The notes beneath the pieces are model-generated. The model worked only from the letters and a program-made list of their open reading frames with translations. It was not told the DNA's origin and made no database searches. This document shows, piece by piece, positions 1-64,000 of a stretch of 64,000 nt of DNA. Within the stretch, counting starts at the first letter, position 1, and each line of letters begins with the position of its first letter. A program made the position numbers and the translations under genes. Source of the DNA: Oligoflexales bacterium (GTDB taxonomy: Bacteria > Myxococcota_A > UBA9042 > DTJE01); NCBI GenBank assembly GCA_012840965.1, contig DUVQ01000009.1, positions 1-64,000 on the forward strand. Direction: 5' to 3'.

Positions 1-169
1 ATCCTTTTGGCCCGGACGGGCCGCTGCGCGTCCTTCATGTCAGCTAAGAGACGTCGGGTCCCGGCAACTCCCGATAGCGCCCTCCAGGATTGCCCCCGGA
101 CCATGTTGCAGGGTGCCCTCTCGACCTCTTTTTAGCTCCAAATCCTGCTAAAAGCAGCACAATCGTCTT

Positions 170-253
170 CCTGCCCCTGCCCCTGTCTCTGCCTCCTGCC
201 CCTGTCCCTGTCCCCGTCCCTGTCCCCGTCCCTGCCCCCGTCCCTGCCCCTGT
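170..253 (+). repeat. (CCCTGY)n C-rich hexanucleotide cassette, locus 1
   Basis: cctgcccctgcccctgtctctg...ccctgtccccgtccctgcccctg; opposite strand has regularly spaced GGG/GGGG runs (G4-capable). Confidence 0.9.
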
Positions 254-371
254 AGCCGCTTTCCCAAATAATTACACCCAAACCTTAATTCAGGGATTGA
301 CCAAGTGGCCGGACAGTTAGACAATGGTTCGACAGGCCCTGAGAATTACCATTTAAAATGGGGGGAAATGA

Positions 372-1202
372 ATGCTTTCAAATAAAGAGCGCAAGTTCCT
401 GGAGGACACTGCTCGGCGTTTGCGTGAACGAATAGTCGAGGTGACTTACTCCTGTGGGGGAACTCACATTGGTGGGGCAATGAGTCAGCACGAACTACTT
501 ATTGCCTTGTATTACAAGTACTTAAATATTGACCCTACCAATCCTAGGTGGCCAAACAGAGACCGTTTTGTACTGTCTAAAGGTCATGGCGGTGTTGGGC
601 ATGCTGTAATTTTGGCTGACAAAGGTTTCTTTGACACCGCCCTGCTTGATGACTTTAACAAAACTGGTTCACCGTTTGGCATGCACTTGGACTGGCAGAC
701 AGTGCCTGGCGTTGACGTCTCAACTGGTTCTCTTGGTCATGGACTGCCCTTGGCTTTGGGGATGGCGCTTGGTGGACGACAGCAAGGGCTTGATTACCAC
801 GTTTACTGCGTGATGTCGGATGGGGAACTGCAGGAAGGCTCAATTTGGGAGGCGGCTATGGCGGCCTCCCAGTTTAAGGCCACGAACCTGACAGCCTTTG
901 TGGACCGCAACAAGTTTTCCTTGGACGGCCCCACTGAATCTATCATGGCGCTTGAGCCGCTTGACAAGAAGTTTGAGGCGTTTGGATGGCGGGTGCTGTC
1001 GATAGATGGACATGATTTTGACCAAATCTGTGAGGCAATCGAGACCGCGCAAGCTGAAAAGGAAAAGCCGGTCATCATTATCGCCGACACGATTAAGGGT
1101 AAAGGCATAGATTTCATGGAAAATCAGGCTGCGTGGCATTATGCTGGCGTAGACGCCGCAATGCGCGACAAGGCTTTGGAATCAATACGTAAAATGAAGT
1201 AG
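372..1202 (+). CDS. transketolase, N-terminal subunit
   Basis: ThDP-binding motifs GDGELQEGSIWEAAMAA; split TK size (276 aa); followed by C-terminal subunit. Confidence 0.93.
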   Translation: MLSNKERKFLEDTARRLRERIVEVTYSCGGTHIGGAMSQHELLIALYYKYLNIDPTNPRWPNRDRFVLSKGHGGVGHAVILADKGFFDTALLDDFNKTGSPFGMHLDWQTVPGVDVSTGSLGHGLPLALGMALGGRQQGLDYHVYCVMSDGELQEGSIWEAAMAASQFKATNLTAFVDRNKFSLDGPTESIMALEPLDKKFEAFGWRVLSIDGHDFDQICEAIETAQAEKEKPVIIIADTIKGKGIDFMENQAAWHYAGVDAAMRDKALESIRKMK

Positions 1203-1227
1203 ACACTAGATTTGGGAGGTAACTGCC

Positions 1228-2235
1228 ATGGCTCAAGGGTTAACCTGGACTGTTGAAGATGCAGACTCCATGACTCAAGCGGAGATTTATGGTGAGGTAT
1301 TGACGCAGATTGGACAGCAAAACGAAAAGGTCGTCGCGCTGACTGCAGATCTTGCGAAATCCACGAAAATTGGGCGTTTTGGGGAGAAAATCCCAGAACG
1401 CTTTTACAACTTTGGAATCGCCGAGGCCAACATGATTGCAGTGGCCTCTGGAATGGCTGAAACCGGCCTAATTCCTGTAGTTTCAACCTTTGCCACCTTC
1501 GCTTCGATGAGGGCGGCTGAGTTTGTGCGAACGGACCTGTGCTATCAAAAGCGCAATGTCAAAATAATCGCCACACACTCGGGGACGTCTTTTGGTACGG
1601 CTGGTACAACACACCACTGTATCGAGGACTTGTCGATCATGCGGACCTTCCCTGGGATGACGGTAATCGCACCTGCGGATGCGTATGAAACAGCCAGGGC
1701 TGTGTCCGCGGCGATCGAGATGGAAGGCCCCGTTTATATTCGAATTGGGCGAGGATTTGAGCCGCCACTGCATAAATCAATGGATTTCGATTTCGAGATC
1801 GGCAAGGCCATCGAACTGAGAGAAGGCACTGATGTTACAGTGATTGCAACTGGGGTGACGGTGCTGCACGCAGTAGAGGCGGCCGATAGAGCGCGACAAC
1901 AAGGCGTTTCGGTCCGAGTGTTGGATATGCACACGATTAAACCGCTGGATGTTGAGGCGGTTGTAAGGGCTGTCCAGGATACGCGCCGAATCATAACAGT
2001 TGAAGACCACTCTACTATTGGCGGTCTAGGCACAGCTGTGGCCGACGCCATTGCAGCCAGCGGCAAGGGGTGTGCCTTTGCTAAGCTGGGTTATCAAGAC
2101 GAGTATTCCATTGTTGGATACCCAGAAGATTTGTTGCATATCTACAAGTTAGATGCTGATGGCATCCTCGAAACAATCGGCTTGGTTTTAAAGCAAGATT
2201 TTGAACAAGACGAGAACTGGGAGGACGAAATCTAA
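1228..2235 (+). CDS. transketolase, C-terminal subunit
   Basis: RFYNFGIAEANMIAVASGMA, GRGFEPP, transketolase pyrimidine and C-terminal domains; SD gggaggt upstream. Confidence 0.93.
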   Translation: MAQGLTWTVEDADSMTQAEIYGEVLTQIGQQNEKVVALTADLAKSTKIGRFGEKIPERFYNFGIAEANMIAVASGMAETGLIPVVSTFATFASMRAAEFVRTDLCYQKRNVKIIATHSGTSFGTAGTTHHCIEDLSIMRTFPGMTVIAPADAYETARAVSAAIEMEGPVYIRIGRGFEPPLHKSMDFDFEIGKAIELREGTDVTVIATGVTVLHAVEAADRARQQGVSVRVLDMHTIKPLDVEAVVRAVQDTRRIITVEDHSTIGGLGTAVADAIAASGKGCAFAKLGYQDEYSIVGYPEDLLHIYKLDADGILETIGLVLKQDFEQDENWEDEI

Positions 2236-2236
2236 C

Positions 2237-3010
2237 ATGGCTGATCACAAAGAAGAGTTAAAGGCTAGGGTGTTTTTGAGGTCGGCGCTTCCACTGGTCA
2301 AGGTGGTCTTAAGCGAACGTCCCAACTACAGATACCTGCTTTACAAGGCGGATGGAGTCATCCAATTTGGCGCCAAGGACAGCCAGCAGGCAGCTTGGGT
2401 GGCAATGAGTCCAGAGGGCTTTGAGGTCAAGCCGGGCCTTCATGAAAACCCCACAATTTCGCTGATTTTCAAGCGACTCAAGGATTTAAACACCTTCTTT
2501 GCAGGTGGCACGGCACTTCCCAGCGTTTCAGGTGTCAAGGGCGTACCAACCCTGCTGCGCTTTTTGCCTTTTATGCTTAAGCTGAAAATCTTGATGCCAA
2601 CAGCAATGCCAACTGATCCTGCAGAAAAAGAGCTGAAAGTCCGGATGCTTATGCAAATGATTGCTAGCGGCCTGTCACAGCTTAACAAGGGTGGCGATGA
2701 GTTTTTGTCGTCCTACATCAAAAAAAGCCCAGACAGGGTGTTTCAGTTTACGGTCGAAAATGGGGGGCCTGCAAACTACCTGCGGATCAAGGCTGGGAAT
2801 TCAAAGGCTGGTGCCGGGACGTATGCTAGGCGGCGCCCGTATGTGCATATGATTTTTAAGGATATCGACTCTGCTTTCGAGGTTTTGACCCAACGTGTGG
2901 GAACCGTCGAGGCAGTGCGTGATGGACTTTTGCGCGTGGAAGGAGCCATGGAAGGCAGTAAAGACATTGGCGCCTTTATGCAGCACCTTGATAAATTAAC
3001 AATGGGTTGA
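2237..3010 (+). CDS. SCP2-like sterol-carrier domain protein
   Basis: Translation resembles SCP2-type fold (NPTISLIFKRLKDLNTFFAGG...); ATG 2 nt after the upstream stop codon. Confidence 0.6.
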   Translation: MADHKEELKARVFLRSALPLVKVVLSERPNYRYLLYKADGVIQFGAKDSQQAAWVAMSPEGFEVKPGLHENPTISLIFKRLKDLNTFFAGGTALPSVSGVKGVPTLLRFLPFMLKLKILMPTAMPTDPAEKELKVRMLMQMIASGLSQLNKGGDEFLSSYIKKSPDRVFQFTVENGGPANYLRIKAGNSKAGAGTYARRRPYVHMIFKDIDSAFEVLTQRVGTVEAVRDGLLRVEGAMEGSKDIGAFMQHLDKLTMG

Positions 3011-3043
3011 TGAGGGGTCAGAAGGCTATAAATGGAGGCCGTT

Positions 3044-3862
3044 ATGAAAAGATTGCCTGGAAAGATATTTTCGACTGCCTTAGTTAAGGCGGGGGTAGTT
3101 GAGGCTACGACTGAACGAGACTTGATTCGGGCTCACATGCATTTGCACGCCGTCCTACCTAGGCTTGCTGATTTGGCAAGGCTGGATGATGAGGCGCGGG
3201 CGATCATCTCTGAAATGAACGTTGCGATTGAGTTTTTCGTTCCAGGTGGTCCCAAGGTGGTACTTCACTTTAAAAACAGCAGTGTCAGAGCGGTAAGGAC
3301 AGGAAAGGCCGACGTTTGCCTGATGTTTCCAACCTGCAAGATGTTGAATGACATGTTCGACGGAAAAAAGGTGACACCCATCCCAATTAAGGGCGTGCAC
3401 AGAATGGGCGACTTAAAGAAGCTGACTAGGCTTACAGACATCCTGACCCGTTATCTGAAGCCGTCGCAGTCTGAGATGGCCGACAAAGAGTTCAGGGCTA
3501 AACACGTGGAATTAAGCCTGCTTGTCGGGCTTGCAGCGACAGAAGCGATTGCAACCATCGAGGCAAAGGGACGCAGGGTGGCGTCACACATGCCGTCTGG
3601 AACCATGCTCTACGACGTTAAGGGCGGACCAAAGGCCCATGTGATAGTCAAAGATGGGAAAATCGAGGTCTTTCCTGGAGCCATCAAAGATCCGACTACG
3701 ACCATCGAGATTCGCGACGTCGATTTGGCGGTGGACCTAGTCAAGGGTGAAGTCGACACCTTTGCAGCCAATGGGTCTGGCGATATCAAAGCCAGTGGCG
3801 GTTTGGCCTTGGCAGATGAGTATAACGCCCTATTTGACCGAGTTGGACTGTACCTTAGCTAG
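3044..3862 (+). CDS. SCP2-like sterol-carrier domain protein, second copy
   Basis: Same architecture as preceding gene (DVCLMFPTCKMLNDMFDGKKVTPIPIKGVHRMGDLKKLT). Confidence 0.55.
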   Translation: MKRLPGKIFSTALVKAGVVEATTERDLIRAHMHLHAVLPRLADLARLDDEARAIISEMNVAIEFFVPGGPKVVLHFKNSSVRAVRTGKADVCLMFPTCKMLNDMFDGKKVTPIPIKGVHRMGDLKKLTRLTDILTRYLKPSQSEMADKEFRAKHVELSLLVGLAATEAIATIEAKGRRVASHMPSGTMLYDVKGGPKAHVIVKDGKIEVFPGAIKDPTTTIEIRDVDLAVDLVKGEVDTFAANGSGDIKASGGLALADEYNALFDRVGLYLS

Positions 3863-3881
3863 CGGCCAGTGGAGGTAAATC

Positions 3882-5123
3882 ATGAAGCTAAACAGTTTTG
3901 ACAAATCGAAAGAGCTGTTTTTACGGGCTACCAAAGTCATTCCTAGTGGCATTTCTGGAAATAAAAACCCGGCATTTGCAGTGCCTGGGTCATTTCCATA
4001 CTTCGCCGAATCTGGCGAGGGATGTCGCTACAAGGACGTTGATGGGAACGAGTACATCGACTATCTGGCCGGGTATGGCCCCATTGTTTTGGGCTACAAC
4101 GATCCAGTTGTAGAGGCTGCGGCTGATGCACAGCGAAAGCTTGGTGCGGCCTTTAATCATCCAACTCCAAGAGCGGTTGAGCTTGCGGAAAAATTGGTTG
4201 ATTTGATCCCAGCGATTGATTGGTGCGCGTTTGGTAAAAATGGCTCAGATGTTACTGCTTACGCCATTCAAACGGCGCGAGAACACACTCAGCGTCGAAA
4301 AATCCTGATGGCTAAAGGGGCGTATCACGGCTCTCAATCGTGGTGCAGGCATGGATTGGGGGGGCTGATCGAGTCGGACTATGAGCACGTGCTGACTTTC
4401 ACCTGGAACGATGCTGACAGCGTCATGGACCTGGTGAAAAAGTACGACGGAGATGTGGCTGGGATAATTATAACTCCATACCACCACCCTGCCTTTGCCG
4501 ATCAGGAAATGCCTGCTCCAGGCTTTTTGCAGACCTTGCGAAAGATCTGTGATGACCATGAAATTGTGTTCATCCTGGACGACGTTAGAGCCGGTTTCAG
4601 GCTGGATATGAAAGGCTCGCATGAATACTTTGGATTTAAGCCAGATCTGACGTGCTACTGCAAGGCGATGGCCAACGGGTACGCCGTTTCAGCCTGTTGT
4701 GGTAGCCAACCCTTTAAAAACGCTGCTTCCAGGGTGTTTTTCACTGGTACATACTACACTTCAGCAGTTGAGCAGGCCGCGTCTTTGGCATGCTTGGATG
4801 AGCTGGTAAAATCGAACGCCATCGAGCATATGATGAAGATGGGAACGATGCTCATGGATGGCTTGAAAAAGACCGCAGCAGACAATGGGTTGGAGGTGCG
4901 CTTGACTGGGCCGCCCACTCTGCCCTTCATGACATTTGCCAGCGAGAAAAACTTCCGCCGAAGCCAGCTGTTTTCAGGGGAGGCCGCCAAGCGTGGAGTT
5001 TTGCTGCACCCACACCACAACTGGTTCATAATGCGGGCTCACAAAGAAGCTGACATTCAAAGGACTTTGGAAGTGGCTGACGCATGCTTTGCGATTGTTA
5101 GCAAGGAATTTGGCAAGGATTAA
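3882..5123 (+). CDS. class-III aminotransferase (glutamate-1-semialdehyde aminomutase-like)
   Basis: FGKNGSDVTAYAIQTAREHTQRRKILMAKGAYHGSQSW, FILDDVRAGFR, YCKAMANGYAVSA (PLP lysine context). Confidence 0.9.
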   Translation: MKLNSFDKSKELFLRATKVIPSGISGNKNPAFAVPGSFPYFAESGEGCRYKDVDGNEYIDYLAGYGPIVLGYNDPVVEAAADAQRKLGAAFNHPTPRAVELAEKLVDLIPAIDWCAFGKNGSDVTAYAIQTAREHTQRRKILMAKGAYHGSQSWCRHGLGGLIESDYEHVLTFTWNDADSVMDLVKKYDGDVAGIIITPYHHPAFADQEMPAPGFLQTLRKICDDHEIVFILDDVRAGFRLDMKGSHEYFGFKPDLTCYCKAMANGYAVSACCGSQPFKNAASRVFFTGTYYTSAVEQAASLACLDELVKSNAIEHMMKMGTMLMDGLKKTAADNGLEVRLTGPPTLPFMTFASEKNFRRSQLFSGEAAKRGVLLHPHHNWFIMRAHKEADIQRTLEVADACFAIVSKEFGKD

Positions 5124-5125
5124 CC

Positions 5126-6367
5126 ATGGGTGGGTCCACTTTGAACAAAAATGTCCGGCTCTTTGATCTTCACGCCCACCCAAGCCTGAAGATGTTTTAT
5201 CTGCCTTATTTGCGATCAACCCTGCATGCTACCGTGTACTCGGGAGCGCATTTCAACCCACTGTCGTTTCGCACCAGATACGCGAACTTAAAGGACAGCC
5301 CGGTTCGCGTCGTTGTAAACGCCCATTATGTAATTGAAAGGGAATTTATCAGGCGTGGATTCAAGCAGTTGTCAAAGGTTCTGACTTGGGGCTTGGTGCC
5401 TGGTTTTATGCATCGGTTAGTTACCGCGGATCCTTGGGAAACCCTTATCCGAATGATGAATTATCTGGATGAATCCACCGAGAACACCAATCGTTGGCTT
5501 TTGAAAAGTGATCGCAGGGTCAAAGTTGTCTCATCATTTAAGGAGCTTCAGGGGCTAGCAGATAACGAAATTGGGATTATCCATGCGATTGAAGGTACCC
5601 ATTCGCTAGGGTTTCCTGGGCCAGACCAAACTCGCGACGAGTTTTGGGAGCAAACTAAAAACAGGTTGGCCTACTTGAAGCGGCGTGGCGTGGCAATGAT
5701 TGGATTGGCCCACTTTTTTGACAATCCCTTCGCCCCACAGACCGATGCGACAGAGATTGTACCCAAGAAAGTCGGTAACAAAATCGTTGCCGAGTACGAC
5801 GACATGCTGGTGCGAATGCGAGCTGCCGAGTGGAAGTGGGGGGATAAAGACCACTTTTCAGATGAGTTTGTCAGGGAGCTTTTGCGACTTGGGATACTTG
5901 TTGATCTGAGTCACCTTCAGGAGCATGCACGTCAACATGTGTATGAGCACTGTGCCGATTTTAACCGCCCTGTAGTCGCGTCACACGTTGGATTGCAGCG
6001 CTTTTTTAAAGCCCCCTACAATATGACTGACGAAGAGGTTGTGACCATCAACAAGCTAGGTGGAGTAGTTGGCCTAATCATTTCCAAACGTTGGCTGGTC
6101 GACCCCATTGATCGCTACTACGCTGGCAATGACGGTATTCCCGATCTGATCGAAAACATGCTGCACATGGCGGATTTGACTGGTTCGGTGGATGTCATCG
6201 GTATTGGTTCAGATTTTGACGGACTGACCCACCCATTTGCAGAGGTGTTCAAGCCATCTCAGTTTGGGCGCATTGCACACGCCATGACTAGATATTTCAA
6301 CGACGAGCAAATAGACCAAATCCTGTTTAAAAATGCCATGCGTTGTTTTGAAAACGGATGGGATTAA
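5126..6367 (+). CDS. membrane dipeptidase family protein (peptidase M19)
   Basis: LFDLHAHPS, IIHAIEGTHSLG, GVAMIGLAHFFDNPFA, LVDLSHL, PVVASHVGL, GIGSDFDG. Confidence 0.88.
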   Translation: MGGSTLNKNVRLFDLHAHPSLKMFYLPYLRSTLHATVYSGAHFNPLSFRTRYANLKDSPVRVVVNAHYVIEREFIRRGFKQLSKVLTWGLVPGFMHRLVTADPWETLIRMMNYLDESTENTNRWLLKSDRRVKVVSSFKELQGLADNEIGIIHAIEGTHSLGFPGPDQTRDEFWEQTKNRLAYLKRRGVAMIGLAHFFDNPFAPQTDATEIVPKKVGNKIVAEYDDMLVRMRAAEWKWGDKDHFSDEFVRELLRLGILVDLSHLQEHARQHVYEHCADFNRPVVASHVGLQRFFKAPYNMTDEEVVTINKLGGVVGLIISKRWLVDPIDRYYAGNDGIPDLIENMLHMADLTGSVDVIGIGSDFDGLTHPFAEVFKPSQFGRIAHAMTRYFNDEQIDQILFKNAMRCFENGWD

Positions 6368-6383
6368 TCCTTTGGCCCCAAAA

Positions 6384-7772
6384 TCACGGCTTGGTATCGC
6401 TGCCAGTTGCGGCTTTGTTTGAAATGTTGGGATCCTTGTAAGGAATCAAAGACAAAGCCACGAATATTACTAAAGGAACCAGGAACAACTTCCAAGACTG
6501 AACCAGACCTATCACCCAAATTCCAAGGCCCACCAACAGAAAGATGATGGCAGTCCAAGGATAACCCTTCATCTTTACAGGCATTTCCATGCGACGTTTG
6601 TGGCGAAACACAAAAATTGTGGAGGCAGTAATACATGAAAGCAGGATAAGGATGCTGCCAGTCCAGGTTAACAGGAAGGAAAAACTGCCTGTAAGTACCA
6701 ACAGCGAGGCAATGATGCCTTGGGTCCAGATTGCCGTCACTGGAGTTTTGCGGACCGGACTAACCAGCCTCATCTGACGCCAAAGCAACTTGTCTTGGCC
6801 CATGGCAAAGGCGATTCTGGCGCCGGCCATCATTGTGGCGTTTAGGCCGGCAAGTAAAGCCATAGACAAGAGAATTGAAAACGCTTTCGCCCCAGCATCC
6901 CCCAGTTGGGCAGCAGCAACCGCCACGCCGGCGTTTTGTTGGTTTTTTAACTCGTCGAGAGGCATCACCGTGATAAAGGCAAGGTTTAGAACTATGTAGA
7001 TGACAGTAGTAAAGGTGACGCCAGTAAAGATGACTCTGGGAATGGTTTTGTGGGGCTCTTTTATTTCACCGCCAATATAGGTCAGAACGTTCCAGCCAGA
7101 ATACGTGAAAAACACGGCACAACCAGCTGCCGCAAGCCCTTTGGCATCCCAGCTTGAAGAATCGCGCTGGACCAAATCTGCGGCGTCCAAATGCCAGCCA
7201 AAAATTGCGGCGACAGCAAAGATCGTGAACAAGCCGACCGGGACCAGGGATAAAAGCATCTGCAAGGCGGAAGTCCATGAAAGGCCAAGTAGATTCACGG
7301 TCATGGAAAGGCCAATCAAGGCGATACCAAACAAGTCACCGGTGGTCAAGGTAAAGAAATCAGTGGAAAAAATTGGAACTAACAAAAACGCTCCCATGTC
7401 CGTTTGCGCGATGGTCGCGGTAATCCCGACGGCCAAAGCTGCAAGCGAACCTGGGAAAGTTCCAAAAGCTGCAAGCAGGCCCCAGGCTCTGGCAACAGAA
7501 CGACCATAAGCCTTGTCCAGGAAAACATAATCGCCGCCGGCCTGGGGAAACAACATTCCAAGCTCAGCGAATACATGGGCACCACTGGCGGCCATGAGCC
7601 CTCCAAGGGCCCACAAAGTCAAGTAAGTTGCCACATTTGGGGACGCAGCAGCCACCTCGGCCGGGGTCAGGAAAATGCCTGCACCAATGATGTTGCCAAG
7701 CATTATGGCGAGACAGGACCAAAACCCAAGCTCTCGGGAAAGCTTACCTGTACCAGAACTGCTAGAAGCCAA
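6384..7772 (-). CDS. APC-family amino acid permease
   Basis: Multiple TM helices, MLGNIIGAGIFLTPAEVA, 462 aa. Confidence 0.92.
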   Translation of the reverse strand: MASSSSGTGKLSRELGFWSCLAIMLGNIIGAGIFLTPAEVAAASPNVATYLTLWALGGLMAASGAHVFAELGMLFPQAGGDYVFLDKAYGRSVARAWGLLAAFGTFPGSLAALAVGITATIAQTDMGAFLLVPIFSTDFFTLTTGDLFGIALIGLSMTVNLLGLSWTSALQMLLSLVPVGLFTIFAVAAIFGWHLDAADLVQRDSSSWDAKGLAAAGCAVFFTYSGWNVLTYIGGEIKEPHKTIPRVIFTGVTFTTVIYIVLNLAFITVMPLDELKNQQNAGVAVAAAQLGDAGAKAFSILLSMALLAGLNATMMAGARIAFAMGQDKLLWRQMRLVSPVRKTPVTAIWTQGIIASLLVLTGSFSFLLTWTGSILILLSCITASTIFVFRHKRRMEMPVKMKGYPWTAIIFLLVGLGIWVIGLVQSWKLFLVPLVIFVALSLIPYKDPNISNKAATGSDTKP

Positions 7773-7945
7773 TGTGATTCAACCTCTTCTGAATTTTACC
7801 TCTTGTAAATAAAGGCAAATTCCCGGTCGGATTGTAGAGGGGAAGCGCCACAAGGTCAAAAATAAAGGTTCTGCACACTGACGAGTAAGCCAAAAACACA
7901 AGGTCAGAATCACGGCCGTGCGTCGATTTAATGGCAGTCTTGGGT

Positions 7946-9160
7946 TTATGGGTCTAGCAACCAATCAACGATATTTCTATGCTTTATCCCATCAATTTCG
8001 GCAGTTATCATATCTGTCGAAATAATGTGTTTCGGATAGTTGTCCGCAATTGCTTTTAGTGGCCGGATTTCACGCTCAGCGGTAATAGGGTCTGAAATTG
8101 ACCAAGTTACCTGATAGTATTCCACGCTATTCATTGCATTTTTTACAATAAAATCCACTTCATAGCTACCAACCTTGCCAATCCAAATCTGGTAACCACG
8201 CCGCTTTAATTCTAGGAAAACTATGTTCTCCAACAGATGCCCAAGGTCTTGGTATTGGAACTTGCCCAATTTCAGATTCCGAAAACCGAGGTCTACAAGG
8301 TAGTATTTTTCCTGTGTAGCAAGCTGCTGTTTTCCTTTTATATCAAAGCGATGCGCTGGATAAAAGACAAAGGAGTTGACCAAATAATCAATGTAGGTTT
8401 GCACCGTTTTATGGTGAATATTTTGGAGATCCTGCTTCATTGCTTTTGAGATGCTGCTGGGTGAGACAGTGCTACCAATCGCGCCCATCAGGAACATCGA
8501 AAGATTGTCAAAGCTCCTCATGTTTTGGATGTTGTATCGTTGGCGAATGTCCTTTTCTACTACAGTGTTGTAAACATCGAGAATGTATTGATTTTGAATA
8601 TCGATACCCTGTTTGTACAGAAAAACGCCTTGCGGTAACGAGGTTTCATTAAGATAACGATTGAATAGCTCATATTTGGTTGCGGTGGTTTCTTCCTGAC
8701 TTTCAACAAACTCGGCGAATGAGAATGGCAAAACATGGATGGTGATATATCGACCTGAAAGCAGGGTGGCTATATCGCCTGAAAGAAAATAGGCATTTGA
8801 ACCTGTTACATACAAGTCGATATGATTTTCAACAAAGAGGGCATCAATAAGTCGTTCAAATTCGGGCACTTGTTGGGGCTCGTCCAGGAAAATATAGTTC
8901 ATATTATCGGTGACGACTTTTGCCATTATCTCTTGATAAATATCACGCCAAGTGTGGGTTTCCGGAAATAGAGGTTTTTCAAAGTTGTACTGGTGGACTC
9001 GGCTTGTGGAAACTCCTGAGTTTATGATTTGTTGTGCAAACATTGTGAGTAGTGTTGATTTTCCTGAACGTCTTAACCCGGTGATAACTTTGATAATGTG
9101 TTGGTCTTTCAGCCTCTTCAATTGGCCAAGATAAAATTTACGTTCGATTAGTTTTTTCAT
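7946..9160 (-). CDS. AAA ATPase with DUF4143-type C-terminal domain
   Basis: Walker A GLRRSGKST, Walker B YIFLDEPQ, C-terminal nuclease-like VGSYEVDFIVK; ORF extends to 9196 but start MKKLIERKFY at 9160 is preferred. Confidence 0.88.
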   Translation of the reverse strand: MKKLIERKFYLGQLKRLKDQHIIKVITGLRRSGKSTLLTMFAQQIINSGVSTSRVHQYNFEKPLFPETHTWRDIYQEIMAKVVTDNMNYIFLDEPQQVPEFERLIDALFVENHIDLYVTGSNAYFLSGDIATLLSGRYITIHVLPFSFAEFVESQEETTATKYELFNRYLNETSLPQGVFLYKQGIDIQNQYILDVYNTVVEKDIRQRYNIQNMRSFDNLSMFLMGAIGSTVSPSSISKAMKQDLQNIHHKTVQTYIDYLVNSFVFYPAHRFDIKGKQQLATQEKYYLVDLGFRNLKLGKFQYQDLGHLLENIVFLELKRRGYQIWIGKVGSYEVDFIVKNAMNSVEYYQVTWSISDPITAEREIRPLKAIADNYPKHIISTDMITAEIDGIKHRNIVDWLLDP

Positions 9161-9188
9161 GTGTTCCTGCAGCCGCACCAGGGTTAAC

Positions 9189-9227
9189 TTTATCAAAACT
9201 TTTGAAAATTGGAAGTTTTGATAAAGC
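9189..9227. promoter_or_regulatory. perfect 14-bp-arm inverted repeat 5' of AAA/DUF4143 gene (candidate operator)
   Basis: ctttatcaaaactt - 11 nt - aagttttgataaag. Confidence 0.7.
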
Positions 9228-9266
9228 TATACCCTTCTCGCCATAGACTCTGGGGGTTTCTTCTTT

Positions 9267-9306
9267 GCCCTGTCCCTGCCCCTGTCCCCGCCCCTGCCCC
9301 TGTCCT
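9267..9306 (+). repeat. (CCCTGY)n C-rich cassette, locus 2
   Basis: ccctgtccctgcccctgtccccgcccctgcccctgtcc. Confidence 0.9.
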
Positions 9307-9366
9307 ATACACATCCCCCAAAGATCCGTGATAATACCGCCAGCGCTACTTTGCGCCTGTCACAAA

Positions 9367-9801
9367 ATGGAGCGTCACATGGATACCTCTCAAAACATCG
9401 AACGCAAATTCAAAGGTGCCCAAATCATTTGGCTGGCTCTAGCTCTTGCGACAGTATCCTATCTGGTCATGGCTTTTTTGGCTTTCAAACAAACCAGCAT
9501 CCAACTGACCAAAGTGACCAATCCACTTGTGATGACTGGCTTTTTTGGAGCCGTAGCTGGCGGATTAATTTTTCGCAAAATACACCAGCTGAAACCAGGC
9601 AGCCAACCGCCATCCACCGATGAAGAGACCAAAGGTGACAAACCAATCACCCTAATGATCGTCGCATGGGTGCTCTTTGAACTCTCCAGCGTCATGGGCC
9701 TGATTATCCACATCCAAGGCGGCAAAGGCTGGCCCCTAATGGCAATGGGACTGGCCTTGATTCTAATTCACCCACCGAAGAGGAAGTTTTTTGAAGGCTA
9801 G
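9367..9801 (+). CDS. small membrane protein, unknown function
   Basis: 4 predicted TM segments; ORF extends to 9265 only by reading through the C-rich repeat. Confidence 0.6.
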   Translation: MERHMDTSQNIERKFKGAQIIWLALALATVSYLVMAFLAFKQTSIQLTKVTNPLVMTGFFGAVAGGLIFRKIHQLKPGSQPPSTDEETKGDKPITLMIVAWVLFELSSVMGLIIHIQGGKGWPLMAMGLALILIHPPKRKFFEG

Positions 9802-9816
9802 CACTGGAAGAGCCGG

Positions 9817-9860
9817 AGGCAGGGAAGGGGACAGGGAGCAGGGACAGGGACAGGAACAGG
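9817..9860 (-). repeat. (CCCTGY)n cassette, locus 3 (inverted orientation)
   Basis: gcagggaaggggacagggagcagggacagggacaggaacagg. Confidence 0.88.
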
Positions 9861-9917
9861 TCTAAGCTGGTGAAGTTGATTAAATGCTGAGAAGATGATT
9901 CCGATAAAAGGAGATCA

Positions 9918-11132
9918 TCAAAGCATCCCTATCGGGATAACTATTTTGTTTGCATCAAGCGGGTATTGCTGAGAAGAAAGGCATATTACCGCACCGGTTC
10001 CGATATTATCGGAAAGCGATTCCATTACACTGAAGTTTCTGATTGCCGTTTTTCCGGGATCGGCGCTTTTCTTTATTTCGACAGGAAACAGTCTTCCGTT
10101 TCTCTCTATTATGAGATCTATTTCCTTGCCGTTGTTGTCCCTATAGTATGTGAGACGACTTCTGATATCCAGACCGGCATTTGCATATTGCTTAATTATC
10201 TCTGAAACAACATATGTCTCAAACATAGCTCCGGCCATTGCGGACCTTTCCAATACACGGGGGTCGTTCCACAGACTGAGATAACATGCAAGACCGGTAT
10301 CCATGAAATACAGTTTTGGCCGCTTTATGATTCGTTTTATCGTATTACCTGAGAAAGCTTGAATGAGACAGACAATTCCGGAATTAATCAATATAGACAT
10401 CCAATTGTCTGCGGTTTTCGAATCGATGCCGACATCTCTTCCTATATCGGACAGGTTTAATTCTTGCCCGGTTCTTGCCGCAGCACAGGAAACAAACTTT
10501 AGAAATTTTGACTCGTTTTTTAATTCGAGCAAATCCCTTATGTCCCGCTCTATATATGTCTGCATATACGCATTGAAATACGCTTCTGGACTTAATTCCG
10601 GGTCTACAACTAATTGCGGCATACTTCCTCTGAATATCCGGTCGAAAACAGTGATTACAGTTTCTTTGCTCTTTTCAATGTGAGTATTTGAAGGGAGAAA
10701 CGGGACTTCAGGTTTTGCGTATACTTCCGAACGGCTGAATCCAAACAGGGAAAGCAGTCCAACTCTACCGGCTAATGACTCGCTGACATTCTTCATCATT
10801 CTAAACATTTGCGAACCTGTAAGATAATATTGGCCTGGTTTTCTGTTTTCATCGACTTGGATTTTTATGTACACAAGAAGTTCCGGCGCATATTGTATTT
10901 CATCGATTATCACCGGTGTCTGATATTGTTGAAGAAAGAGCTCAGGGTCGTTTTTCGCCAGATTTCGTATTCTCGGATAGTCCAAAGTAACATAAGTAAC
11001 ATTCTCTCGCGATCCGAAAGTTTCTTTTACCAATGTGGTCTTACCGGTCTGTCTCGCTCCTGAAACGACAACTACGGGGAAATGGGCAGCCAAGTATTTT
11101 AGTTGAGATTCAATTTTACGCTCTATATACAT
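9918..11132 (-). CDS. AAA ATPase with DUF4143-type C-terminal domain, second copy
   Basis: Walker A VSGARQTGKTTLV, Walker B PVIIDEIQ, GKEIDLIIERNGRLFPVEIK (PD-(D/E)xK-like). Confidence 0.92.
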   Translation of the reverse strand: MYIERKIESQLKYLAAHFPVVVVSGARQTGKTTLVKETFGSRENVTYVTLDYPRIRNLAKNDPELFLQQYQTPVIIDEIQYAPELLVYIKIQVDENRKPGQYYLTGSQMFRMMKNVSESLAGRVGLLSLFGFSRSEVYAKPEVPFLPSNTHIEKSKETVITVFDRIFRGSMPQLVVDPELSPEAYFNAYMQTYIERDIRDLLELKNESKFLKFVSCAAARTGQELNLSDIGRDVGIDSKTADNWMSILINSGIVCLIQAFSGNTIKRIIKRPKLYFMDTGLACYLSLWNDPRVLERSAMAGAMFETYVVSEIIKQYANAGLDIRSRLTYYRDNNGKEIDLIIERNGRLFPVEIKKSADPGKTAIRNFSVMESLSDNIGTGAVICLSSQQYPLDANKIVIPIGML

Positions 11133-11184
11133 GAGTGAGCCTCCTTATACGCCTAAGTTATAGTGTAAAACGGAAGCCGAATCA

Positions 11185-11217
11185 ATACATTTTCGGAGTG
11201 GCGCTCCAAAAATGTAT
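11185..11217. promoter_or_regulatory. 33-bp near-perfect palindrome 5' of second AAA/DUF4143 gene
   Basis: atacatttt c ggagtg g cgctcc a aaaatgtat, centred at 11201. Confidence 0.7.
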
Positions 11218-11342
11218 ACTTTTATTTCAGTTGGATATTCCTTTGTCCCATGGTACATTTCCCGCGCTTTTGAAACCGGCTTGCTGCTTTGGTGGGCCTG
11301 TTTGGTCATGGTTGTAAAACCTGTGAAAATAATGGTGGAAAA

Positions 11343-12590
11343 ATGGAAAAACTAGCGCTGTTTGGTGGCACTCCTGTCAGAGAGGGCGGATTTGCACCCT
11401 GGCCTCAGTATGATGAGCGGGAAAAAGAATACTTGCTTAAGGCTCTTGAATCGCGTCGTTGGGGTGGATATCCATATCCGTCTCCCTTGTCTCTTGAATT
11501 TGGGCGACGATTTGCAGAGTACCACGGTGCCAAATATTGTCTCCCAGCCGCTAACGGTACGGTAACCTTGGAAATTGCTCTGCATGCAGCTGGTCTAAAA
11601 GCTGGCGATGAAGTCATCGTTCCGGCCATCACCTTTGCGGCAACTGCCGCCGCGGCAGTCCGCCAAAACGGCGTACCAGTGTTTGTCGACATTGAAGAGC
11701 GCAACTACTGCATGGACCCAGACGCCTTTGAAGCGGCAATCACGCCAAAAACCAAGGCAGTAATTCCAGTGCATCTCGGCGCATCAATCGCTGACATGGA
11801 CCGGATCATGGAAATCGCCAAAAAGCACAACCTGATTGTTATCGAAGACTGTGCACACGCCCATGGTGCCCAATGGAAGGGCCAAGGCGTTGGATCTATT
11901 GGCGATTTAGGCTCTTTTAGCTTCCAATCCTCCAAACTGATGACCTCTGGCGAAGGTGGCTGCATCACGACTAATGACGATATTTTGCGCCAAAAGGTGA
12001 TGAGCTTGATTAACTGCGGACGCAAAGGTCCTGGCTACGACGGCTATGAAGGGCAGTTGTTTACTGGCAACTACCGGCTGTCTGAGCTGCAAATAGCCGT
12101 TTTAATGGGCCAAATGGACCGCCTTGACGAGGTCACCAAGGCTAGAGCCGAGATGCATGACTACTTCAAAAAAGTGCTCCACTCTGAAGTTAAGGGCCTG
12201 ACTGTGTTGGAAACAGACCCAAGGACCACCAGAAAGTCGGCTTACCAGACCATCATGAAGTACAACAGCGAGGCCTTTGCTGGCGTTCACCGTGATCGTT
12301 TCTTGGAAGCCCTTGAAAAAGAAGGCGTCGAGCTGGACGGGGAATTCTATACCCCCTTGTACCACGAGCCGATTATGAACGCCCTTTCTGACGAATATCC
12401 TGCATTACGTGACCGCTATGGCGAGGGAATCTTGTTCAACAAGGACATTTCCTGCCCAGTAGCCGAAAAGATGTCGTATGAGCAGGGAATCTGGATGCAC
12501 TATTCCTATCTGTCGGGAACGAAAAAGGATGTTGAAGACATTGTGGCAGCAATAGCAAAGGTCCAACGTCTGGCCAGCGATTTGCGTTAA
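11343..12590 (+). CDS. DegT/DnrJ/EryC1/StrS aminotransferase
   Basis: MEKLALFGGTPVREGG, DEVIVPAITFAATAAAAVRQNGVPVFVDIE, VIEDCAHAHGAQWKGQGVGSIGDLGSFSFQSSK. Confidence 0.93.
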   Translation: MEKLALFGGTPVREGGFAPWPQYDEREKEYLLKALESRRWGGYPYPSPLSLEFGRRFAEYHGAKYCLPAANGTVTLEIALHAAGLKAGDEVIVPAITFAATAAAAVRQNGVPVFVDIEERNYCMDPDAFEAAITPKTKAVIPVHLGASIADMDRIMEIAKKHNLIVIEDCAHAHGAQWKGQGVGSIGDLGSFSFQSSKLMTSGEGGCITTNDDILRQKVMSLINCGRKGPGYDGYEGQLFTGNYRLSELQIAVLMGQMDRLDEVTKARAEMHDYFKKVLHSEVKGLTVLETDPRTTRKSAYQTIMKYNSEAFAGVHRDRFLEALEKEGVELDGEFYTPLYHEPIMNALSDEYPALRDRYGEGILFNKDISCPVAEKMSYEQGIWMHYSYLSGTKKDVEDIVAAIAKVQRLASDLR

Positions 12591-12659
12591 GATCCTGGCT
12601 GATGGCCGCACCCAAAAGCTGCTCAATCACTGTTTTCGATAAGTAATCTGGAGGCTGAT

Positions 12660-13760
12660 ATGGAAACATTACGCTTTGGTTTGATAGGCGCCGGATTCAT
12701 CTCTAAGACACACTTGGATGCCTTGAGAACCATCCCAAACGTTGAGGTTGTTGCGATTGCCGACCTTGACGTTGAAAGGGGCACAAAGTTCGCTAACGAC
12801 TATGGCGTGCCAAAGTTTTACCCATCCCACAAGGCGATGCTTGAGGACCCAGCCGTTGATGGTGTGGTGATTGGGATACCAAACAAATTCCACGCTCCAG
12901 TTGCAATTGACGCGCTAAATGCTGGTCGCCATGTCATCTGTGAAAAGCCGCTGGCGCTTACGATTGATGACGCCGAGGCAATGATTAACCTGGCGAAAGA
13001 AAAAGGATTAGTGCTTGGATACGCTGAGGAACTGTGCTTTGCTCCAAAGTTTGTCAGGGCCAAGCAATTGATGGAGACCGGCGGCATCGGAAAGCCATAC
13101 CTACTGCGCCAATGTGAAAAGCACGCTGGCCCCTATTCACCATGGTTTTGGCAGCCAGAACTGGCTGGCGGCGGAATCTTGATGGACATGGGCTGTCATT
13201 CGATTGAATGTATCCGCTGGGCGCTTGGTAAGCCCAAAGTCAAATCAGTTCTCGCGCACATGGGAACTTATCTGCACAAGGATGAGACCAAACAAGAAGA
13301 CCACGTGATAATCATTATGGAATTTGAAGATGGCACCATTGGCCAAGCCGAATCCTCTTGGGCCTTGAAAGGCGGGATGGACAGCACCCTCGAAATCTTT
13401 GGCACCGAAGGCGTTATTTATGCCGACCTTTTAAAGGGCAGTTCGCTTAAGACTTTTTCGGAAAAGGGCTTTCCAGGGGAAGATGATTCCCAAGGATGGG
13501 CTCACCCAGATTTTGAATGGCTATGGAACAATGGTTATCCCCAAGAAGACAAGCACTTTGTTGACTGCATGAGAACGGGCAAAACCCCAATTGAGTCTGG
13601 CATTGACGGGCTGGAAGTACTTGAAATCATGTTGGCAGCCTATCACTCCGCCGGCATCGGCCAAAAAGTCAACCTGCCATTTAGACCCAGAGACGTCAAG
13701 GTACCTGTTGACTTGTGGATAAACCCACGTCCAGAACTTGGCGTCGGCCCGATTCCATAA
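12660..13760 (+). CDS. Gfo/Idh/MocA family oxidoreductase
   Basis: RFGLIGAGFISKTHLDAL..., HVICEKPLALTIDDAEAM. Confidence 0.93.
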   Translation: METLRFGLIGAGFISKTHLDALRTIPNVEVVAIADLDVERGTKFANDYGVPKFYPSHKAMLEDPAVDGVVIGIPNKFHAPVAIDALNAGRHVICEKPLALTIDDAEAMINLAKEKGLVLGYAEELCFAPKFVRAKQLMETGGIGKPYLLRQCEKHAGPYSPWFWQPELAGGGILMDMGCHSIECIRWALGKPKVKSVLAHMGTYLHKDETKQEDHVIIIMEFEDGTIGQAESSWALKGGMDSTLEIFGTEGVIYADLLKGSSLKTFSEKGFPGEDDSQGWAHPDFEWLWNNGYPQEDKHFVDCMRTGKTPIESGIDGLEVLEIMLAAYHSAGIGQKVNLPFRPRDVKVPVDLWINPRPELGVGPIP

Positions 13761-13885
13761 ATTGTTTTTCAGGTCGACCTAAAACCGACGTCTAATCAAT
13801 GCCTAATTGTTTTTGGGCTGAGGCTCTTTTCAACTCGTTCACCTTGTGATAGGGTTTTGCCACCTGTTTTCTGGGGATCGGATAG

Positions 13886-14377
13886 ATGGACCTCAAGGCT
13901 AGGTTGGATCAGATGGCCGCAGGGCGTGCCCGTGAGCGCCATCAGGGGAAACGTCGTTCTCGGACTATCGCCGCAAGGCGCCTGGGACGCGTCGATTTCT
14001 CGGATGGCATTCAGTGGGATGAGGAACTGGAAGCTCTACGTCCTAAAACTAGGGCTGATTGTAAAGATGGGGAACGTCCATGTCCTTGGGTGGGGTGTAA
14101 GTACCATCTTTGGATGGATGTGAATCCTAAAACAGGGTCAATCAAAATTAATTTTCCGGACATTGAACCAGACGAGATGGCTATTTCGTGCGTGCTCGAT
14201 GTTGCAGACATGGGTCCTGTAACCCTTGAGGAAGTTGGACAAATCATGAATCTGACCAGGGAGCGCATTCGCCAATTGGAAGCCGGCGCCTCCGAAAAGA
14301 TACGGACAACCAAGCTCGCTGTGGAGTATCGCGAGTATTCGATCGAGGGAAAGTCTTACCGCCGAGACCCTACCTAA
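13886..14377 (+). CDS. sigma-70 region 4-like HTH protein
   Basis: [29 protein letters not shown]; Cys pair CPWVGC upstream; no sigma region 2 seen. Confidence 0.75.
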
Positions 14378-14413
14378 ACACTAAACTTAGTCGTCTATTA
14401 CAGACCACTTACC

Positions 14414-17400
14414 TTGAAAGCATTCGTGCAGCCTAGTATAATTGCGAGGCTTTTGTTGGGGGCGTTCGTGTATCTGAAAACCAGATATTTCCTTGTATAT
14501 TCCATGATTTTGGCTTTCATGGCTTGCTCCGGTGGTGGGGAGCATGATGTTGATATTGTCAGACCAGGCGATTCAGGCAAGCAAGACCTGATGGAGGACA
14601 GCGAAATCCCCGTAGTTATACCTGATGATGGTCGTCCAGACACGCCACCTGACCCAGACGTTGAGGCCGATACAGATGACTGTGACGACTGCCTAGATGC
14701 CTTCGATGCCCATGATGAAACTGGCACCATCGAAGAAGGAACACCTGGGGCCCCATGCAGCGAAAACGACGAATGCCATTCTGGATTTTGTATCGACTCA
14801 CCCGGCGGGCGGGTCTGTGCCCGACTATGCGACTCTTCAACCGCCTGCCCAGATGGGACGCGATGTTTACAGGTCCAAGGTGAACCCGACGTTATGTATG
14901 CCTGCGTGTATCTCTTCACCCGCCTTTGTCTGCCTTGTAATTCTGATATCTCGTGTGTAACCCCACTAGCTGTCGGGGCGCCAGCCTGTATGGGCGATGA
15001 TGACGGGTGGTTTTGCGGCTCTCCTTGTGCAAGTGATGAAGACTGCCCCTCGACGCATCATTGCAGACTTGGAAAATCTATAGACAACGTTAACACTAGG
15101 CAGTGCGTACCAAAAAGTGGCACTTGCCCCTGTACTCAAAGGGCCGTCGATGAAGGAATAAGAACTGCGTGCGCCATATCGAATGAGTTCGGCCGGTGCC
15201 CAGGAGAGCGTTATTGCCTTGATACGGGCCTTTCTGAGTGCTCGGCAATGATTCCAGTAGCCGAAATCTGTGATGGAATCGACAATGATTGCAACGGCAT
15301 TACAGACGACGTTGAACCTGTGGCATGCATGATAACTAACCGCTGGGGTTCATGCCCTGGTACAGCTAGGTGCTTAAATGGCAAGGACGATTGCTACGGA
15401 ATCCCGCCTGAAAGGGAGGTTTGCAATGGAATCGACGACAACTGTGATGGACGGACCGACGAACAAGGTGCCATCGGCTGCATCAACTATCACAAGGATC
15501 AGGACCAAGATGGCTACGGTTTAAGAGATGACGCCAAATGCCTCTGTGGGCCTGAATATCCATACACCGCAACTCCTAGAACAGATCGGGATTATGACTG
15601 CGATGACAATAACGCCAATGTCCATCCAAACGCGGTGGAAATCTGCAATGGCATAGATGACAACTGTGACCAACGAATCGACGAGGAAAACGCACAAGGA
15701 TGCGAGATTTTCTATCGAGACCTAGACATGGATGGCTACGGTTTAAGCACTGATTTTCGTTGCCTTTGCGCTGGCAAGGGGTCTTACACGGCCACATTGG
15801 ATGGGGACTGCGATGACACCAATAACAAGGTGTATCCTGGTGCCATCGAACGCTGTAATGGTATAGACGACAACTGCGACGGACGTACGGACCCAGAGGG
15901 TTCTGCCGACTGCCAGCCATACTACTATGACGGGGATAGGGACGGCTACGGGACCGCTTCCAGACCTTCCAAATGCCTTTGTGGGCCTGAGTATTCCAGC
16001 CGATACACTAGTCTCAACTCGAACGACTGTGATGACACCAACGCCGAGATTAACCCTGCAAGACCAGAGATCTGTGGTGACGGCATCGACAACAACTGCA
16101 ACGGCCAGACTGACGAAGACAACGCCCAAGGTTGTATCCTTCGCTATGAAGACAATGATGGCGACGGCTACGGAACTGGAAGTGGCTTGTGTATTTGCGG
16201 CCTGCGCCCACCCTACACAGCTGACGTTGGTGGCGACTGTAATGATCTTAATAGAAACATCAACCCTGGCAAACCAGAGCTTTGTGGGGATGGCATTGAT
16301 AACAATTGCAACGGGGACACCGACGAAGAAGGAGCTGTTGGCTGTGTCGACAGGTACTACGATTTTGACGGTGATGGCTACGGTGTTGGTGCCCCAAGAT
16401 GTCTATGTGCCGACGAGGGTTACTATACCGCCCTCGAAGGAGGAGATTGTGATGATCACGAATCGTCGCTGAACCCAGGTCAACCAGAATTATGTTTCGA
16501 CGGCATTGATAACAACTGCAATGGCAAGACTGATGAAGAAGGGGCCCAGGGATGTGAGATTTATTACGCTGATCGTGACAACGACGGTTATGGAAACCCT
16601 TCGGATTCCAAGTGTCTATGCAGCCCAACGGACGTTTATACATCCCGTAACAACCGGGATTGTGATGACACAAACAAAGATGTAAACCCCGATATGCCAG
16701 AACTATGTGGTGATAACATCGACAACAACTGTAACGGCAAAACTGATGAAGAAGGGGCTCAAGGGTGTGTGGACTTCTACTATGATGGGGATGGCGACAA
16801 TTATGGCGCCCTTGGTTCCACACCGCGATGCCTATGTGGGCCTGACGTGGCTGGAAAGTTCACGGCCACACTAGAAGGCGACTGTAACGACTCAAACCCG
16901 GCCATCAATCCTGGAGCCCGGGAAATCTGTGAACCAGAGGGGGTGCCACCTGTTGACGACAACTGTAATGGCCTGTTGAACGAAGAAAACGCGGTCGGCT
17001 GTGTCAGCTACTACTATGACGGTGATGGTGACGGTCGTGGCTCCAACCCAGACCAGCCAAAGTGCTTCTGCCGTGGAGGCAACCCAGCTATTAAATACAC
17101 CAGCCTCTATTCCGATGACTGTAACGACAATGACCCTGAAATGGCGCCGGGCCTTGAAGAAAAGTGTGATGGCAAGGACAACGATTGCGACGGTTTCACG
17201 GATGAAGAAGGAGCTATTGGTTGCGACATTTACTATAAAGATCACGACCAAGATGGCTACGGTAACGATATCGACTTCAAGTGTCTTTGCTCGCCAGACC
17301 TGCTCAACCGTTACACAGCCACCGAGGCCGGAGACTGCGACGACGAAAACAGCGCGATTCATCCAGGGGCCTCAGTCTGTGGCATAGACGCTGACTGCGA

Positions 17401-18625
17401 TGGCAATTTCCTTGACCCAGGCGAAGAGTGTGATGATGGCAACACCATCGCTTGGGACGGTTGCACCAACTGCCAAATAACCGAGTTCAGAGTCAACTAC
17501 AACGCATCTATGGACCAGTGGATGCCAGCGGTTGCACCTGTTGCTAACGGCAACTATGCGGTAATTTTCCAGTCCTGGCAGGCATTGAAGGATGAAGAGA
17601 TTGCCTTGAGATTTGTTGACGCCACTGGAAAACCCCAAGGAAACAATGACATATGGGTAAACTCGTTTAAAGACAATCCACAAACAGCACCCCATATTGC
17701 GGTGTTACCAAATGGAAACTTGGTTGCGGTATGGGAATCAACCGGCCAGGATAGCCAAGGTAAGGCTGTGATTTTACAAAGGTTAACGCCAACAGGAACC
17801 AAGATTGGTGGCGAGATACTCGTAAACTCCTTCACTCAGTACGATCAAAGACGTCCGTCGGTTGCGGCCCTCCCAGATAACGGATTTGTGGTGGTTTGGC
17901 AGTCCTATCTGCAAGATGGTGATAATAATGGGATAGTTGCCAGGCGCTTTAACGCGGATGGATCTTTTAATGGTAGTGAATTCGTGGTCAACCAGACAAC
18001 GGCTGGGGTCCAGGATTCTCCCAGAATTCTGGGCCTTGATGATGGAGGCTTCATCATTGTGTGGCGTTCTGCAGTAAGTCGCGGTCCTGGCGTTAGCGAC
18101 TACGATATATTCATGCGCCTCTACAACAATGAGGGGGCTGCTATAGGTGGTGAACAGCTTGTAAACACCACTACGACCAAGAATCAATCCAACCCCTCAA
18201 TAGCCCAGATTACCAATAATCAGTACGTGGTTGTTTGGGATTCAGAGGACCAAGACGGGTCTGGGCTTGGCATCTATGGGCAGCGTTTTACCCTTTATGG
18301 TACAGAACACGGCCCAGAGTTTAGGATAAACAGCACCACTATTAGCGATCAGGCCCAACCTGTCGTTGCTGGGTTCCCCTCCACAGGAAGGTGGGTTGTG
18401 TTGTGGCGCTCCAATGCTCAAGACGGTTCAGGCCAGGGGACCTACGCACAACGGTTTTACGGTCCTGCAGCTTATGCTGGCGAATTCAGGGTTCACGAGT
18501 TTACGACCAGTGACCAGTGGTACCCAGCTGCGGCATGCCATGCAGATCAATTCCTTGTGACCTGGTCCTCGTATGCACAGGACGGCTCAGGTTACGGGGT
18601 TTATGGCCGACTGTTTAGCTGGTGA
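14414..18625 (+). CDS. large MopE-like Cys/Asp-repeat lipoprotein with C-terminal repeated beta-rich domain
   Basis: Lipobox-like LAFMACSGG; about ten CNGIDDNCDGxTDE/ELCGDGIDNNCNGxTDEEGAxGC repeats; start may be 14504. Confidence 0.85.
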   Translation: MKAFVQPSIIARLLLGAFVYLKTRYFLVYSMILAFMACSGGGEHDVDIVRPGDSGKQDLMEDSEIPVVIPDDGRPDTPPDPDVEADTDDCDDCLDAFDAHDETGTIEEGTPGAPCSENDECHSGFCIDSPGGRVCARLCDSSTACPDGTRCLQVQGEPDVMYACVYLFTRLCLPCNSDISCVTPLAVGAPACMGDDDGWFCGSPCASDEDCPSTHHCRLGKSIDNVNTRQCVPKSGTCPCTQRAVDEGIRTACAISNEFGRCPGERYCLDTGLSECSAMIPVAEICDGIDNDCNGITDDVEPVACMITNRWGSCPGTARCLNGKDDCYGIPPEREVCNGIDDNCDGRTDEQGAIGCINYHKDQDQDGYGLRDDAKCLCGPEYPYTATPRTDRDYDCDDNNANVHPNAVEICNGIDDNCDQRIDEENAQGCEIFYRDLDMDGYGLSTDFRCLCAGKGSYTATLDGDCDDTNNKVYPGAIERCNGIDDNCDGRTDPEGSADCQPYYYDGDRDGYGTASRPSKCLCGPEYSSRYTSLNSNDCDDTNAEINPARPEICGDGIDNNCNGQTDEDNAQGCILRYEDNDGDGYGTGSGLCICGLRPPYTADVGGDCNDLNRNINPGKPELCGDGIDNNCNGDTDEEGAVGCVDRYYDFDGDGYGVGAPRCLCADEGYYTALEGGDCDDHESSLNPGQPELCFDGIDNNCNGKTDEEGAQGCEIYYADRDNDGYGNPSDSKCLCSPTDVYTSRNNRDCDDTNKDVNPDMPELCGDNIDNNCNGKTDEEGAQGCVDFYYDGDGDNYGALGSTPRCLCGPDVAGKFTATLEGDCNDSNPAINPGAREICEPEGVPPVDDNCNGLLNEENAVGCVSYYYDGDGDGRGSNPDQPKCFCRGGNPAIKYTSLYSDDCNDNDPEMAPGLEEKCDGKDNDCDGFTDEEGAIGCDIYYKDHDQDGYGNDIDFKCLCSPDLLNRYTATEAGDCDDENSAIHPGASVCGIDADCDGNFLDPGEECDDGNTIAWDGCTNCQITEFRVNYNASMDQWMPAVAPVANGNYAVIFQSWQALKDEEIALRFVDATGKPQGNNDIWVNSFKDNPQTAPHIAVLPNGNLVAVWESTGQDSQGKAVILQRLTPTGTKIGGEILVNSFTQYDQRRPSVAALPDNGFVVVWQSYLQDGDNNGIVARRFNADGSFNGSEFVVNQTTAGVQDSPRILGLDDGGFIIVWRSAVSRGPGVSDYDIFMRLYNNEGAAIGGEQLVNTTTTKNQSNPSIAQITNNQYVVVWDSEDQDGSGLGIYGQRFTLYGTEHGPEFRINSTTISDQAQPVVAGFPSTGRWVVLWRSNAQDGSGQGTYAQRFYGPAAYAGEFRVHEFTTSDQWYPAAACHADQFLVTWSSYAQDGSGYGVYGRLFSW

Positions 18626-18651
18626 TAGGCCCTAAAATTCAACGGTAATCG

Positions 18652-19116
18652 TTATTTTACTGGTTTGGGCTTAGGCTCTGAGGCTGGCTTTGCCTTTGGG
18701 GCGGCCTTTGGCTTATCGGCCTTTGGGGCGGCCTTTGGGGCGGCCTTTGGCTTGGCGGCTTTTGGGGCGGCCTTGGGAGCAGCCTTCGGAGCCGCTTTGG
18801 GGGCAGCCTTCTCTGGCTTCGGCTCGGCGGCCTCCGCTTCCTTTGCCTTGGCAAGTTCAGCTTGCAAATCAGCTACTTCCGCTTCCAATGACTTCACCAC
18901 TGCACGCAAAGATGACAGCTCATCACGGGTGACCAGCTCCAAAGTTCTGGCCACCAGCTTGATTTGCGCCTCCATGTTTTGCCGCATGTCGGCTTGGAAG
19001 TTTAACGCCTGGGAAAGCAGCGTTTGAACACGCTGATCGGATAGAATCTTTAGAGCCATTGGTGAAAACTTCTCTAAAACTGCCTTTATAACCACTTCAC
19101 GCCATATATCAGACAT
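18652..19116 (-). CDS. hypothetical protein with Ala/Lys/Pro (KAAPKA) repeat tail
   Basis: MSDIWREVV start preceded by aaggag; coiled-coil-like N-terminal part; AAPKAAPKAAPKAAK tail. Confidence 0.75.
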   Translation of the reverse strand: MSDIWREVVIKAVLEKFSPMALKILSDQRVQTLLSQALNFQADMRQNMEAQIKLVARTLELVTRDELSSLRAVVKSLEAEVADLQAELAKAKEAEAAEPKPEKAAPKAAPKAAPKAAPKAAKPKAAPKAAPKADKPKAAPKAKPASEPKPKPVK

Positions 19117-19237
19117 CGATACAACTCCTTGAAAAAGCGCCCATTGGATGATCAACCGTTTGAGAGAACTTGTCAAATCAGGCTGTAAATTCAAAGTGGC
19201 AAACTTCAAGTAACATTAGGATTATTAGCGAAAGTTA

Positions 19238-19265
19238 TTGACAGAGCGTCATTCGGGAATAGAAT
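19238..19265 (+). promoter_or_regulatory. sigma70-type promoter upstream of gapA
   Basis: TTGACA - 16 nt - TAGAAT. Confidence 0.5.
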
Positions 19266-19331
19266 CCGTGACCGTCAGGGTTCGAGTTATTCGAATTCAT
19301 GCTGATGTCTTTTCGATATGGAGTGTTTGGA

Positions 19332-20381
19332 ATGAGTAAAGTAATCAGAATCGGAATAAATGGCTTTGGGCGAATTGGACGTCTGGTGGCCAGAGCGGCC
19401 ATTGAGCAAGGTGGATTTGAGGTTGTTGCGATCAACGATTTGATCGATCCAAAAAATTATGCCAAGGGTGTCAGATTTAATGCCAAGCTGTTTGAGTTTG
19501 ACTCTGCCCATGGCCGTTTCCCTGGGACTGTCGAATATAACGACACCCAAATTATCATCAATGGTAAGCCCGCGGATTTTCTGTCTTTCAGGTCTCCTGA
19601 GGAGATTCCATGGGCCAAGTACGACGTCGATTTTGTCGTTGAAGCCACTGGTGTTTTCCGCAATCGCGCCCAGATTGAAGGCCATCTGAAGGCTGGTGCC
19701 AAGAAAGTGTTGCTTACGGTCCCCCCAAAGGATGCGATTGATGCCCTGATTGTTCATGGGGTCAACGACGCGGATCTGAAGCCTGAGCACAAGCTGATCT
19801 CTAATGCTTCGTGTACAACGAACTGTCTGGCTCCAGTGGTTAAGGTTCTGCACGAAAAATTCGGGCTTGTGCGTGGTTTCATGACCACAGTTCATGCCTA
19901 CACCAACGACCAAAAAATCCTGGACCAGATTCACAGCAGCGACCTGCGAAGAGCTAGAACTGCCGCAGTTAACCTGATCCCGACGACAACTGGTGCTGCC
20001 AAGACAATTGGCAAAATTATTCCAGAACTTGAAGGCCGTCTGGATGGTCTGGCAGTCAGAGCCCCTGTACAAGATGGCTCTTTGGTTGACTTTGTGTGTG
20101 AGCTGGAAAGAATCCAGGTTCGCGATCCAAAGGAAATGATTAAGGAAATCAATGCAGCCATGAAGGAAGCTGCAGAAGGTCCAATGAAGGGTGTATTGGA
20201 ATACTCAGAAGACGAACTGGTTTCCACTGATATCATTCATAACCCTGCTTCCTCTATCTTTGATGCGAATTCAACGATGGTCATGCCAAACAGCCGCATG
20301 GTTAAAGTGCTGGCTTGGTACGACAACGAGTGGGGTTACTCCTGCCGTTGCGTAGACCTAATGCGAATCGCCCAGAAGTAG
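19332..20381 (+). CDS. gapA: glyceraldehyde-3-phosphate dehydrogenase
   Basis: IRIGINGFGRIGRLVAR, SNASCTTNCLAPVVKVLHEKFG, WYDNEWGYSCR. Confidence 0.97.
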   Translation: MSKVIRIGINGFGRIGRLVARAAIEQGGFEVVAINDLIDPKNYAKGVRFNAKLFEFDSAHGRFPGTVEYNDTQIIINGKPADFLSFRSPEEIPWAKYDVDFVVEATGVFRNRAQIEGHLKAGAKKVLLTVPPKDAIDALIVHGVNDADLKPEHKLISNASCTTNCLAPVVKVLHEKFGLVRGFMTTVHAYTNDQKILDQIHSSDLRRARTAAVNLIPTTTGAAKTIGKIIPELEGRLDGLAVRAPVQDGSLVDFVCELERIQVRDPKEMIKEINAAMKEAAEGPMKGVLEYSEDELVSTDIIHNPASSIFDANSTMVMPNSRMVKVLAWYDNEWGYSCRCVDLMRIAQK

Positions 20382-20387
20382 TTCAGC

Positions 20388-20427
20388 CCAGCCCGCCCTG
20401 GCCATGCCCCCGTCCCTGCCCCCCGGG
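20388..20427 (+). repeat. (CCCTGY)n-type C-rich cassette, locus 4 (degenerate)
   Basis: cccagcccgccctggccatgcccccgtccctgccccccggg. Confidence 0.6.
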
Positions 20428-20517
20428 ATACACGCTTACCATAACCGGTAAAACAGGATACAATCCGCGCAGCTCTTTGTTAGAAACCAAAGGAAAAGCG
20501 GTCATGAAACAACAAAA

Positions 20518-22545
20518 ATGGGCTTTATGGGTCGTTGTAAGCCTGACACCCCCGATAACGGACAAGAACCTCCAGAGCCATGTGAAACTGCCGCCATGAC
20601 CGACAAGATAGAGGCAGCTACCACGGCGATGCAGGAGGCCAAGGCTGCCTATCAGGCCAAGCGTGAATCCGGTGAGCAAGAGGCAACAAGCGCTGCGATT
20701 GCCTATCTGAAAACCAAAGAAGCCGTATCTGATATAAACACCGACGGGTCGGCGATTTTTTTCACCTGGGCATCCAGCATTAGGTGCGGTATTTACACTG
20801 CCCCTATGTCCTCTTTCGTCGGAAGTTACGCCCCACAGCCCCCACCACCAGCTCCATCGCCGATAAATGCGCCCGTTGGCTCTGGGAAGGCCGCTGTTTA
20901 CTCAACGCTGCCCCCCGAGGAAGGCTCGCAAAACACTCACCAGGAAATAAGACGATTGCTAACAAATGCCGGCTTTGATGTTGCTCCCGCATTTGAAGGC
21001 CCTGCAGTTACCTTGGAAGCTATCCGCCGGATATCCAAGTTAGACGTGGTTTACATTCGAGTCGATGGTGCCACCGACGATGAAGTCTTCGCCTTTTTGA
21101 CCGGTCAGTCTCCAACTGGCGACCTCTGTCCAATGGCCGGCGAATTCAGTAGTCGCGCCATTGGACTTGGTACAACGGTAGACGACGATGGCACATACTT
21201 CACGATCTACCCGAATTTTTTCAAAGGCTTTGAATTTAAAGACGACAGTCTGCTTTATTTTTCGGCCTCTGACGGGCTCAGGAATGACAGTCTAGCATCC
21301 GTCATGCATGAAAAGGGACTAGGCGTGTTCATCGGCTGGAACAACAGCATATCGACTGGAACAGAGGACGAAAGGACAAACGTCACCCTTTTCGAGCGAC
21401 TTTTACAGGGTGCATCACTTGGCGCCGCGATGACAGAGCTAAAGCAGGAGGACGAATCATTCGGCCAATGCTCAATAGTAATCGACGATGAGGAAGTCCT
21501 TGCTGAGCTTGACTACTACCCTAAACTGGAGGGCGCATCAATCCGGATCGTTACTGGATGCGATGAAGATTCGGAGTGTTTGCAAGAGCCTGACGAACAA
21601 GTCTGTCACAGTCACCAGTGCACCAAAAAAAGTTGCGTTTTGGAGTGTCAGCAACAAGGATGCGGCGTCAGTTCTCAGTGTCCTGAGTTGTCATGTGGTA
21701 CTTGTGCTGATAATACAATCTGCGATAGCAACCTCAAGTGTATGCCGAAAGAGGTTAACGACTGTGTAGGTGGCTGGTGCTACATTCCTGCAGGCTCGTT
21801 TAAGATGGGAACTTTCGGCTCAGGGGTCAACGCTGATGAACAGCCGAAACATTCGGTCACGATTACACGCGCTTTCTATATACAGGAGACCGAGTTAACC
21901 CAAGGTCAGTGGAAGTTGCTTAATGACACGAATCCGTCTCACTTCAACACATGTGGTGATGACTGTCCCGTTGAGATGGTTAATTGGTTTGATGCTGCAA
22001 ACTATGCAAATCAGCTTTCCGAAAATGAGGGGTTCCAAAAGTGTTACCAGTTTAGCAATTGTGGAACTCCCTTGGGAACGAACCAGGACTGTGTAGTCAC
22101 TTTTGCAGGTCTTGATTGCAGAGGTTATCGTTTGCCTACTGAGGCTGAATGGGAATATGCGGCTCGGGCGGGTACTACGTCATATTACTATGGCGATCTT
22201 GATGAAATTGCTTGGTATTACAGCACCAGTCACAATAGAACAGAAAGAGTGGGCCAGAAAACACCTAATGCGTGGGGATTATATGATGTTTCTGGCAATG
22301 TGTGTGAGTGGGTTAATGACTTCTACAGTGCCACTTATTATGAGGATCATTGCAAATCAGGTTGTAAGGATCCTCTGGGTCCCTCGAATGGCTGGCAGCG
22401 GGTTCATCGCGGCGGCGGGTTTGACTTTGACCCAGATGAGGTGCGTTCAGCTAGCCGTGACAAACGCGCACCTAATAGTGGCTTCATGGCCCTAGGCTTC
22501 CGCCTAGTAAGGACGGTAACCGAGCCCGAATTCCCACCCTTGTAG
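20518..22545 (+). CDS. formylglycine-generating-enzyme (SUMF1/FGE-sulfatase) domain surface protein; N-terminus apparently frameshifted
   Basis: CYIPAGSFKMGTFGSGVNADEQPKHSVTITRAFYIQETELTQGQW...YRLPTEAEWEYAARAG...GFRLVRT; signal peptide MKQQKWALWVVVSL at 20504 lies in another frame. Confidence 0.85.
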   Translation: MGFMGRCKPDTPDNGQEPPEPCETAAMTDKIEAATTAMQEAKAAYQAKRESGEQEATSAAIAYLKTKEAVSDINTDGSAIFFTWASSIRCGIYTAPMSSFVGSYAPQPPPPAPSPINAPVGSGKAAVYSTLPPEEGSQNTHQEIRRLLTNAGFDVAPAFEGPAVTLEAIRRISKLDVVYIRVDGATDDEVFAFLTGQSPTGDLCPMAGEFSSRAIGLGTTVDDDGTYFTIYPNFFKGFEFKDDSLLYFSASDGLRNDSLASVMHEKGLGVFIGWNNSISTGTEDERTNVTLFERLLQGASLGAAMTELKQEDESFGQCSIVIDDEEVLAELDYYPKLEGASIRIVTGCDEDSECLQEPDEQVCHSHQCTKKSCVLECQQQGCGVSSQCPELSCGTCADNTICDSNLKCMPKEVNDCVGGWCYIPAGSFKMGTFGSGVNADEQPKHSVTITRAFYIQETELTQGQWKLLNDTNPSHFNTCGDDCPVEMVNWFDAANYANQLSENEGFQKCYQFSNCGTPLGTNQDCVVTFAGLDCRGYRLPTEAEWEYAARAGTTSYYYGDLDEIAWYYSTSHNRTERVGQKTPNAWGLYDVSGNVCEWVNDFYSATYYEDHCKSGCKDPLGPSNGWQRVHRGGGFDFDPDEVRSASRDKRAPNSGFMALGFRLVRTVTEPEFPPL

Positions 22546-22575
22546 CCCTGCCCCTGTCCCTGTCCCCGCCCCCTG
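22546..22575 (+). repeat. (CCCTGY)n cassette, locus 5
   Basis: ccctgcccctgtccctgtccccgcccc, directly after the stop codon. Confidence 0.9.
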
Positions 22576-22736
22576 ACGGTCGCGTCCGCTACCGCCTGCA
22601 CCGTCCCTGGCCCAAGGCCCTCCATCGTCTTGCCGCTGGGCTTGGCGATGTCAGTCAGGTCCACCGCCACGTACGGCAGCTTACTGGCAGTCAGACGACC
22701 AACCTCCGACAGGTAACTGGTCAGTCGAACATTACT
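22569..22736 (-). pseudogene. transposase remnant (IS4/IS1380-like DDE N-terminal core)
   Basis: Minus-strand translation SNVRLTSYLSEVGRLTASKLPYVAVDLTDIAKPSGKTMEGLGPGTVQAVADATVRG; D-x-[ST]-DIAKPxxKxMEgL is typical of DDE transposases. Confidence 0.6.
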
Positions 22737-22754
22737 GCAGTGGGGAAGGTCTAA
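22725..22754 (+). repeat. 30-bp inverted repeat, left arm
   Basis: tcgaacattactgcagtggggaaggtctaa; 29/30 identical to reverse complement of 27920-27949. Confidence 0.85.
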
Positions 22755-22822
22755 TTCGAACACCGTTGCTTCCAAATATCGGCTGCGGTACACTTGATGT
22801 CCCCAATGGGAGAAACGCGACC

Positions 22823-23941
22823 ATGAAACTCATGTTTTCATTCCTGGCTGTTTTGATCGCCTGCGGCTGTGCCTCAAGAGACTCTGCCTCAATATCACCC
22901 ACGAAGGGGGTTTCCGTTGATGAAATGGACACGGCTCAGTTCGATGGAACCGGCTGTGTGCTGTCCAGACAGATCGATGCAGTCACGGCGGAAATGATCT
23001 GCATGGAATTCGACGACATCTGGCAGATGGGCGCAAAAATTGTCACGGTGCGAATCGGGCAGGAGGGACTGGATTTCGTTAAGAAAGATTTGTCCAGTAT
23101 TGCTGAAAGCGACGAGTACGGCACGGCGTTCAAAAAATCAGTCAAGGACGCTGCTGATGGTGAATCTTACGTAAAGCCTATCGAAGTTGTTCTGTCTGGG
23201 TCGACGGCTACGCTACCGGGCACTGATTTCACGCTGAAGGTAGAGTCTTCGAATGAAGCGTTCGGTCTCGCGATTTCAAAGGACAATTTTGTCGTGAGCT
23301 CTTTCAGTCAGCCTCGGCCAGAGTTTCACGATATTTCGCTGGTTGGTGCATGGTTTCTTGCTGATATGAAGGGGGTGCTCGCGCAGATCGTCGACCACCT
23401 CAACGCACCGGGCCGCAGCCCGAGTGTGGAGGGATTCAGATACGTCTATCTGTCCTTCAAGGACGCGCCGACCGGCCCTATTGAGCCGAAACCTTTGAAA
23501 CTGACTTACCGCAATACTAAAAGTAGACAGGCGTTCGATGTCATCTGGCCGTACATCAATGGGCGCTTGGAAATTGAGGACCTCCATATGGAAGGCGATT
23601 GGTCGAGCGATGCCCAGCCAGACCCCGGGTCTCTTATTGTCGAAGGTGACAACCTCCTGGCCTTCTTCGGCGCGGAGGTCATGTCGACGCTCCCCATGTA
23701 CTGGAAGGATCGACAGCGTGCAAACTTCGCATGCTTCTGGGAACCGGAATCCGTATATTGGACTGCAGAGAAGAAACTGGTCACCGTGAAGGGAATGTCT
23801 CTGGAAGCGATAGCATACCGACTGGTTCATTTGGAAGGTGATGGGTTTGACAGCAAAGAATACTGGGTATCACCAGAAGTCGGCCTGGTTCGTGGTCCGA
23901 ACATTGTTCTGGAGAAGGTCGTAGAAATGAATGCTAGGTGA
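22823..23941 (+). CDS. hypothetical lipoprotein
   Basis: MKLMFSFLAVLIACGCASRDS lipobox. Confidence 0.8.
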   Translation: MKLMFSFLAVLIACGCASRDSASISPTKGVSVDEMDTAQFDGTGCVLSRQIDAVTAEMICMEFDDIWQMGAKIVTVRIGQEGLDFVKKDLSSIAESDEYGTAFKKSVKDAADGESYVKPIEVVLSGSTATLPGTDFTLKVESSNEAFGLAISKDNFVVSSFSQPRPEFHDISLVGAWFLADMKGVLAQIVDHLNAPGRSPSVEGFRYVYLSFKDAPTGPIEPKPLKLTYRNTKSRQAFDVIWPYINGRLEIEDLHMEGDWSSDAQPDPGSLIVEGDNLLAFFGAEVMSTLPMYWKDRQRANFACFWEPESVYWTAEKKLVTVKGMSLEAIAYRLVHLEGDGFDSKEYWVSPEVGLVRGPNIVLEKVVEMNAR

Positions 23942-24016
23942 CCCGAGCGGTTCAGAAGGAGAGATGGCGCTTTCGCGGGTCCTTCTCGCATGCGCCTATG
24001 CCCTAGTTACCCGGCA

Positions 24017-27000
24017 TCAGTCGTTTCCGGTTCCGAACCAGCCCGTCGGAGGCGTCTCCATCATGAGCAATTCAACGCGGCGGTTGCGGGCATGGGCACG
24101 CGGCGAGTCGCCCGCTTGTACTGGCTGTCGCTTGCCAAACGAAAGCACGAACATCCGTTCGGCCGGGACTCCCATGTCGTCACTAAAAATCTGCGCCACG
24201 GATTCTGCACGGCGTGCGGCCAGCGCATCATTGAGTTCATCGGAGCCCCGCTTGTCGGCGTGACCCTCGACACGCAGGAAGGCCTTTGGATACTGCTGCA
24301 TTGCCAAAGCAATCTCGCGAAGGAACGGCATCATGGCAGGCGATGGATTGTGGTCGTTGGTCTCAAAGTAGACGGAACTGCTCGGAAGTTCTCGGGTCAG
24401 CACGCGCATCAATCGGTGGATCCGGCCCCCCGACGCCAGGATGAGCTGCCCATCAACAACGGCTAGGCCACTGGAGGCGTTCTGCTCGTAGCCAAGTCCC
24501 ACAGGAAAGAACTCGAATCCCCCATTCTCGCTGCACTGAACCTCACGGTGCGAAACGGCGCAGACCACCTCGGGGGATGTCCCCAACCGAACAAGGCGCC
24601 GCGCCCCGCTGCCGGGCGCCAAAACACGTGTCCAGTTCCCCGAATCGCCGATGCTGCGATACAATGAGCCATCCGCGCCAGCCAGCAGCCAAATTTGCTG
24701 GTGGACCGGAAGCATCATCTGGCTCGCAACGCCCTTCAGGCAGGGTTCGGCCAGCCCACGCACCGCTCGCTCAACCCAGTTCTCGCCGCCATCGGTGGTG
24801 CAGATCATTCGGTCATGGCTGCTCAACACGCAAAATGCCCGGGGGTTGGTTTCCTGGCCTCGCCAGAACACGACCGGTATGGCACCAGCCGGAGGGGATA
24901 CGGACAGTGCCGGCACGACCATTCGCCGAATCCGTTCGGGTGCCGCGTCAAGGCGCCATTGCTCAAGAACAAGGGCCCCTGCGGCGTCCCTACCCAGAAC
25001 CAGAAATGCACTACGCGCCAACCAGGCCACGTGCAGCAGCTCCGACAGATCTGTGGTCACCTGACTCGGCCGGCCCTCCGCATCCAACAGCCACAGTCGG
25101 TGGTCGGATCCCACGATCAGGGACCGGTTACCTAATGGTCGCACCTCCCTAAATGGCGTTGCAATCTCGACAGCAAGTGGCAACCATTTTGCGCCACACG
25201 CATCCGAACGCAGTAGTCCATCGGATGCGGCAACCACTAGGCTCGGACACTCCGGGCGCCCACCAAGCCCCCACATGTCCAGGAAATCGACATCAGGAGA
25301 CGCACCGAACTCGTTCCACCGGTGGATCGGGCGTACGGCGACTTGTACCTCCCCGGCGTTTCGGGGAGGACGAACCCGAACCACGTACTGGCGAGACAGT
25401 CGTTCGGCAATCTCCTGTAAGGCATCAACGTAGGGCTGCGGACTCGTCGTATCGTCGGGAACGTGGATGACCTGTCCCTGCAGCTCCGAAGCGAGTTGCC
25501 TAAAGGCGGAGTCACCCGGGTTCGCGTCGGGCGTGACCAGTAGGAATGGCCGAATCTGGCGGGTCTCCAGTTCCCGGATCAGTTTCACGGTCTCAGGGTC
25601 GTTCGCTCGGATTACCGGCTCTCCACATGTATGAAGCATCGTGCGAAGCGCATTGTCCCAATAGCCATCTTGAACGCACCTGGGAAGGCCGAACTTCTGA
25701 GCACACTTGGACAGGAGCGACGGGGCATCCCCCCCCAGTTTCCGAATACAACCGGCTTCGCAGTTGGCAGCCTCGCCGGAAGCCAATGCCCGACAGTTCC
25801 TACGACACTGGAGAATCTCTTTCCCCTTGTTGCACGGACTATTCGAATGAGTCCGCAACCTGTCATGGCCTCCAGTGTTGATCTGCAACGGTTCGTCGGT
25901 CATCAGGACGACAACACGTTCGCCCTTCGCCCCCTGAAGCATTGTTCCCGCCTCCAAGAGCGCCGCCACACCGTCCTCACCGTCCCCGCCGCCAGTGGCG
26001 GATGACAGTTGCTGCATCCATCGGATGAACTGATCAGACTTGCTGGAGGGGCGATGCACATCCATCACCTGCTCGGTAAAGGTCAGCAACCCCAGGCGGG
26101 CACTGCGCCCCCGGTAGTTCAGGGTACTCGCGAAGTGGGCAACGGCCATGCGCACGGCCTCCCGTTCGGTGCTCATGCTGCCTGACATGTCGATCGCGAA
26201 AACAATGTCGAGGGGGCGTTCCTCCTCGAATCCCCAGAACTGGAGGATCTCGACCTTACGGCTGCCAAAGAAGACACGAAACGCATCGCGGGTCAGGCCA
26301 GAAACGCGGGCTCCAGATGCATCGCGCACCTCGATATAGAGATCAAGATCCCCGTTGGCCTGGCGGATCGTTCGAGTAATCGCCGCCCGCATCCCGAACG
26401 CATCCTTTCGCTGGAGTTCGACGAAGGCCAGAAACCGTTCCTCCGCCTCGCGGGATTCGCGGGCCTCTGGGAACCAGCGGACAAAGCGCAACCACTTCGC
26501 GGGCTGGTCCGCCAACTCGGCCTCCTGCCAGTAGAACGTCACCGCACGCTTCTGGAACCGTTCGGCCTCCCGATCATCCGGGAAAAGGCGCGCATATAGC
26601 AGACTCATCGGACCGGACTTGTGGCGGCTGGCGGCTTTGGCCAGTTTCGCACGAAAGCGCTCAGCCTGCTCGGAGATTCGTGGAACCGATTCCATTACTT
26701 GAAGCAGGGTATCCGTCTGTTCATCATCCAAAGGCTGGCCGGCCTCCAGTGCCTGTCTCAGCGCACGCAGGTGGTAGTCGGCAATCGCTCGCTCGAAGCG
26801 CTCCGGCCACTGCCCCCGGGTGTACCGTTCCAGACCGGCGATCAGCTGATTGAGTTCATGCGACGCGTGCGCATCCTGGAATGCACGACGCGCCTCCCGA
26901 TCGTAGAGCTCGGGTTCGAAAGGTACCATCTCGGGCCATTCGCCGTAAGCCTCCATGAGTTCCTGGTAGGCAGCGACGGTATCCGTACGAATGGCTAGAT

Positions 27001-27721
27001 CCCGGGCCACGCTCAATTCATTCACCCGCACTCCGGAAAGCATCTCGGCAGCCTCGGGCCAACTCTCATAGGTCAGGCGAAACTCGCGCCACCCAGCCAA
27101 CGAGGAAGCAGACTGGGCCTCTGCCAATGCCTTCAGGACTTCATGCTGCCGGGCTTGCGCAACCGACGCGGCGGCCTCCGGTCGTGCCCCGTATGTACGA
27201 AGAAAGGCGCGAACTGCATCGAGGCTGTCCTGGTCCAGCGCCCGACGCAACGCGATCTCGGCCTCACGTCGGCCGGCAATCTCCGCCTCGGGAACACCCG
27301 GGTAGCGAGACTGAAACTCCTGGTAGCCCTCCAGGGTATCCAGGGGTTGGGTTTGGTCCCGGAAGAACGCGGTGGCTTCGAAACCGCGTGACCGATGAAC
27401 CAGGTCCGCCACTATGGGCTCCCGGGCGTAACGCCTCGCGAATTCCCGGTAGGCCTCGACCGTGTCAGCACGTCGAGCCAATCCCAGCCGCGCCTCGCCC
27501 ACCAGAACAAAGACTTCATCGCGCTCGGGCGGGTGCTTGCCCCGCGCCTGCTGCTTGTCCAACCAGGACTGCCCTTTGCTCACAACGCGGTCCAAGGAGC
27601 CGTTATCCAGGAGTTTGCGAAGGGATACCGGCAGACCGGCACATCCGGTTCCCAGGAGGCACAGCCCCAGGGCAACAACAACGATTCGGGAGAATTGCTT
27701 GGAACTACTCATACACCTCAC
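24017..27721 (-). CDS. VWA-domain / OmpA C-terminal chimeric lipoprotein
   Basis: Lipobox LCLLGTGCAG; VWA MIDAS DIVFAIDMSGSMS; OmpA VYFETNDHNPSP...VEGHADKRGSDELNDALAARRAESV. Confidence 0.9.
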   Translation of the reverse strand: MRCMSSSKQFSRIVVVALGLCLLGTGCAGLPVSLRKLLDNGSLDRVVSKGQSWLDKQQARGKHPPERDEVFVLVGEARLGLARRADTVEAYREFARRYAREPIVADLVHRSRGFEATAFFRDQTQPLDTLEGYQEFQSRYPGVPEAEIAGRREAEIALRRALDQDSLDAVRAFLRTYGARPEAAASVAQARQHEVLKALAEAQSASSLAGWREFRLTYESWPEAAEMLSGVRVNELSVARDLAIRTDTVAAYQELMEAYGEWPEMVPFEPELYDREARRAFQDAHASHELNQLIAGLERYTRGQWPERFERAIADYHLRALRQALEAGQPLDDEQTDTLLQVMESVPRISEQAERFRAKLAKAASRHKSGPMSLLYARLFPDDREAERFQKRAVTFYWQEAELADQPAKWLRFVRWFPEARESREAEERFLAFVELQRKDAFGMRAAITRTIRQANGDLDLYIEVRDASGARVSGLTRDAFRVFFGSRKVEILQFWGFEEERPLDIVFAIDMSGSMSTEREAVRMAVAHFASTLNYRGRSARLGLLTFTEQVMDVHRPSSKSDQFIRWMQQLSSATGGGDGEDGVAALLEAGTMLQGAKGERVVVLMTDEPLQINTGGHDRLRTHSNSPCNKGKEILQCRRNCRALASGEAANCEAGCIRKLGGDAPSLLSKCAQKFGLPRCVQDGYWDNALRTMLHTCGEPVIRANDPETVKLIRELETRQIRPFLLVTPDANPGDSAFRQLASELQGQVIHVPDDTTSPQPYVDALQEIAERLSRQYVVRVRPPRNAGEVQVAVRPIHRWNEFGASPDVDFLDMWGLGGRPECPSLVVAASDGLLRSDACGAKWLPLAVEIATPFREVRPLGNRSLIVGSDHRLWLLDAEGRPSQVTTDLSELLHVAWLARSAFLVLGRDAAGALVLEQWRLDAAPERIRRMVVPALSVSPPAGAIPVVFWRGQETNPRAFCVLSSHDRMICTTDGGENWVERAVRGLAEPCLKGVASQMMLPVHQQIWLLAGADGSLYRSIGDSGNWTRVLAPGSGARRLVRLGTSPEVVCAVSHREVQCSENGGFEFFPVGLGYEQNASSGLAVVDGQLILASGGRIHRLMRVLTRELPSSSVYFETNDHNPSPAMMPFLREIALAMQQYPKAFLRVEGHADKRGSDELNDALAARRAESVAQIFSDDMGVPAERMFVLSFGKRQPVQAGDSPRAHARNRRVELLMMETPPTGWFGTGND

Positions 27722-27919
27722 CCTTGGAAGTCTTGCCGAGAAACAAGCATGTGGTCGCCGCTCCTGTCAGTCACCGGCCCTTCCCGACGTATGGGTCCCG
27801 AGGGTCGTTGCGGGTGACGCGGGCGTTCCCTTCACCGGCGCCACCGACAGCGCCACGGACAGCAGCGACGCTGAACAGCCAATGCCACCTATCACAGATG
27901 CTCGCAGGTCGCAATGATT

Positions 27920-27949
27920 TTAGACCTTCCCCACTGCAATAATGTTCGA
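27920..27949 (-). repeat. 30-bp inverted repeat, right arm
   Basis: Reverse complement tcgaacattattgcagtggggaaggtctaa. Confidence 0.85.
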
Positions 27950-28054
27950 ATTGGTCAAGATCGAGCGCATACGACTACTTTGATTCAAGAAAAATGGACA
28001 TAAATTCGGCGAGTTATCGAGGACAACAACAAACATTGCATCGTCTACGAGGGG

Positions 28055-28070
28055 AGTGGGGAAGGTCTAA
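28055..28070 (+). repeat. partial third copy of inverted-repeat core
   Basis: agtggggaaggtctaa identical to the core at 22739-22754. Confidence 0.7.
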
Positions 28071-28072
28071 AT

Positions 28073-28150
28073 TCCCGCCCCTGCCCCTGTTCCCGTCCCC
28101 TTCCCCGTCCCTGTCCCCGCCCCTGTCCCTGTCCCTGTCCCCGCCCCTGT
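28073..28150 (+). repeat. (CCCTGY)n cassette, locus 6
   Basis: ttcccgcccctgcccctgttcccgtcc...ccctgtccctgtccctgtccccgcccctgt. Confidence 0.9.
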
Positions 28151-28206
28151 GCTATAGTTCCAGCCGGTTCCTTTTTCTTTCTCTAACACAAAGGAGTGAA
28201 TTTGCC

Positions 28207-29124
28207 ATGATCGTAAGGACGCCCTCTGAATTTTTGGACGCCTTTGCTGCTCTTAAGCCTCTCGAAAACCCACAGGCCACGGCCAGGGGCGCCTTTTTGC
28301 TGGCTCCAGCCGATTTTTCCTTGGCCCAGGAGTCTGCCACCGATAACAAATACATGGCCATGGACCAGGTCGTAGACCCCTTGAAGGCCTTGGCCCAACA
28401 CTCTAACTTGGCCTCTGCACTGCGTCAGGATGTGCCAATCATCGTGTTCCCTGGGGATCCGACTACTCCCGACGCTGTATTTCCCAACAACGTGTTTGGG
28501 ACTGCCCCTGGGACGTTTATCGTTGGAAAAATGCGCCATCCTGTGCGCCAAGTTGAGGCAACTCGTCAGGACATTCGCTCATTTTTCACTGACATAATGG
28601 GCTACAACCAGTATGACATGTCCGGACGTGACGACTTGGTGGCTGAACTTACAGGGTCCTTGATCATCGATCACATCCGCAAGGTCGGTTATGTCGGCCT
28701 GACTGAGCGGTGCGACCTGGAAGGAGCAAAGGCCATGCATGAGGCCTTTGGCCTGCGTCTGACCTTTGCCTTTGATTTGGCTGAAGGTGAGTACCACACC
28801 AACGTGGTGTTTACTATGCTGGCTGGGCGTGGCGCCATTTTGTCGGCTGACGGCTATAAGGATCCTGAGGTACCAAAGGCAATCGCCAAGGCTTATGACA
28901 ATAAAGTCGTGTGGTTAACACCACAGCAAAAGGCCGCGTTTGCTGGAAACGGAATCACCCTGACAGAAGATAGAGTCTGGCTAAGCACAGCAGCAGTCAA
29001 TTCGTTGACCAAGGAACAAATGGACCAATTCGCGAAGTACGGCTTTAAGGTCGGCCACGTTGATTTATCTGAAATAGAAAAAGCAGGTGGAAGCCTGAGG
29101 TGCTGTGTTGCCGAAATCTTTTAA
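28207..29124 (+). CDS. amidinotransferase/arginine deiminase-superfamily hydrolase (CtlX-like)
   Basis: DAVFPNNVFGTAPG, ELTGSLIIDHI, EYHTNVVFTMLAGRGAI, GGSLRCCVAEIF; 27994 ORF start is inside the repeat. Confidence 0.8.
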   Translation: MIVRTPSEFLDAFAALKPLENPQATARGAFLLAPADFSLAQESATDNKYMAMDQVVDPLKALAQHSNLASALRQDVPIIVFPGDPTTPDAVFPNNVFGTAPGTFIVGKMRHPVRQVEATRQDIRSFFTDIMGYNQYDMSGRDDLVAELTGSLIIDHIRKVGYVGLTERCDLEGAKAMHEAFGLRLTFAFDLAEGEYHTNVVFTMLAGRGAILSADGYKDPEVPKAIAKAYDNKVVWLTPQQKAAFAGNGITLTEDRVWLSTAAVNSLTKEQMDQFAKYGFKVGHVDLSEIEKAGGSLRCCVAEIF

Positions 29125-29171
29125 TTAATTCCAACACTTAAAACATCTTTTATCGCATCAAAAGCCCACTG

Positions 29172-30212
29172 TTACTGAATCTCTTTTGGTCCTGGGACAA
29201 TAAACATTTTGTCCTCTAAGGACTCCTCGTCTGTAGCGGCTGCCTGCGATTCAGAACCCCGCCATCCTTTAAACGCATCGATTGCCAATGCTTGGTCCCC
29301 TGTGGTTTCAGTCGGCACCCACCCTGTAGCCATCTGATCCTGCAGGGCCCACATCTCCTGCTTTAGCTTGGCACGAAGTTTTTTGCGCCTGTAGACAAAC
29401 AAAAACAGCAGAGTTATCGCCAACCATATCGCAGCGGCACTTGTCAGCACCACTATCAAGCTATCAATCCGACTAAACGAAGATTTAAAGTCCTCAAAGG
29501 CCTCTTCTGGATAGACTCCAAATGCACGATGAAAGGCCGCTTCAAACGGCTCACCATTGCGCAAGAACTTGATAGTATTAGCTATTCCCTCACCAGATGA
29601 AACGCGGTTTAGATATCTGAAAAACAGCATCGATTGGGAATATGCCAGATGTACCTGAGCGCCAGAACTTGGGAAACCGTTTGTGATCTCGGCCAAGGGA
29701 ATAAACGACTTGGTTAAGCTGGCATCCATGGACGACCTCAGACGATCAGCCACGCTTTCATCGGCCACAAGCATGGCAAACCCTTCATGAAACCAGCGCG
29801 GGACCTGACGCCCTTCAAGCGCTGAGTCCAGGTATATGTGGGCAAGTTCATGGACGAACGTGTCACGAACCTTAAAAACCTCGTTTCCTCGCGCTGATAT
29901 GACTATTTTGTCCATGTGCGACATGGCAATACCAGCGACCCAACCCTTGATTGGCCGCGACGTGCCCACCATTTCGCTCATGGATTCATCATCGGAAGCA
30001 ATTGCAACCTCGATCACCCTTGGGTCATCAATGCCTAAGACACCTAAAACATAGCGACGCTTTGATTCTGCATCACGCTCAAGCCACTCTACGACGTGCT
30101 TTGCCCCTGGAGCAGGGTTAAACACAAAATGAGGGTTTTTCTGGGCGTACGCCAAACCCGAGGTAAACAAAAGCACTGCTGCCATGACTGGAACTATTTG
30201 CAAATTATTCAT
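29172..30212 (-). CDS. peptidase MA-family (gluzincin) metallohydrolase, secreted and membrane-anchored
   Basis: Signal peptide; HELAHIYLD with downstream E (WFHEGFAM); C-terminal TM. Confidence 0.85.
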   Translation of the reverse strand: MNNLQIVPVMAAVLLFTSGLAYAQKNPHFVFNPAPGAKHVVEWLERDAESKRRYVLGVLGIDDPRVIEVAIASDDESMSEMVGTSRPIKGWVAGIAMSHMDKIVISARGNEVFKVRDTFVHELAHIYLDSALEGRQVPRWFHEGFAMLVADESVADRLRSSMDASLTKSFIPLAEITNGFPSSGAQVHLAYSQSMLFFRYLNRVSSGEGIANTIKFLRNGEPFEAAFHRAFGVYPEEAFEDFKSSFSRIDSLIVVLTSAAAIWLAITLLFLFVYRRKKLRAKLKQEMWALQDQMATGWVPTETTGDQALAIDAFKGWRGSESQAAATDEESLEDKMFIVPGPKEIQ

Positions 30213-30226
30213 GGTCGTTTTGGGCG

Positions 30227-31297
30227 TTAAGGACGTTGCCAGAAAAAGCGCCCGCGTGAAGCCCCAACCTCCAACAAGAAGCCAAAGTTAAACTTGATAC
30301 GACCAGACTCATCCGCAAGGCCTGCAGGTGGATTTAGAAACGGGCCAGCCTCCCGAAAAGCCCGCAAGGCCTCGTCATCTAGGAACGTCAGCCCTGATTG
30401 GCGCACAACCTCCAACCTGCTAATCGCCCCCTTGGCGTCCAGTTCCACGGCAACCACAGTCAGCCTATCCTTTTTGCCGTATACCTCACCGGTTGGGTCT
30501 CGCGATGCATAAAGGTCACCAGGAGACCAAGTTCCCCTGACGCCGTTTTTAACCCTTTGGAAAAAGTCCCAATATCTGAAGCTTCTGGAATTAACCATTG
30601 TAGTTTCGCCCTCGTCGGTCACCCCAAGAAGCGCATCATCTGAACCTGAAGGGCCGGCAGTACCATAACTGCCACCATCGCCACGCCCCATCCGACCAGC
30701 AAAACCACCTCCAGCCCCTAGTGATGGGACCATCAACCTGCCAAGGGCGGCCATATCTATTTTGCCCGCCGCGGCCTTTTCCCCCTTTAGCACGGTTTCT
30801 TGGGCATCAGGAAGCTTGCCCTCACCCGCCTTTTTTCCAGCCCCAGCGACCGCGTCGCCATCAGTCCCTTCATCACCTGGCGCCACTTTTGCATCCGGAC
30901 GCGCCCTATCACCCGGCGCCCCAGGCTTACCGGGGCTAGCAGCCGGCCTGCCCCTATGGCGCGACCGCTGTTCCTTTTTTACTTTGGTGTCATATTTGCT
31001 TAAAAAGCGGGCATGTTCCGGAACTTCTTCGACGGCAGGCTTTGGGATGTCAACAATCTGCCCGTCCGCCACTTCCTGTCTGGCCTTTTTGGCTTGCTCA
31101 GCCTCGGCCTTCTCCTTGGCCTCCTGGGCACGCTCCAGCACCCTCAAGCGGACTGCCTGCTTGGCCTCTTGTTCAACTTTGGCAGGTGGAGGTTCAACAT
31201 TAAGCAGCAGTACGAATAAAAGCAGGTGGAGCAATGCTGAAACGGCAATGCCCCATACAATCTGTCGAGAGCTAGATTTGTCGCGCATCTCGATCAT
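30227..31297 (-). CDS. TonB-family energy transducer-like protein
   Basis: N-terminal TM, charged linker, C-terminal TonB-like RLEVVRQSGLTFLDDEALRAFREAGPF. Confidence 0.8.
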   Translation of the reverse strand: MIEMRDKSSSRQIVWGIAVSALLHLLLFVLLLNVEPPPAKVEQEAKQAVRLRVLERAQEAKEKAEAEQAKKARQEVADGQIVDIPKPAVEEVPEHARFLSKYDTKVKKEQRSRHRGRPAASPGKPGAPGDRARPDAKVAPGDEGTDGDAVAGAGKKAGEGKLPDAQETVLKGEKAAAGKIDMAALGRLMVPSLGAGGGFAGRMGRGDGGSYGTAGPSGSDDALLGVTDEGETTMVNSRSFRYWDFFQRVKNGVRGTWSPGDLYASRDPTGEVYGKKDRLTVVAVELDAKGAISRLEVVRQSGLTFLDDEALRAFREAGPFLNPPAGLADESGRIKFNFGFLLEVGASRGRFFWQRP

Positions 31298-31305
31298 CCT
31301 GGCAG

Positions 31306-31716
31306 CTATTGAGCCTCATCAGGCAAGTGCTCAAGGGCCGCCGCAAAGTTTTTCACACCCAGTCCCCTTAAAGTATCAATTAGGCCCATCACCTGCCCAT
31401 ATTCTACAGTCCGGTCTGCATCAATAACGGCCATGGCAGACGGATTTTCTTCCAAAATCGCGGGTATTCGCGCCTTAATCTGGTCGATATCCATAATCTC
31501 GTCATTCAACATGAACTGGCCATCAGAAGAAACTCGAAAAGCCAAGGAACTTTCAGCAAGTTCATCACCAGTACTACCTTCTGGCAACTGCACCTCAAAC
31601 CCCTTTCGAGTTATATAAGTTGCTGTAACCATGAATATAATCAACAAAACCAACATAACGTCGACCATCGGCGTCACGTTGATCTCAGTAATCATTCTAC
31701 GTTTTTCCAGCCCCAC
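31306..31716 (-). CDS. ExbD/TolR biopolymer transport protein
   Basis: ITEINVTPMVDVMLVLLIIFMVTA. Confidence 0.94.
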   Translation of the reverse strand: MGLEKRRMITEINVTPMVDVMLVLLIIFMVTATYITRKGFEVQLPEGSTGDELAESSLAFRVSSDGQFMLNDEIMDIDQIKARIPAILEENPSAMAVIDADRTVEYGQVMGLIDTLRGLGVKNFAAALEHLPDEAQ

Positions 31717-31921
31717 AATAGCTTCTCCGCAAACACGGCAATCATACTATCTATTCGATTACTCAATGGTCAAGGTCTTGGCTAAAACAGGTCCTATCTC
31801 GTACCCTAAGACACTCACTCAAATTGCTTTGCCCATGTAGACTGCTTTCTCGATAATGGAGTACACTAGTGAAGGTGGAGCAGTGAGCATTAGGGTTTTC
31901 GGCGTGTTAGAAGGAGGCTTT

Positions 31922-32851
31922 ATGAATCTTATCACTGCAGAATGGCGGTTTTTGACCCTTGCGATCACTGTTCTCGGCGCGGCGCTCTTTTTGGGGTGTG
32001 ACGCTGTTGGACAGGGGGAAGAACCGGACGGGGATGCTAATTCGAGGCAGGTTGACGCGGTCGTCGAAGCTCCTCCACTTGAGGGAGGTTCCAACAACGC
32101 CGAGGACCGAGTTGACCTTGATTCAACTGGGAATCTACGACGTACAAACCCTGAGGTGAGCTTGGAGGATCCCAAGCCATCAGATGCCTCGCAGGATGAT
32201 GCGGACGAGCCTGAGTCTGACCCTTTGGATCCTGAAACACCGGCGGATACCTCGACTGACGATGGGGACGTTGAAAGGCTTTGTGAAAAGACTGAGTGTT
32301 GTTTCGACGTGGCCATAGATCCGGCCCCCGTCTCGCTCTCGCCCTTCCAGATTCAGCGGGTGACCGAGTCGGCTTACCCAGTGCCAGATGGGGTTCCTCT
32401 GGAGAGTGACCTTCTACTAATCAGGGCAAAGTGGCGCGACGTCTTCGCGGATCCTTCGAGTGGGGTCTGTCAAACGCCCTGTGGTGGACACTGTGTGCCG
32501 TCGGGGGGAAAGGTTTATTTGGTGGACACTCGGACCGACGCGGTACGGTTCGTAGGGGACGAGGACACCGAGACCTGGAAGAGCTGGGGGCCAGCTATTG
32601 TTCACACTCCCACCATCTATGGGTATGAAGTGGAGCTTGATGACGGGAAGCTGTACTACTTCAATTCAACGGACAACGCATGGCAAGAGCCGGCTGCGGG
32701 CAACGGGACAGTACGCCCCTGGGCGGTATGTTTTCTGACGGTGGGGCGAAACGGTCGCTGCATTCATTTCCCACTTACAGCCGATCCAGGCCCGTGCCCC
32801 CTAGATGTGCCAGAGTACTTGATGTCTGGTGGCCAATGCCCCACTTTCTAA
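31922..32851 (+). CDS. lipoprotein with acidic linker
   Basis: Lipobox LGAALFLGCDA then Asp/Glu-rich stretch. Confidence 0.75.
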   Translation: MNLITAEWRFLTLAITVLGAALFLGCDAVGQGEEPDGDANSRQVDAVVEAPPLEGGSNNAEDRVDLDSTGNLRRTNPEVSLEDPKPSDASQDDADEPESDPLDPETPADTSTDDGDVERLCEKTECCFDVAIDPAPVSLSPFQIQRVTESAYPVPDGVPLESDLLLIRAKWRDVFADPSSGVCQTPCGGHCVPSGGKVYLVDTRTDAVRFVGDEDTETWKSWGPAIVHTPTIYGYEVELDDGKLYYFNSTDNAWQEPAAGNGTVRPWAVCFLTVGRNGRCIHFPLTADPGPCPLDVPEYLMSGGQCPTF

Positions 32852-32918
32852 ATGAACCCCTAAGAACCTTCACATCAAGCAAAGCATCAGCAACGTGGTG
32901 CCAATACCTAGGACAAGG

Positions 32919-34084
32919 TTACTGCTCTACTTGATCTCTCAAATCAAGCAAAACCTGAATGTACTCGTCAGGTAGGTCGGCGTGTATGTCGTGGGCAGAC
33001 TTAAAGTCCCCTATATATTTGCCATTTGGTATTAAATCCACAACTCTTTGAGCATCTATTTCGTCCATAGCGGCTAGAAGAACGTCGTTTCCATCGTAAT
33101 ATCCGGGTGCAGTTACCTCATTAGGTGCTACATGCATCACAACTGTAGGCGACTTGATGCTTTTCAGGGTTTCTTCTTGGTCAAATCCAGCAAACCATGA
33201 AAAATCATAAAAAGTCACTCCGAATCTCAAATCATAATTGCCTGACCCGTCCTGCATATTCGCATTCAAGGCATAAAGGGCGTTTATCCCAAGCTTGGGT
33301 GGGTAGTACCATATTTTGGGTATTTCCCCGGGATGTTTATCCAAATACCTCAATGCCGGGGCTTTTACCAACTGATTCCAGGCTTGTGGATGCTGGGCGT
33401 CAAAGACTTCCTGCATGTAGTCATTTTCTAGCGAAAACTGCATGAATGTATCTATCTCACTTTGATTCAGATAGTCATACATGTTCTTAAACCCTAGCCA
33501 CGCAATTGTTTTTTCCGCCCTTCCAGGTAGGGTTGAAAAGAAAGGACCATCCTCCAAAACAGTCGCAATGATGTGGTCAGGTCTGTTGGCAGAAACATAA
33601 GCGGCAAGCAATGCTCCCGAGGAGTGCCCCGAAATATAGACCTTGTCCTTAATCACGTTTTCGATGAACCATATTATGTCGTTTCCTATTGTGACCGCGT
33701 TGTATTTATCGCGTTGTATTTATCAGGATTCTTGGATGATTTTCCGTGCCCATAGTAGTCAAGGGCGTAAACATGAAAATGTTCTGATAGCCTTGGCAGT
33801 ACTTTTGCGTAATCGTAGCAGTCGACCTGTTGCCCATGAAGTAAAAGGAGTTTTGGTCCGTTGTTTGGGCCCTCAATGTAATAAATCTCCAAACCACCTT
33901 CTAACCTGGCCATGTCTTCGGTAAAACCTAGTTTGTATCCACTTTCTTCTAAAAAACTTGCGTTTAGGTAGTCGAAATTCAAATTCCTGTACGCAAAAAC
34001 GCAAACGGCCATTGTTACTGCTAGAGCGACTATTCCAACTGCTACGGCGAGCTTAAACTTCATAGCTTTCGTCGATTTTGCCAA
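32919..34084 (-). pseudogene. alpha/beta hydrolase split by 14-bp tandem duplication (two ORFs: 33686-34084 and 32919-33656)
   Basis: LLHGQQVDCYDYAKVLPRLSEHFHVYALDYYGHGKS in first ORF and VYISGHSSGALLAAYVS in second; removal of one 14-mer restores SKNPDKYNAVTIGNDIIWFIENVIKDKVYISGHSSG. Confidence 0.9.
33696..33723 (+). repeat. 14-bp tandem duplication
   Basis: cgcgttgtatttat x2, perfect. Confidence 0.97.
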
Positions 34085-34122
34085 AACAGCACCTTCAAAG
34101 CCGACATCAGAGTTGATCAGCT

Positions 34123-34674
34123 TTAATGTTCCTTTCTTCTACGTAAGGATCGATGCATCTTTAAAACCTCGCCAAAGGCTATTTGGCGATCAAATGCCTC
34201 TGCTATGCTGTATCCTTCTAGCTGTACCAAAAACGCCCTGATGATTCCGGCGTGTGTTACCACCAAAACGTTTTGTGATTCAACGTTTGGCAAATCAGCA
34301 ATGAAGTCGTCAACTCGTTTTGTCATTTGTACGTAGGATTCGCCTTGTGGGGTCGGCACATTGACGTAATCGTCAAACCATCGTTTTCCAGCCTCTTGGG
34401 CGTAGATGTCGTCCCATTTTACCCTTTCCCACTTGCCAAAACTGTATTCTGTTATGCGCTTGTCTATGATGACGTTTTTTGAAAATGCTTCTGCCAAACG
34501 CGTGCATCGCGTGAGCGGGCTGCTGTAGACCTTGCTAAAGGCCACCCCTTCTAGCTGTTTTTTTACAGCCTCCAACTCCTGCTCAAAGCTGTCAGCAAGC
34601 CCAACATCTGTATTGCCGTAACAAATGCCTTTTGGCATGGAAACGCTGGTATGACGAAGCAAATATAAGGCCAC
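34123..34674 (-). CDS. cobC: histidine phosphatase, probable alpha-ribazole phosphatase
   Basis: LLRHTSVSMPKGICYGNTDV, VTHAGIIRAFL; adjacent to cobS/cobT. Confidence 0.85.
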   Translation of the reverse strand: MALYLLRHTSVSMPKGICYGNTDVGLADSFEQELEAVKKQLEGVAFSKVYSSPLTRCTRLAEAFSKNVIIDKRITEYSFGKWERVKWDDIYAQEAGKRWFDDYVNVPTPQGESYVQMTKRVDDFIADLPNVESQNVLVVTHAGIIRAFLVQLEGYSIAEAFDRQIAFGEVLKMHRSLRRRKEH

Positions 34675-34706
34675 AGCTGGATAAGACCCTTAAAGAAGGC
34701 GACCCA

Positions 34707-35492
34707 TTATACCCACACAGCGATGGCTGCATATGCTAGATAGAAGGCTATTTCGTTGAATTGCTGCATGGCTCCCAATACATCACCGGTAAAGCCACCA
34801 ATTCTTTTTTCGATGTATCGCTTCAAGACTATGTAAATCAAGGCGAATATGGGGAGAATTGCTAACATTATTTTCCAATTCAAAAAAACCAAAGGAACGG
34901 CTGCCAAAACTGCAGCAATAACTATCGTCGCAGTATCAGGCTTGCGTCGAGTATGCCCCGCCTTGCTGTTTTCGACGCGTGCGTATTGCGAGTTTCTGAT
35001 CATCAAAATGGGGGTAAACCTGCTTGTGGAGTGAGCCGCCACCAGCACCCAGGGAAGCTGTGACGACGATATAGAAACAAAAAGCGAAAACTTAAGTAAA
35101 AACGCCAGGATCAAAGCCATGACGCCGTACGCTCCAGAACGGCTATCCTTCATTATTTCCAGGATTCTTTCTTTGGTATAGCCACCTCCAAAACCATCGA
35201 AAAAGTCAGCAAAACCGTCCTCGTGCAAGGCCCCTGTCGCAAGGATCATTGCTGCCAAAGCTGCAACGGCCGCAACTGATTGTGGAAGACGCAAGGCCAA
35301 AGCAAATAAGGCAAAAACCACCGCCGCCAAACCACCAACAATAATTCCCACCAAAGGAAAGTAGCGTAATGCCGGCGTAAGTTTTTCCTCGCAAAAATCA
35401 ATCTGCCCCACCGGAATGCGAGAATAGTACTGTAAGGCGTGAAGAAATAAACTAAATTCCTGCTTCATGCTTTCTATCAATTTGCTCATCAC
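34707..35492 (-). CDS. cobS: adenosylcobinamide-GDP ribazoletransferase
   Basis: ALQYYSRIPV, ALHEDGFADFFDGFGGG, TGDVLGAMQQFNE. Confidence 0.94.
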   Translation of the reverse strand: MMSKLIESMKQEFSLFLHALQYYSRIPVGQIDFCEEKLTPALRYFPLVGIIVGGLAAVVFALFALALRLPQSVAAVAALAAMILATGALHEDGFADFFDGFGGGYTKERILEIMKDSRSGAYGVMALILAFLLKFSLFVSISSSQLPWVLVAAHSTSRFTPILMIRNSQYARVENSKAGHTRRKPDTATIVIAAVLAAVPLVFLNWKIMLAILPIFALIYIVLKRYIEKRIGGFTGDVLGAMQQFNEIAFYLAYAAIAVWV

Positions 35493-36489
35493 AAACTTCT
35501 GCTTCGTCGAAGCTTGCCATTTGGTTCAAGAAATTAACCGCAGATTCCAAAATTGGGTAGGCAACCGCAACGCCTGTGCCTTCGCCCAAACGTAAATCAA
35601 GGTGCAGTATCGGGTCGGCCTTCATGTATTCAAGCATGTGGCGGTGTCCTGGCTCGTTGGATGAGTGGCAATAGATAACATTATCCAACACATCGGGCTG
35701 CATGTTGTAGGCCGCCAAAAAGCCGGAAGTTGCGATAAACCCGTCTGCCAGAATCGTCATATTCAATCGTCTGGCCTCTATAACCCCACCACAAATCATG
35801 GCTATTTCCAGTCCGCCAAACGTTGCCAGCGTTTCAATTGGCGTTTTTGGGTCATATTTTTCAGCTACTTGGCTCAAAATCCGACATTTGCGTTCCATTC
35901 CGTCGGCCTTAAGCCCGGTACCAGGTCCAACACAATCGCGAAGTGGTATGCCCGCGATTTTATGTAGTAACAACGACGCTGACGACGTGTTACCGATGCC
36001 CATTTCACCAAATCCTATTACATTGCAGCCTCGATTAAACTCCTCTTGCACACACTGCGCACCGGTTTCAATCGCCTTTTGACATAGTTCGATTGACATT
36101 GCTGGTGCGTGCATCATGTTTTGCGTGCCACGAGCCAACTTGTGATTCTCAACGTTTGTGCCTTCAGGAAAGTCGTAATCAACACCAGCATCAATGACTC
36201 TAAGGTGGATGCCGTGTTGGCGTGTGAACACATTTATTCCAGCACCACCTTGCACAAAATTCATGACCATTTGCCAGGTAACTTCTTTGGAATAAGCGCT
36301 GACACCTTCATCGACTATGCCGTGGTCGGCAGCAAAAGTCAGAATTGCGGGTTTTCTTAACTCGGGTGTCGAGCTGTTTTGGATTATGCCAATTTTCAAA
36401 GCCAATTCTTCTAATTTCCCCAGAGATCCCAAGGGCTTGGTCCGGGTGTCTATTTTCCTTTGCAATTCTTGTCTTATCATTTCCTGCAC
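35452..36489 (-). CDS. cobT: nicotinate-nucleotide--dimethylbenzimidazole phosphoribosyltransferase
   Basis: DTRTKPLGSLGKLEELA, FAADHGIVDEGVSAY, GEMGIGNTSSA, HLDLRLGEGTG. Confidence 0.95.
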   Translation of the reverse strand: MQEMIRQELQRKIDTRTKPLGSLGKLEELALKIGIIQNSSTPELRKPAILTFAADHGIVDEGVSAYSKEVTWQMVMNFVQGGAGINVFTRQHGIHLRVIDAGVDYDFPEGTNVENHKLARGTQNMMHAPAMSIELCQKAIETGAQCVQEEFNRGCNVIGFGEMGIGNTSSASLLLHKIAGIPLRDCVGPGTGLKADGMERKCRILSQVAEKYDPKTPIETLATFGGLEIAMICGGVIEARRLNMTILADGFIATSGFLAAYNMQPDVLDNVIYCHSSNEPGHRHMLEYMKADPILHLDLRLGEGTGVAVAYPILESAVNFLNQMASFDEAEVCDEQIDRKHEAGI

Positions 36490-36711
36490 CCTTAAAAAAT
36501 CAGCAGAAGCAGCTAATCAAGCCTCAGATTGGGGCCATTCTAATTGGCTTTTGAATAAAGACAAGGTTGCAAGGACGCGAAAGCGCCACCGTCTAATTGA
36601 TGTCAAAGGTTCACAATTATGGCTATGATCCTGGGATAAATTGAGAAAATTCCTGAACTGGTCAAGAATAGGCACCTTGGGCGTTGTCGGCAAAAGTTTA
36701 TTTTTGAGCGT

Positions 36712-37569
36712 GTGATGATAGGTAAATTTGGTTCCGCTTTAGGTGTGATTTTCAGAGGTGTTGGGCAAGTAATGCTTCAAGAAAATGCTTTGACTGGTCT
36801 GCTGTTGCTGGTCGGCATTTTTTATGGCTCGATTTCCATGGGCCTTGCAGCGCTTTTGGCCACTGTTTGTGGCTCACTGACCGCTCGTGCACTTGGCTTT
36901 GGTAATGCCAACTTGCGCAAGGGGCTGTATGGGTTTAGCGCCGCACTGGTCGGAGTGGCGGTGATGCTTTTCTTGCGGCCGTCGCTTGTCGCTTGGGCCA
37001 TTGTGATTGTTGGCGCTGCGTTAGCGGCCGTCCTCCAGCACCTTTTCATAAAGCTCAAAATCCCGGCGTTCACCCTGCCGTTTGTTTTGGTGACGTGGCT
37101 CATCCTCTTTGTTTGCAGAACTTTTTGCGCCGATCTGTTGGCTGTCCCGACGCCAGCTTTGGCTAACTCGTGGGATTCCTTGGCTGACGGCTTTAAAGGC
37201 TTTGGTCAGGTGATTTTTCAGCCAAGCCTAGTGTCAGGTTTGCTTTTCTTTTTGGCAGTGTTTATAAGTTCGCCCATAGCAGCGCTGTACGGTCTTTTTG
37301 GTGCCATTGTATCTGCAATGTTGGCCTTTGCCTTCGCGGCACCCATCACAGATATAAACCTTGGCATCTATGGATTCAACGCGGTCCTTTGTTCGCTGGT
37401 ATTTGCTGGAAATCGTGTAAGGGACGGCTTTTGGGTCTTGATCGCGGTACTGCTGTCGCTTGCCATAAGCCTGCTGATGATGCGTTTGCAGTTAACACAA
37501 CTGACCTTCCCGTTTGTGCTTGCCACTTGGATTACCTTGTTGCTTAAGCGACTGCTGCCGAAGTCATAA
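36712..37569 (+). CDS. urea transporter family membrane protein
   Basis: GVGQVMLQENALTGLLLLVGIF, LYGFSAALVGVA, LGIYGFNAVLCSLVF. Confidence 0.85.
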   Translation: MMIGKFGSALGVIFRGVGQVMLQENALTGLLLLVGIFYGSISMGLAALLATVCGSLTARALGFGNANLRKGLYGFSAALVGVAVMLFLRPSLVAWAIVIVGAALAAVLQHLFIKLKIPAFTLPFVLVTWLILFVCRTFCADLLAVPTPALANSWDSLADGFKGFGQVIFQPSLVSGLLFFLAVFISSPIAALYGLFGAIVSAMLAFAFAAPITDINLGIYGFNAVLCSLVFAGNRVRDGFWVLIAVLLSLAISLLMMRLQLTQLTFPFVLATWITLLLKRLLPKS

Positions 37570-37711
37570 GGGACGTTTAATTCAACCCAAAAAACCGGCT
37601 GGCTAGGTTGCCGACACCCGTTTAATCCTATAACATCCGTATTTCAGACAGGAGAAACCTGATTTAGGCAGACACTGATAAATACAGGTTTTTAGACTGG
37701 AGGGATATAAC

Positions 37712-39364
37712 ATGAATCGAACAACCTTTTGGAAGCTATATTTTGTGACAATTCTTAGCGTTCCAATCTTGGCAGTGTCCTGTGCATCTTCAAGCGACAC
37801 CCCCACCGACCTGCCAGATTCTGTGTCCGATGTTGGGCAGGATACAAACGATAAGGATGTGCCGACGGGCGACGCGGATGTGACGGATGACACAGTGGCG
37901 CCGGGTGACATAAGCCCCGCGGATGCTACTGACGACACAGATTTAACAGGAGACGCGGATGTGGCCGATGATGCTGATGTGACGGGCGACAATGAAACGA
38001 TTGACGATACAGATGACGGCTTCACAGACGATCAGCTGGACAAGTGCCTGACTTGTGCTCCTGGCGATCAGGTCCTGCCACATCTAGCCGTAAGTGGGTC
38101 CTCAAACGTTTGGCTATCCTGGTTTTCATCCACCAGCACAGGCTTCGACATGTACTTGCAGCTGATGGATAAGGACGGTAAGCCAAAACTTGACGCCAAT
38201 GGCTTATTGGTCAGCGACCACCCGTCCGCAACTTGGGTCATGGACTATGGGCTTGCATCCGACAATGAAGGCAACGCCATACTTGCCTTTAGCGACATGC
38301 GCGTCGCAAACCGCCTGACGCTTCGTGCTTACAAGATTGCTCCTGAAGGAACATTCATGTGGGGCGATGACGGCATCGCGCTTTCGCTTGGGTCGGGCGA
38401 AGACATGTCTCCCACTTTGGTTGTGGCTAGCGACGGCGATGCGGTCGTGGCCTGGACTGAAAACGATGATAGGGCTGAAACTAGTATCATCCGTGTTCAG
38501 CGCATTGCCCCTGACGGAACCTTGCGGTGGCCTGAAGGGAAGACACTTACCCCCGACAATGAAAACCTGTTTGTGCGGCCCCAAGTGGTCGCCGCACCAG
38601 ACGGCGGATTCATCGTTATGTGGGTGGAGACTCCAGACATGATGAGCACCGACCGAGTCATTTGGGCCCAGAAATTTGCAGCGGATGGAAGCGCCTTGTG
38701 GGACGATCCGGTAACAGTCAGTAATTCCATGGGCATCGCCTTCTATCACGCACCACTGATGGTCGCCGATGCTAGTGGCGGAGCCTTCGTGGCTTGGTTT
38801 GGGGTGGGGCAATCCGAACTCAAGGGATTCATCCAACACGTGGATTCAACAGGAGCTTTGACCATGGGGGCAGAGGGAGCCGCTTTTTCCACATCCGAAA
38901 CCACCAACCAAATCATCAGTGGTTTAGTCTTCGTACCTGAAACTGGCGGGGCTGTGGTTTCCTGGAAGGAAACGTCATTAAATCAAGATGATTGCGGCCT
39001 ATATCTGCAAGCGTTTAGCGCGACCGGAACACGGCTATGGGCTGACGAAGGACTGGCCTTGGTGCCACGAACCGACACACAGGTACTGGCTGGTGCGCTG
39101 AAAGCCCACGGACAAAGCGTCATCGTGCTTTACGGGGAATGGATCTACGAAAACATCTTGGATGCTCAGATGGCGGTCGCACAAGTACCTCTTGTCGCCG
39201 AGCCTGAACCGGTTTCAACCGTGTTATGTAATCACGTAACCAGCAAGGACCATGCAACTGGAAGCGACCTTGTAAACAACGGCTTTTGGTTTGCATGGGA
39301 GGAGGTAGGGGCCAGCGAAGAAAAAGACATCTACGGCGCTTTCTGGTCGCCCACAGCCCCCTGA
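37712..39364 (+). CDS. lipoprotein with Asp/Thr-rich linker and repeated beta-propeller-like domain
   Basis: Lipobox VPILAVSCASS; DADVTDD repeats; repeated VQRIAPDGTLRW / QKFAADGSALW motifs. Confidence 0.8.
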   Translation: MNRTTFWKLYFVTILSVPILAVSCASSSDTPTDLPDSVSDVGQDTNDKDVPTGDADVTDDTVAPGDISPADATDDTDLTGDADVADDADVTGDNETIDDTDDGFTDDQLDKCLTCAPGDQVLPHLAVSGSSNVWLSWFSSTSTGFDMYLQLMDKDGKPKLDANGLLVSDHPSATWVMDYGLASDNEGNAILAFSDMRVANRLTLRAYKIAPEGTFMWGDDGIALSLGSGEDMSPTLVVASDGDAVVAWTENDDRAETSIIRVQRIAPDGTLRWPEGKTLTPDNENLFVRPQVVAAPDGGFIVMWVETPDMMSTDRVIWAQKFAADGSALWDDPVTVSNSMGIAFYHAPLMVADASGGAFVAWFGVGQSELKGFIQHVDSTGALTMGAEGAAFSTSETTNQIISGLVFVPETGGAVVSWKETSLNQDDCGLYLQAFSATGTRLWADEGLALVPRTDTQVLAGALKAHGQSVIVLYGEWIYENILDAQMAVAQVPLVAEPEPVSTVLCNHVTSKDHATGSDLVNNGFWFAWEEVGASEEKDIYGAFWSPTAP

Positions 39365-39403
39365 TCTGATATAATTGGACGACTTTCATTGAACGGAAAT
39401 AAC

Positions 39404-40081
39404 ATGGAAACCCCTGTACCCGAAGAAGAAAGCGTCCAACAAATCAACTACAACAAGCTGTTCGACGGCATTCGTGGTTTCAAGGCCAACGAACACATTC
39501 CACGTCAAGAGTTTTATGCTGAGTTGAGCAAGCACCAGAATCCGCACACCCTGTTTATTGGCTGCTCCGATTCGCGTGTTATTCCAAATCTTGTCACCAG
39601 AACAATCCCTGGTGAACTGTTTGTGGTGCGCAACATAGGCAATTTTGTGCCCTTTTATGACAGGCGTTCCGAGACTTTTGTGGCCACCTCGGCGGTAATC
39701 GAGTATGCCGTCAAGCAGCTGCAAGTAACCAATATAGTAGTCTGTGGGCACTCGAACTGTGGTGGTTGTGCCGCGCTTTACAACAGCGATAAGGACATGA
39801 GGCAGCTACCACACACCAAAAAGTGGCTTGAGCTTGCAGCACCTGTAAAAAAGATCGTCGAAGAAAAGATAGCCAAAAAGATAATTTCCATCGAAGAACG
39901 CGGCCCATACACCGAAAAAATGAACGTGGTTGTACAAATTAGCCACCTGATGAAATACCCATACATTCGCAAACTTGTAAAACAAGGCGAGCTAACTGTA
40001 ATGGGCTGGTACTACGACATTGAAACAGGTGAAATCTACAGTTACGACAAGGAACTTAAAAGGTTTATTAGGGTGGAGTAG
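39404..40081 (+). CDS. can: beta-class carbonic anhydrase
   Basis: TLFIGCSDSRV, VVRNIGNFVP, VCGHSNCGGC. Confidence 0.95.
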   Translation: METPVPEEESVQQINYNKLFDGIRGFKANEHIPRQEFYAELSKHQNPHTLFIGCSDSRVIPNLVTRTIPGELFVVRNIGNFVPFYDRRSETFVATSAVIEYAVKQLQVTNIVVCGHSNCGGCAALYNSDKDMRQLPHTKKWLELAAPVKKIVEEKIAKKIISIEERGPYTEKMNVVVQISHLMKYPYIRKLVKQGELTVMGWYYDIETGEIYSYDKELKRFIRVE

Positions 40082-40105
40082 TTAGGACGGGGCAAAAAAC
40101 TTTGG

Positions 40106-41182
40106 TTAGGCATCTGGAGTGATGCATACCTTAGTTTCGGGGTCGCACTTCGCACCTGCCCCTTCACAATCAGCAGCTTCCGCTAAACTGCCATCAGTGC
40201 AGATCCGAATTTGGTCGCCGACACACACGTTTTCGGTGCAGTCTGTGCAATCTATTGCGTCACCCTCTACAGAGCCGCAGACCTTTCCATCTGCACACTC
40301 AGTTGGAAGTGCCAAGACGCCATCGTTTCCACACAATTGAATCTTGGTCACATCATCATCAACACAGGCATTATCCTCACATTCTGGAACACAAACCTTC
40401 TCTAAGGGATCACACACAAAAGCAACCCCCGGATATTCCTCCTCATTGGTTTCACAAACGACAGCTTCTGCCAAAACGCCAGTGTCTGTGTCACAAATGC
40501 GAATCTTAGTTACATCTTCAGCATCGCACACGTTTTCAGTGCAATCCTCAACAACTTCCTTACAGGCGGTGCCTTCCTCGTTGCACTCCTTGGGATCGCA
40601 GTCAGTCACGGCCGGGGCCTCGCCCTCTACGCAGGTGGTTAAAACGCCATCTTCGCAAGAAGTCTTGGTCTCGGTGCATGTCTCCACTACTTCTTTGCAC
40701 CCAGTGCCTTCCTCGTTGCACTCCTTGGGATCGCAGTCGGATACGACTGGGTCCTTATCCTTCTCACACACCGTCAAAACGCCATCTTCGCAAGAAGTCT
40801 TGGTCTCGACGCATTTGTCGGTAGCAACTACTTTGCAGCCTGTGCCTTCAGCATTGCACTCCTTGGGGTCGCAGTCAGTCACAGCCGGGTCCTTACCTTC
40901 CTCGCACACGGTTAAAACGCCATCTGTGCAAGAAGTCTTAGTCTCGGTGCACTTTTCTGTGACAACTTCCTTACAGGCAGTTCCAGCTTCGTTGCACTCA
41001 CCTGACGCACAGTCAGTCCTAACAGGGTCCTTGTCTTGTTCACATGTCACCAACACGCCATCTATACATGTGGTGGAATTGATGAGACATTTGCCGTCGG
41101 CTGGGTCGACGGGGTCATCACCACAGGCAAATGTGCCTAGTGATATGCCAAACACGACGATAAAAAGTAGTAAACGTTTCAT
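40106..41182 (-). CDS. Cys-rich tandem-repeat lipoprotein
   Basis: Lipobox SLGTFACGD; four copies of C[TV]ETKTSCxDGVLTxCEx...DCDPKECNxEGTxCKxV; GGAGG upstream of ATG. Confidence 0.85.
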   Translation of the reverse strand: MKRLLLFIVVFGISLGTFACGDDPVDPADGKCLINSTTCIDGVLVTCEQDKDPVRTDCASGECNEAGTACKEVVTEKCTETKTSCTDGVLTVCEEGKDPAVTDCDPKECNAEGTGCKVVATDKCVETKTSCEDGVLTVCEKDKDPVVSDCDPKECNEEGTGCKEVVETCTETKTSCEDGVLTTCVEGEAPAVTDCDPKECNEEGTACKEVVEDCTENVCDAEDVTKIRICDTDTGVLAEAVVCETNEEEYPGVAFVCDPLEKVCVPECEDNACVDDDVTKIQLCGNDGVLALPTECADGKVCGSVEGDAIDCTDCTENVCVGDQIRICTDGSLAEAADCEGAGAKCDPETKVCITPDA

Positions 41183-41329
41183 GATCAAAACCTCCAATAA
41201 CAAGTTAAAAACGATTGACCATCGCAGAAAGTCTATGAATCGGAAAAGCGCTTTGCAAATCCACGACAAAAAAAGTCGCATTTCTCCAGAATAACAGTCG
41301 TCGGAAGCGAGGTTCGGTATGAAAATTAT

Positions 41330-42838
41330 CTAATGATTTTCACCCAAAAACTTGAAGATTCTCAGTGACTTATCAACGCGAGCCGCCCACGCGGCCTCAT
41401 TGTGTAGAGCACCTGGTTCGTGCCAATGATATAAATCCTTTTGATATTCATATCCCATCGCCGCCAAGGCATCAGCGAATGCTCTGGTGGCACAATAGTT
41501 GTCGCGCTCGTTTTCGTCCTCATGGGCGTCTTGTGGGCCTGTAGAGCAACCTGAGCCCTCACCGCCGCCAGAATCAACGTAGACAATAAAGTCGCGTTTC
41601 CCAACCTCGACGTACAGTTGTTGCATTGTTGGTTGGTCTAATTCAAATCGCCCCCAAGCCAAAGTTCCTGAAAGAGAGGCTGCAAATGCATAGTCGTCAG
41701 GGTACAGGTGGGCTATGTAAAGGCTAATTAGACCTCCTAAAGATGACCCCATAAGACCGCGTAAGTCCTTGGTAGCAAAGTGGCTTTCAACAAACGGACG
41801 CACATCTTTTTGGATAAAATCAGCGTAAGCGTCGCCTTTGGCATGCCATACCCTGCCCAAAACTTTGTCGTCGACATGGATGTATTCCTCCATGCGATCA
41901 TCGGTGTTGTCGACGCCAACGATCAGAAAATTGCCTTGGATTGCGCTCATGGCCTCACGCAGTTTCCACCCACCTCCAATGGCATCAGGTGCAAACAGGT
42001 TTTGCCCATCATGTGCATACAGAACAGCCCAAGGACCTGCCATTGCTGGGACATAGACTCTGATGTCACGAGCTTCAAGCCCTTGACCAGATAGAAACCG
42101 AAAACGTTGTAAGTGCGCCGTTTGTGGCGCTGTAACAAAGCTGATTTCACCGTGTTCATCGTATTGATGGGCCCGCGCCCATGGATCGGCTATGTAGGTG
42201 TCTTCATAGGTGTTTTCTTTAACGAATTTATAGCCTGACCCAATTGGATTGGGGATGCTAACTTCAATGTGCCACAAATCATCGCCACTCTTGGTCATGG
42301 CTTGTTTTTGCCAGTTGTTGAAGTCCCCAGCAACAAACCATGGGCCATCAAAGTGTCGGTGTAAAAACAGATAGTTTCCATCCCTACATTTAATTGGAAA
42401 CCCGGTGCCATGTGAGATCTGGATGAAAGCTTGATCGACATCAACGCTGCCAGCGATGGCGGCCCTGGCCCAGTATTCAGCATCCTTGGGCTCCTGGGTT
42501 TCAGGGGTGTCTAAGTCAGAAGCGTCTGAATCTGGGGCATCTAAATCAAGGTCATTGGCGCCTATTTCATCCGTGGGTACGGAATCAGGCGAGTTTTCAT
42601 CTGTTTCTGCAAGGGTGTCCACGTCTGCGTCGCCTTGAACGTCATCGGCTTTGGAATCAGAAACTATATCCACGTCTGCGTTGCCTAGATCACTATCACT
42701 TTGGTAATCAATAATAATGTCGAGGTCTACCCTGCTGCCTGAACCTTCGTCTGCTTGGGAATCAGATGGCCCAGATGAACACGCGCTTACTGCGGCTACC
42801 AAAGCGATCCACAAAACCAATTTTAGTCGCCCAATCAA
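41330..42838 (-). CDS. esterase-family (Fes/enterochelin esterase-like) lipoprotein
   Basis: Lipobox AAVSACSSG; acidic linker; AVLYAHDGQNLF; nucleophile GLMGSSLGG; early-set-like N-domain. Confidence 0.85.
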   Translation of the reverse strand: MIGRLKLVLWIALVAAVSACSSGPSDSQADEGSGSRVDLDIIIDYQSDSDLGNADVDIVSDSKADDVQGDADVDTLAETDENSPDSVPTDEIGANDLDLDAPDSDASDLDTPETQEPKDAEYWARAAIAGSVDVDQAFIQISHGTGFPIKCRDGNYLFLHRHFDGPWFVAGDFNNWQKQAMTKSGDDLWHIEVSIPNPIGSGYKFVKENTYEDTYIADPWARAHQYDEHGEISFVTAPQTAHLQRFRFLSGQGLEARDIRVYVPAMAGPWAVLYAHDGQNLFAPDAIGGGWKLREAMSAIQGNFLIVGVDNTDDRMEEYIHVDDKVLGRVWHAKGDAYADFIQKDVRPFVESHFATKDLRGLMGSSLGGLISLYIAHLYPDDYAFAASLSGTLAWGRFELDQPTMQQLYVEVGKRDFIVYVDSGGGEGSGCSTGPQDAHEDENERDNYCATRAFADALAAMGYEYQKDLYHWHEPGALHNEAAWAARVDKSLRIFKFLGENH

Positions 42839-42893
42839 TGAAAATCCCCTGTCTTGCCAGGTCTACACAGCAAAACCGCCCCAAACCAGAGCC

Positions 42894-45083
42894 CTATCGG
42901 CATACACCAGCAGGACTACACGTTCCATTATTACACGGCCCATTGTTTAGATTAAAACCCCAATTCCCAAAATCAAGATCCCTGCAATAACAGTTTAAAT
43001 TCAAGGTAGAACCAGAATATGTCCCAACACAGACCTTGGAACCGTCAGTCGGGATATCGCACTCTCCGCACTCTTCAAAACACGCTGGATATGGATAGTC
43101 AGGCCGAATCTCCCAACCCTTGATAGTCCCCCCAGTACAAGTCAAGTTGCCGCTAGTACACCCACCTGAATTACACGGCGCGGAGGCCTCGCACGCTGGA
43201 TATTCCAGATGATTATTCGGGCAACGGCACATGCAGCCAGTAGAACGTGCCTTGCCATCGCAGGCAGTACCGTCTTTATCACGGCAGGATTTGGTGGGCG
43301 CGTAGTATTCGCATGCCGCCTGACTGCATACACATTGTGAATCCTTGCAGTTGTAACCCCGGGGGCACTGATTCCCACAGCCACTGCAATGATTCCGGTC
43401 ACTTGAGATATTTACACAAACCCCACCGCAGTTGATCAAACCGCTGGGACACTGGCAATTACCGTTGACGCAAGTCTCTAAATGACTACAAACCCTGCCA
43501 CACTGGCCGCAGTTTTGCGTATCTGAAGAAAGATCAATGCACGTACGGGCGCAACAGCTCTTACCGGGATCGCACTTGAACCCGCAACTACCACAGTTAT
43601 TGTTGTTTTTCGTAATATCCGTACAGTTGCCTGAACAACAATCAGAACCTGAGACACACGAATTGCGACAGCTGCCGCAATTCATGCGATCCGTTAGCAA
43701 ATTGACACAATTACCTTTGCAACAAGTTTGACCTGAAGAACAAAATGTGCCGCAACTACCGCAGTTATTGTTACTGGTCATCACATCAGCGCACGTGCCA
43801 CTGCAGCATAACTCGTCTGGGCCGCAGGCATTACCACAAGTGCCGCAATTATCTACGTCTGATGATTTCAGCACGCACTCACCACTGCAGCAGCTATAGC
43901 CAGTAGGGCATTTTCTGCCGCAAGTGCCGCAGTTGTTGACATCATTTTCAGTATCTTCACACCCACTAAGACAGCAAGTTTGACCAGCACCACACCCCGA
44001 GCCGCTCCCGCACTTACACACGCCATTGTCGCAAATCTCGCCAGGACGGCATTTTTTCTCACAAGCGCCACAGTTATTGACATCAACCCCGTTAACCCTG
44101 ACACACCGAAGGTTGCAACACGATTCACCCGAAAGGCAATTTCTTCCACAACTACCGCAACTGTCTTGTGTATTCAAAGGCGTCTCACAACCATTGCCAT
44201 GGGAGCCATCGCAATCACCCCACCCCTGGTTGCATCCCAGAAGTTTACAATCGCCAGTAGCACAGGTCGCCGTTGCATTGTCAAACTGACACAAAACCCC
44301 ACAACCGCCGCAATTCTCGACGGAATGTAAATCCACCTCACAGCCGTTATCTGGATTGCCATCACAATCATCCCAACCCCAATTGCACTGGGAAAGCTCG
44401 CATTCACCCGAATCGCAAGTCGCCGTTGCATTGTCAATCCAACACGCTTTTGAACAACCGCCACAATTCGTTAACGTGTTTAAAGGCGTCTCACAGCCAT
44501 TGATGACCACGCCGTCACAATCACCCCAATTAGCATCGCAACTAAGCTCGCATTTCCCCTGATTGCAGACTGGCGTCGCATTAGCCTGTTTTGGACAAAC
44601 AATCCCACAGGAACCGCAGTTTTCGACCAAACTCAAATCAGCTTCGCAACCAGTCGCAAAATCCGTGTCGCAATCGCCCCACCCTTCGGCACATTGCGAA
44701 ATCTTACATTCCCCACGATCACAAATAGGCGTCCCGTGCTCTACCTCGCACTCAACGCATTCAGGCCCACAACGCTCAGCTTCCTCTGAAACGCAACCAC
44801 CTAGCCCAACCCACTCATCTTCGCGACCACACGGAGCTTCACCCGGACGACAATCGCATTGCCCATCAACACAGGTCCCATCACCACAATTCGTCCAACA
44901 CTGTCCGCAATGCCTTGTGGACGTGGTCAAATCCACACATTTGGTCCCACAAACGACCTTCCCATCCTCATCGCAAACTTGCCCCTCACAGTCCTCACCC
45001 TCACAATCCATTGGCATGGCGTCATCATGATTATCGTCACTGACTTCGTTGTCCTCGCCAGGCCTATCCTTCCCAGAATCCAC
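42894..45083 (-). CDS. Cys-rich multi-repeat surface protein; signal peptide lies in another frame upstream
   Basis: Two repeat classes: GCETPLNTxxxCGxCxxxC and CCxGxCxxxxxxxxNCGxCGxxC; lipoprotein signal FRGIFVLAVMAGFFLACGSSS encoded at about 45160-45229 in a -1-shifted frame. Confidence 0.85.
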   Translation of the reverse strand: MDSGKDRPGEDNEVSDDNHDDAMPMDCEGEDCEGQVCDEDGKVVCGTKCVDLTTSTRHCGQCWTNCGDGTCVDGQCDCRPGEAPCGREDEWVGLGGCVSEEAERCGPECVECEVEHGTPICDRGECKISQCAEGWGDCDTDFATGCEADLSLVENCGSCGIVCPKQANATPVCNQGKCELSCDANWGDCDGVVINGCETPLNTLTNCGGCSKACWIDNATATCDSGECELSQCNWGWDDCDGNPDNGCEVDLHSVENCGGCGVLCQFDNATATCATGDCKLLGCNQGWGDCDGSHGNGCETPLNTQDSCGSCGRNCLSGESCCNLRCVRVNGVDVNNCGACEKKCRPGEICDNGVCKCGSGSGCGAGQTCCLSGCEDTENDVNNCGTCGRKCPTGYSCCSGECVLKSSDVDNCGTCGNACGPDELCCSGTCADVMTSNNNCGSCGTFCSSGQTCCKGNCVNLLTDRMNCGSCRNSCVSGSDCCSGNCTDITKNNNNCGSCGFKCDPGKSCCARTCIDLSSDTQNCGQCGRVCSHLETCVNGNCQCPSGLINCGGVCVNISSDRNHCSGCGNQCPRGYNCKDSQCVCSQAACEYYAPTKSCRDKDGTACDGKARSTGCMCRCPNNHLEYPACEASAPCNSGGCTSGNLTCTGGTIKGWEIRPDYPYPACFEECGECDIPTDGSKVCVGTYSGSTLNLNCYCRDLDFGNWGFNLNNGPCNNGTCSPAGVCR

Positions 45084-45454
45084 CCCCCAGCCCTATCATC
45101 AGTCGGGGCCTGCAAAGAATCGCCACCATCCCCCATAGAATCTAGCTGCCCTTTGACAGAACTTGAACCACAAGCCAAGAAAAAGCCCGCCATCACAGCC
45201 AACACAAAAATACCACGAAATTTATGCACCCAAACCTCCAAAGGGCCAGTCCTAGTCAAGGATTCTAGCATTTAAGGCAACCATATCCCACCTCAAACAC
45301 CCCCTTCACCCCAAGTTCCCGGAATTGGCGCCTAGTCGATGTGTGAGAATGGTGGCTTTGGGATGGCAATCTAGTCGTTGACGTTGATGAACTGGAGTGT
45401 ATATTTGTCATTGGTACTAGATGGCTGGATTGGCACTGCGGTGAGGAAAATAGA

Positions 45455-47482
45455 ATGGAGATTCCTTTAGGACTACAAAAGGCGATAAAGGACAACAGGT
45501 TAGTAGTATTTGTTGGTGCAGGACTATCATATGAGCTCAAAAACTCACAAGGCAAAAAATTAGGAGGTTGGGTCAACCTAGTCGCACATATTATAGAAGA
45601 ACTAGAGAGAAAAGGACATGATGTCGCTTACTTACAACCAGTACTTAGTAAGCATGACCCAACAGCCGCACTCGCTCTCATTGAGTCTCGAATTGAACCT
45701 CCAAATAACGAGTTATCAAAGGACGAAATCTATCGAATTGTCAGGTCTTTTTACGAACTAAGTGACGAAAACGAGTATTCTCTGCATAAAAAGGTACTTA
45801 AGCTAACTAACAGAGTCATCACTACGAACTATGACACAGCGTTTGAAGAGGTCGAACCTCGATTTAGAGGATACAAGGCATACAAAGGAAAAGACCATGA
45901 GTTAAGAGAACTCGTGGAAAATGATAATAACGGATTCTTGATCAAGTTACATGGTTGTTCTGAAAACACCGGTTCCATGATTTTGTTTCCATCTGACTAC
46001 AAAAAGCTTTACGAAAGCAAAGAAAGAGATGCTCTGCATTTATTAACGGTCTTGAGGACCATCATACTGCACAAAACAATTCTCTTTTTAGGCTTTAAAC
46101 TAGATGAACCCCAGATAAATGGCATCTTCAAAGAGATAGAGTACATACAAGGTACAAAAGACCAAAGGCATTTTGTTGTTGCAAGGAAGGAGTCAACGGG
46201 CAATCCACCAGACTGTGTTGGATCGATTGTTAACATCTCTATTGAGGACTTCATTAATGAGCTTATTAGAATTAAAGAAACTCAAACAAGTACGGATCCA
46301 GAAAAAAGAAGGCTAGAGGAGCAACTTAAAGCAGCTTCAAAAAAAATTGCCGAATTAGAAAAACAGCCTTCTTACCAAGAAGAACTCGCTGAAAAGACAA
46401 GACTTTTAGAAAGAGAGGCCTATAAATATTACATAAAAGGAGTGGAGTACAGTTTATCAAATGAATTCTCATTGGCCGCAGAACAGTATGAAATGGCAAC
46501 TGAATTAAAACCAGACTTTCACGAAGCCTTCAATAATTGGGGATATGCTTTACGAGAGCTAGCAGAAACCAAGCAAGGAAAAGAGAGAGATGACTTGTAT
46601 AAACAAGCCTTACAAAAGTACGAAAAAGCAATTGACATAGAATCCGATGCTTATGAAGCCTTTTATAACTTGGGAAATGCTTTACAAGAGCTAGCGAAAA
46701 CCAAAGAAGGAAAAGAGGCCGATGAGCTGTACAAACAAGCCTTCGAAAAGTACAAAAATGCAATTGACATAAAACCAGACTATCATGGAGCCTTCAATAA
46801 CTGGGGAAATGCTTTACAAGAGCTAGCAGAAACCAAAGAAGGAAAAGAAAGAGATGACTTGTATAAACAAGCCTTACAAAAGTACGAAAAAGCAACTGAA
46901 TTAAAACCAAACGATCATGGAGTCTTGAACAACTGGGCAATTGCTTTACAAGCGCTAGCGAGTACCAAAGAAGGAAAAGAAGCCGATAGACTCTACAAAC
47001 AAGCCTTGCAAAAGTACGAAAAAGCAACTGAGATAAAGCCAGACGATCATGGAGTCTTTTATAACTGGGGATATGCTTTACAAGCGCTAGCAGAAACCAA
47101 AGAAGGAAAAGAAGCCGATAGACTCTACAAACAAGCCTTGCAAAAGTACGAAAAAGCAACTGAGATAAAGCCAGACGATCATGAAGTCTTGAACAATTGG
47201 GGAATTGCTTTACAAGCACTAGCAGAAACCAAAGAAGGAAAAGAGGCAGATGAACTGTACAAACAAGCCTTACAAAAGTTCGAAAAAGCAAGTGAATTAA
47301 AACCAGACGATCATGAAGTCTTGGACAACTGGGAAAATGTTTTACGAGCCCTAGCAAAAACCAAAGAAGGAAAAGAGGCCGATAGACTGTTCATACAAGC
47401 CTTGGAAGCATATGAACGAGCCTTGGAGAGGTACAAAAAGGCAACTGGGGCAGTTTGGATATCCGTTTTTGATCATGATTGA
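45455..47482 (+). CDS. SIR2-domain NADase-like protein fused to TPR array (candidate defence effector)
   Basis: VFVGAGLSYE, TTNYDTAFEE, LIKLHGC, ILFLGFKLDEPQ; then seven 44-aa TPR-like repeats. Confidence 0.9.
   Translation: MEIPLGLQKAIKDNRLVVFVGAGLSYELKNSQGKKLGGWVNLVAHIIEELERKGHDVAYLQPVLSKHDPTAALALIESRIEPPNNELSKDEIYRIVRSFYELSDENEYSLHKKVLKLTNRVITTNYDTAFEEVEPRFRGYKAYKGKDHELRELVENDNNGFLIKLHGCSENTGSMILFPSDYKKLYESKERDALHLLTVLRTIILHKTILFLGFKLDEPQINGIFKEIEYIQGTKDQRHFVVARKESTGNPPDCVGSIVNISIEDFINELIRIKETQTSTDPEKRRLEEQLKAASKKIAELEKQPSYQEELAEKTRLLEREAYKYYIKGVEYSLSNEFSLAAEQYEMATELKPDFHEAFNNWGYALRELAETKQGKERDDLYKQALQKYEKAIDIESDAYEAFYNLGNALQELAKTKEGKEADELYKQAFEKYKNAIDIKPDYHGAFNNWGNALQELAETKEGKERDDLYKQALQKYEKATELKPNDHGVLNNWAIALQALASTKEGKEADRLYKQALQKYEKATEIKPDDHGVFYNWGYALQALAETKEGKEADRLYKQALQKYEKATEIKPDDHEVLNNWGIALQALAETKEGKEADELYKQALQKFEKASELKPDDHEVLDNWENVLRALAKTKEGKEADRLFIQALEAYERALERYKKATGAVWISVFDHD
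46499..47422 (+). repeat. seven in-frame 132-bp (44-aa) TPR-coding tandem repeats
   Basis: Unit boundaries at 46499, 46631, 46763, 46895, 47027, 47159, 47291. Confidence 0.92.
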
Positions 47483-47602
47483 TGCCATCACACCAGCTAC
47501 TTTTGTGGGGCTGTAAGGTGCTGTCTGCCGTTGCCGCTCCCAATTGCTGAAACTCCTTACTAGCCTTACCCTCTGATTAGACAGGAAATTAAAAATAATT
47601 CT

Positions 47603-47631
47603 TTGACAAGATAGCCAATAATAATTATCAA
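47603..47631 (+). promoter_or_regulatory. candidate promoter for OsmC gene
   Basis: TTGACA - 17 nt - TATCAA in AT-rich intergenic sequence. Confidence 0.35.
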
Positions 47632-47676
47632 AATAGTCAGGGTTTGTTTTTTAACACTTTTTCCAAGGAGGAAATC

Positions 47677-48120
47677 ATGGCTGTTATGAATGCGGTGGGT
47701 AAAGCGGTTTTGGATATGGGACCTGGTATGAAGGTTACCTGTGAGTCTCGGAAGATGCAGTTTGTGCTGGACGAGCCGCCGGAGCTTGGTGGCACCAATT
47801 TGGGGATGAATCCGGTGGAGGCTTTGCTCAATTCTCTGGCTGCTTGTAAGTGCATTGTGGCAAAATGCTTTGCTAAGGCAAATGGGGTCGAGCTGGAGGG
47901 GCTTACCGTTTCTTGTAAGGGGGTGCTGGATCCTGATGGATTTATGGGCATCAATCCTGATGTCAAGATTGGTTTTTCCGAAATTACAACGACTTACAAC
48001 TTTAAAACGTCGTCACCAAAAGACAAGGTTGACGCCCTTGTCAAGTACATTGAATCACACTGCCCAGTGCACGACACACTTGTCAATCCTGCAAAGTTCA
48101 AATGCGTTGTGAAAGTCTAA
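47677..48120 (+). CDS. OsmC/Ohr family protein
   Basis: MNPVEALLNSLAACKCIVAKCFAKANGVELEGL; SD aaggagg. Confidence 0.9.
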   Translation: MAVMNAVGKAVLDMGPGMKVTCESRKMQFVLDEPPELGGTNLGMNPVEALLNSLAACKCIVAKCFAKANGVELEGLTVSCKGVLDPDGFMGINPDVKIGFSEITTTYNFKTSSPKDKVDALVKYIESHCPVHDTLVNPAKFKCVVKV

Positions 48121-48216
48121 GCCTTCCTAAAATTACACCACGCCCAGCTAAAACAGTTCAATAATTCATCTATTGGTGATAACCTCCCACTGCTTTTGAA
48201 TCCTTATGGGGGAAAA

Positions 48217-49380
48217 ATGGCTCAAAAAGAATCGTGTTCAAAATCAAGATGTTGGCTAATTGGCTTGGTGGCCGCACTATTATTTCTTCCAGTTGTATTG
48301 AATGGTTGGCCACAGGTGTTTAAAAACTGGGGAGTCTGCTCAAGGGTGAGCTCTCACCTCAAAAATTCCGACGCCGCGTTCGCCGAGGGAGACTACGGTC
48401 TTGCAATGGCCGAGGCTAACCGTGCTAGACAATTGGAGCCCCAAAACGCAGCTGCCCAAAACCGCGTATCTAGGGCCAGGATATTCCTTTTAGGGTGGAA
48501 TCCTGAAGGACTGGCTAACATGGATATTGGCGAGCTGAAGGCAGATATAGCTATTGTTGAAAAGGCGTTTGCCGCGGATAAGGCAACGGTGACCGCGTTT
48601 AAGGGCATGTTGGCGTACGCCCAAGCTGCTAGAGATGAGGCAGACAAGCACTTTAACGCAGCCTTGGCACTTGATGGAAACAATGGACTTGCCCACTTTG
48701 GCCTTGCGGTTGCACTATTGAACCAAAGGGAGATAGACCAAAACTTGGTGGAGCATCTGAAGGTGGCCCTTGAAGCTCGCCCCAACCAGGCGGATCTTCA
48801 CGTATTTATGGGCAACACTATGCAAACTTTGGGGGATTTAAAGGCCGCCGAGGAGGCCTATGCTAAGGCGACTGCCATAAGGGCCAATACAGTTTGGCTG
48901 ACAAAGCTTGCCCGAGTCCAGATGATGCAAAATGAAGCAGAAAAGGCCGTCTTGTCAGCCCAAAAAGCCCTGATGGCTGATGAAAACAACCAGGCCGCGT
49001 GGCTGATTCTTGGGCAGTCGTTTTTAGCTGGCAAGAAGCACCAGGAGGCCATTGGGGCCCTGCAACATGCCCTAAGCATGCAAGAAAACCAGGATGTTTT
49101 ATTTAATCTGGGTCTAGCCTACAACTCCGCTCAGCTATACTCCGAGGCGTTGCCGGTCTTCAACCGAATGGTTCAGGCAGGAAACCGTGATCCAGTGGTT
49201 ATGTCTGAGCTTGCAATCGCATTAGAGGGCACTAACAACGTTCCAGAGGCAGTCAAGATATATACAGCCCTGGTCCAGATGACTCACCCTCAACCAGAAT
49301 CGCCCCAAGGAATGGCTCTGGCCCAAATAGTTGAGCGTGCAAAGAACCGTCTAGCGGCCCTTCAGGGTGGCGGGCAATAG
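48217..49380 (+). CDS. TPR-repeat membrane-anchored protein
   Basis: N-terminal TM; repeated A..A...D..N..A...LG motifs. Confidence 0.85.
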   Translation: MAQKESCSKSRCWLIGLVAALLFLPVVLNGWPQVFKNWGVCSRVSSHLKNSDAAFAEGDYGLAMAEANRARQLEPQNAAAQNRVSRARIFLLGWNPEGLANMDIGELKADIAIVEKAFAADKATVTAFKGMLAYAQAARDEADKHFNAALALDGNNGLAHFGLAVALLNQREIDQNLVEHLKVALEARPNQADLHVFMGNTMQTLGDLKAAEEAYAKATAIRANTVWLTKLARVQMMQNEAEKAVLSAQKALMADENNQAAWLILGQSFLAGKKHQEAIGALQHALSMQENQDVLFNLGLAYNSAQLYSEALPVFNRMVQAGNRDPVVMSELAIALEGTNNVPEAVKIYTALVQMTHPQPESPQGMALAQIVERAKNRLAALQGGGQ

Positions 49381-49391
49381 AACGGGCAGGT

Positions 49392-49787
49392 TTAATCAGC
49401 AACTGTATTTACTGTAATCTCAGGCGGGTTCACCAAGGCCCGTTTCACGGCACATAGCTCCGCGGATTTCTCAAGAGCCCTGTGATATTTTTCAGGAAAG
49501 TCGGCTGGCACATGTACCTTCAGGTCGATTTTGGCCATACGTCTTTCAGCGTGGTCATAACGCATTTCCTGGGTCAGGTAGACGCCTTCAGTTGGCAGGC
49601 CATGGTTTTTACAAAAGCTCAAAACGTAGATACCAGCACACGTCCCGATGGAGGCCATAAACAGGGTGAATGGCTCAGGGGCCGAGCCTTCGCCACCTGA
49701 AGCAACACCTTGGTCAGTAGCAATCACTTGCTCACCCAATTGAGCGTTTACTCGCAAGCCACCTGGGAAAGTAATCTTCATTTGCAT
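49392..49787 (-). CDS. OsmC family protein
   Basis: GEGSAPEPFTLFMASIGTCAGIYVLSFCKNHGLP. Confidence 0.88.
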   Translation of the reverse strand: MQMKITFPGGLRVNAQLGEQVIATDQGVASGGEGSAPEPFTLFMASIGTCAGIYVLSFCKNHGLPTEGVYLTQEMRYDHAERRMAKIDLKVHVPADFPEKYHRALEKSAELCAVKRALVNPPEITVNTVAD

Positions 49788-49858
49788 TTAATCTCCTTGC
49801 CGACAAACGGCGCCCTAGCTGCGGACTAAGATGGACATTTAAGTTGGGATGGCAAGGT

Positions 49859-49896
49859 GGGACAGGCTCAGGGGCAGGAGCAGGGATCGGGGTGGA
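49859..49896 (-). repeat. (CCCTGY)n cassette, locus 7 (degenerate, inverted)
   Basis: gggacaggctcaggggcaggagcagggatcgggg, overlapping 3' end of PP2C gene. Confidence 0.65.
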
Positions 49897-50698
49897 GGCA
49901 TGATCGTTGGACCAATACCACCGTTATGTTGTCTGCTCCACCGGCGCTGTTGGCTGCTTCGATCAGTCGTTCGGCTCGTTGATTTAGAGAGCCTGGTCCA
50001 CACAAAATATCCGAGATCTCTTTATCTTCCAGCATGTCGTTTAGACCATCGGAGCAAAACAAAAACACGTCTCCATGCTCGTAGCGCACTCGCATGCTTT
50101 CGATGTCTGCCCGTTTTTGCAACCCAAGAGCCTTGGTAATTATGTTTCGCATTGGAAAGTCACGTTCCTGGCTCTTTGAAATCATCTGCATCTTCAGGTA
50201 TTCGTTGAGCAAGGAATGGTCCTTGGTAACCGGTCGAAGTCGACCTTTTCTAAGCCGATAAAGCCGACTATCACCCGACCAGACCACAAAGACGCTACGC
50301 CCTTGAAACATTGCTATAACTAGCGTTGTCCCCATGCCTTCATGGGCTGGGCTTGATGAACCAAGACTGAAAATCTCGCGATTAGCAAAAACAACTGAAT
50401 TAATCAGCTCCTGTTCAGGCGCCTTCAACGTCTCATCTGCCACTGACTCAGAGTGTAGCAGCTTTTTCTTAACCGCCCCCTCGACTTTACCGTCAAACCA
50501 TCGCTGTATCGAATCAACACAAATACCAGAGGCCACATCCCCCTTACGATGACCTCCCATGCCATCAGCCACACCAAACAGCCCAAGATCAGGCCGAACA
50601 ATATATGAGTCCTCATTTCTTGAACGTATGCGCCCAGGATTAGTCGATGCAACACCTGTATAGTCACCCTCAAGTCTGATTGTTTGAGTCTCAATCAT
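49868..50698 (-). CDS. PP2C-type serine/threonine phosphatase
   Basis: RSRNEDSYIV, FGVADGMGGHRKGDVAS, DGLNDMLEDKEI, GGADNITVVLV. Confidence 0.94.
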   Translation of the reverse strand: MIETQTIRLEGDYTGVASTNPGRIRSRNEDSYIVRPDLGLFGVADGMGGHRKGDVASGICVDSIQRWFDGKVEGAVKKKLLHSESVADETLKAPEQELINSVVFANREIFSLGSSSPAHEGMGTTLVIAMFQGRSVFVVWSGDSRLYRLRKGRLRPVTKDHSLLNEYLKMQMISKSQERDFPMRNIITKALGLQKRADIESMRVRYEHGDVFLFCSDGLNDMLEDKEISDILCGPGSLNQRAERLIEAANSAGGADNITVVLVQRSCLHPDPCSCP

Positions 50699-52383
50699 CT
50701 TTTTTTCCCCTTGGGAACAACTGGCGGTTTCAAAATCTGAGGTCGCTCAGGGTTTTGGCTTCCTCGCTGAGTCTCCATCTCAGCAAACAGCATCGCTGGA
50801 GCCACGGCCGATACTGGGACCAAACCTGATTCTGCCCCACAATAACCGTTAAATACACCATATTTGTCACCAGTGGCCAATATTCTGTTAATTGAAGATA
50901 AAGGAGTCCCTACCACTTCAAAGCCGCGCACCAAAGTAGCTTCCCCAGTCTCAGCGTCCACACGCCAAGCAACCCTAGGCATCCCCTTGTAAGCCTGAAA
51001 GCCATAAGAGCTGGTATTGGTGGCCCCACCAGCTATGGTATCGATGATGATACCGTAAGGCTTGCCCTGCCGCCTGACTTCATCGAGAAGCATCTGTTTC
51101 AACTCACCATCAGTAACTGAATTGGAGGCTTTTACCACCAAAGTAGCCATCCGACCAACTGGCCTCTGATAACCATCAGAACGGCCATGACCATTGGACT
51201 TGTCCACCCCTTCAACTGGTCGACGCCCCATCAAAAACCCCTTCAACCTACCCTTTTCGACCAAATCCACGCGGCTACCAAGAACCCCCTCATCATCGAC
51301 CTTGTAGTAGCCATTAAGCGATTCACCTTCCCAGTCTAACATGCCGGGATCATCATAGATATCAATAAATTCAGGCAGTATTCTTTGCCCCAACTGCCCC
51401 TTAAAGGTGTGTCCCTCTTCGTCGCTGTTTTGCCTAAATCCCTCCAACCTATGCCCAACAGTTTCATGGAAAAAAACACCCGTTGCCTGAGGAGACATCA
51501 AAACTGGCACAGTTTGCGGCTCTAGCACCTCGGCTAAACGAAGCGCAAGGACCCTTTGGGCAAGCTCTCTTGCGTCCTTTTCAGCCTTGGCTGCACTTGG
51601 AAGGTCTTTTTCAAAACGACCGTAGTATGACACTGAATCCTGAACCAAAAGCCCATCATCAGCCCTAGCGACAGCTGTAATGAACATCTGGTAGTAGTTG
51701 TCCACGGTCCTGACCCGACTTCCCTCGCTGTTTACCATGTACCTGGTCAGAGAAACAGCAGCAACCTCAACCGACGAGTCAAAGATTTCATCGTAATCCA
51801 AGAAAACTGTTGAAACCTTACGAACTATTGATTCCCAAGGCTTACGATCAAACTTCCACTCTTTTTCCGGTTCAATGTGCTTGTAAGGCGCTTCCTTACT
51901 AAGACTTGCGACCTTTCGCTCCTTTGGGTCATTGACCGCTTTTGCCTTGACAGTAAGAAACGACATCAACGCCGATTTGTAACGATAATCCATCAATAGC
52001 CACAACACCCGCCGCAAGCCTTCCTCTGATTCATCAATGGGAACCAAGTTGTTAGGCTCATACTTTTGATTCAGATTGAAAAATTCTTCAGGGTCCTCCG
52101 ACGAATCCATTGAGTAATCACCCACTCGGACATCAACAGAGGCGAACCTGCTCTTCACGTCGGCACTTTGAAACACAGCTCCAGCCTTACCAGAAACGTA
52201 GGATCTGTTTAGGTTACGAACTGTTACCGACATAAAGTATGGCAGATCATAACCGTCGAGCTGCAGTTGAGCGCTATTACGCTCAAGCTCTGCTGTCATT
52301 GCAGGCAAAATCCAGTCATTCTCGCCAGCGGTTACAGGTACTGAAATCAACAAGATAGCAAAAGCCACAACGTACTTGTTCAC
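50695..52383 (-). CDS. TldD/PmbA-related metallopeptidase with signal peptide
   Basis: GVFFHETVGHRLEG; MNKYVVAFAILLISVPVTAG; 4-nt overlap with PP2C gene. Confidence 0.88.
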   Translation of the reverse strand: MNKYVVAFAILLISVPVTAGENDWILPAMTAELERNSAQLQLDGYDLPYFMSVTVRNLNRSYVSGKAGAVFQSADVKSRFASVDVRVGDYSMDSSEDPEEFFNLNQKYEPNNLVPIDESEEGLRRVLWLLMDYRYKSALMSFLTVKAKAVNDPKERKVASLSKEAPYKHIEPEKEWKFDRKPWESIVRKVSTVFLDYDEIFDSSVEVAAVSLTRYMVNSEGSRVRTVDNYYQMFITAVARADDGLLVQDSVSYYGRFEKDLPSAAKAEKDARELAQRVLALRLAEVLEPQTVPVLMSPQATGVFFHETVGHRLEGFRQNSDEEGHTFKGQLGQRILPEFIDIYDDPGMLDWEGESLNGYYKVDDEGVLGSRVDLVEKGRLKGFLMGRRPVEGVDKSNGHGRSDGYQRPVGRMATLVVKASNSVTDGELKQMLLDEVRRQGKPYGIIIDTIAGGATNTSSYGFQAYKGMPRVAWRVDAETGEATLVRGFEVVGTPLSSINRILATGDKYGVFNGYCGAESGLVPVSAVAPAMLFAEMETQRGSQNPERPQILKPPVVPKGKKR

Positions 52384-52480
52384 CAGTTAACACCTCTAAA
52401 TATCAAATGAATCCAGCTTCAACAATTCATACCAGTTATTGGGTAACCTGATAAAAACCTGAGTTGGTGACCATTTAACA

Positions 52481-52530
52481 GGACTCTAAATGGACTCCAA
52501 ATGGACTCCAGACCAAAACGGACTCCAAAT
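52481..52530 (+). repeat. short 11-bp direct repeats
   Basis: ggactctaaat ggactccaaat ggactccagac ... ggactccaaat. Confidence 0.8.
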
Positions 52531-52712
52531 CAGGAGAAAGGTTTATATTACGCCCCAAAGCCAGCCGTAGCAACCATTTGGGCCCAAAATCACTGAGTTA
52601 GCCTAGGCCTTGCTGTCTTCGGGGAAATGATTACTTATGGATCCAGGCAAAGCCCCTGGGAACATGGTGGACGTAACATCCCAGAAACGCTGATTATTGG
52701 TTTGGAGAGAAC

Positions 52713-53000
52713 ATGAAAACGAATCGCATGCCAAAATGGCTGGCCTTCTTTTGGCGGCCAAAAGTTCGAATCGTGCTATCAATTTTAATTGGTGGTGGAC
52801 TAGGTTTTCTTTACTGGTACAAGATTGGATGCGCCTCTGGTGGGTGCCCTATAACCTCGGACCCTTGGCTGACAACAGTCTTTGGAGCGCTGATGGGTGC
52901 TTCTATTGGATGGCCATCTCCTGACCAAAACAAATCATCGGCTCCAGAGACTGATGAAACTGAAAGCTCTGGTAGTTCAGCCAAGTCTGATGTAGGCTGA
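52713..53000 (+). CDS. small membrane protein (DUF6132-like)
   Basis: YKIGCASGGCPITSDPWLTTVFGALMGASIG. Confidence 0.7.
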   Translation: MKTNRMPKWLAFFWRPKVRIVLSILIGGGLGFLYWYKIGCASGGCPITSDPWLTTVFGALMGASIGWPSPDQNKSSAPETDETESSGSSAKSDVG

Positions 53001-53029
53001 TACTGCCTTTTAGATAAAAGGAGATACAC

Positions 53030-53785
53030 ATGGGTTTTTTTTCAAGGCTGTTTGGCTCTAAAAAAGGTGAAGCGCAGTTAGCTGAAAAGCCAACTCAGTC
53101 GCCACAGATATTGCGCTTGCAAAAAAGGGCGACAAAAAACTTTGGACAGCCTCAAGATCGACAGATGGCGTTGGCCTCACTTGCCGAAATTGGCACCGAG
53201 GAAGCCATAGACGCCCTGCTTTTGCGCTATACCTTCAGGATTGAGCAGACCATTGGTGACGAGGAAGAAAAGCGTACAGTCTACGGATATCTGATCGATC
53301 TGGGGTCAGTTGCCGTAGACCCTATCCTGCGCTTTTTGGAAAAGCATAATGCACCGTTTTGGCCGACCAAGGCTTTGACCGAGATTGTTGGTGAAGAGCG
53401 AACTGTTGGCTATCTGATTGACATAGTGCAAGACATGGAAGCCATTTTTGATAAGGATATCGAGCAAAAGGTTGAGCTTATTAGCAACCTTCGAGAATTC
53501 AAGGATCCAAGGGTAAAAGACCTGCTTTTAGGGTATCTTGATGACGACAACGAGGAATTCAGAGTCCATGCGGTCGAAGGGTTGGCAGACTTTGGTGACG
53601 AAGAAATGGGAGACACCTTGGTTGAACGTCTGTTGTCCGAGGATGAAACTCAGCGAGTCAAGACTACTGTGCTCGAACTGCTAATTGACCGCAAATGGAA
53701 AATCAAGCGCCACAAAGAAGCCATTCGCAAGGTAATCCCTGATGCCTACTGGATCGACGATGTGGGCGTCATTCACCGGCGGTGA
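53030..53785 (+). CDS. HEAT-repeat protein
   Basis: Repeats such as EFRVHAVEGLADFGDEEMGDTLVERLL. Confidence 0.75.
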   Translation: MGFFSRLFGSKKGEAQLAEKPTQSPQILRLQKRATKNFGQPQDRQMALASLAEIGTEEAIDALLLRYTFRIEQTIGDEEEKRTVYGYLIDLGSVAVDPILRFLEKHNAPFWPTKALTEIVGEERTVGYLIDIVQDMEAIFDKDIEQKVELISNLREFKDPRVKDLLLGYLDDDNEEFRVHAVEGLADFGDEEMGDTLVERLLSEDETQRVKTTVLELLIDRKWKIKRHKEAIRKVIPDAYWIDDVGVIHRR

Positions 53786-53816
53786 CAGGAACAGGGGCAG
53801 GATCAGGGACAGGAGA
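53784..53816 (-). repeat. (CCCTGY)n cassette, locus 8 (inverted)
   Basis: gacaggaacaggggcaggatcagggacagga, starts at stop codon of HEAT gene. Confidence 0.85.
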
Positions 53817-53917
53817 ACCTCTTTAACGTTAACTTCAGCTAGACAGTGAATTTGGGTTGCCAATTTCCCCATTAAGTGAAATTATCCGCCCGGGGGATTG
53901 GCCCCATATGATTTTAG

Positions 53918-55306
53918 ATGGCCATGACTTTGGACCAGCAGGTAGTAGACCAAGTTCAAGAGCTCTTGGATTTGGACAACGAACAATTACTTGGGGAATA
54001 CTTAAATCAGCTTAACATCTCGGACATCCGTGAGCTGATTGACGAATTTCCAAAGCACGGGCACCTGTTTATTGAAAATCTTTCGATCACCCGAGCCGTT
54101 TTTGCCTTTAGTATCCTGGACTTTTCCGATCAGGAACGAGTTTTTAGAAAGCTTTCCGGGCCTAGGGTTTTTGCCCTGATCAATGAGCTTCCGCCAGACG
54201 ACAGAACGGCTTTTTTCGAAGAATTACACGGCGATACTGTTAAAAAGCTGATCACCCTACTTCCTGCAGACGAACGAAAGCAGGCCTTGACCTTGCTTGG
54301 TTACAAGGAAGACAGTGTTGGCCGTTTGATGACCCCCGACTATGTGGCGGTTCGAAAAGACTGGCCAGTTTCCAAGGTTTTGGACCACATCAGAAAGTAC
54401 GGGGTCAACTCGGAAACCATTGATGTCATCTACGTCATCGATGATGACGGCGTCCTTTTGGACGACTTGATGATCCGCAAGGTCTTGTTGGCTCAGCCTG
54501 ATACGCTGATTGAAGACCTCATAGATAGCCGTTTGATTTTCTTGAAGGCAAACATGCCCCAAGAAGAGGCCATTGAAATTTTTAGGCTCAATAACCGGGT
54601 TGCCTTACCAGTTGTAGACGACGTCGGCGTGCTTTTGGGTATTGTAACCATCGACGACATGTTGTGGGTCGCCCAAGAAGAGTACGCTGAAGACATGCAG
54701 AAAATCGGTGGTACCGAAGCCCTGGATGAGCCTTACCTTGACACGCCTGTCATAGATCTTTTCAAAAAACGTGTAGTTTGGCTGGTTGTCCTGTTTTTAG
54801 GTGAGCTTTTAACTGCATCCGCAATGGGATTCTTTGAAGATCAAATCGCAAAAGCGACAGTTTTGGCGTTGTTTGTTCCTTTGATTATTTCCAGTGGCGG
54901 AAACACTGGTGGCCAGGCATCAACCCTCATTATCCAAGCCATGGCGCTTGGCGAGGTCACCCTAAAAGATTGGTGGAAGATTTTTAGACGGGAAATAGTG
55001 CAGGGAAGCCTATTGGGCCTGGTACTAGGCGTGATTGGCTTTTTACGCATTGTCGTATGGCACATGATTTTTCCCGATCTGTATGGTCCCCACTGGTTTT
55101 TAATCGGGTTGGTAGTTGGCCTGTCACTAGTTGGTGTGGTTTTATTGGGTTCTTTGACTGGCTCAATGCTGCCTTTGATTATGAAACGCCTTGGTGCCGA
55201 CCCTGCCTCTTCATCGGCACCATTTGTTGCTACTTTGGTCGACGTTACTGGGGTGATACTCTACTTTACAATGGCTATTTTGTTCCTACAGGGGACTCTG
55301 CTGTAG
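53918..55306 (+). CDS. mgtE: magnesium transporter MgtE
   Basis: LLPADERKQALTLLGYKEDSVGRLMTPDYV, CBS domains, SSGGNTGGQASTLIIQAMALGEV. Confidence 0.96.
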   Translation: MAMTLDQQVVDQVQELLDLDNEQLLGEYLNQLNISDIRELIDEFPKHGHLFIENLSITRAVFAFSILDFSDQERVFRKLSGPRVFALINELPPDDRTAFFEELHGDTVKKLITLLPADERKQALTLLGYKEDSVGRLMTPDYVAVRKDWPVSKVLDHIRKYGVNSETIDVIYVIDDDGVLLDDLMIRKVLLAQPDTLIEDLIDSRLIFLKANMPQEEAIEIFRLNNRVALPVVDDVGVLLGIVTIDDMLWVAQEEYAEDMQKIGGTEALDEPYLDTPVIDLFKKRVVWLVVLFLGELLTASAMGFFEDQIAKATVLALFVPLIISSGGNTGGQASTLIIQAMALGEVTLKDWWKIFRREIVQGSLLGLVLGVIGFLRIVVWHMIFPDLYGPHWFLIGLVVGLSLVGVVLLGSLTGSMLPLIMKRLGADPASSSAPFVATLVDVTGVILYFTMAILFLQGTLL

Positions 55307-56738
55307 GGTTTTGTAGCGCCAGAGCTTCCCAAACCGCCAACACAGACTTGTCGATGGCATGGCGAGCAGTTGCGAAGTTCATCTTTGCTGGGCTACCCTT
55401 AGAAGGCTTGTAGTTAATTAAAACCGCAAAGTCCAGCATCCGTCCATCGGGTAAGGAAGCCGAACCAGCCAAGCTAACAACATCATCAAGGGTGCCTGTT
55501 TTTGCCCTCAAATTGCCTTCCAGTGGGGTCTTCTTAAATCGCTTCTTCATAGTGCCCTGTTTACCAGCCACTGGTAAAAGGCCATCAAGTTGATCACAGC
55601 AGGTACTGGCCCTGGAGTAGAACAACAGCTGAACTATCGAGCGAGCAGATGCTAAATTTGCATCATAAAGACCCGAACCATTGGTGAACTTGAAAGAATT
55701 CCTGGAAATACCAACTTTTTCTACCAACCAAGTCCCAAGCGCCCTTGCACCCTCAGTGAACCCGACCGGCTTTTTGCGACCACTGGCACCCACAAGCCTC
55801 AGCATTGTTTCGGCAATCGGATTGATGCTGTCATGCATGACTGGGATCAACAGCTCCTTGACTGTAGCAGAAGAGCGCTCACAGATGACCTCTGCATTCT
55901 TTGGTGAAGTCCCCACTTTGGCCTGTCCCTTTACCTTGACGCCAGCCTTTCGCAAAGCGGCCTTAAAAACGCCTCCAGCAAAGGTTGCGGGGTTCGGGAC
56001 TCGCTTTAAAACGGCCAAAGAGCCTTTTCCAGGGGACCTACCAGACACCGTCACTTCCAAAAATCCATCTTCAGCCAGCTCTACCTTGATTGTGGGTTGT
56101 GGTCGCTTGCCAACAGGCGCGGTCACAGCCGTGTTAACAATCCGTAAGTTATCGGATTCAGGGGTAACTTTAACTTTAGACGGATTTCCAGCACCTCCAG
56201 GGGCGACTGAAACCACTATCGCGTTTCGATTTACTTGAAACCCAGCCACCCCAGCTCTGTAGGCAGAATCTGTACTTTTACGATCAAAAGCAGGAGGCAC
56301 ATCAGCGCTATTAAAAGGGTCCAACACGATTTTCAATGCGTTGGCCCTTTTGTAACCAGCATCAAAAACACACTTGGCAAGCTTTTCCAGGTCCTCTTGC
56401 TTTAATAAAGGGTCACCACTGGTTGAGATAATGATTTCCCTGGCGTTTGGAGCTTTGCCAACCACACTAACCTTCGTGGGTAAGGTGTAGTCAGCACCCA
56501 AAGTAGCCAGCGCTACAGCCGCAGTGAAGATTTTAGTGACCGAAGCAGGATTTAACAGCTTGTTTTCATTTAATTTAGCAACCGCCACCCCATCGAGGGC
56601 AAAATAGGCGGAAACTGTAAGCTCATCTGATTGCAAGTCGACCAAGGGTGCCAACAAATCGGCACCATGACTACTTGCCCCGGTAAACAACAGGACTACC
56701 CAAAAAGGCAGCAACCATGAAGCAATTCTTACAGCCAT
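55275..56738 (-). CDS. dacB: D-alanyl-D-alanine carboxypeptidase/endopeptidase (PBP4/DacB family)
   Basis: LLNPASVTKIFTAAVAL (SxxK), NGSGLYDANLASA (SxN-like), LRAKTGTLDDVVSLAG (KTG). Confidence 0.92.
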   Translation of the reverse strand: MAVRIASWLLPFWVVLLFTGASSHGADLLAPLVDLQSDELTVSAYFALDGVAVAKLNENKLLNPASVTKIFTAAVALATLGADYTLPTKVSVVGKAPNAREIIISTSGDPLLKQEDLEKLAKCVFDAGYKRANALKIVLDPFNSADVPPAFDRKSTDSAYRAGVAGFQVNRNAIVVSVAPGGAGNPSKVKVTPESDNLRIVNTAVTAPVGKRPQPTIKVELAEDGFLEVTVSGRSPGKGSLAVLKRVPNPATFAGGVFKAALRKAGVKVKGQAKVGTSPKNAEVICERSSATVKELLIPVMHDSINPIAETMLRLVGASGRKKPVGFTEGARALGTWLVEKVGISRNSFKFTNGSGLYDANLASARSIVQLLFYSRASTCCDQLDGLLPVAGKQGTMKKRFKKTPLEGNLRAKTGTLDDVVSLAGSASLPDGRMLDFAVLINYKPSKGSPAKMNFATARHAIDKSVLAVWEALALQNPTAESPVGTK

Positions 56739-56773
56739 TACTTAGACCTTTAAATCTGACCTACCAGATGATT

Positions 56774-57823
56774 TTAGATATCGTCACTGTAGTCTGCGCA
56801 TCTAAAGCCATAGACAGGATTGCTGGCTTCAAGGTGAACGTGAAAAAACCTATCAGTCGCCCTTGCACGACAGGTTTGCTGTTTGGTGACTTGGCAGTTA
56901 CCACCCTTTAGCAGGCGTTCATTTCCGCGTTCAGGAACCAATTCCCGAGCATCAACCACTTCAGAATAGGCTATACAAACTGGCAGCCCCTTTGGAGAAT
57001 ACTCTGATGCGCAAACGCCAAAGCAGTTGTCATTTTCCTCACACTCACTGCATGTTGTATAGCAAGTCTCCTTGCAGTTGGGGGTTGCACACTTAAGACA
57101 GACACACTCATCCGGCAAACTTTCTTTACAGGTCATGTCAGCTTTGAAATAGCCTTCTACCCACTCAGAAACATTGCCAGTCATATCGTAGATGTGCTCA
57201 CCGTTTTCAACGATCAAATCATCAATGCTGGACATAACCTTAGCAGGCGACGAAATTCCGGTGCAGAACATCAAGCTCACCCTGTAAGCTTCCCTGTCGC
57301 ATTTATTAATATCAATGTTTGGGTCAGAAATTGGCCAAGGTCGCTTTCTTTCAGCAGTTGTGGCCTGACCAACAGCAGCTCTTTCCCATTCAACCTCCGT
57401 TGGTAGGCGTCTACCGTGGAAATTACAGTACTCACGGGCCATATCCAAGGTTACGTTCACGACTGGGAAATCATCATAAAGCGGGTTACCGTAGTAGTCT
57501 TCGATACCGAGCGTATTAAAGTACTTGGGTTCCCTACAGCCTCCCAACTCGACGCAGTGCCGATACTGAAGGTTTGTAACTTCATGCTGCTCAATCAGGA
57601 AGGGCGCCACATCAACCTTGACGGCTGGATAAGTGCTTGGCATTCCAAAGGCATCTTTACAGCTTTTAGGGGTCTCATTGGCATTGTAGCAAGGAGCCTC
57701 ATCGCCAAACAAAAACAACCCCCCTTTGATCTTCACCATTTTGGTCGGCTCTGGAGGTGTAACCCCTGTAACGCAAGAGACCGCCAACAAAACGGTAACA
57801 ATGCTTATCCAAAGGCGATTCAT
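56774..57823 (-). CDS. FGE-sulfatase (SUMF1) domain lipoprotein with Cys-rich insert
   Basis: Lipobox LLAVSCVTG; MVKIKGGLFLFGDEAP; RRLPTEVEWERAAVG; CKESLPDECVCLKCATPNCKETCYTTCSEC. Confidence 0.85.
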   Translation of the reverse strand: MNRLWISIVTVLLAVSCVTGVTPPEPTKMVKIKGGLFLFGDEAPCYNANETPKSCKDAFGMPSTYPAVKVDVAPFLIEQHEVTNLQYRHCVELGGCREPKYFNTLGIEDYYGNPLYDDFPVVNVTLDMAREYCNFHGRRLPTEVEWERAAVGQATTAERKRPWPISDPNIDINKCDREAYRVSLMFCTGISSPAKVMSSIDDLIVENGEHIYDMTGNVSEWVEGYFKADMTCKESLPDECVCLKCATPNCKETCYTTCSECEENDNCFGVCASEYSPKGLPVCIAYSEVVDARELVPERGNERLLKGGNCQVTKQQTCRARATDRFFHVHLEASNPVYGFRCADYSDDI

Positions 57824-57839
57824 CGCAAACTCCTAAACG

Positions 57840-59090
57840 CTAGAAGGTTCCAGTAGCCCCAATCCATGCAGTCTCACCATCGTATCCACCAACAAGGACT
57901 GGGCGGCGATTAGAATCGGAAACCCTATCTTCAGGGCGCACTGCCGAACGGGCCCCCTCCCAAATCAGAAGACTGGTACCCAAAACTGCCAAACCAGCAC
58001 CAACTCCATAACCAACATATGCCCACGTACGGTAAGTTTTGAAGTCATCGGAATCAGTGAATTTTTTGGCGGCCTCAGAGCGCATCCAGATGCCAGCGCC
58101 TGCAGCCCCACCACCTAGAATTAGGGACGTAATCCCAAGCCCACCACGCCATGAAAATGGTTTCTTACGCAAGTATAAATTGGCGTCTACCGCATACTCA
58201 CCTTCAGGTGTAACTTCAATAGTTTGCTGGAATTGAGTGTATTTCTCTTTTTCGATGATAATTTGGTGAGTTCCAGCCTCAACCACCAGCGGCTCGTAAA
58301 ATGGGGTGACTGCTACAACCTTACCATCAACGTAAATTCTGGCGTTTCGAATATTGGACTTGACGTGCAAAATACCCTCTTTGCGAATCCTTTCCATTGA
58401 AAAAGTCATACTCAAGGGAGCTCGTGAACGCACTGTAAAGCCCTGGGATAAAGTATGGAATCCAGCTTTTTCCAGCCGGACAGTGTGGTTTCCCTCAGCC
58501 AAGTGAATGGAGACTGGCGTCTGACCAACCATCTGATCCGAGTCGTCTATGAAAACGTTGGCGCCCTCTGGATCTGACGATATATTGATCTCTGGCAGAG
58601 ATATGTACGCCTTTTCCTTCATCAGGGCAATTGTGCTTTCAACGTCTTTGACGTCGCCTGGAGCCTCTCCCACCATCTTTTCATGCAACTCAAGATAGCC
58701 GCGAAAAGCATCTGCCGCCTTTTGATATTCCGCCGCTTTTTCATAAGCTTTTGCGAGGTTATAAAGAATCGAATAGTGTGGGAATAGCTTGTGAGCCTCT
58801 TCAAATGCCTTCACCGCCTCTACGTATTGACTGTTACCATAAAACTCAAGCCCTTCATTGGCCAAGCGGCTGGCCTTAGCCTTTGGGTCATCTGACCTGG
58901 ATGAATCTTCTGAGTCAGCCTGTTGCGTGTCGGTTTGTGCAGACTCTGCGGCAGATTGTGAAGAGCCGCTTTCTTCGGGATTAGCCTGAAGGGACGAATC
59001 GGTGGACGCTCGTGCCAGATGGCTCCATCCCATAAAAGCCAACGTTACAAGCAGGCAACAGGTTTTAGTTACCATATTCATAGCTACCAC
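57840..59090 (-). CDS. TPR + PEGA domain protein
   Basis: Signal peptide; TPR (YSILYNLAKAYEKAAEYQKAADAF); PEGA-type NISSDPEGANVFIDDSDQMVGQTPVSIHLAEGNHTVRLEKAGF. Confidence 0.88.
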   Translation of the reverse strand: MVAMNMVTKTCCLLVTLAFMGWSHLARASTDSSLQANPEESGSSQSAAESAQTDTQQADSEDSSRSDDPKAKASRLANEGLEFYGNSQYVEAVKAFEEAHKLFPHYSILYNLAKAYEKAAEYQKAADAFRGYLELHEKMVGEAPGDVKDVESTIALMKEKAYISLPEINISSDPEGANVFIDDSDQMVGQTPVSIHLAEGNHTVRLEKAGFHTLSQGFTVRSRAPLSMTFSMERIRKEGILHVKSNIRNARIYVDGKVVAVTPFYEPLVVEAGTHQIIIEKEKYTQFQQTIEVTPEGEYAVDANLYLRKKPFSWRGGLGITSLILGGGAAGAGIWMRSEAAKKFTDSDDFKTYRTWAYVGYGVGAGLAVLGTSLLIWEGARSAVRPEDRVSDSNRRPVLVGGYDGETAWIGATGTF

Positions 59091-59129
59091 TCCGGCATTA
59101 CGATTGTCACAGTTCCAAACCAGTCGTAA

Positions 59130-59891
59130 TTACTCTTCATCTTTCATCTGCACTCTTAGTTGGCGGCGAAGAAGCCCGATTAGCCATTCGGTTGGCCCAA
59201 GAAAAATGTACACAGCCCCAAACGCCAATAACGTATAGGAAGCTTTGATTTTTATCATGGCAATAATCAGGCTGGAAGCCAAAAGCATCAAAGCAATCCT
59301 GGTACCAAGCCCAGCGTTAATCTGTTTGAAATTGCGATATCTAACGTTGCTGACCATCAGCAAGCCCATTGCAATCATTGTCACCATAAATGGGATGATT
59401 CTTGAACGCTCTGAAACCCCAAGATCCGACATACCCCAAGCCAGAGTCGCGACGATACCTGCGGCAGCTGGAATGGGCAATCCAGTAAACCATGGGGTAG
59501 GTTTGCTGCGCCTTTCAGTCATAACGTTGAAACGAGCCAGCCGCATCGCCCCACAGGCAACGTAGATAAAGGCAATCAAAAGACCGACCCAGCTAACCTC
59601 CATATGACTCAAGGCAAAGGAGTAGCCCAAAATACCAGGCGCCACCCCGAAACTAATCACATCGGCCAAGGAATCCAGCTGGACTCCAAATTTCGTCTCC
59701 GACCTAGTCATCCGGGCCACGCGACCATCCAAACCATCAGCAATCAAGGCAACCAAAATCGCTATGGCGGCTCGCCTAACACCTGTACTTCCACCACCTT
59801 CCATTACTGAGGCTATCGCAAACAGTCCAAAGAAAACGCTGGCGAGAGTAAAAAGGTTTGGCAGAATATATTTGCTCTTTCGCAGATCCAT
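59130..59891 (-). CDS. pssA: CDP-diacylglycerol--serine O-phosphatidyltransferase
   Basis: LIADGLDGRVARMTRSETKFGVQLDSLADVISFGVAPG (CDP-alcohol phosphotransferase motif). Confidence 0.94.
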   Translation of the reverse strand: MDLRKSKYILPNLFTLASVFFGLFAIASVMEGGGSTGVRRAAIAILVALIADGLDGRVARMTRSETKFGVQLDSLADVISFGVAPGILGYSFALSHMEVSWVGLLIAFIYVACGAMRLARFNVMTERRSKPTPWFTGLPIPAAAGIVATLAWGMSDLGVSERSRIIPFMVTMIAMGLLMVSNVRYRNFKQINAGLGTRIALMLLASSLIIAMIKIKASYTLLAFGAVYIFLGPTEWLIGLLRRQLRVQMKDEE

Positions 59892-60070
59892 CGTTGAATT
59901 CTACAACCTGACGACGGTAAAATCAAAGGCGCACGCGCCTTGTCCAGGTAATAACCGAAATCTTCACCCTTTACAATCAATTTACAAGTTGTGTCATAAT
60001 TTTTAATCCTTGCTGTTTTGCAGTAAGTGCTGATATTTTGATTCGCCCTTTCGATTTTGGGGAGGTTCGT

Positions 60071-61117
60071 GTGGCTCGTTGGTTAATTACTGGTGGTTCT
60101 GGTTTTTTGGGTATCAATCTGGCGCGACATCTTTTACAAACGGGACATGAAGTCGCGACCTTGGACAAGCTTGGCTTCGATTACAAAGATACTGTAGACA
60201 AAGTCACTCACTATCAGATTGACGTCAGAAATCGCGATGCTGTGGACAGGTGTATTGCCACAGGATTTGACGTAGTTGTCCATGGAGCGGCCGCTCTACC
60301 CCTTGAATCTAAAAAGGAAATTTTTAGCACAAACGTTGATGGCACCAGAAACGTCCTTGAATCCATCGAAAGACACAAAGTTCCTCGCTCGGTCTACATC
60401 TCATCGACTGCTGTTTATGGATTGCCAGATCATCACCCCCTGCTTGAAACTGACCCGATGATTGGGGTTGGTCCTTATGGCGAAACCAAGATCATCGCCG
60501 AGGCTATGGTCAAAGACTTTCGCAAAAAAGGGTTGACCATAACAACTATCAGGCCTAAATCGTTTATTGGCCCTGAACGTCTTGGGGTTTTTGCAATCTT
60601 TTACGATTGGGCTGCCACTGGACATTCATTTCCCATGATTGGGCGTGGAAAAAATCTGTACCAGTTGTTAGACGTGGAGGATCTGTGCACAGCCATTGTG
60701 GCAGCCGCTGAACACCCCGATGCAGAGGCGGTAAACACCGAGTTCAATATTGGTGCGATCGAATTTCAGACGATGAGGGAAGACTATCAAGTGGTCCTGG
60801 ATAGAGCTGGTTTCGGGAAGAAAATCCGCAGTTCTCCGGCCAGTCTGGTGGTGCTTGGCCTGGAAATTTTAGATATATTGGGACTTTCACCCTTGTATCC
60901 GTGGGTATACAAAACAGCCACTAAGGACAGTTTTGTTTCGGTAGAGAAGGCCGAAAAAGTTTTGGGATTCGTTCCAAAATATTCCAACAAGCAGGCTCTT
61001 ATTAGGAACTTCGAGTGGTACTTGGCAAACAAGGAATCATTCGAAAGTGCTGGAGGAACCAGTCACAGAGTGCCTTGGAAGCAGGGAATCTTAGGCATAG
61101 TAAAGAAATTCTATTAG
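60071..61117 (+). CDS. NAD-dependent epimerase/dehydratase (extended SDR)
   Basis: GTG start after gggagg; ARWLITGGSGFLGINLARHLL; YGETKIIAE. Confidence 0.92.
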   Translation: MARWLITGGSGFLGINLARHLLQTGHEVATLDKLGFDYKDTVDKVTHYQIDVRNRDAVDRCIATGFDVVVHGAAALPLESKKEIFSTNVDGTRNVLESIERHKVPRSVYISSTAVYGLPDHHPLLETDPMIGVGPYGETKIIAEAMVKDFRKKGLTITTIRPKSFIGPERLGVFAIFYDWAATGHSFPMIGRGKNLYQLLDVEDLCTAIVAAAEHPDAEAVNTEFNIGAIEFQTMREDYQVVLDRAGFGKKIRSSPASLVVLGLEILDILGLSPLYPWVYKTATKDSFVSVEKAEKVLGFVPKYSNKQALIRNFEWYLANKESFESAGGTSHRVPWKQGILGIVKKFY

Positions 61118-61254
61118 ATCCAAAATCCTTACTGGAATCTGACTCAAAGCCAAAACCGTTCAAAGCCAAAATCAAGAGCGTACCAAGCCTTAACCATCAA
61201 TTCAGGCAACGATTATTTTAGATTTGAAAGGAATATGGAGGGAGTCACATTTTT

Positions 61255-61668
61255 CTAGTAGCGACGATCACGGCCCCAGCCACCGCGGTCACGGTCGCCA
61301 TAGCCGCGGTCACGGTCGCCATAGCCACGATCACGGTCGCCATAGCCACGATCACGGTCGCCGTAACGGTCACCGTAACCACCGCGATCACCGTAGCCAC
61401 CACCACGGGGTCCACGCTCTTCACGCTCACGTGGGAAATCGACCTTAATAGTACGGCCATCGAGCATTGTGCCATCAAGAGCATTCTTCGCATTTTGCGC
61501 AGCTTCGTCTGTTGTAAAAGTTACGAAGCCAAAACCTTTTGAGCGCCCAGTCGCTCTGTCAACAATGATCCGCACTTCCTCGATTTCGCCGAACTCTTCG
61601 CACGCAGCTTTCAGGCTAGCCTCGGTTGTCCCCCACGCCAATCCACCAAAGAACAGCTTGTTACCCAT
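61255..61668 (-). CDS. RRM-type RNA-binding protein with Gly/Arg/Asp/Tyr repeat tail
   Basis: KLFFGGLAWGTTEASL (RNP2), SKGFGFVTF (RNP1), (DRDRGYG)n tail. Confidence 0.93.
   Translation of the reverse strand: MGNKLFFGGLAWGTTEASLKAACEEFGEIEEVRIIVDRATGRSKGFGFVTFTTDEAAQNAKNALDGTMLDGRTIKVDFPREREERGPRGGGYGDRGGYGDRYGDRDRGYGDRDRGYGDRDRGYGDRDRGGWGRDRRY
61285..61368 (-). repeat. four 21-bp tandem repeats coding the RGYGDRD tail
   Basis: gcggtcacggtcgccatagcc units. Confidence 0.9.
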
Positions 61669-61698
61669 GGAAACCCACTCCTTAAGAAACACTTTTTC

Positions 61699-61740
61699 AC
61701 GGGGAAGCCGCCTCCCCGTAGGCTGCCCGCACCTGCGGGC
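61699..61740 (-). promoter_or_regulatory. twin GC-rich hairpins in the 5' leader of the RRM gene
   Basis: ACGGGGA-7nt-TCCCCGT and GCCCGC-ACCT-GCGGGC, about 30 nt upstream of ATG. Confidence 0.6.
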
Positions 61741-61989
61741 TTAGGAGACAAAGATCCACCCAACCCCAAAGACCCCAAAATTTCCTGAAAGCGTGGATAC
61801 CACGGTGCACAAGACACAACGGTGACTAAGCGAACAAGAAGACACTGGGAGCAAAACACGGGTCAAGGCAGGACTACCACCTCCAATAACCTTGGCAGGA
61901 TACACCTGTCGAAAACTCGGGTCAAGGGAATAATTTCAGTTATTTGAGTTATTTTTGGATGGCCATTTTCCCGAAAACTTTTCAAAAAA

Positions 61990-64000
61990 TCATTGAAAAG
62001 ACACAAGCGCAACAGAAAAGGCTTCTTGCTTGTAATAATTCGTGTCTGTTGAAGAATAAGCGTTGAAATTAAAGCCTGGGGTTTTCGAGCAAGTCAAATT
62101 AAGCCTCTTGGTTCCATCTGCTATTGGGGTATAGCCATGAAAAATCCTGGCAAAATCTGGAAGAGGTACTGACCTGACCTGACCTTGAGCCATAATTACC
62201 CAAAAGGTATAGCCAGTGGGACCAGAAAGCAAAAGTTGTTGATAAGATGGCTGAATAGCACTTTCCAAAGTCCAGCTGATGCCGTTTTTAGCCCAAAATG
62301 AGTTTTCAACTGGCTCTACTATTTGGGGAAAACCCATAGCCTGAGGCAAGTAAGTGTAGTACCGACCGGCCACAAGCAGGCGCCCACCAAATTGGGCAGC
62401 GGCCATAAAATCGTTGTTTTCCTGTGAAACAGAAAGGTTAGAAAAAGAGTTACAGTCAAAAGCTACCAGTGCGCCTTCTCTACCGTACACCAAAACGTCG
62501 CACTCTCCCCTTCTAACAAGCCCTTTGTAATCGGCTGGCCAAGGGATCTGCCAAACCTCAAAATCATCACCTTTTTTGCGGATCAACTCGCCGGCCTTGC
62601 TAAGCGTCCAAAAATCATCAACGGCAACGGCATCCAAGGCGATTAATTCGCCTTCAACCGGGTATTCCACCTGAAGTGGCGTTCCAGATACGCCTGTGAC
62701 AACGGCCCCATTGACACCGACTGCTACTATCGTGTTGTCAAAAAAGCGTTTCACTGCTCTGGTTTGGACGCCACCTGGCACCATTTCAAACCGAAAGTCC
62801 GAGTTTTCATATCGCAACAAATATGGGCCACCAGCTAGCGACATCGCTAGCTCACCATTATCGCCGACAACCCCTGAAATCCCATAAAAATCAACAGCTA
62901 CCCCTGATACAACCCGGGTTGCCACCCTACCATCGAAATGCCACACCCTTCCCATTTCCCCAACAACCCAGAAATCATCTTTGGAAACGCCCCAGATACC
63001 TCTGATTGGGGTACCGGTCCTCATACCCTGAACGATGATGTCATTTCCATCGTACAGATAGATTGCCCCGCCATCATCAGCCATCAGTATGCCTTCTGGG
63101 ACTGTCGCCACGGCGCTGATGGCCCTGGGGATTGAGGTCTGTTCAAAAAGGACATCTGATCCCTCAATGATGGCCACCGGCAGGTTGGTTTCGGGTTTCA
63201 ATCCAGTGGTCATGGTGACTGAATAAGGCATTCCATTCATGGAGCGTGTAGAAATGGACTGATAAATCGAATAACCCTCGCCAGCAATGGGACCTGTAAA
63301 TTCTTTGGGCTGCCAGGAAATCCTTATGCGGTCAGGCTCGACTCGCTGATAACCCTTCAAAAGGTCTAAAAAGCCATCAGCGCCCAAATTCCAGCCACCC
63401 AAAAGTCCTGGACCGTTTATTCCAAGTGGATGCTCGGGTAGTTCAGGTACGGCCAGCCATAGGTCTCGGTCGGTTTCTATGTTTAGCCGGACATTTATTC
63501 CCTCAATAGGCGCTCCACTGCAGGTCACGCCTGGAACAACCCCCATCCTGACCATATAAGCGTTGCCAATTGGCGGTTTAACCATGGCAGCGCAGACTAC
63601 CGAAAATTGGCCTCTACGAACATTTATCTTGAAATTTCCCTTTCGGTCGGGAAAGGCTCCTGGCCCAGGATCAGGATTTCCACCAAACATGGTAGAACCA
63701 GAGGTCCAACATTGCCCGTACATGTGCCCTTCGGCCCAAAAAGGTTTGATGAAGTACTTTTCGTAGTCAAGCACCCTGCCACTGACGGTACAAGCCGCTG
63801 AGGTGCCAGTGCCTGGTGGGTTGACTGGATTTTCGGGAGAGGCCAAGCCGCTGATGTACAGGGTGACGTTTCTGGCATCAAAACCAACGATCGAAGAAGC
63901 CGAATAACCTAAAGATGTTGCATGAACAGCAACTGGACCCGTCAAATCAGTTCCAGCAAAAGTGATCTGCCCCCTATCGTCAGTTAGCCCTTGATACGGG
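61990..64000 (-). CDS. large surface/secreted protein with carboxypeptidase-regulatory-like N-part and beta-propeller-like repeats (partial, runs off window)
   Basis: Frame stays open from 63945 to window end (PYQGLTDDRGQITFAGTDLTG...); repeats AVDDFWTLSKAGELI, SKDDFWVVGEMGRVWHFDG. Confidence 0.75.
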   Translation of the reverse strand, partial: PYQGLTDDRGQITFAGTDLTGPVAVHATSLGYSASSIVGFDARNVTLYISGLASPENPVNPPGTGTSAACTVSGRVLDYEKYFIKPFWAEGHMYGQCWTSGSTMFGGNPDPGPGAFPDRKGNFKINVRRGQFSVVCAAMVKPPIGNAYMVRMGVVPGVTCSGAPIEGINVRLNIETDRDLWLAVPELPEHPLGINGPGLLGGWNLGADGFLDLLKGYQRVEPDRIRISWQPKEFTGPIAGEGYSIYQSISTRSMNGMPYSVTMTTGLKPETNLPVAIIEGSDVLFEQTSIPRAISAVATVPEGILMADDGGAIYLYDGNDIIVQGMRTGTPIRGIWGVSKDDFWVVGEMGRVWHFDGRVATRVVSGVAVDFYGISGVVGDNGELAMSLAGGPYLLRYENSDFRFEMVPGGVQTRAVKRFFDNTIVAVGVNGAVVTGVSGTPLQVEYPVEGELIALDAVAVDDFWTLSKAGELIRKKGDDFEVWQIPWPADYKGLVRRGECDVLVYGREGALVAFDCNSFSNLSVSQENNDFMAAAQFGGRLLVAGRYYTYLPQAMGFPQIVEPVENSFWAKNGISWTLESAIQPSYQQLLLSGPTGYTFWVIMAQGQVRSVPLPDFARIFHGYTPIADGTKRLNLTCSKTPGFNFNAYSSTDTNYYKQEAFSVALVSFQ

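Follow-up and report, generated by a model that had tools for sequence, protein, structure and literature searches.

A foreign two-gene segment between IS4-like element ends in an uncultured Myxococcota genome, probably the cargo of a decayed composite-transposon-like unit

How does a GC-rich pair of genes come to lie between two inverted repeats in a genome of lower G+C, and do the repeats have a part in its arrival? The question is raised by a locus in the window, the whole 64,000-nucleotide stretch that was analysed, which corresponds to bases 1-64000 of the 82-kb contig C217 of an Oligoflexales metagenome assembly (3.09 Mb, 218 contigs). A first-pass annotation had described the locus as a putative inserted island carrying a lipoprotein gene and a VWA/OmpA gene, framed by 30-nt inverted repeats, with CCCTGY tracts outside and a transposase remnant at the left edge. 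The shift in composition on which this view was built is real. The core, 22755-27919, has 59.6% G+C, compared with 49.2 +/- 1.5% in same-size windows across 184 kb of contigs from the same 3.09-Mb genome (z=+6.7), and no background window comes so high (maximum 54.0%). Codon usage, proposed as a check, gives the same picture, with the VWA/OmpA gene (GC3 0.687) and the lipoprotein gene (0.598) ranking first and second among 106 long ORFs (mean 0.51, sd 0.056). The lipoprotein and VWA/OmpA genes have a dinucleotide signature in common, closer to a member of the same family (G008; distances 40 and 46) than to their own genome (122 and 106). For the segment, the own-genome distance of 106 is below the 95% limit for 5-kb windows (134), and since such windows scatter widely in this measure, it is G+C and GC3 that serve as the firm evidence for foreignness.

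Comparison with related genomes shows that the insertion is larger than its GC-rich core. Between the genes for GAPDH (19299-20381) and a peptidase MA (29172-30212), the whole of 20382-29171 is specific to this lineage. Six relatives (G001, G002, G003, G005, G009 and G012) keep the flanking backbone genes, and in none of them is the FGE, lipoprotein, VWA/OmpA or DDAH gene found at the site, so that 20382-29171 must have been gained in the lineage studied here. In the closest relative compared, a congener with 69% GC (G001; Myxococcota metagenome assembly JARKOL01, isolate D137_maxbin.042_sub), the order MopE-phasin-GAPDH, peptidase MA-TonB-ExbD is unbroken and the gap between the GAPDH and peptidase genes is about 65 bp. 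G009 and G003 have the identical backbone order with a gap of about 130-140 bp, G005 and G012 carry one unrelated gene at the site, and G002 is rearranged. The conserved synteny that would have spoken against an island is thus not seen, and the proposal of an inserted island stands as far as a foreign-composition insertion is concerned, with its extent redrawn. The outer parts are native in character: an FGE-sulfatase domain gene on the left (20518-22545, plus strand; Pfam PF03781, E=1.2e-42; GC3 0.50) lies in a module of 50.7% G+C (z=+0.6), and a DDAH-type hydrolase gene on the right (28207-29124, plus strand; PF19420, E=8.5e-45) lies in a region of 50.9% (z=+0.5). Both have low dinucleotide distances to their own genome (42 and 41, respectively), and foreign composition within 20382-29171 is confined to the IS-bracketed core. 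The DDAH gene is absent from 88 of the 89 relatives searched, with one weak match in the remaining genome. The FGE gene was also considered as a current target of the diversity-generating retroelement on contig C114, a candidate rejected by the lack of any nucleotide match to its template repeat. Unlike a tRNA/integrase genomic island, the segment comes without an integrase gene (none among the scanned proteins of 20382-29171) and without attachment-site repeats, the direct repeats across this interval being short ones or CCCTGY tracts. The tracts themselves are present at 22546 and 28074, as had been described. They are not island boundaries: they occur at about 1 per 9 kb genome-wide (some 20 in about 190 kb), which rules them out as a specific target or boundary.

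The inverted repeat lies where it had been placed, at 22725-22754 and 27920-27949, with 29/30 positions (97%) complementary; by our estimate, the chance expectation for such a match in 8 kb is about 1e-9. A third end copy of 16 bp at 28055-28070, not mentioned in the first-pass annotation, completes a 151-bp mini-element, 27920-28070. Searching the genome with the first 18 bases gives 15 places, 14 of which are credible; the one on C191 looks like chance. Aligned, the end copies fall into two classes that are identical in their outermost 16 bp, TTAGACCTTCCCCACT, after which the left end (LE) continues GCARTAATGTTCGAGTTGGTYRTGATCGAGCGCATACG and the right end (RE) continues CCCCTCGTAGACGATGC. 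Sequences outside the tips are unrelated between copies, and among 89 related genomes the tip family is absent except for one 1-mismatch chance match in G076. The worry that the 30-mer might be an unrelated dispersed repeat is therefore half justified: it is dispersed, at about 14 places, yet it remains relevant, being the end of an insertion sequence (IS).

Orientation decides what these repeats are. Each of the two copies, at 22754 and at 27920, is an LE directed into the 5.2-kb segment. The left one (22725-22754, minus strand) comprises the first 30 bp of an LE, facing right into the island, and aligns with six other LE copies. The right one opens the mini-element (27920-28070, plus strand), in which an LE (27920-28015) is joined to an RE (28023-28070), each matching other copies, with TTAGACCTTCCCCACT ... 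AGTGGGGAAGGTCTAA as the ends. Because both LE tips face inward, the segment lies between two elements and is not one element with its own terminal repeats. The 30-mers had been taken for the ends of the segment itself; they turn out to be tips of two different IS-derived copies, and a transposon with its own 30-bp terminal repeats is ruled out, as the tips face the wrong way. More generally, care is needed before inverted repeats that frame an island are taken for the ends of the island itself.

One other complete short element with one LE and one RE is found, at C135:5889-6113 (225 bp). The internal deletions of the two mini-elements differ, so they are separate deletion derivatives rather than one amplified MITE. 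At 27920-28070 there is nothing beyond a 3-bp ATT at 27917/28071 as a target duplication, and none was found at C135:5889-6113. The assembly contains no intact IS copy. Three contigs break about 126 bp into an element, C74 and C151 at their starts and C154 at its end, and an intact copy has probably collapsed in assembly. A metagenome assembly of 218 contigs, three of which break inside this IS, might also have joined a stretch from a co-occurring higher-GC strain into the contig through the common repeat. We regard such an assembly or binning artefact as very improbable indeed: the common repeat at the locus is 30 bp, well under the contig-end overlaps of about 126 bp, two independent false joins would be needed, and there are no runs of N.

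The transposase remnant at the left edge is genuine. On the minus strand, 22575-22724 encodes the region of the first catalytic Asp of an IS4-like transposase (...VAVDLTDIAKP...), and it matches residues 118-150 of a reference transposase from a distant Myxococcota genome (L098:658-1950, 430 aa; 50% identical over 34 aa, E=5e-8, single comparison). The left IS copy is thus a 180-bp remnant, made up of a 30-bp end and a 150-bp piece of transposase gene; this piece occurs as a single copy in the genome. Other transposase pieces lie inside tip-bounded copies at C114:4396-4734, 5714-5902 and 2601-2783 and at C135:5957-6100. The first of these aligns to residues 262-364 of the reference (33% over 103 aa, E=1e-12, single comparison), so that the window remnant and this piece match different parts of one transposase. 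The reference protein matches DDE_Tnp_1 (6.4e-9) and NCBIfam transpos_IS4_3 (1.6e-13, below the curated cut-off) and carries, as YLRRWGSEEATRALK, the Y-(2)-R-(3)-E-(6)-K motif that is the hallmark of the IS4 family (PMC2266710). The decayed copies depart from this motif, as YLRRWSVKDWARACK on C114 (E to K) and as YLRH*SVEDSARACK on C135 (R to H, one stop). A relation to IS4 DDE transposases is found through the alignments of two fragments to the reference. The ends tell a different story. Subgroups of the family have end signatures such as CA.., CT.. and -AATR.., with IS4, IS701, ISH3 and IS1634 as the listed groups (PMC2266710 Table 1), and the ends here (TTAGACCTTCCCCACT, TTAGACC) match no listed signature of any of the four. 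The target duplication of 7-13 bp expected of the family is seen at neither complete mini-element. Since the ends fit no listed subgroup and no target duplication can be read, the element is filed in no subgroup and is called IS4-like, a claim kept to this level because the copies are old derivatives. No relatives of the transposase were found in the plasmids or viral contigs searched.

Taken with the foreign composition between the tips, these features suggest that 22755-27919 was gained by horizontal transfer as a cargo of two genes, probably as the central part of what is now a decayed composite-transposon-like unit of a known kind. In a donor, two inverted IS4-like copies would have flanked the lipoprotein and VWA/OmpA genes. 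The DDE transposase of the element could then have mobilized the unit at the outer ends; alternatively, the IS copies could have recombined and so delivered it. Afterwards, the left copy would have decayed, losing its outer end and retaining 30 bp at the inner end with a 150-bp piece of its transposase gene, while the right copy may have shrunk by internal deletion to the 151-bp mini-element with both ends intact. As in a composite (class I) transposon, two inverted copies of one IS flank cargo unrelated to transposition and foreign in composition, with inverted LE tips at 22754 and 27920 and the transposase remnant on the left; the difference is that both copies are decayed and the unit retains no transposase gene. 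Of the two outer ends, the right one (28070) is intact and the left one is absent, and the target-site duplication suggested as a check was not found around the island. For these reasons, the unit is a composite-transposon-like remnant and not a member of the class, and since the left outer IS end is missing, it cannot be closed. It also illustrates how tiny the traceable traces of an IS around an acquired segment can be: in this case, a 30-bp end with a scrap of transposase, opposite a 151-bp mini-element.

Did the IS copies carry the cargo in, or did they land beside it later? We infer the former. The foreign segment could, alternatively, have come on a plasmid, in a phage or as DNA taken up by natural transformation and have been integrated by homologous or illegitimate recombination, with the IS copies inserted independently at its edges, non-essential DNA tolerating insertions. 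The missing left outer end and the lack of target-site duplications fit this account, as does the presence of several copies of the IS in other accessory DNA, including beside a diversity-generating retroelement. Composition, by contrast, shifts at or near both tips and not some distance off, and the layout recurs elsewhere with cargo of opposite G+C. The recurrence is at C135:4074-5888, a segment of 35.4% G+C (z=-5.9) upstream of rpsP that encodes an AbiEi/AbiEii pair (phage defence). It is bounded by a right-end remnant of about 70 bp and the complete 225-bp mini-element, the same combination of truncated remnant and complete mini-element as in the window. We consider independent insertion a possible, if unlikely, explanation. 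Two further tip-bracketed intervals, C114:2794-4244 and 4857-5504 (36.3% and 36.7% G+C; z=-5.2 and -4.1), carry AlbA_2/HATPase_c_4-type genes, and a last one, C135:6114-8002, has native composition. Compositional outliers thus make up 4/5 of the tip-bracketed intervals, with G+C shifted both up and down, which speaks for a tie between the element and acquisition rather than for a single lucky place. Such recurrence falls short of proving transport, as IS copies also accumulate in foreign DNA. What it does do is connect several foreign segments of one uncultured Myxococcota genome, including one for phage defence, with a single family of elements. Carriage by a composite unit has further points against it, namely the lack of a convincing target-site duplication around either complete mini-element as well as around the island, the lack of an intact IS copy in the assembly, and the native interval on C135.

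Among described architectures the composite transposon comes closest, in particular the TIME-COMP, a composite unit bounded by miniature Tn3-derived elements and recognized by 38-bp terminal repeats of Tn3 type and duplications of 5 bp (PMC4133298). The likeness lies in a transposase-less miniature element that bounds cargo, in a unit resembling an IS-driven composite, and in cargo whose G+C is unlike that of the host replicon (PMC4133298). The differences are that the ends here are IS4-like and not Tn3-type, with IS4-like transposase fragments and a common terminal repeat of 16 bp, and that a complete mini-element is present on one side only. Since the outer ends and duplications do not agree with either type, the unit can be said to work like a composite transposon or a TIME-COMP, not to be one. 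As a tentative and rather doubtful extension, the unnamed IS4-like element and its miniature derivatives might form a recurrent gene-capture system in this lineage, an IS4-type counterpart of TIME-COMPs, in which pairs of ends, one often a mini-element of 150-225 bp, would bring in foreign segments of 35% to 60% G+C, including the AbiE pair. Units bounded by mini-elements may even still move, by transposase supplied in trans from the collapsed intact copy.

Where the cargo came from can be approached through its larger gene. The VWA/OmpA lipoprotein (24017-27712, minus strand; 1231 aa from the ATG at 27712; lipobox LLGTGC-AG; Pfam PF13519, PF00092 and PF00691) has full-length orthologues in G001 (72% identity), G008 (42%) and G002 (41%) and a weaker relative in another MAG (30%). 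For the same pair of genomes, GAPDH is 84-90% identical between the host and G001, the peptidase 64% and TonB 61%. Beside these values, 72% is unremarkable for orthologues in the two genomes, so the donor was not G001 itself; a member of the same genus or family with higher G+C is a plausible source. The orthologue in G001 lies at another locus, beside thioesterase and EutE genes. In the host, the latter two are on contig C1, which stops 40 bp beyond the thioesterase gene, the place where the VWA gene lies in G001. The gene could therefore be a native orthologue that moved within the genome from an ancestral place beside these two genes and kept an old high G+C. It is the sole full-length copy in the genome, other orthologues fall on either side of it in identity to G001 (about 47-86%), and the old site is not visible. 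We nevertheless hold relocation to be highly unlikely, as the other backbone genes examined are all low in G+C, a change of place would not by itself exempt one gene from this (GC3 0.687; mean 0.51), and the adjoining orphan lipoprotein gene is GC-rich too.

This orphan gene (22823-23941, plus strand; lipobox ...IACGC-AS) has no Pfam or NCBIfam match. It has no relatives in 36 close genomes and no convincing ones in 379 phylum genomes or in plasmids, phages and viral contigs, and structure prediction without an alignment gave a useless model (pLDDT 32). We found no literature on VWA/OmpA proteins in Myxococcota. In the case of the VWA/OmpA protein, about 400 residues of helical hairpins (a solenoid) are followed by a VWA domain that holds a Cys-rich insert, then by a beta-rich region and, at the C-terminus, by an OmpA peptidoglycan-binding domain. 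This domain order is consistent with an AlphaFold2 model built on four sequences (mean pLDDT 65, pTM 0.36), the global fold of which is unreliable. From these domains, the cargo product is probably a cell-envelope protein, lipid-anchored and peptidoglycan-binding, with an adhesion or sensing face.

The genome under study also carries a diversity-generating retroelement, which lies on contig C114 (L016) with an additional stretch at 119-247 of contig C135 (L020). On C114 it comprises FGE-type variable repeats (119-247), an HRDC gene (407-949), a bAvd gene (934-1299), a reverse transcriptase (1284-2297) and a template repeat (2313-2441), with a second, partial copy of the template at 4285-4392. 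Of the mismatches between variable repeats and template, 15/17 and 17/20 fall at template adenines. A right end of the decayed IS4-like element is found 350 bp downstream of the retroelement, and adjoining this IS/retroelement cluster is an AAA_21 ATPase gene (C114, 6460-7563), whose product strongly matches the candidate defence protein HEC-01A (2.5e-135). On C135, a stretch of 35.4% G+C (4074-5888) carrying an AbiEi/AbiEii pair is flanked on both sides by IS ends of the window's island family, with the rpsP-rimM-trmD-rplS-rnhB operon downstream.

Tracts of (CCCTGY)n are dispersed through the genome at about one per 9 kb, both on other contigs and in the window (164-242, 9260-9295, 9817-9856, 20391-20420, 22546-22566 and 28071-28150), and three of them set apart the modules of the 8.8-kb insertion. 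Another region of the window, 16.5 kb in length (31717-48216), is missing in relatives and contains tandem repeats of 138 bp (40550-40999) and 132 bp (46485-47404); the shared backbone picks up again at 48217. Base composition differs between two members of one genus, with 50% G+C in this genome vs 69% in G001; despite this gap of about 19 points, their GAPDH identity is 84-90%.
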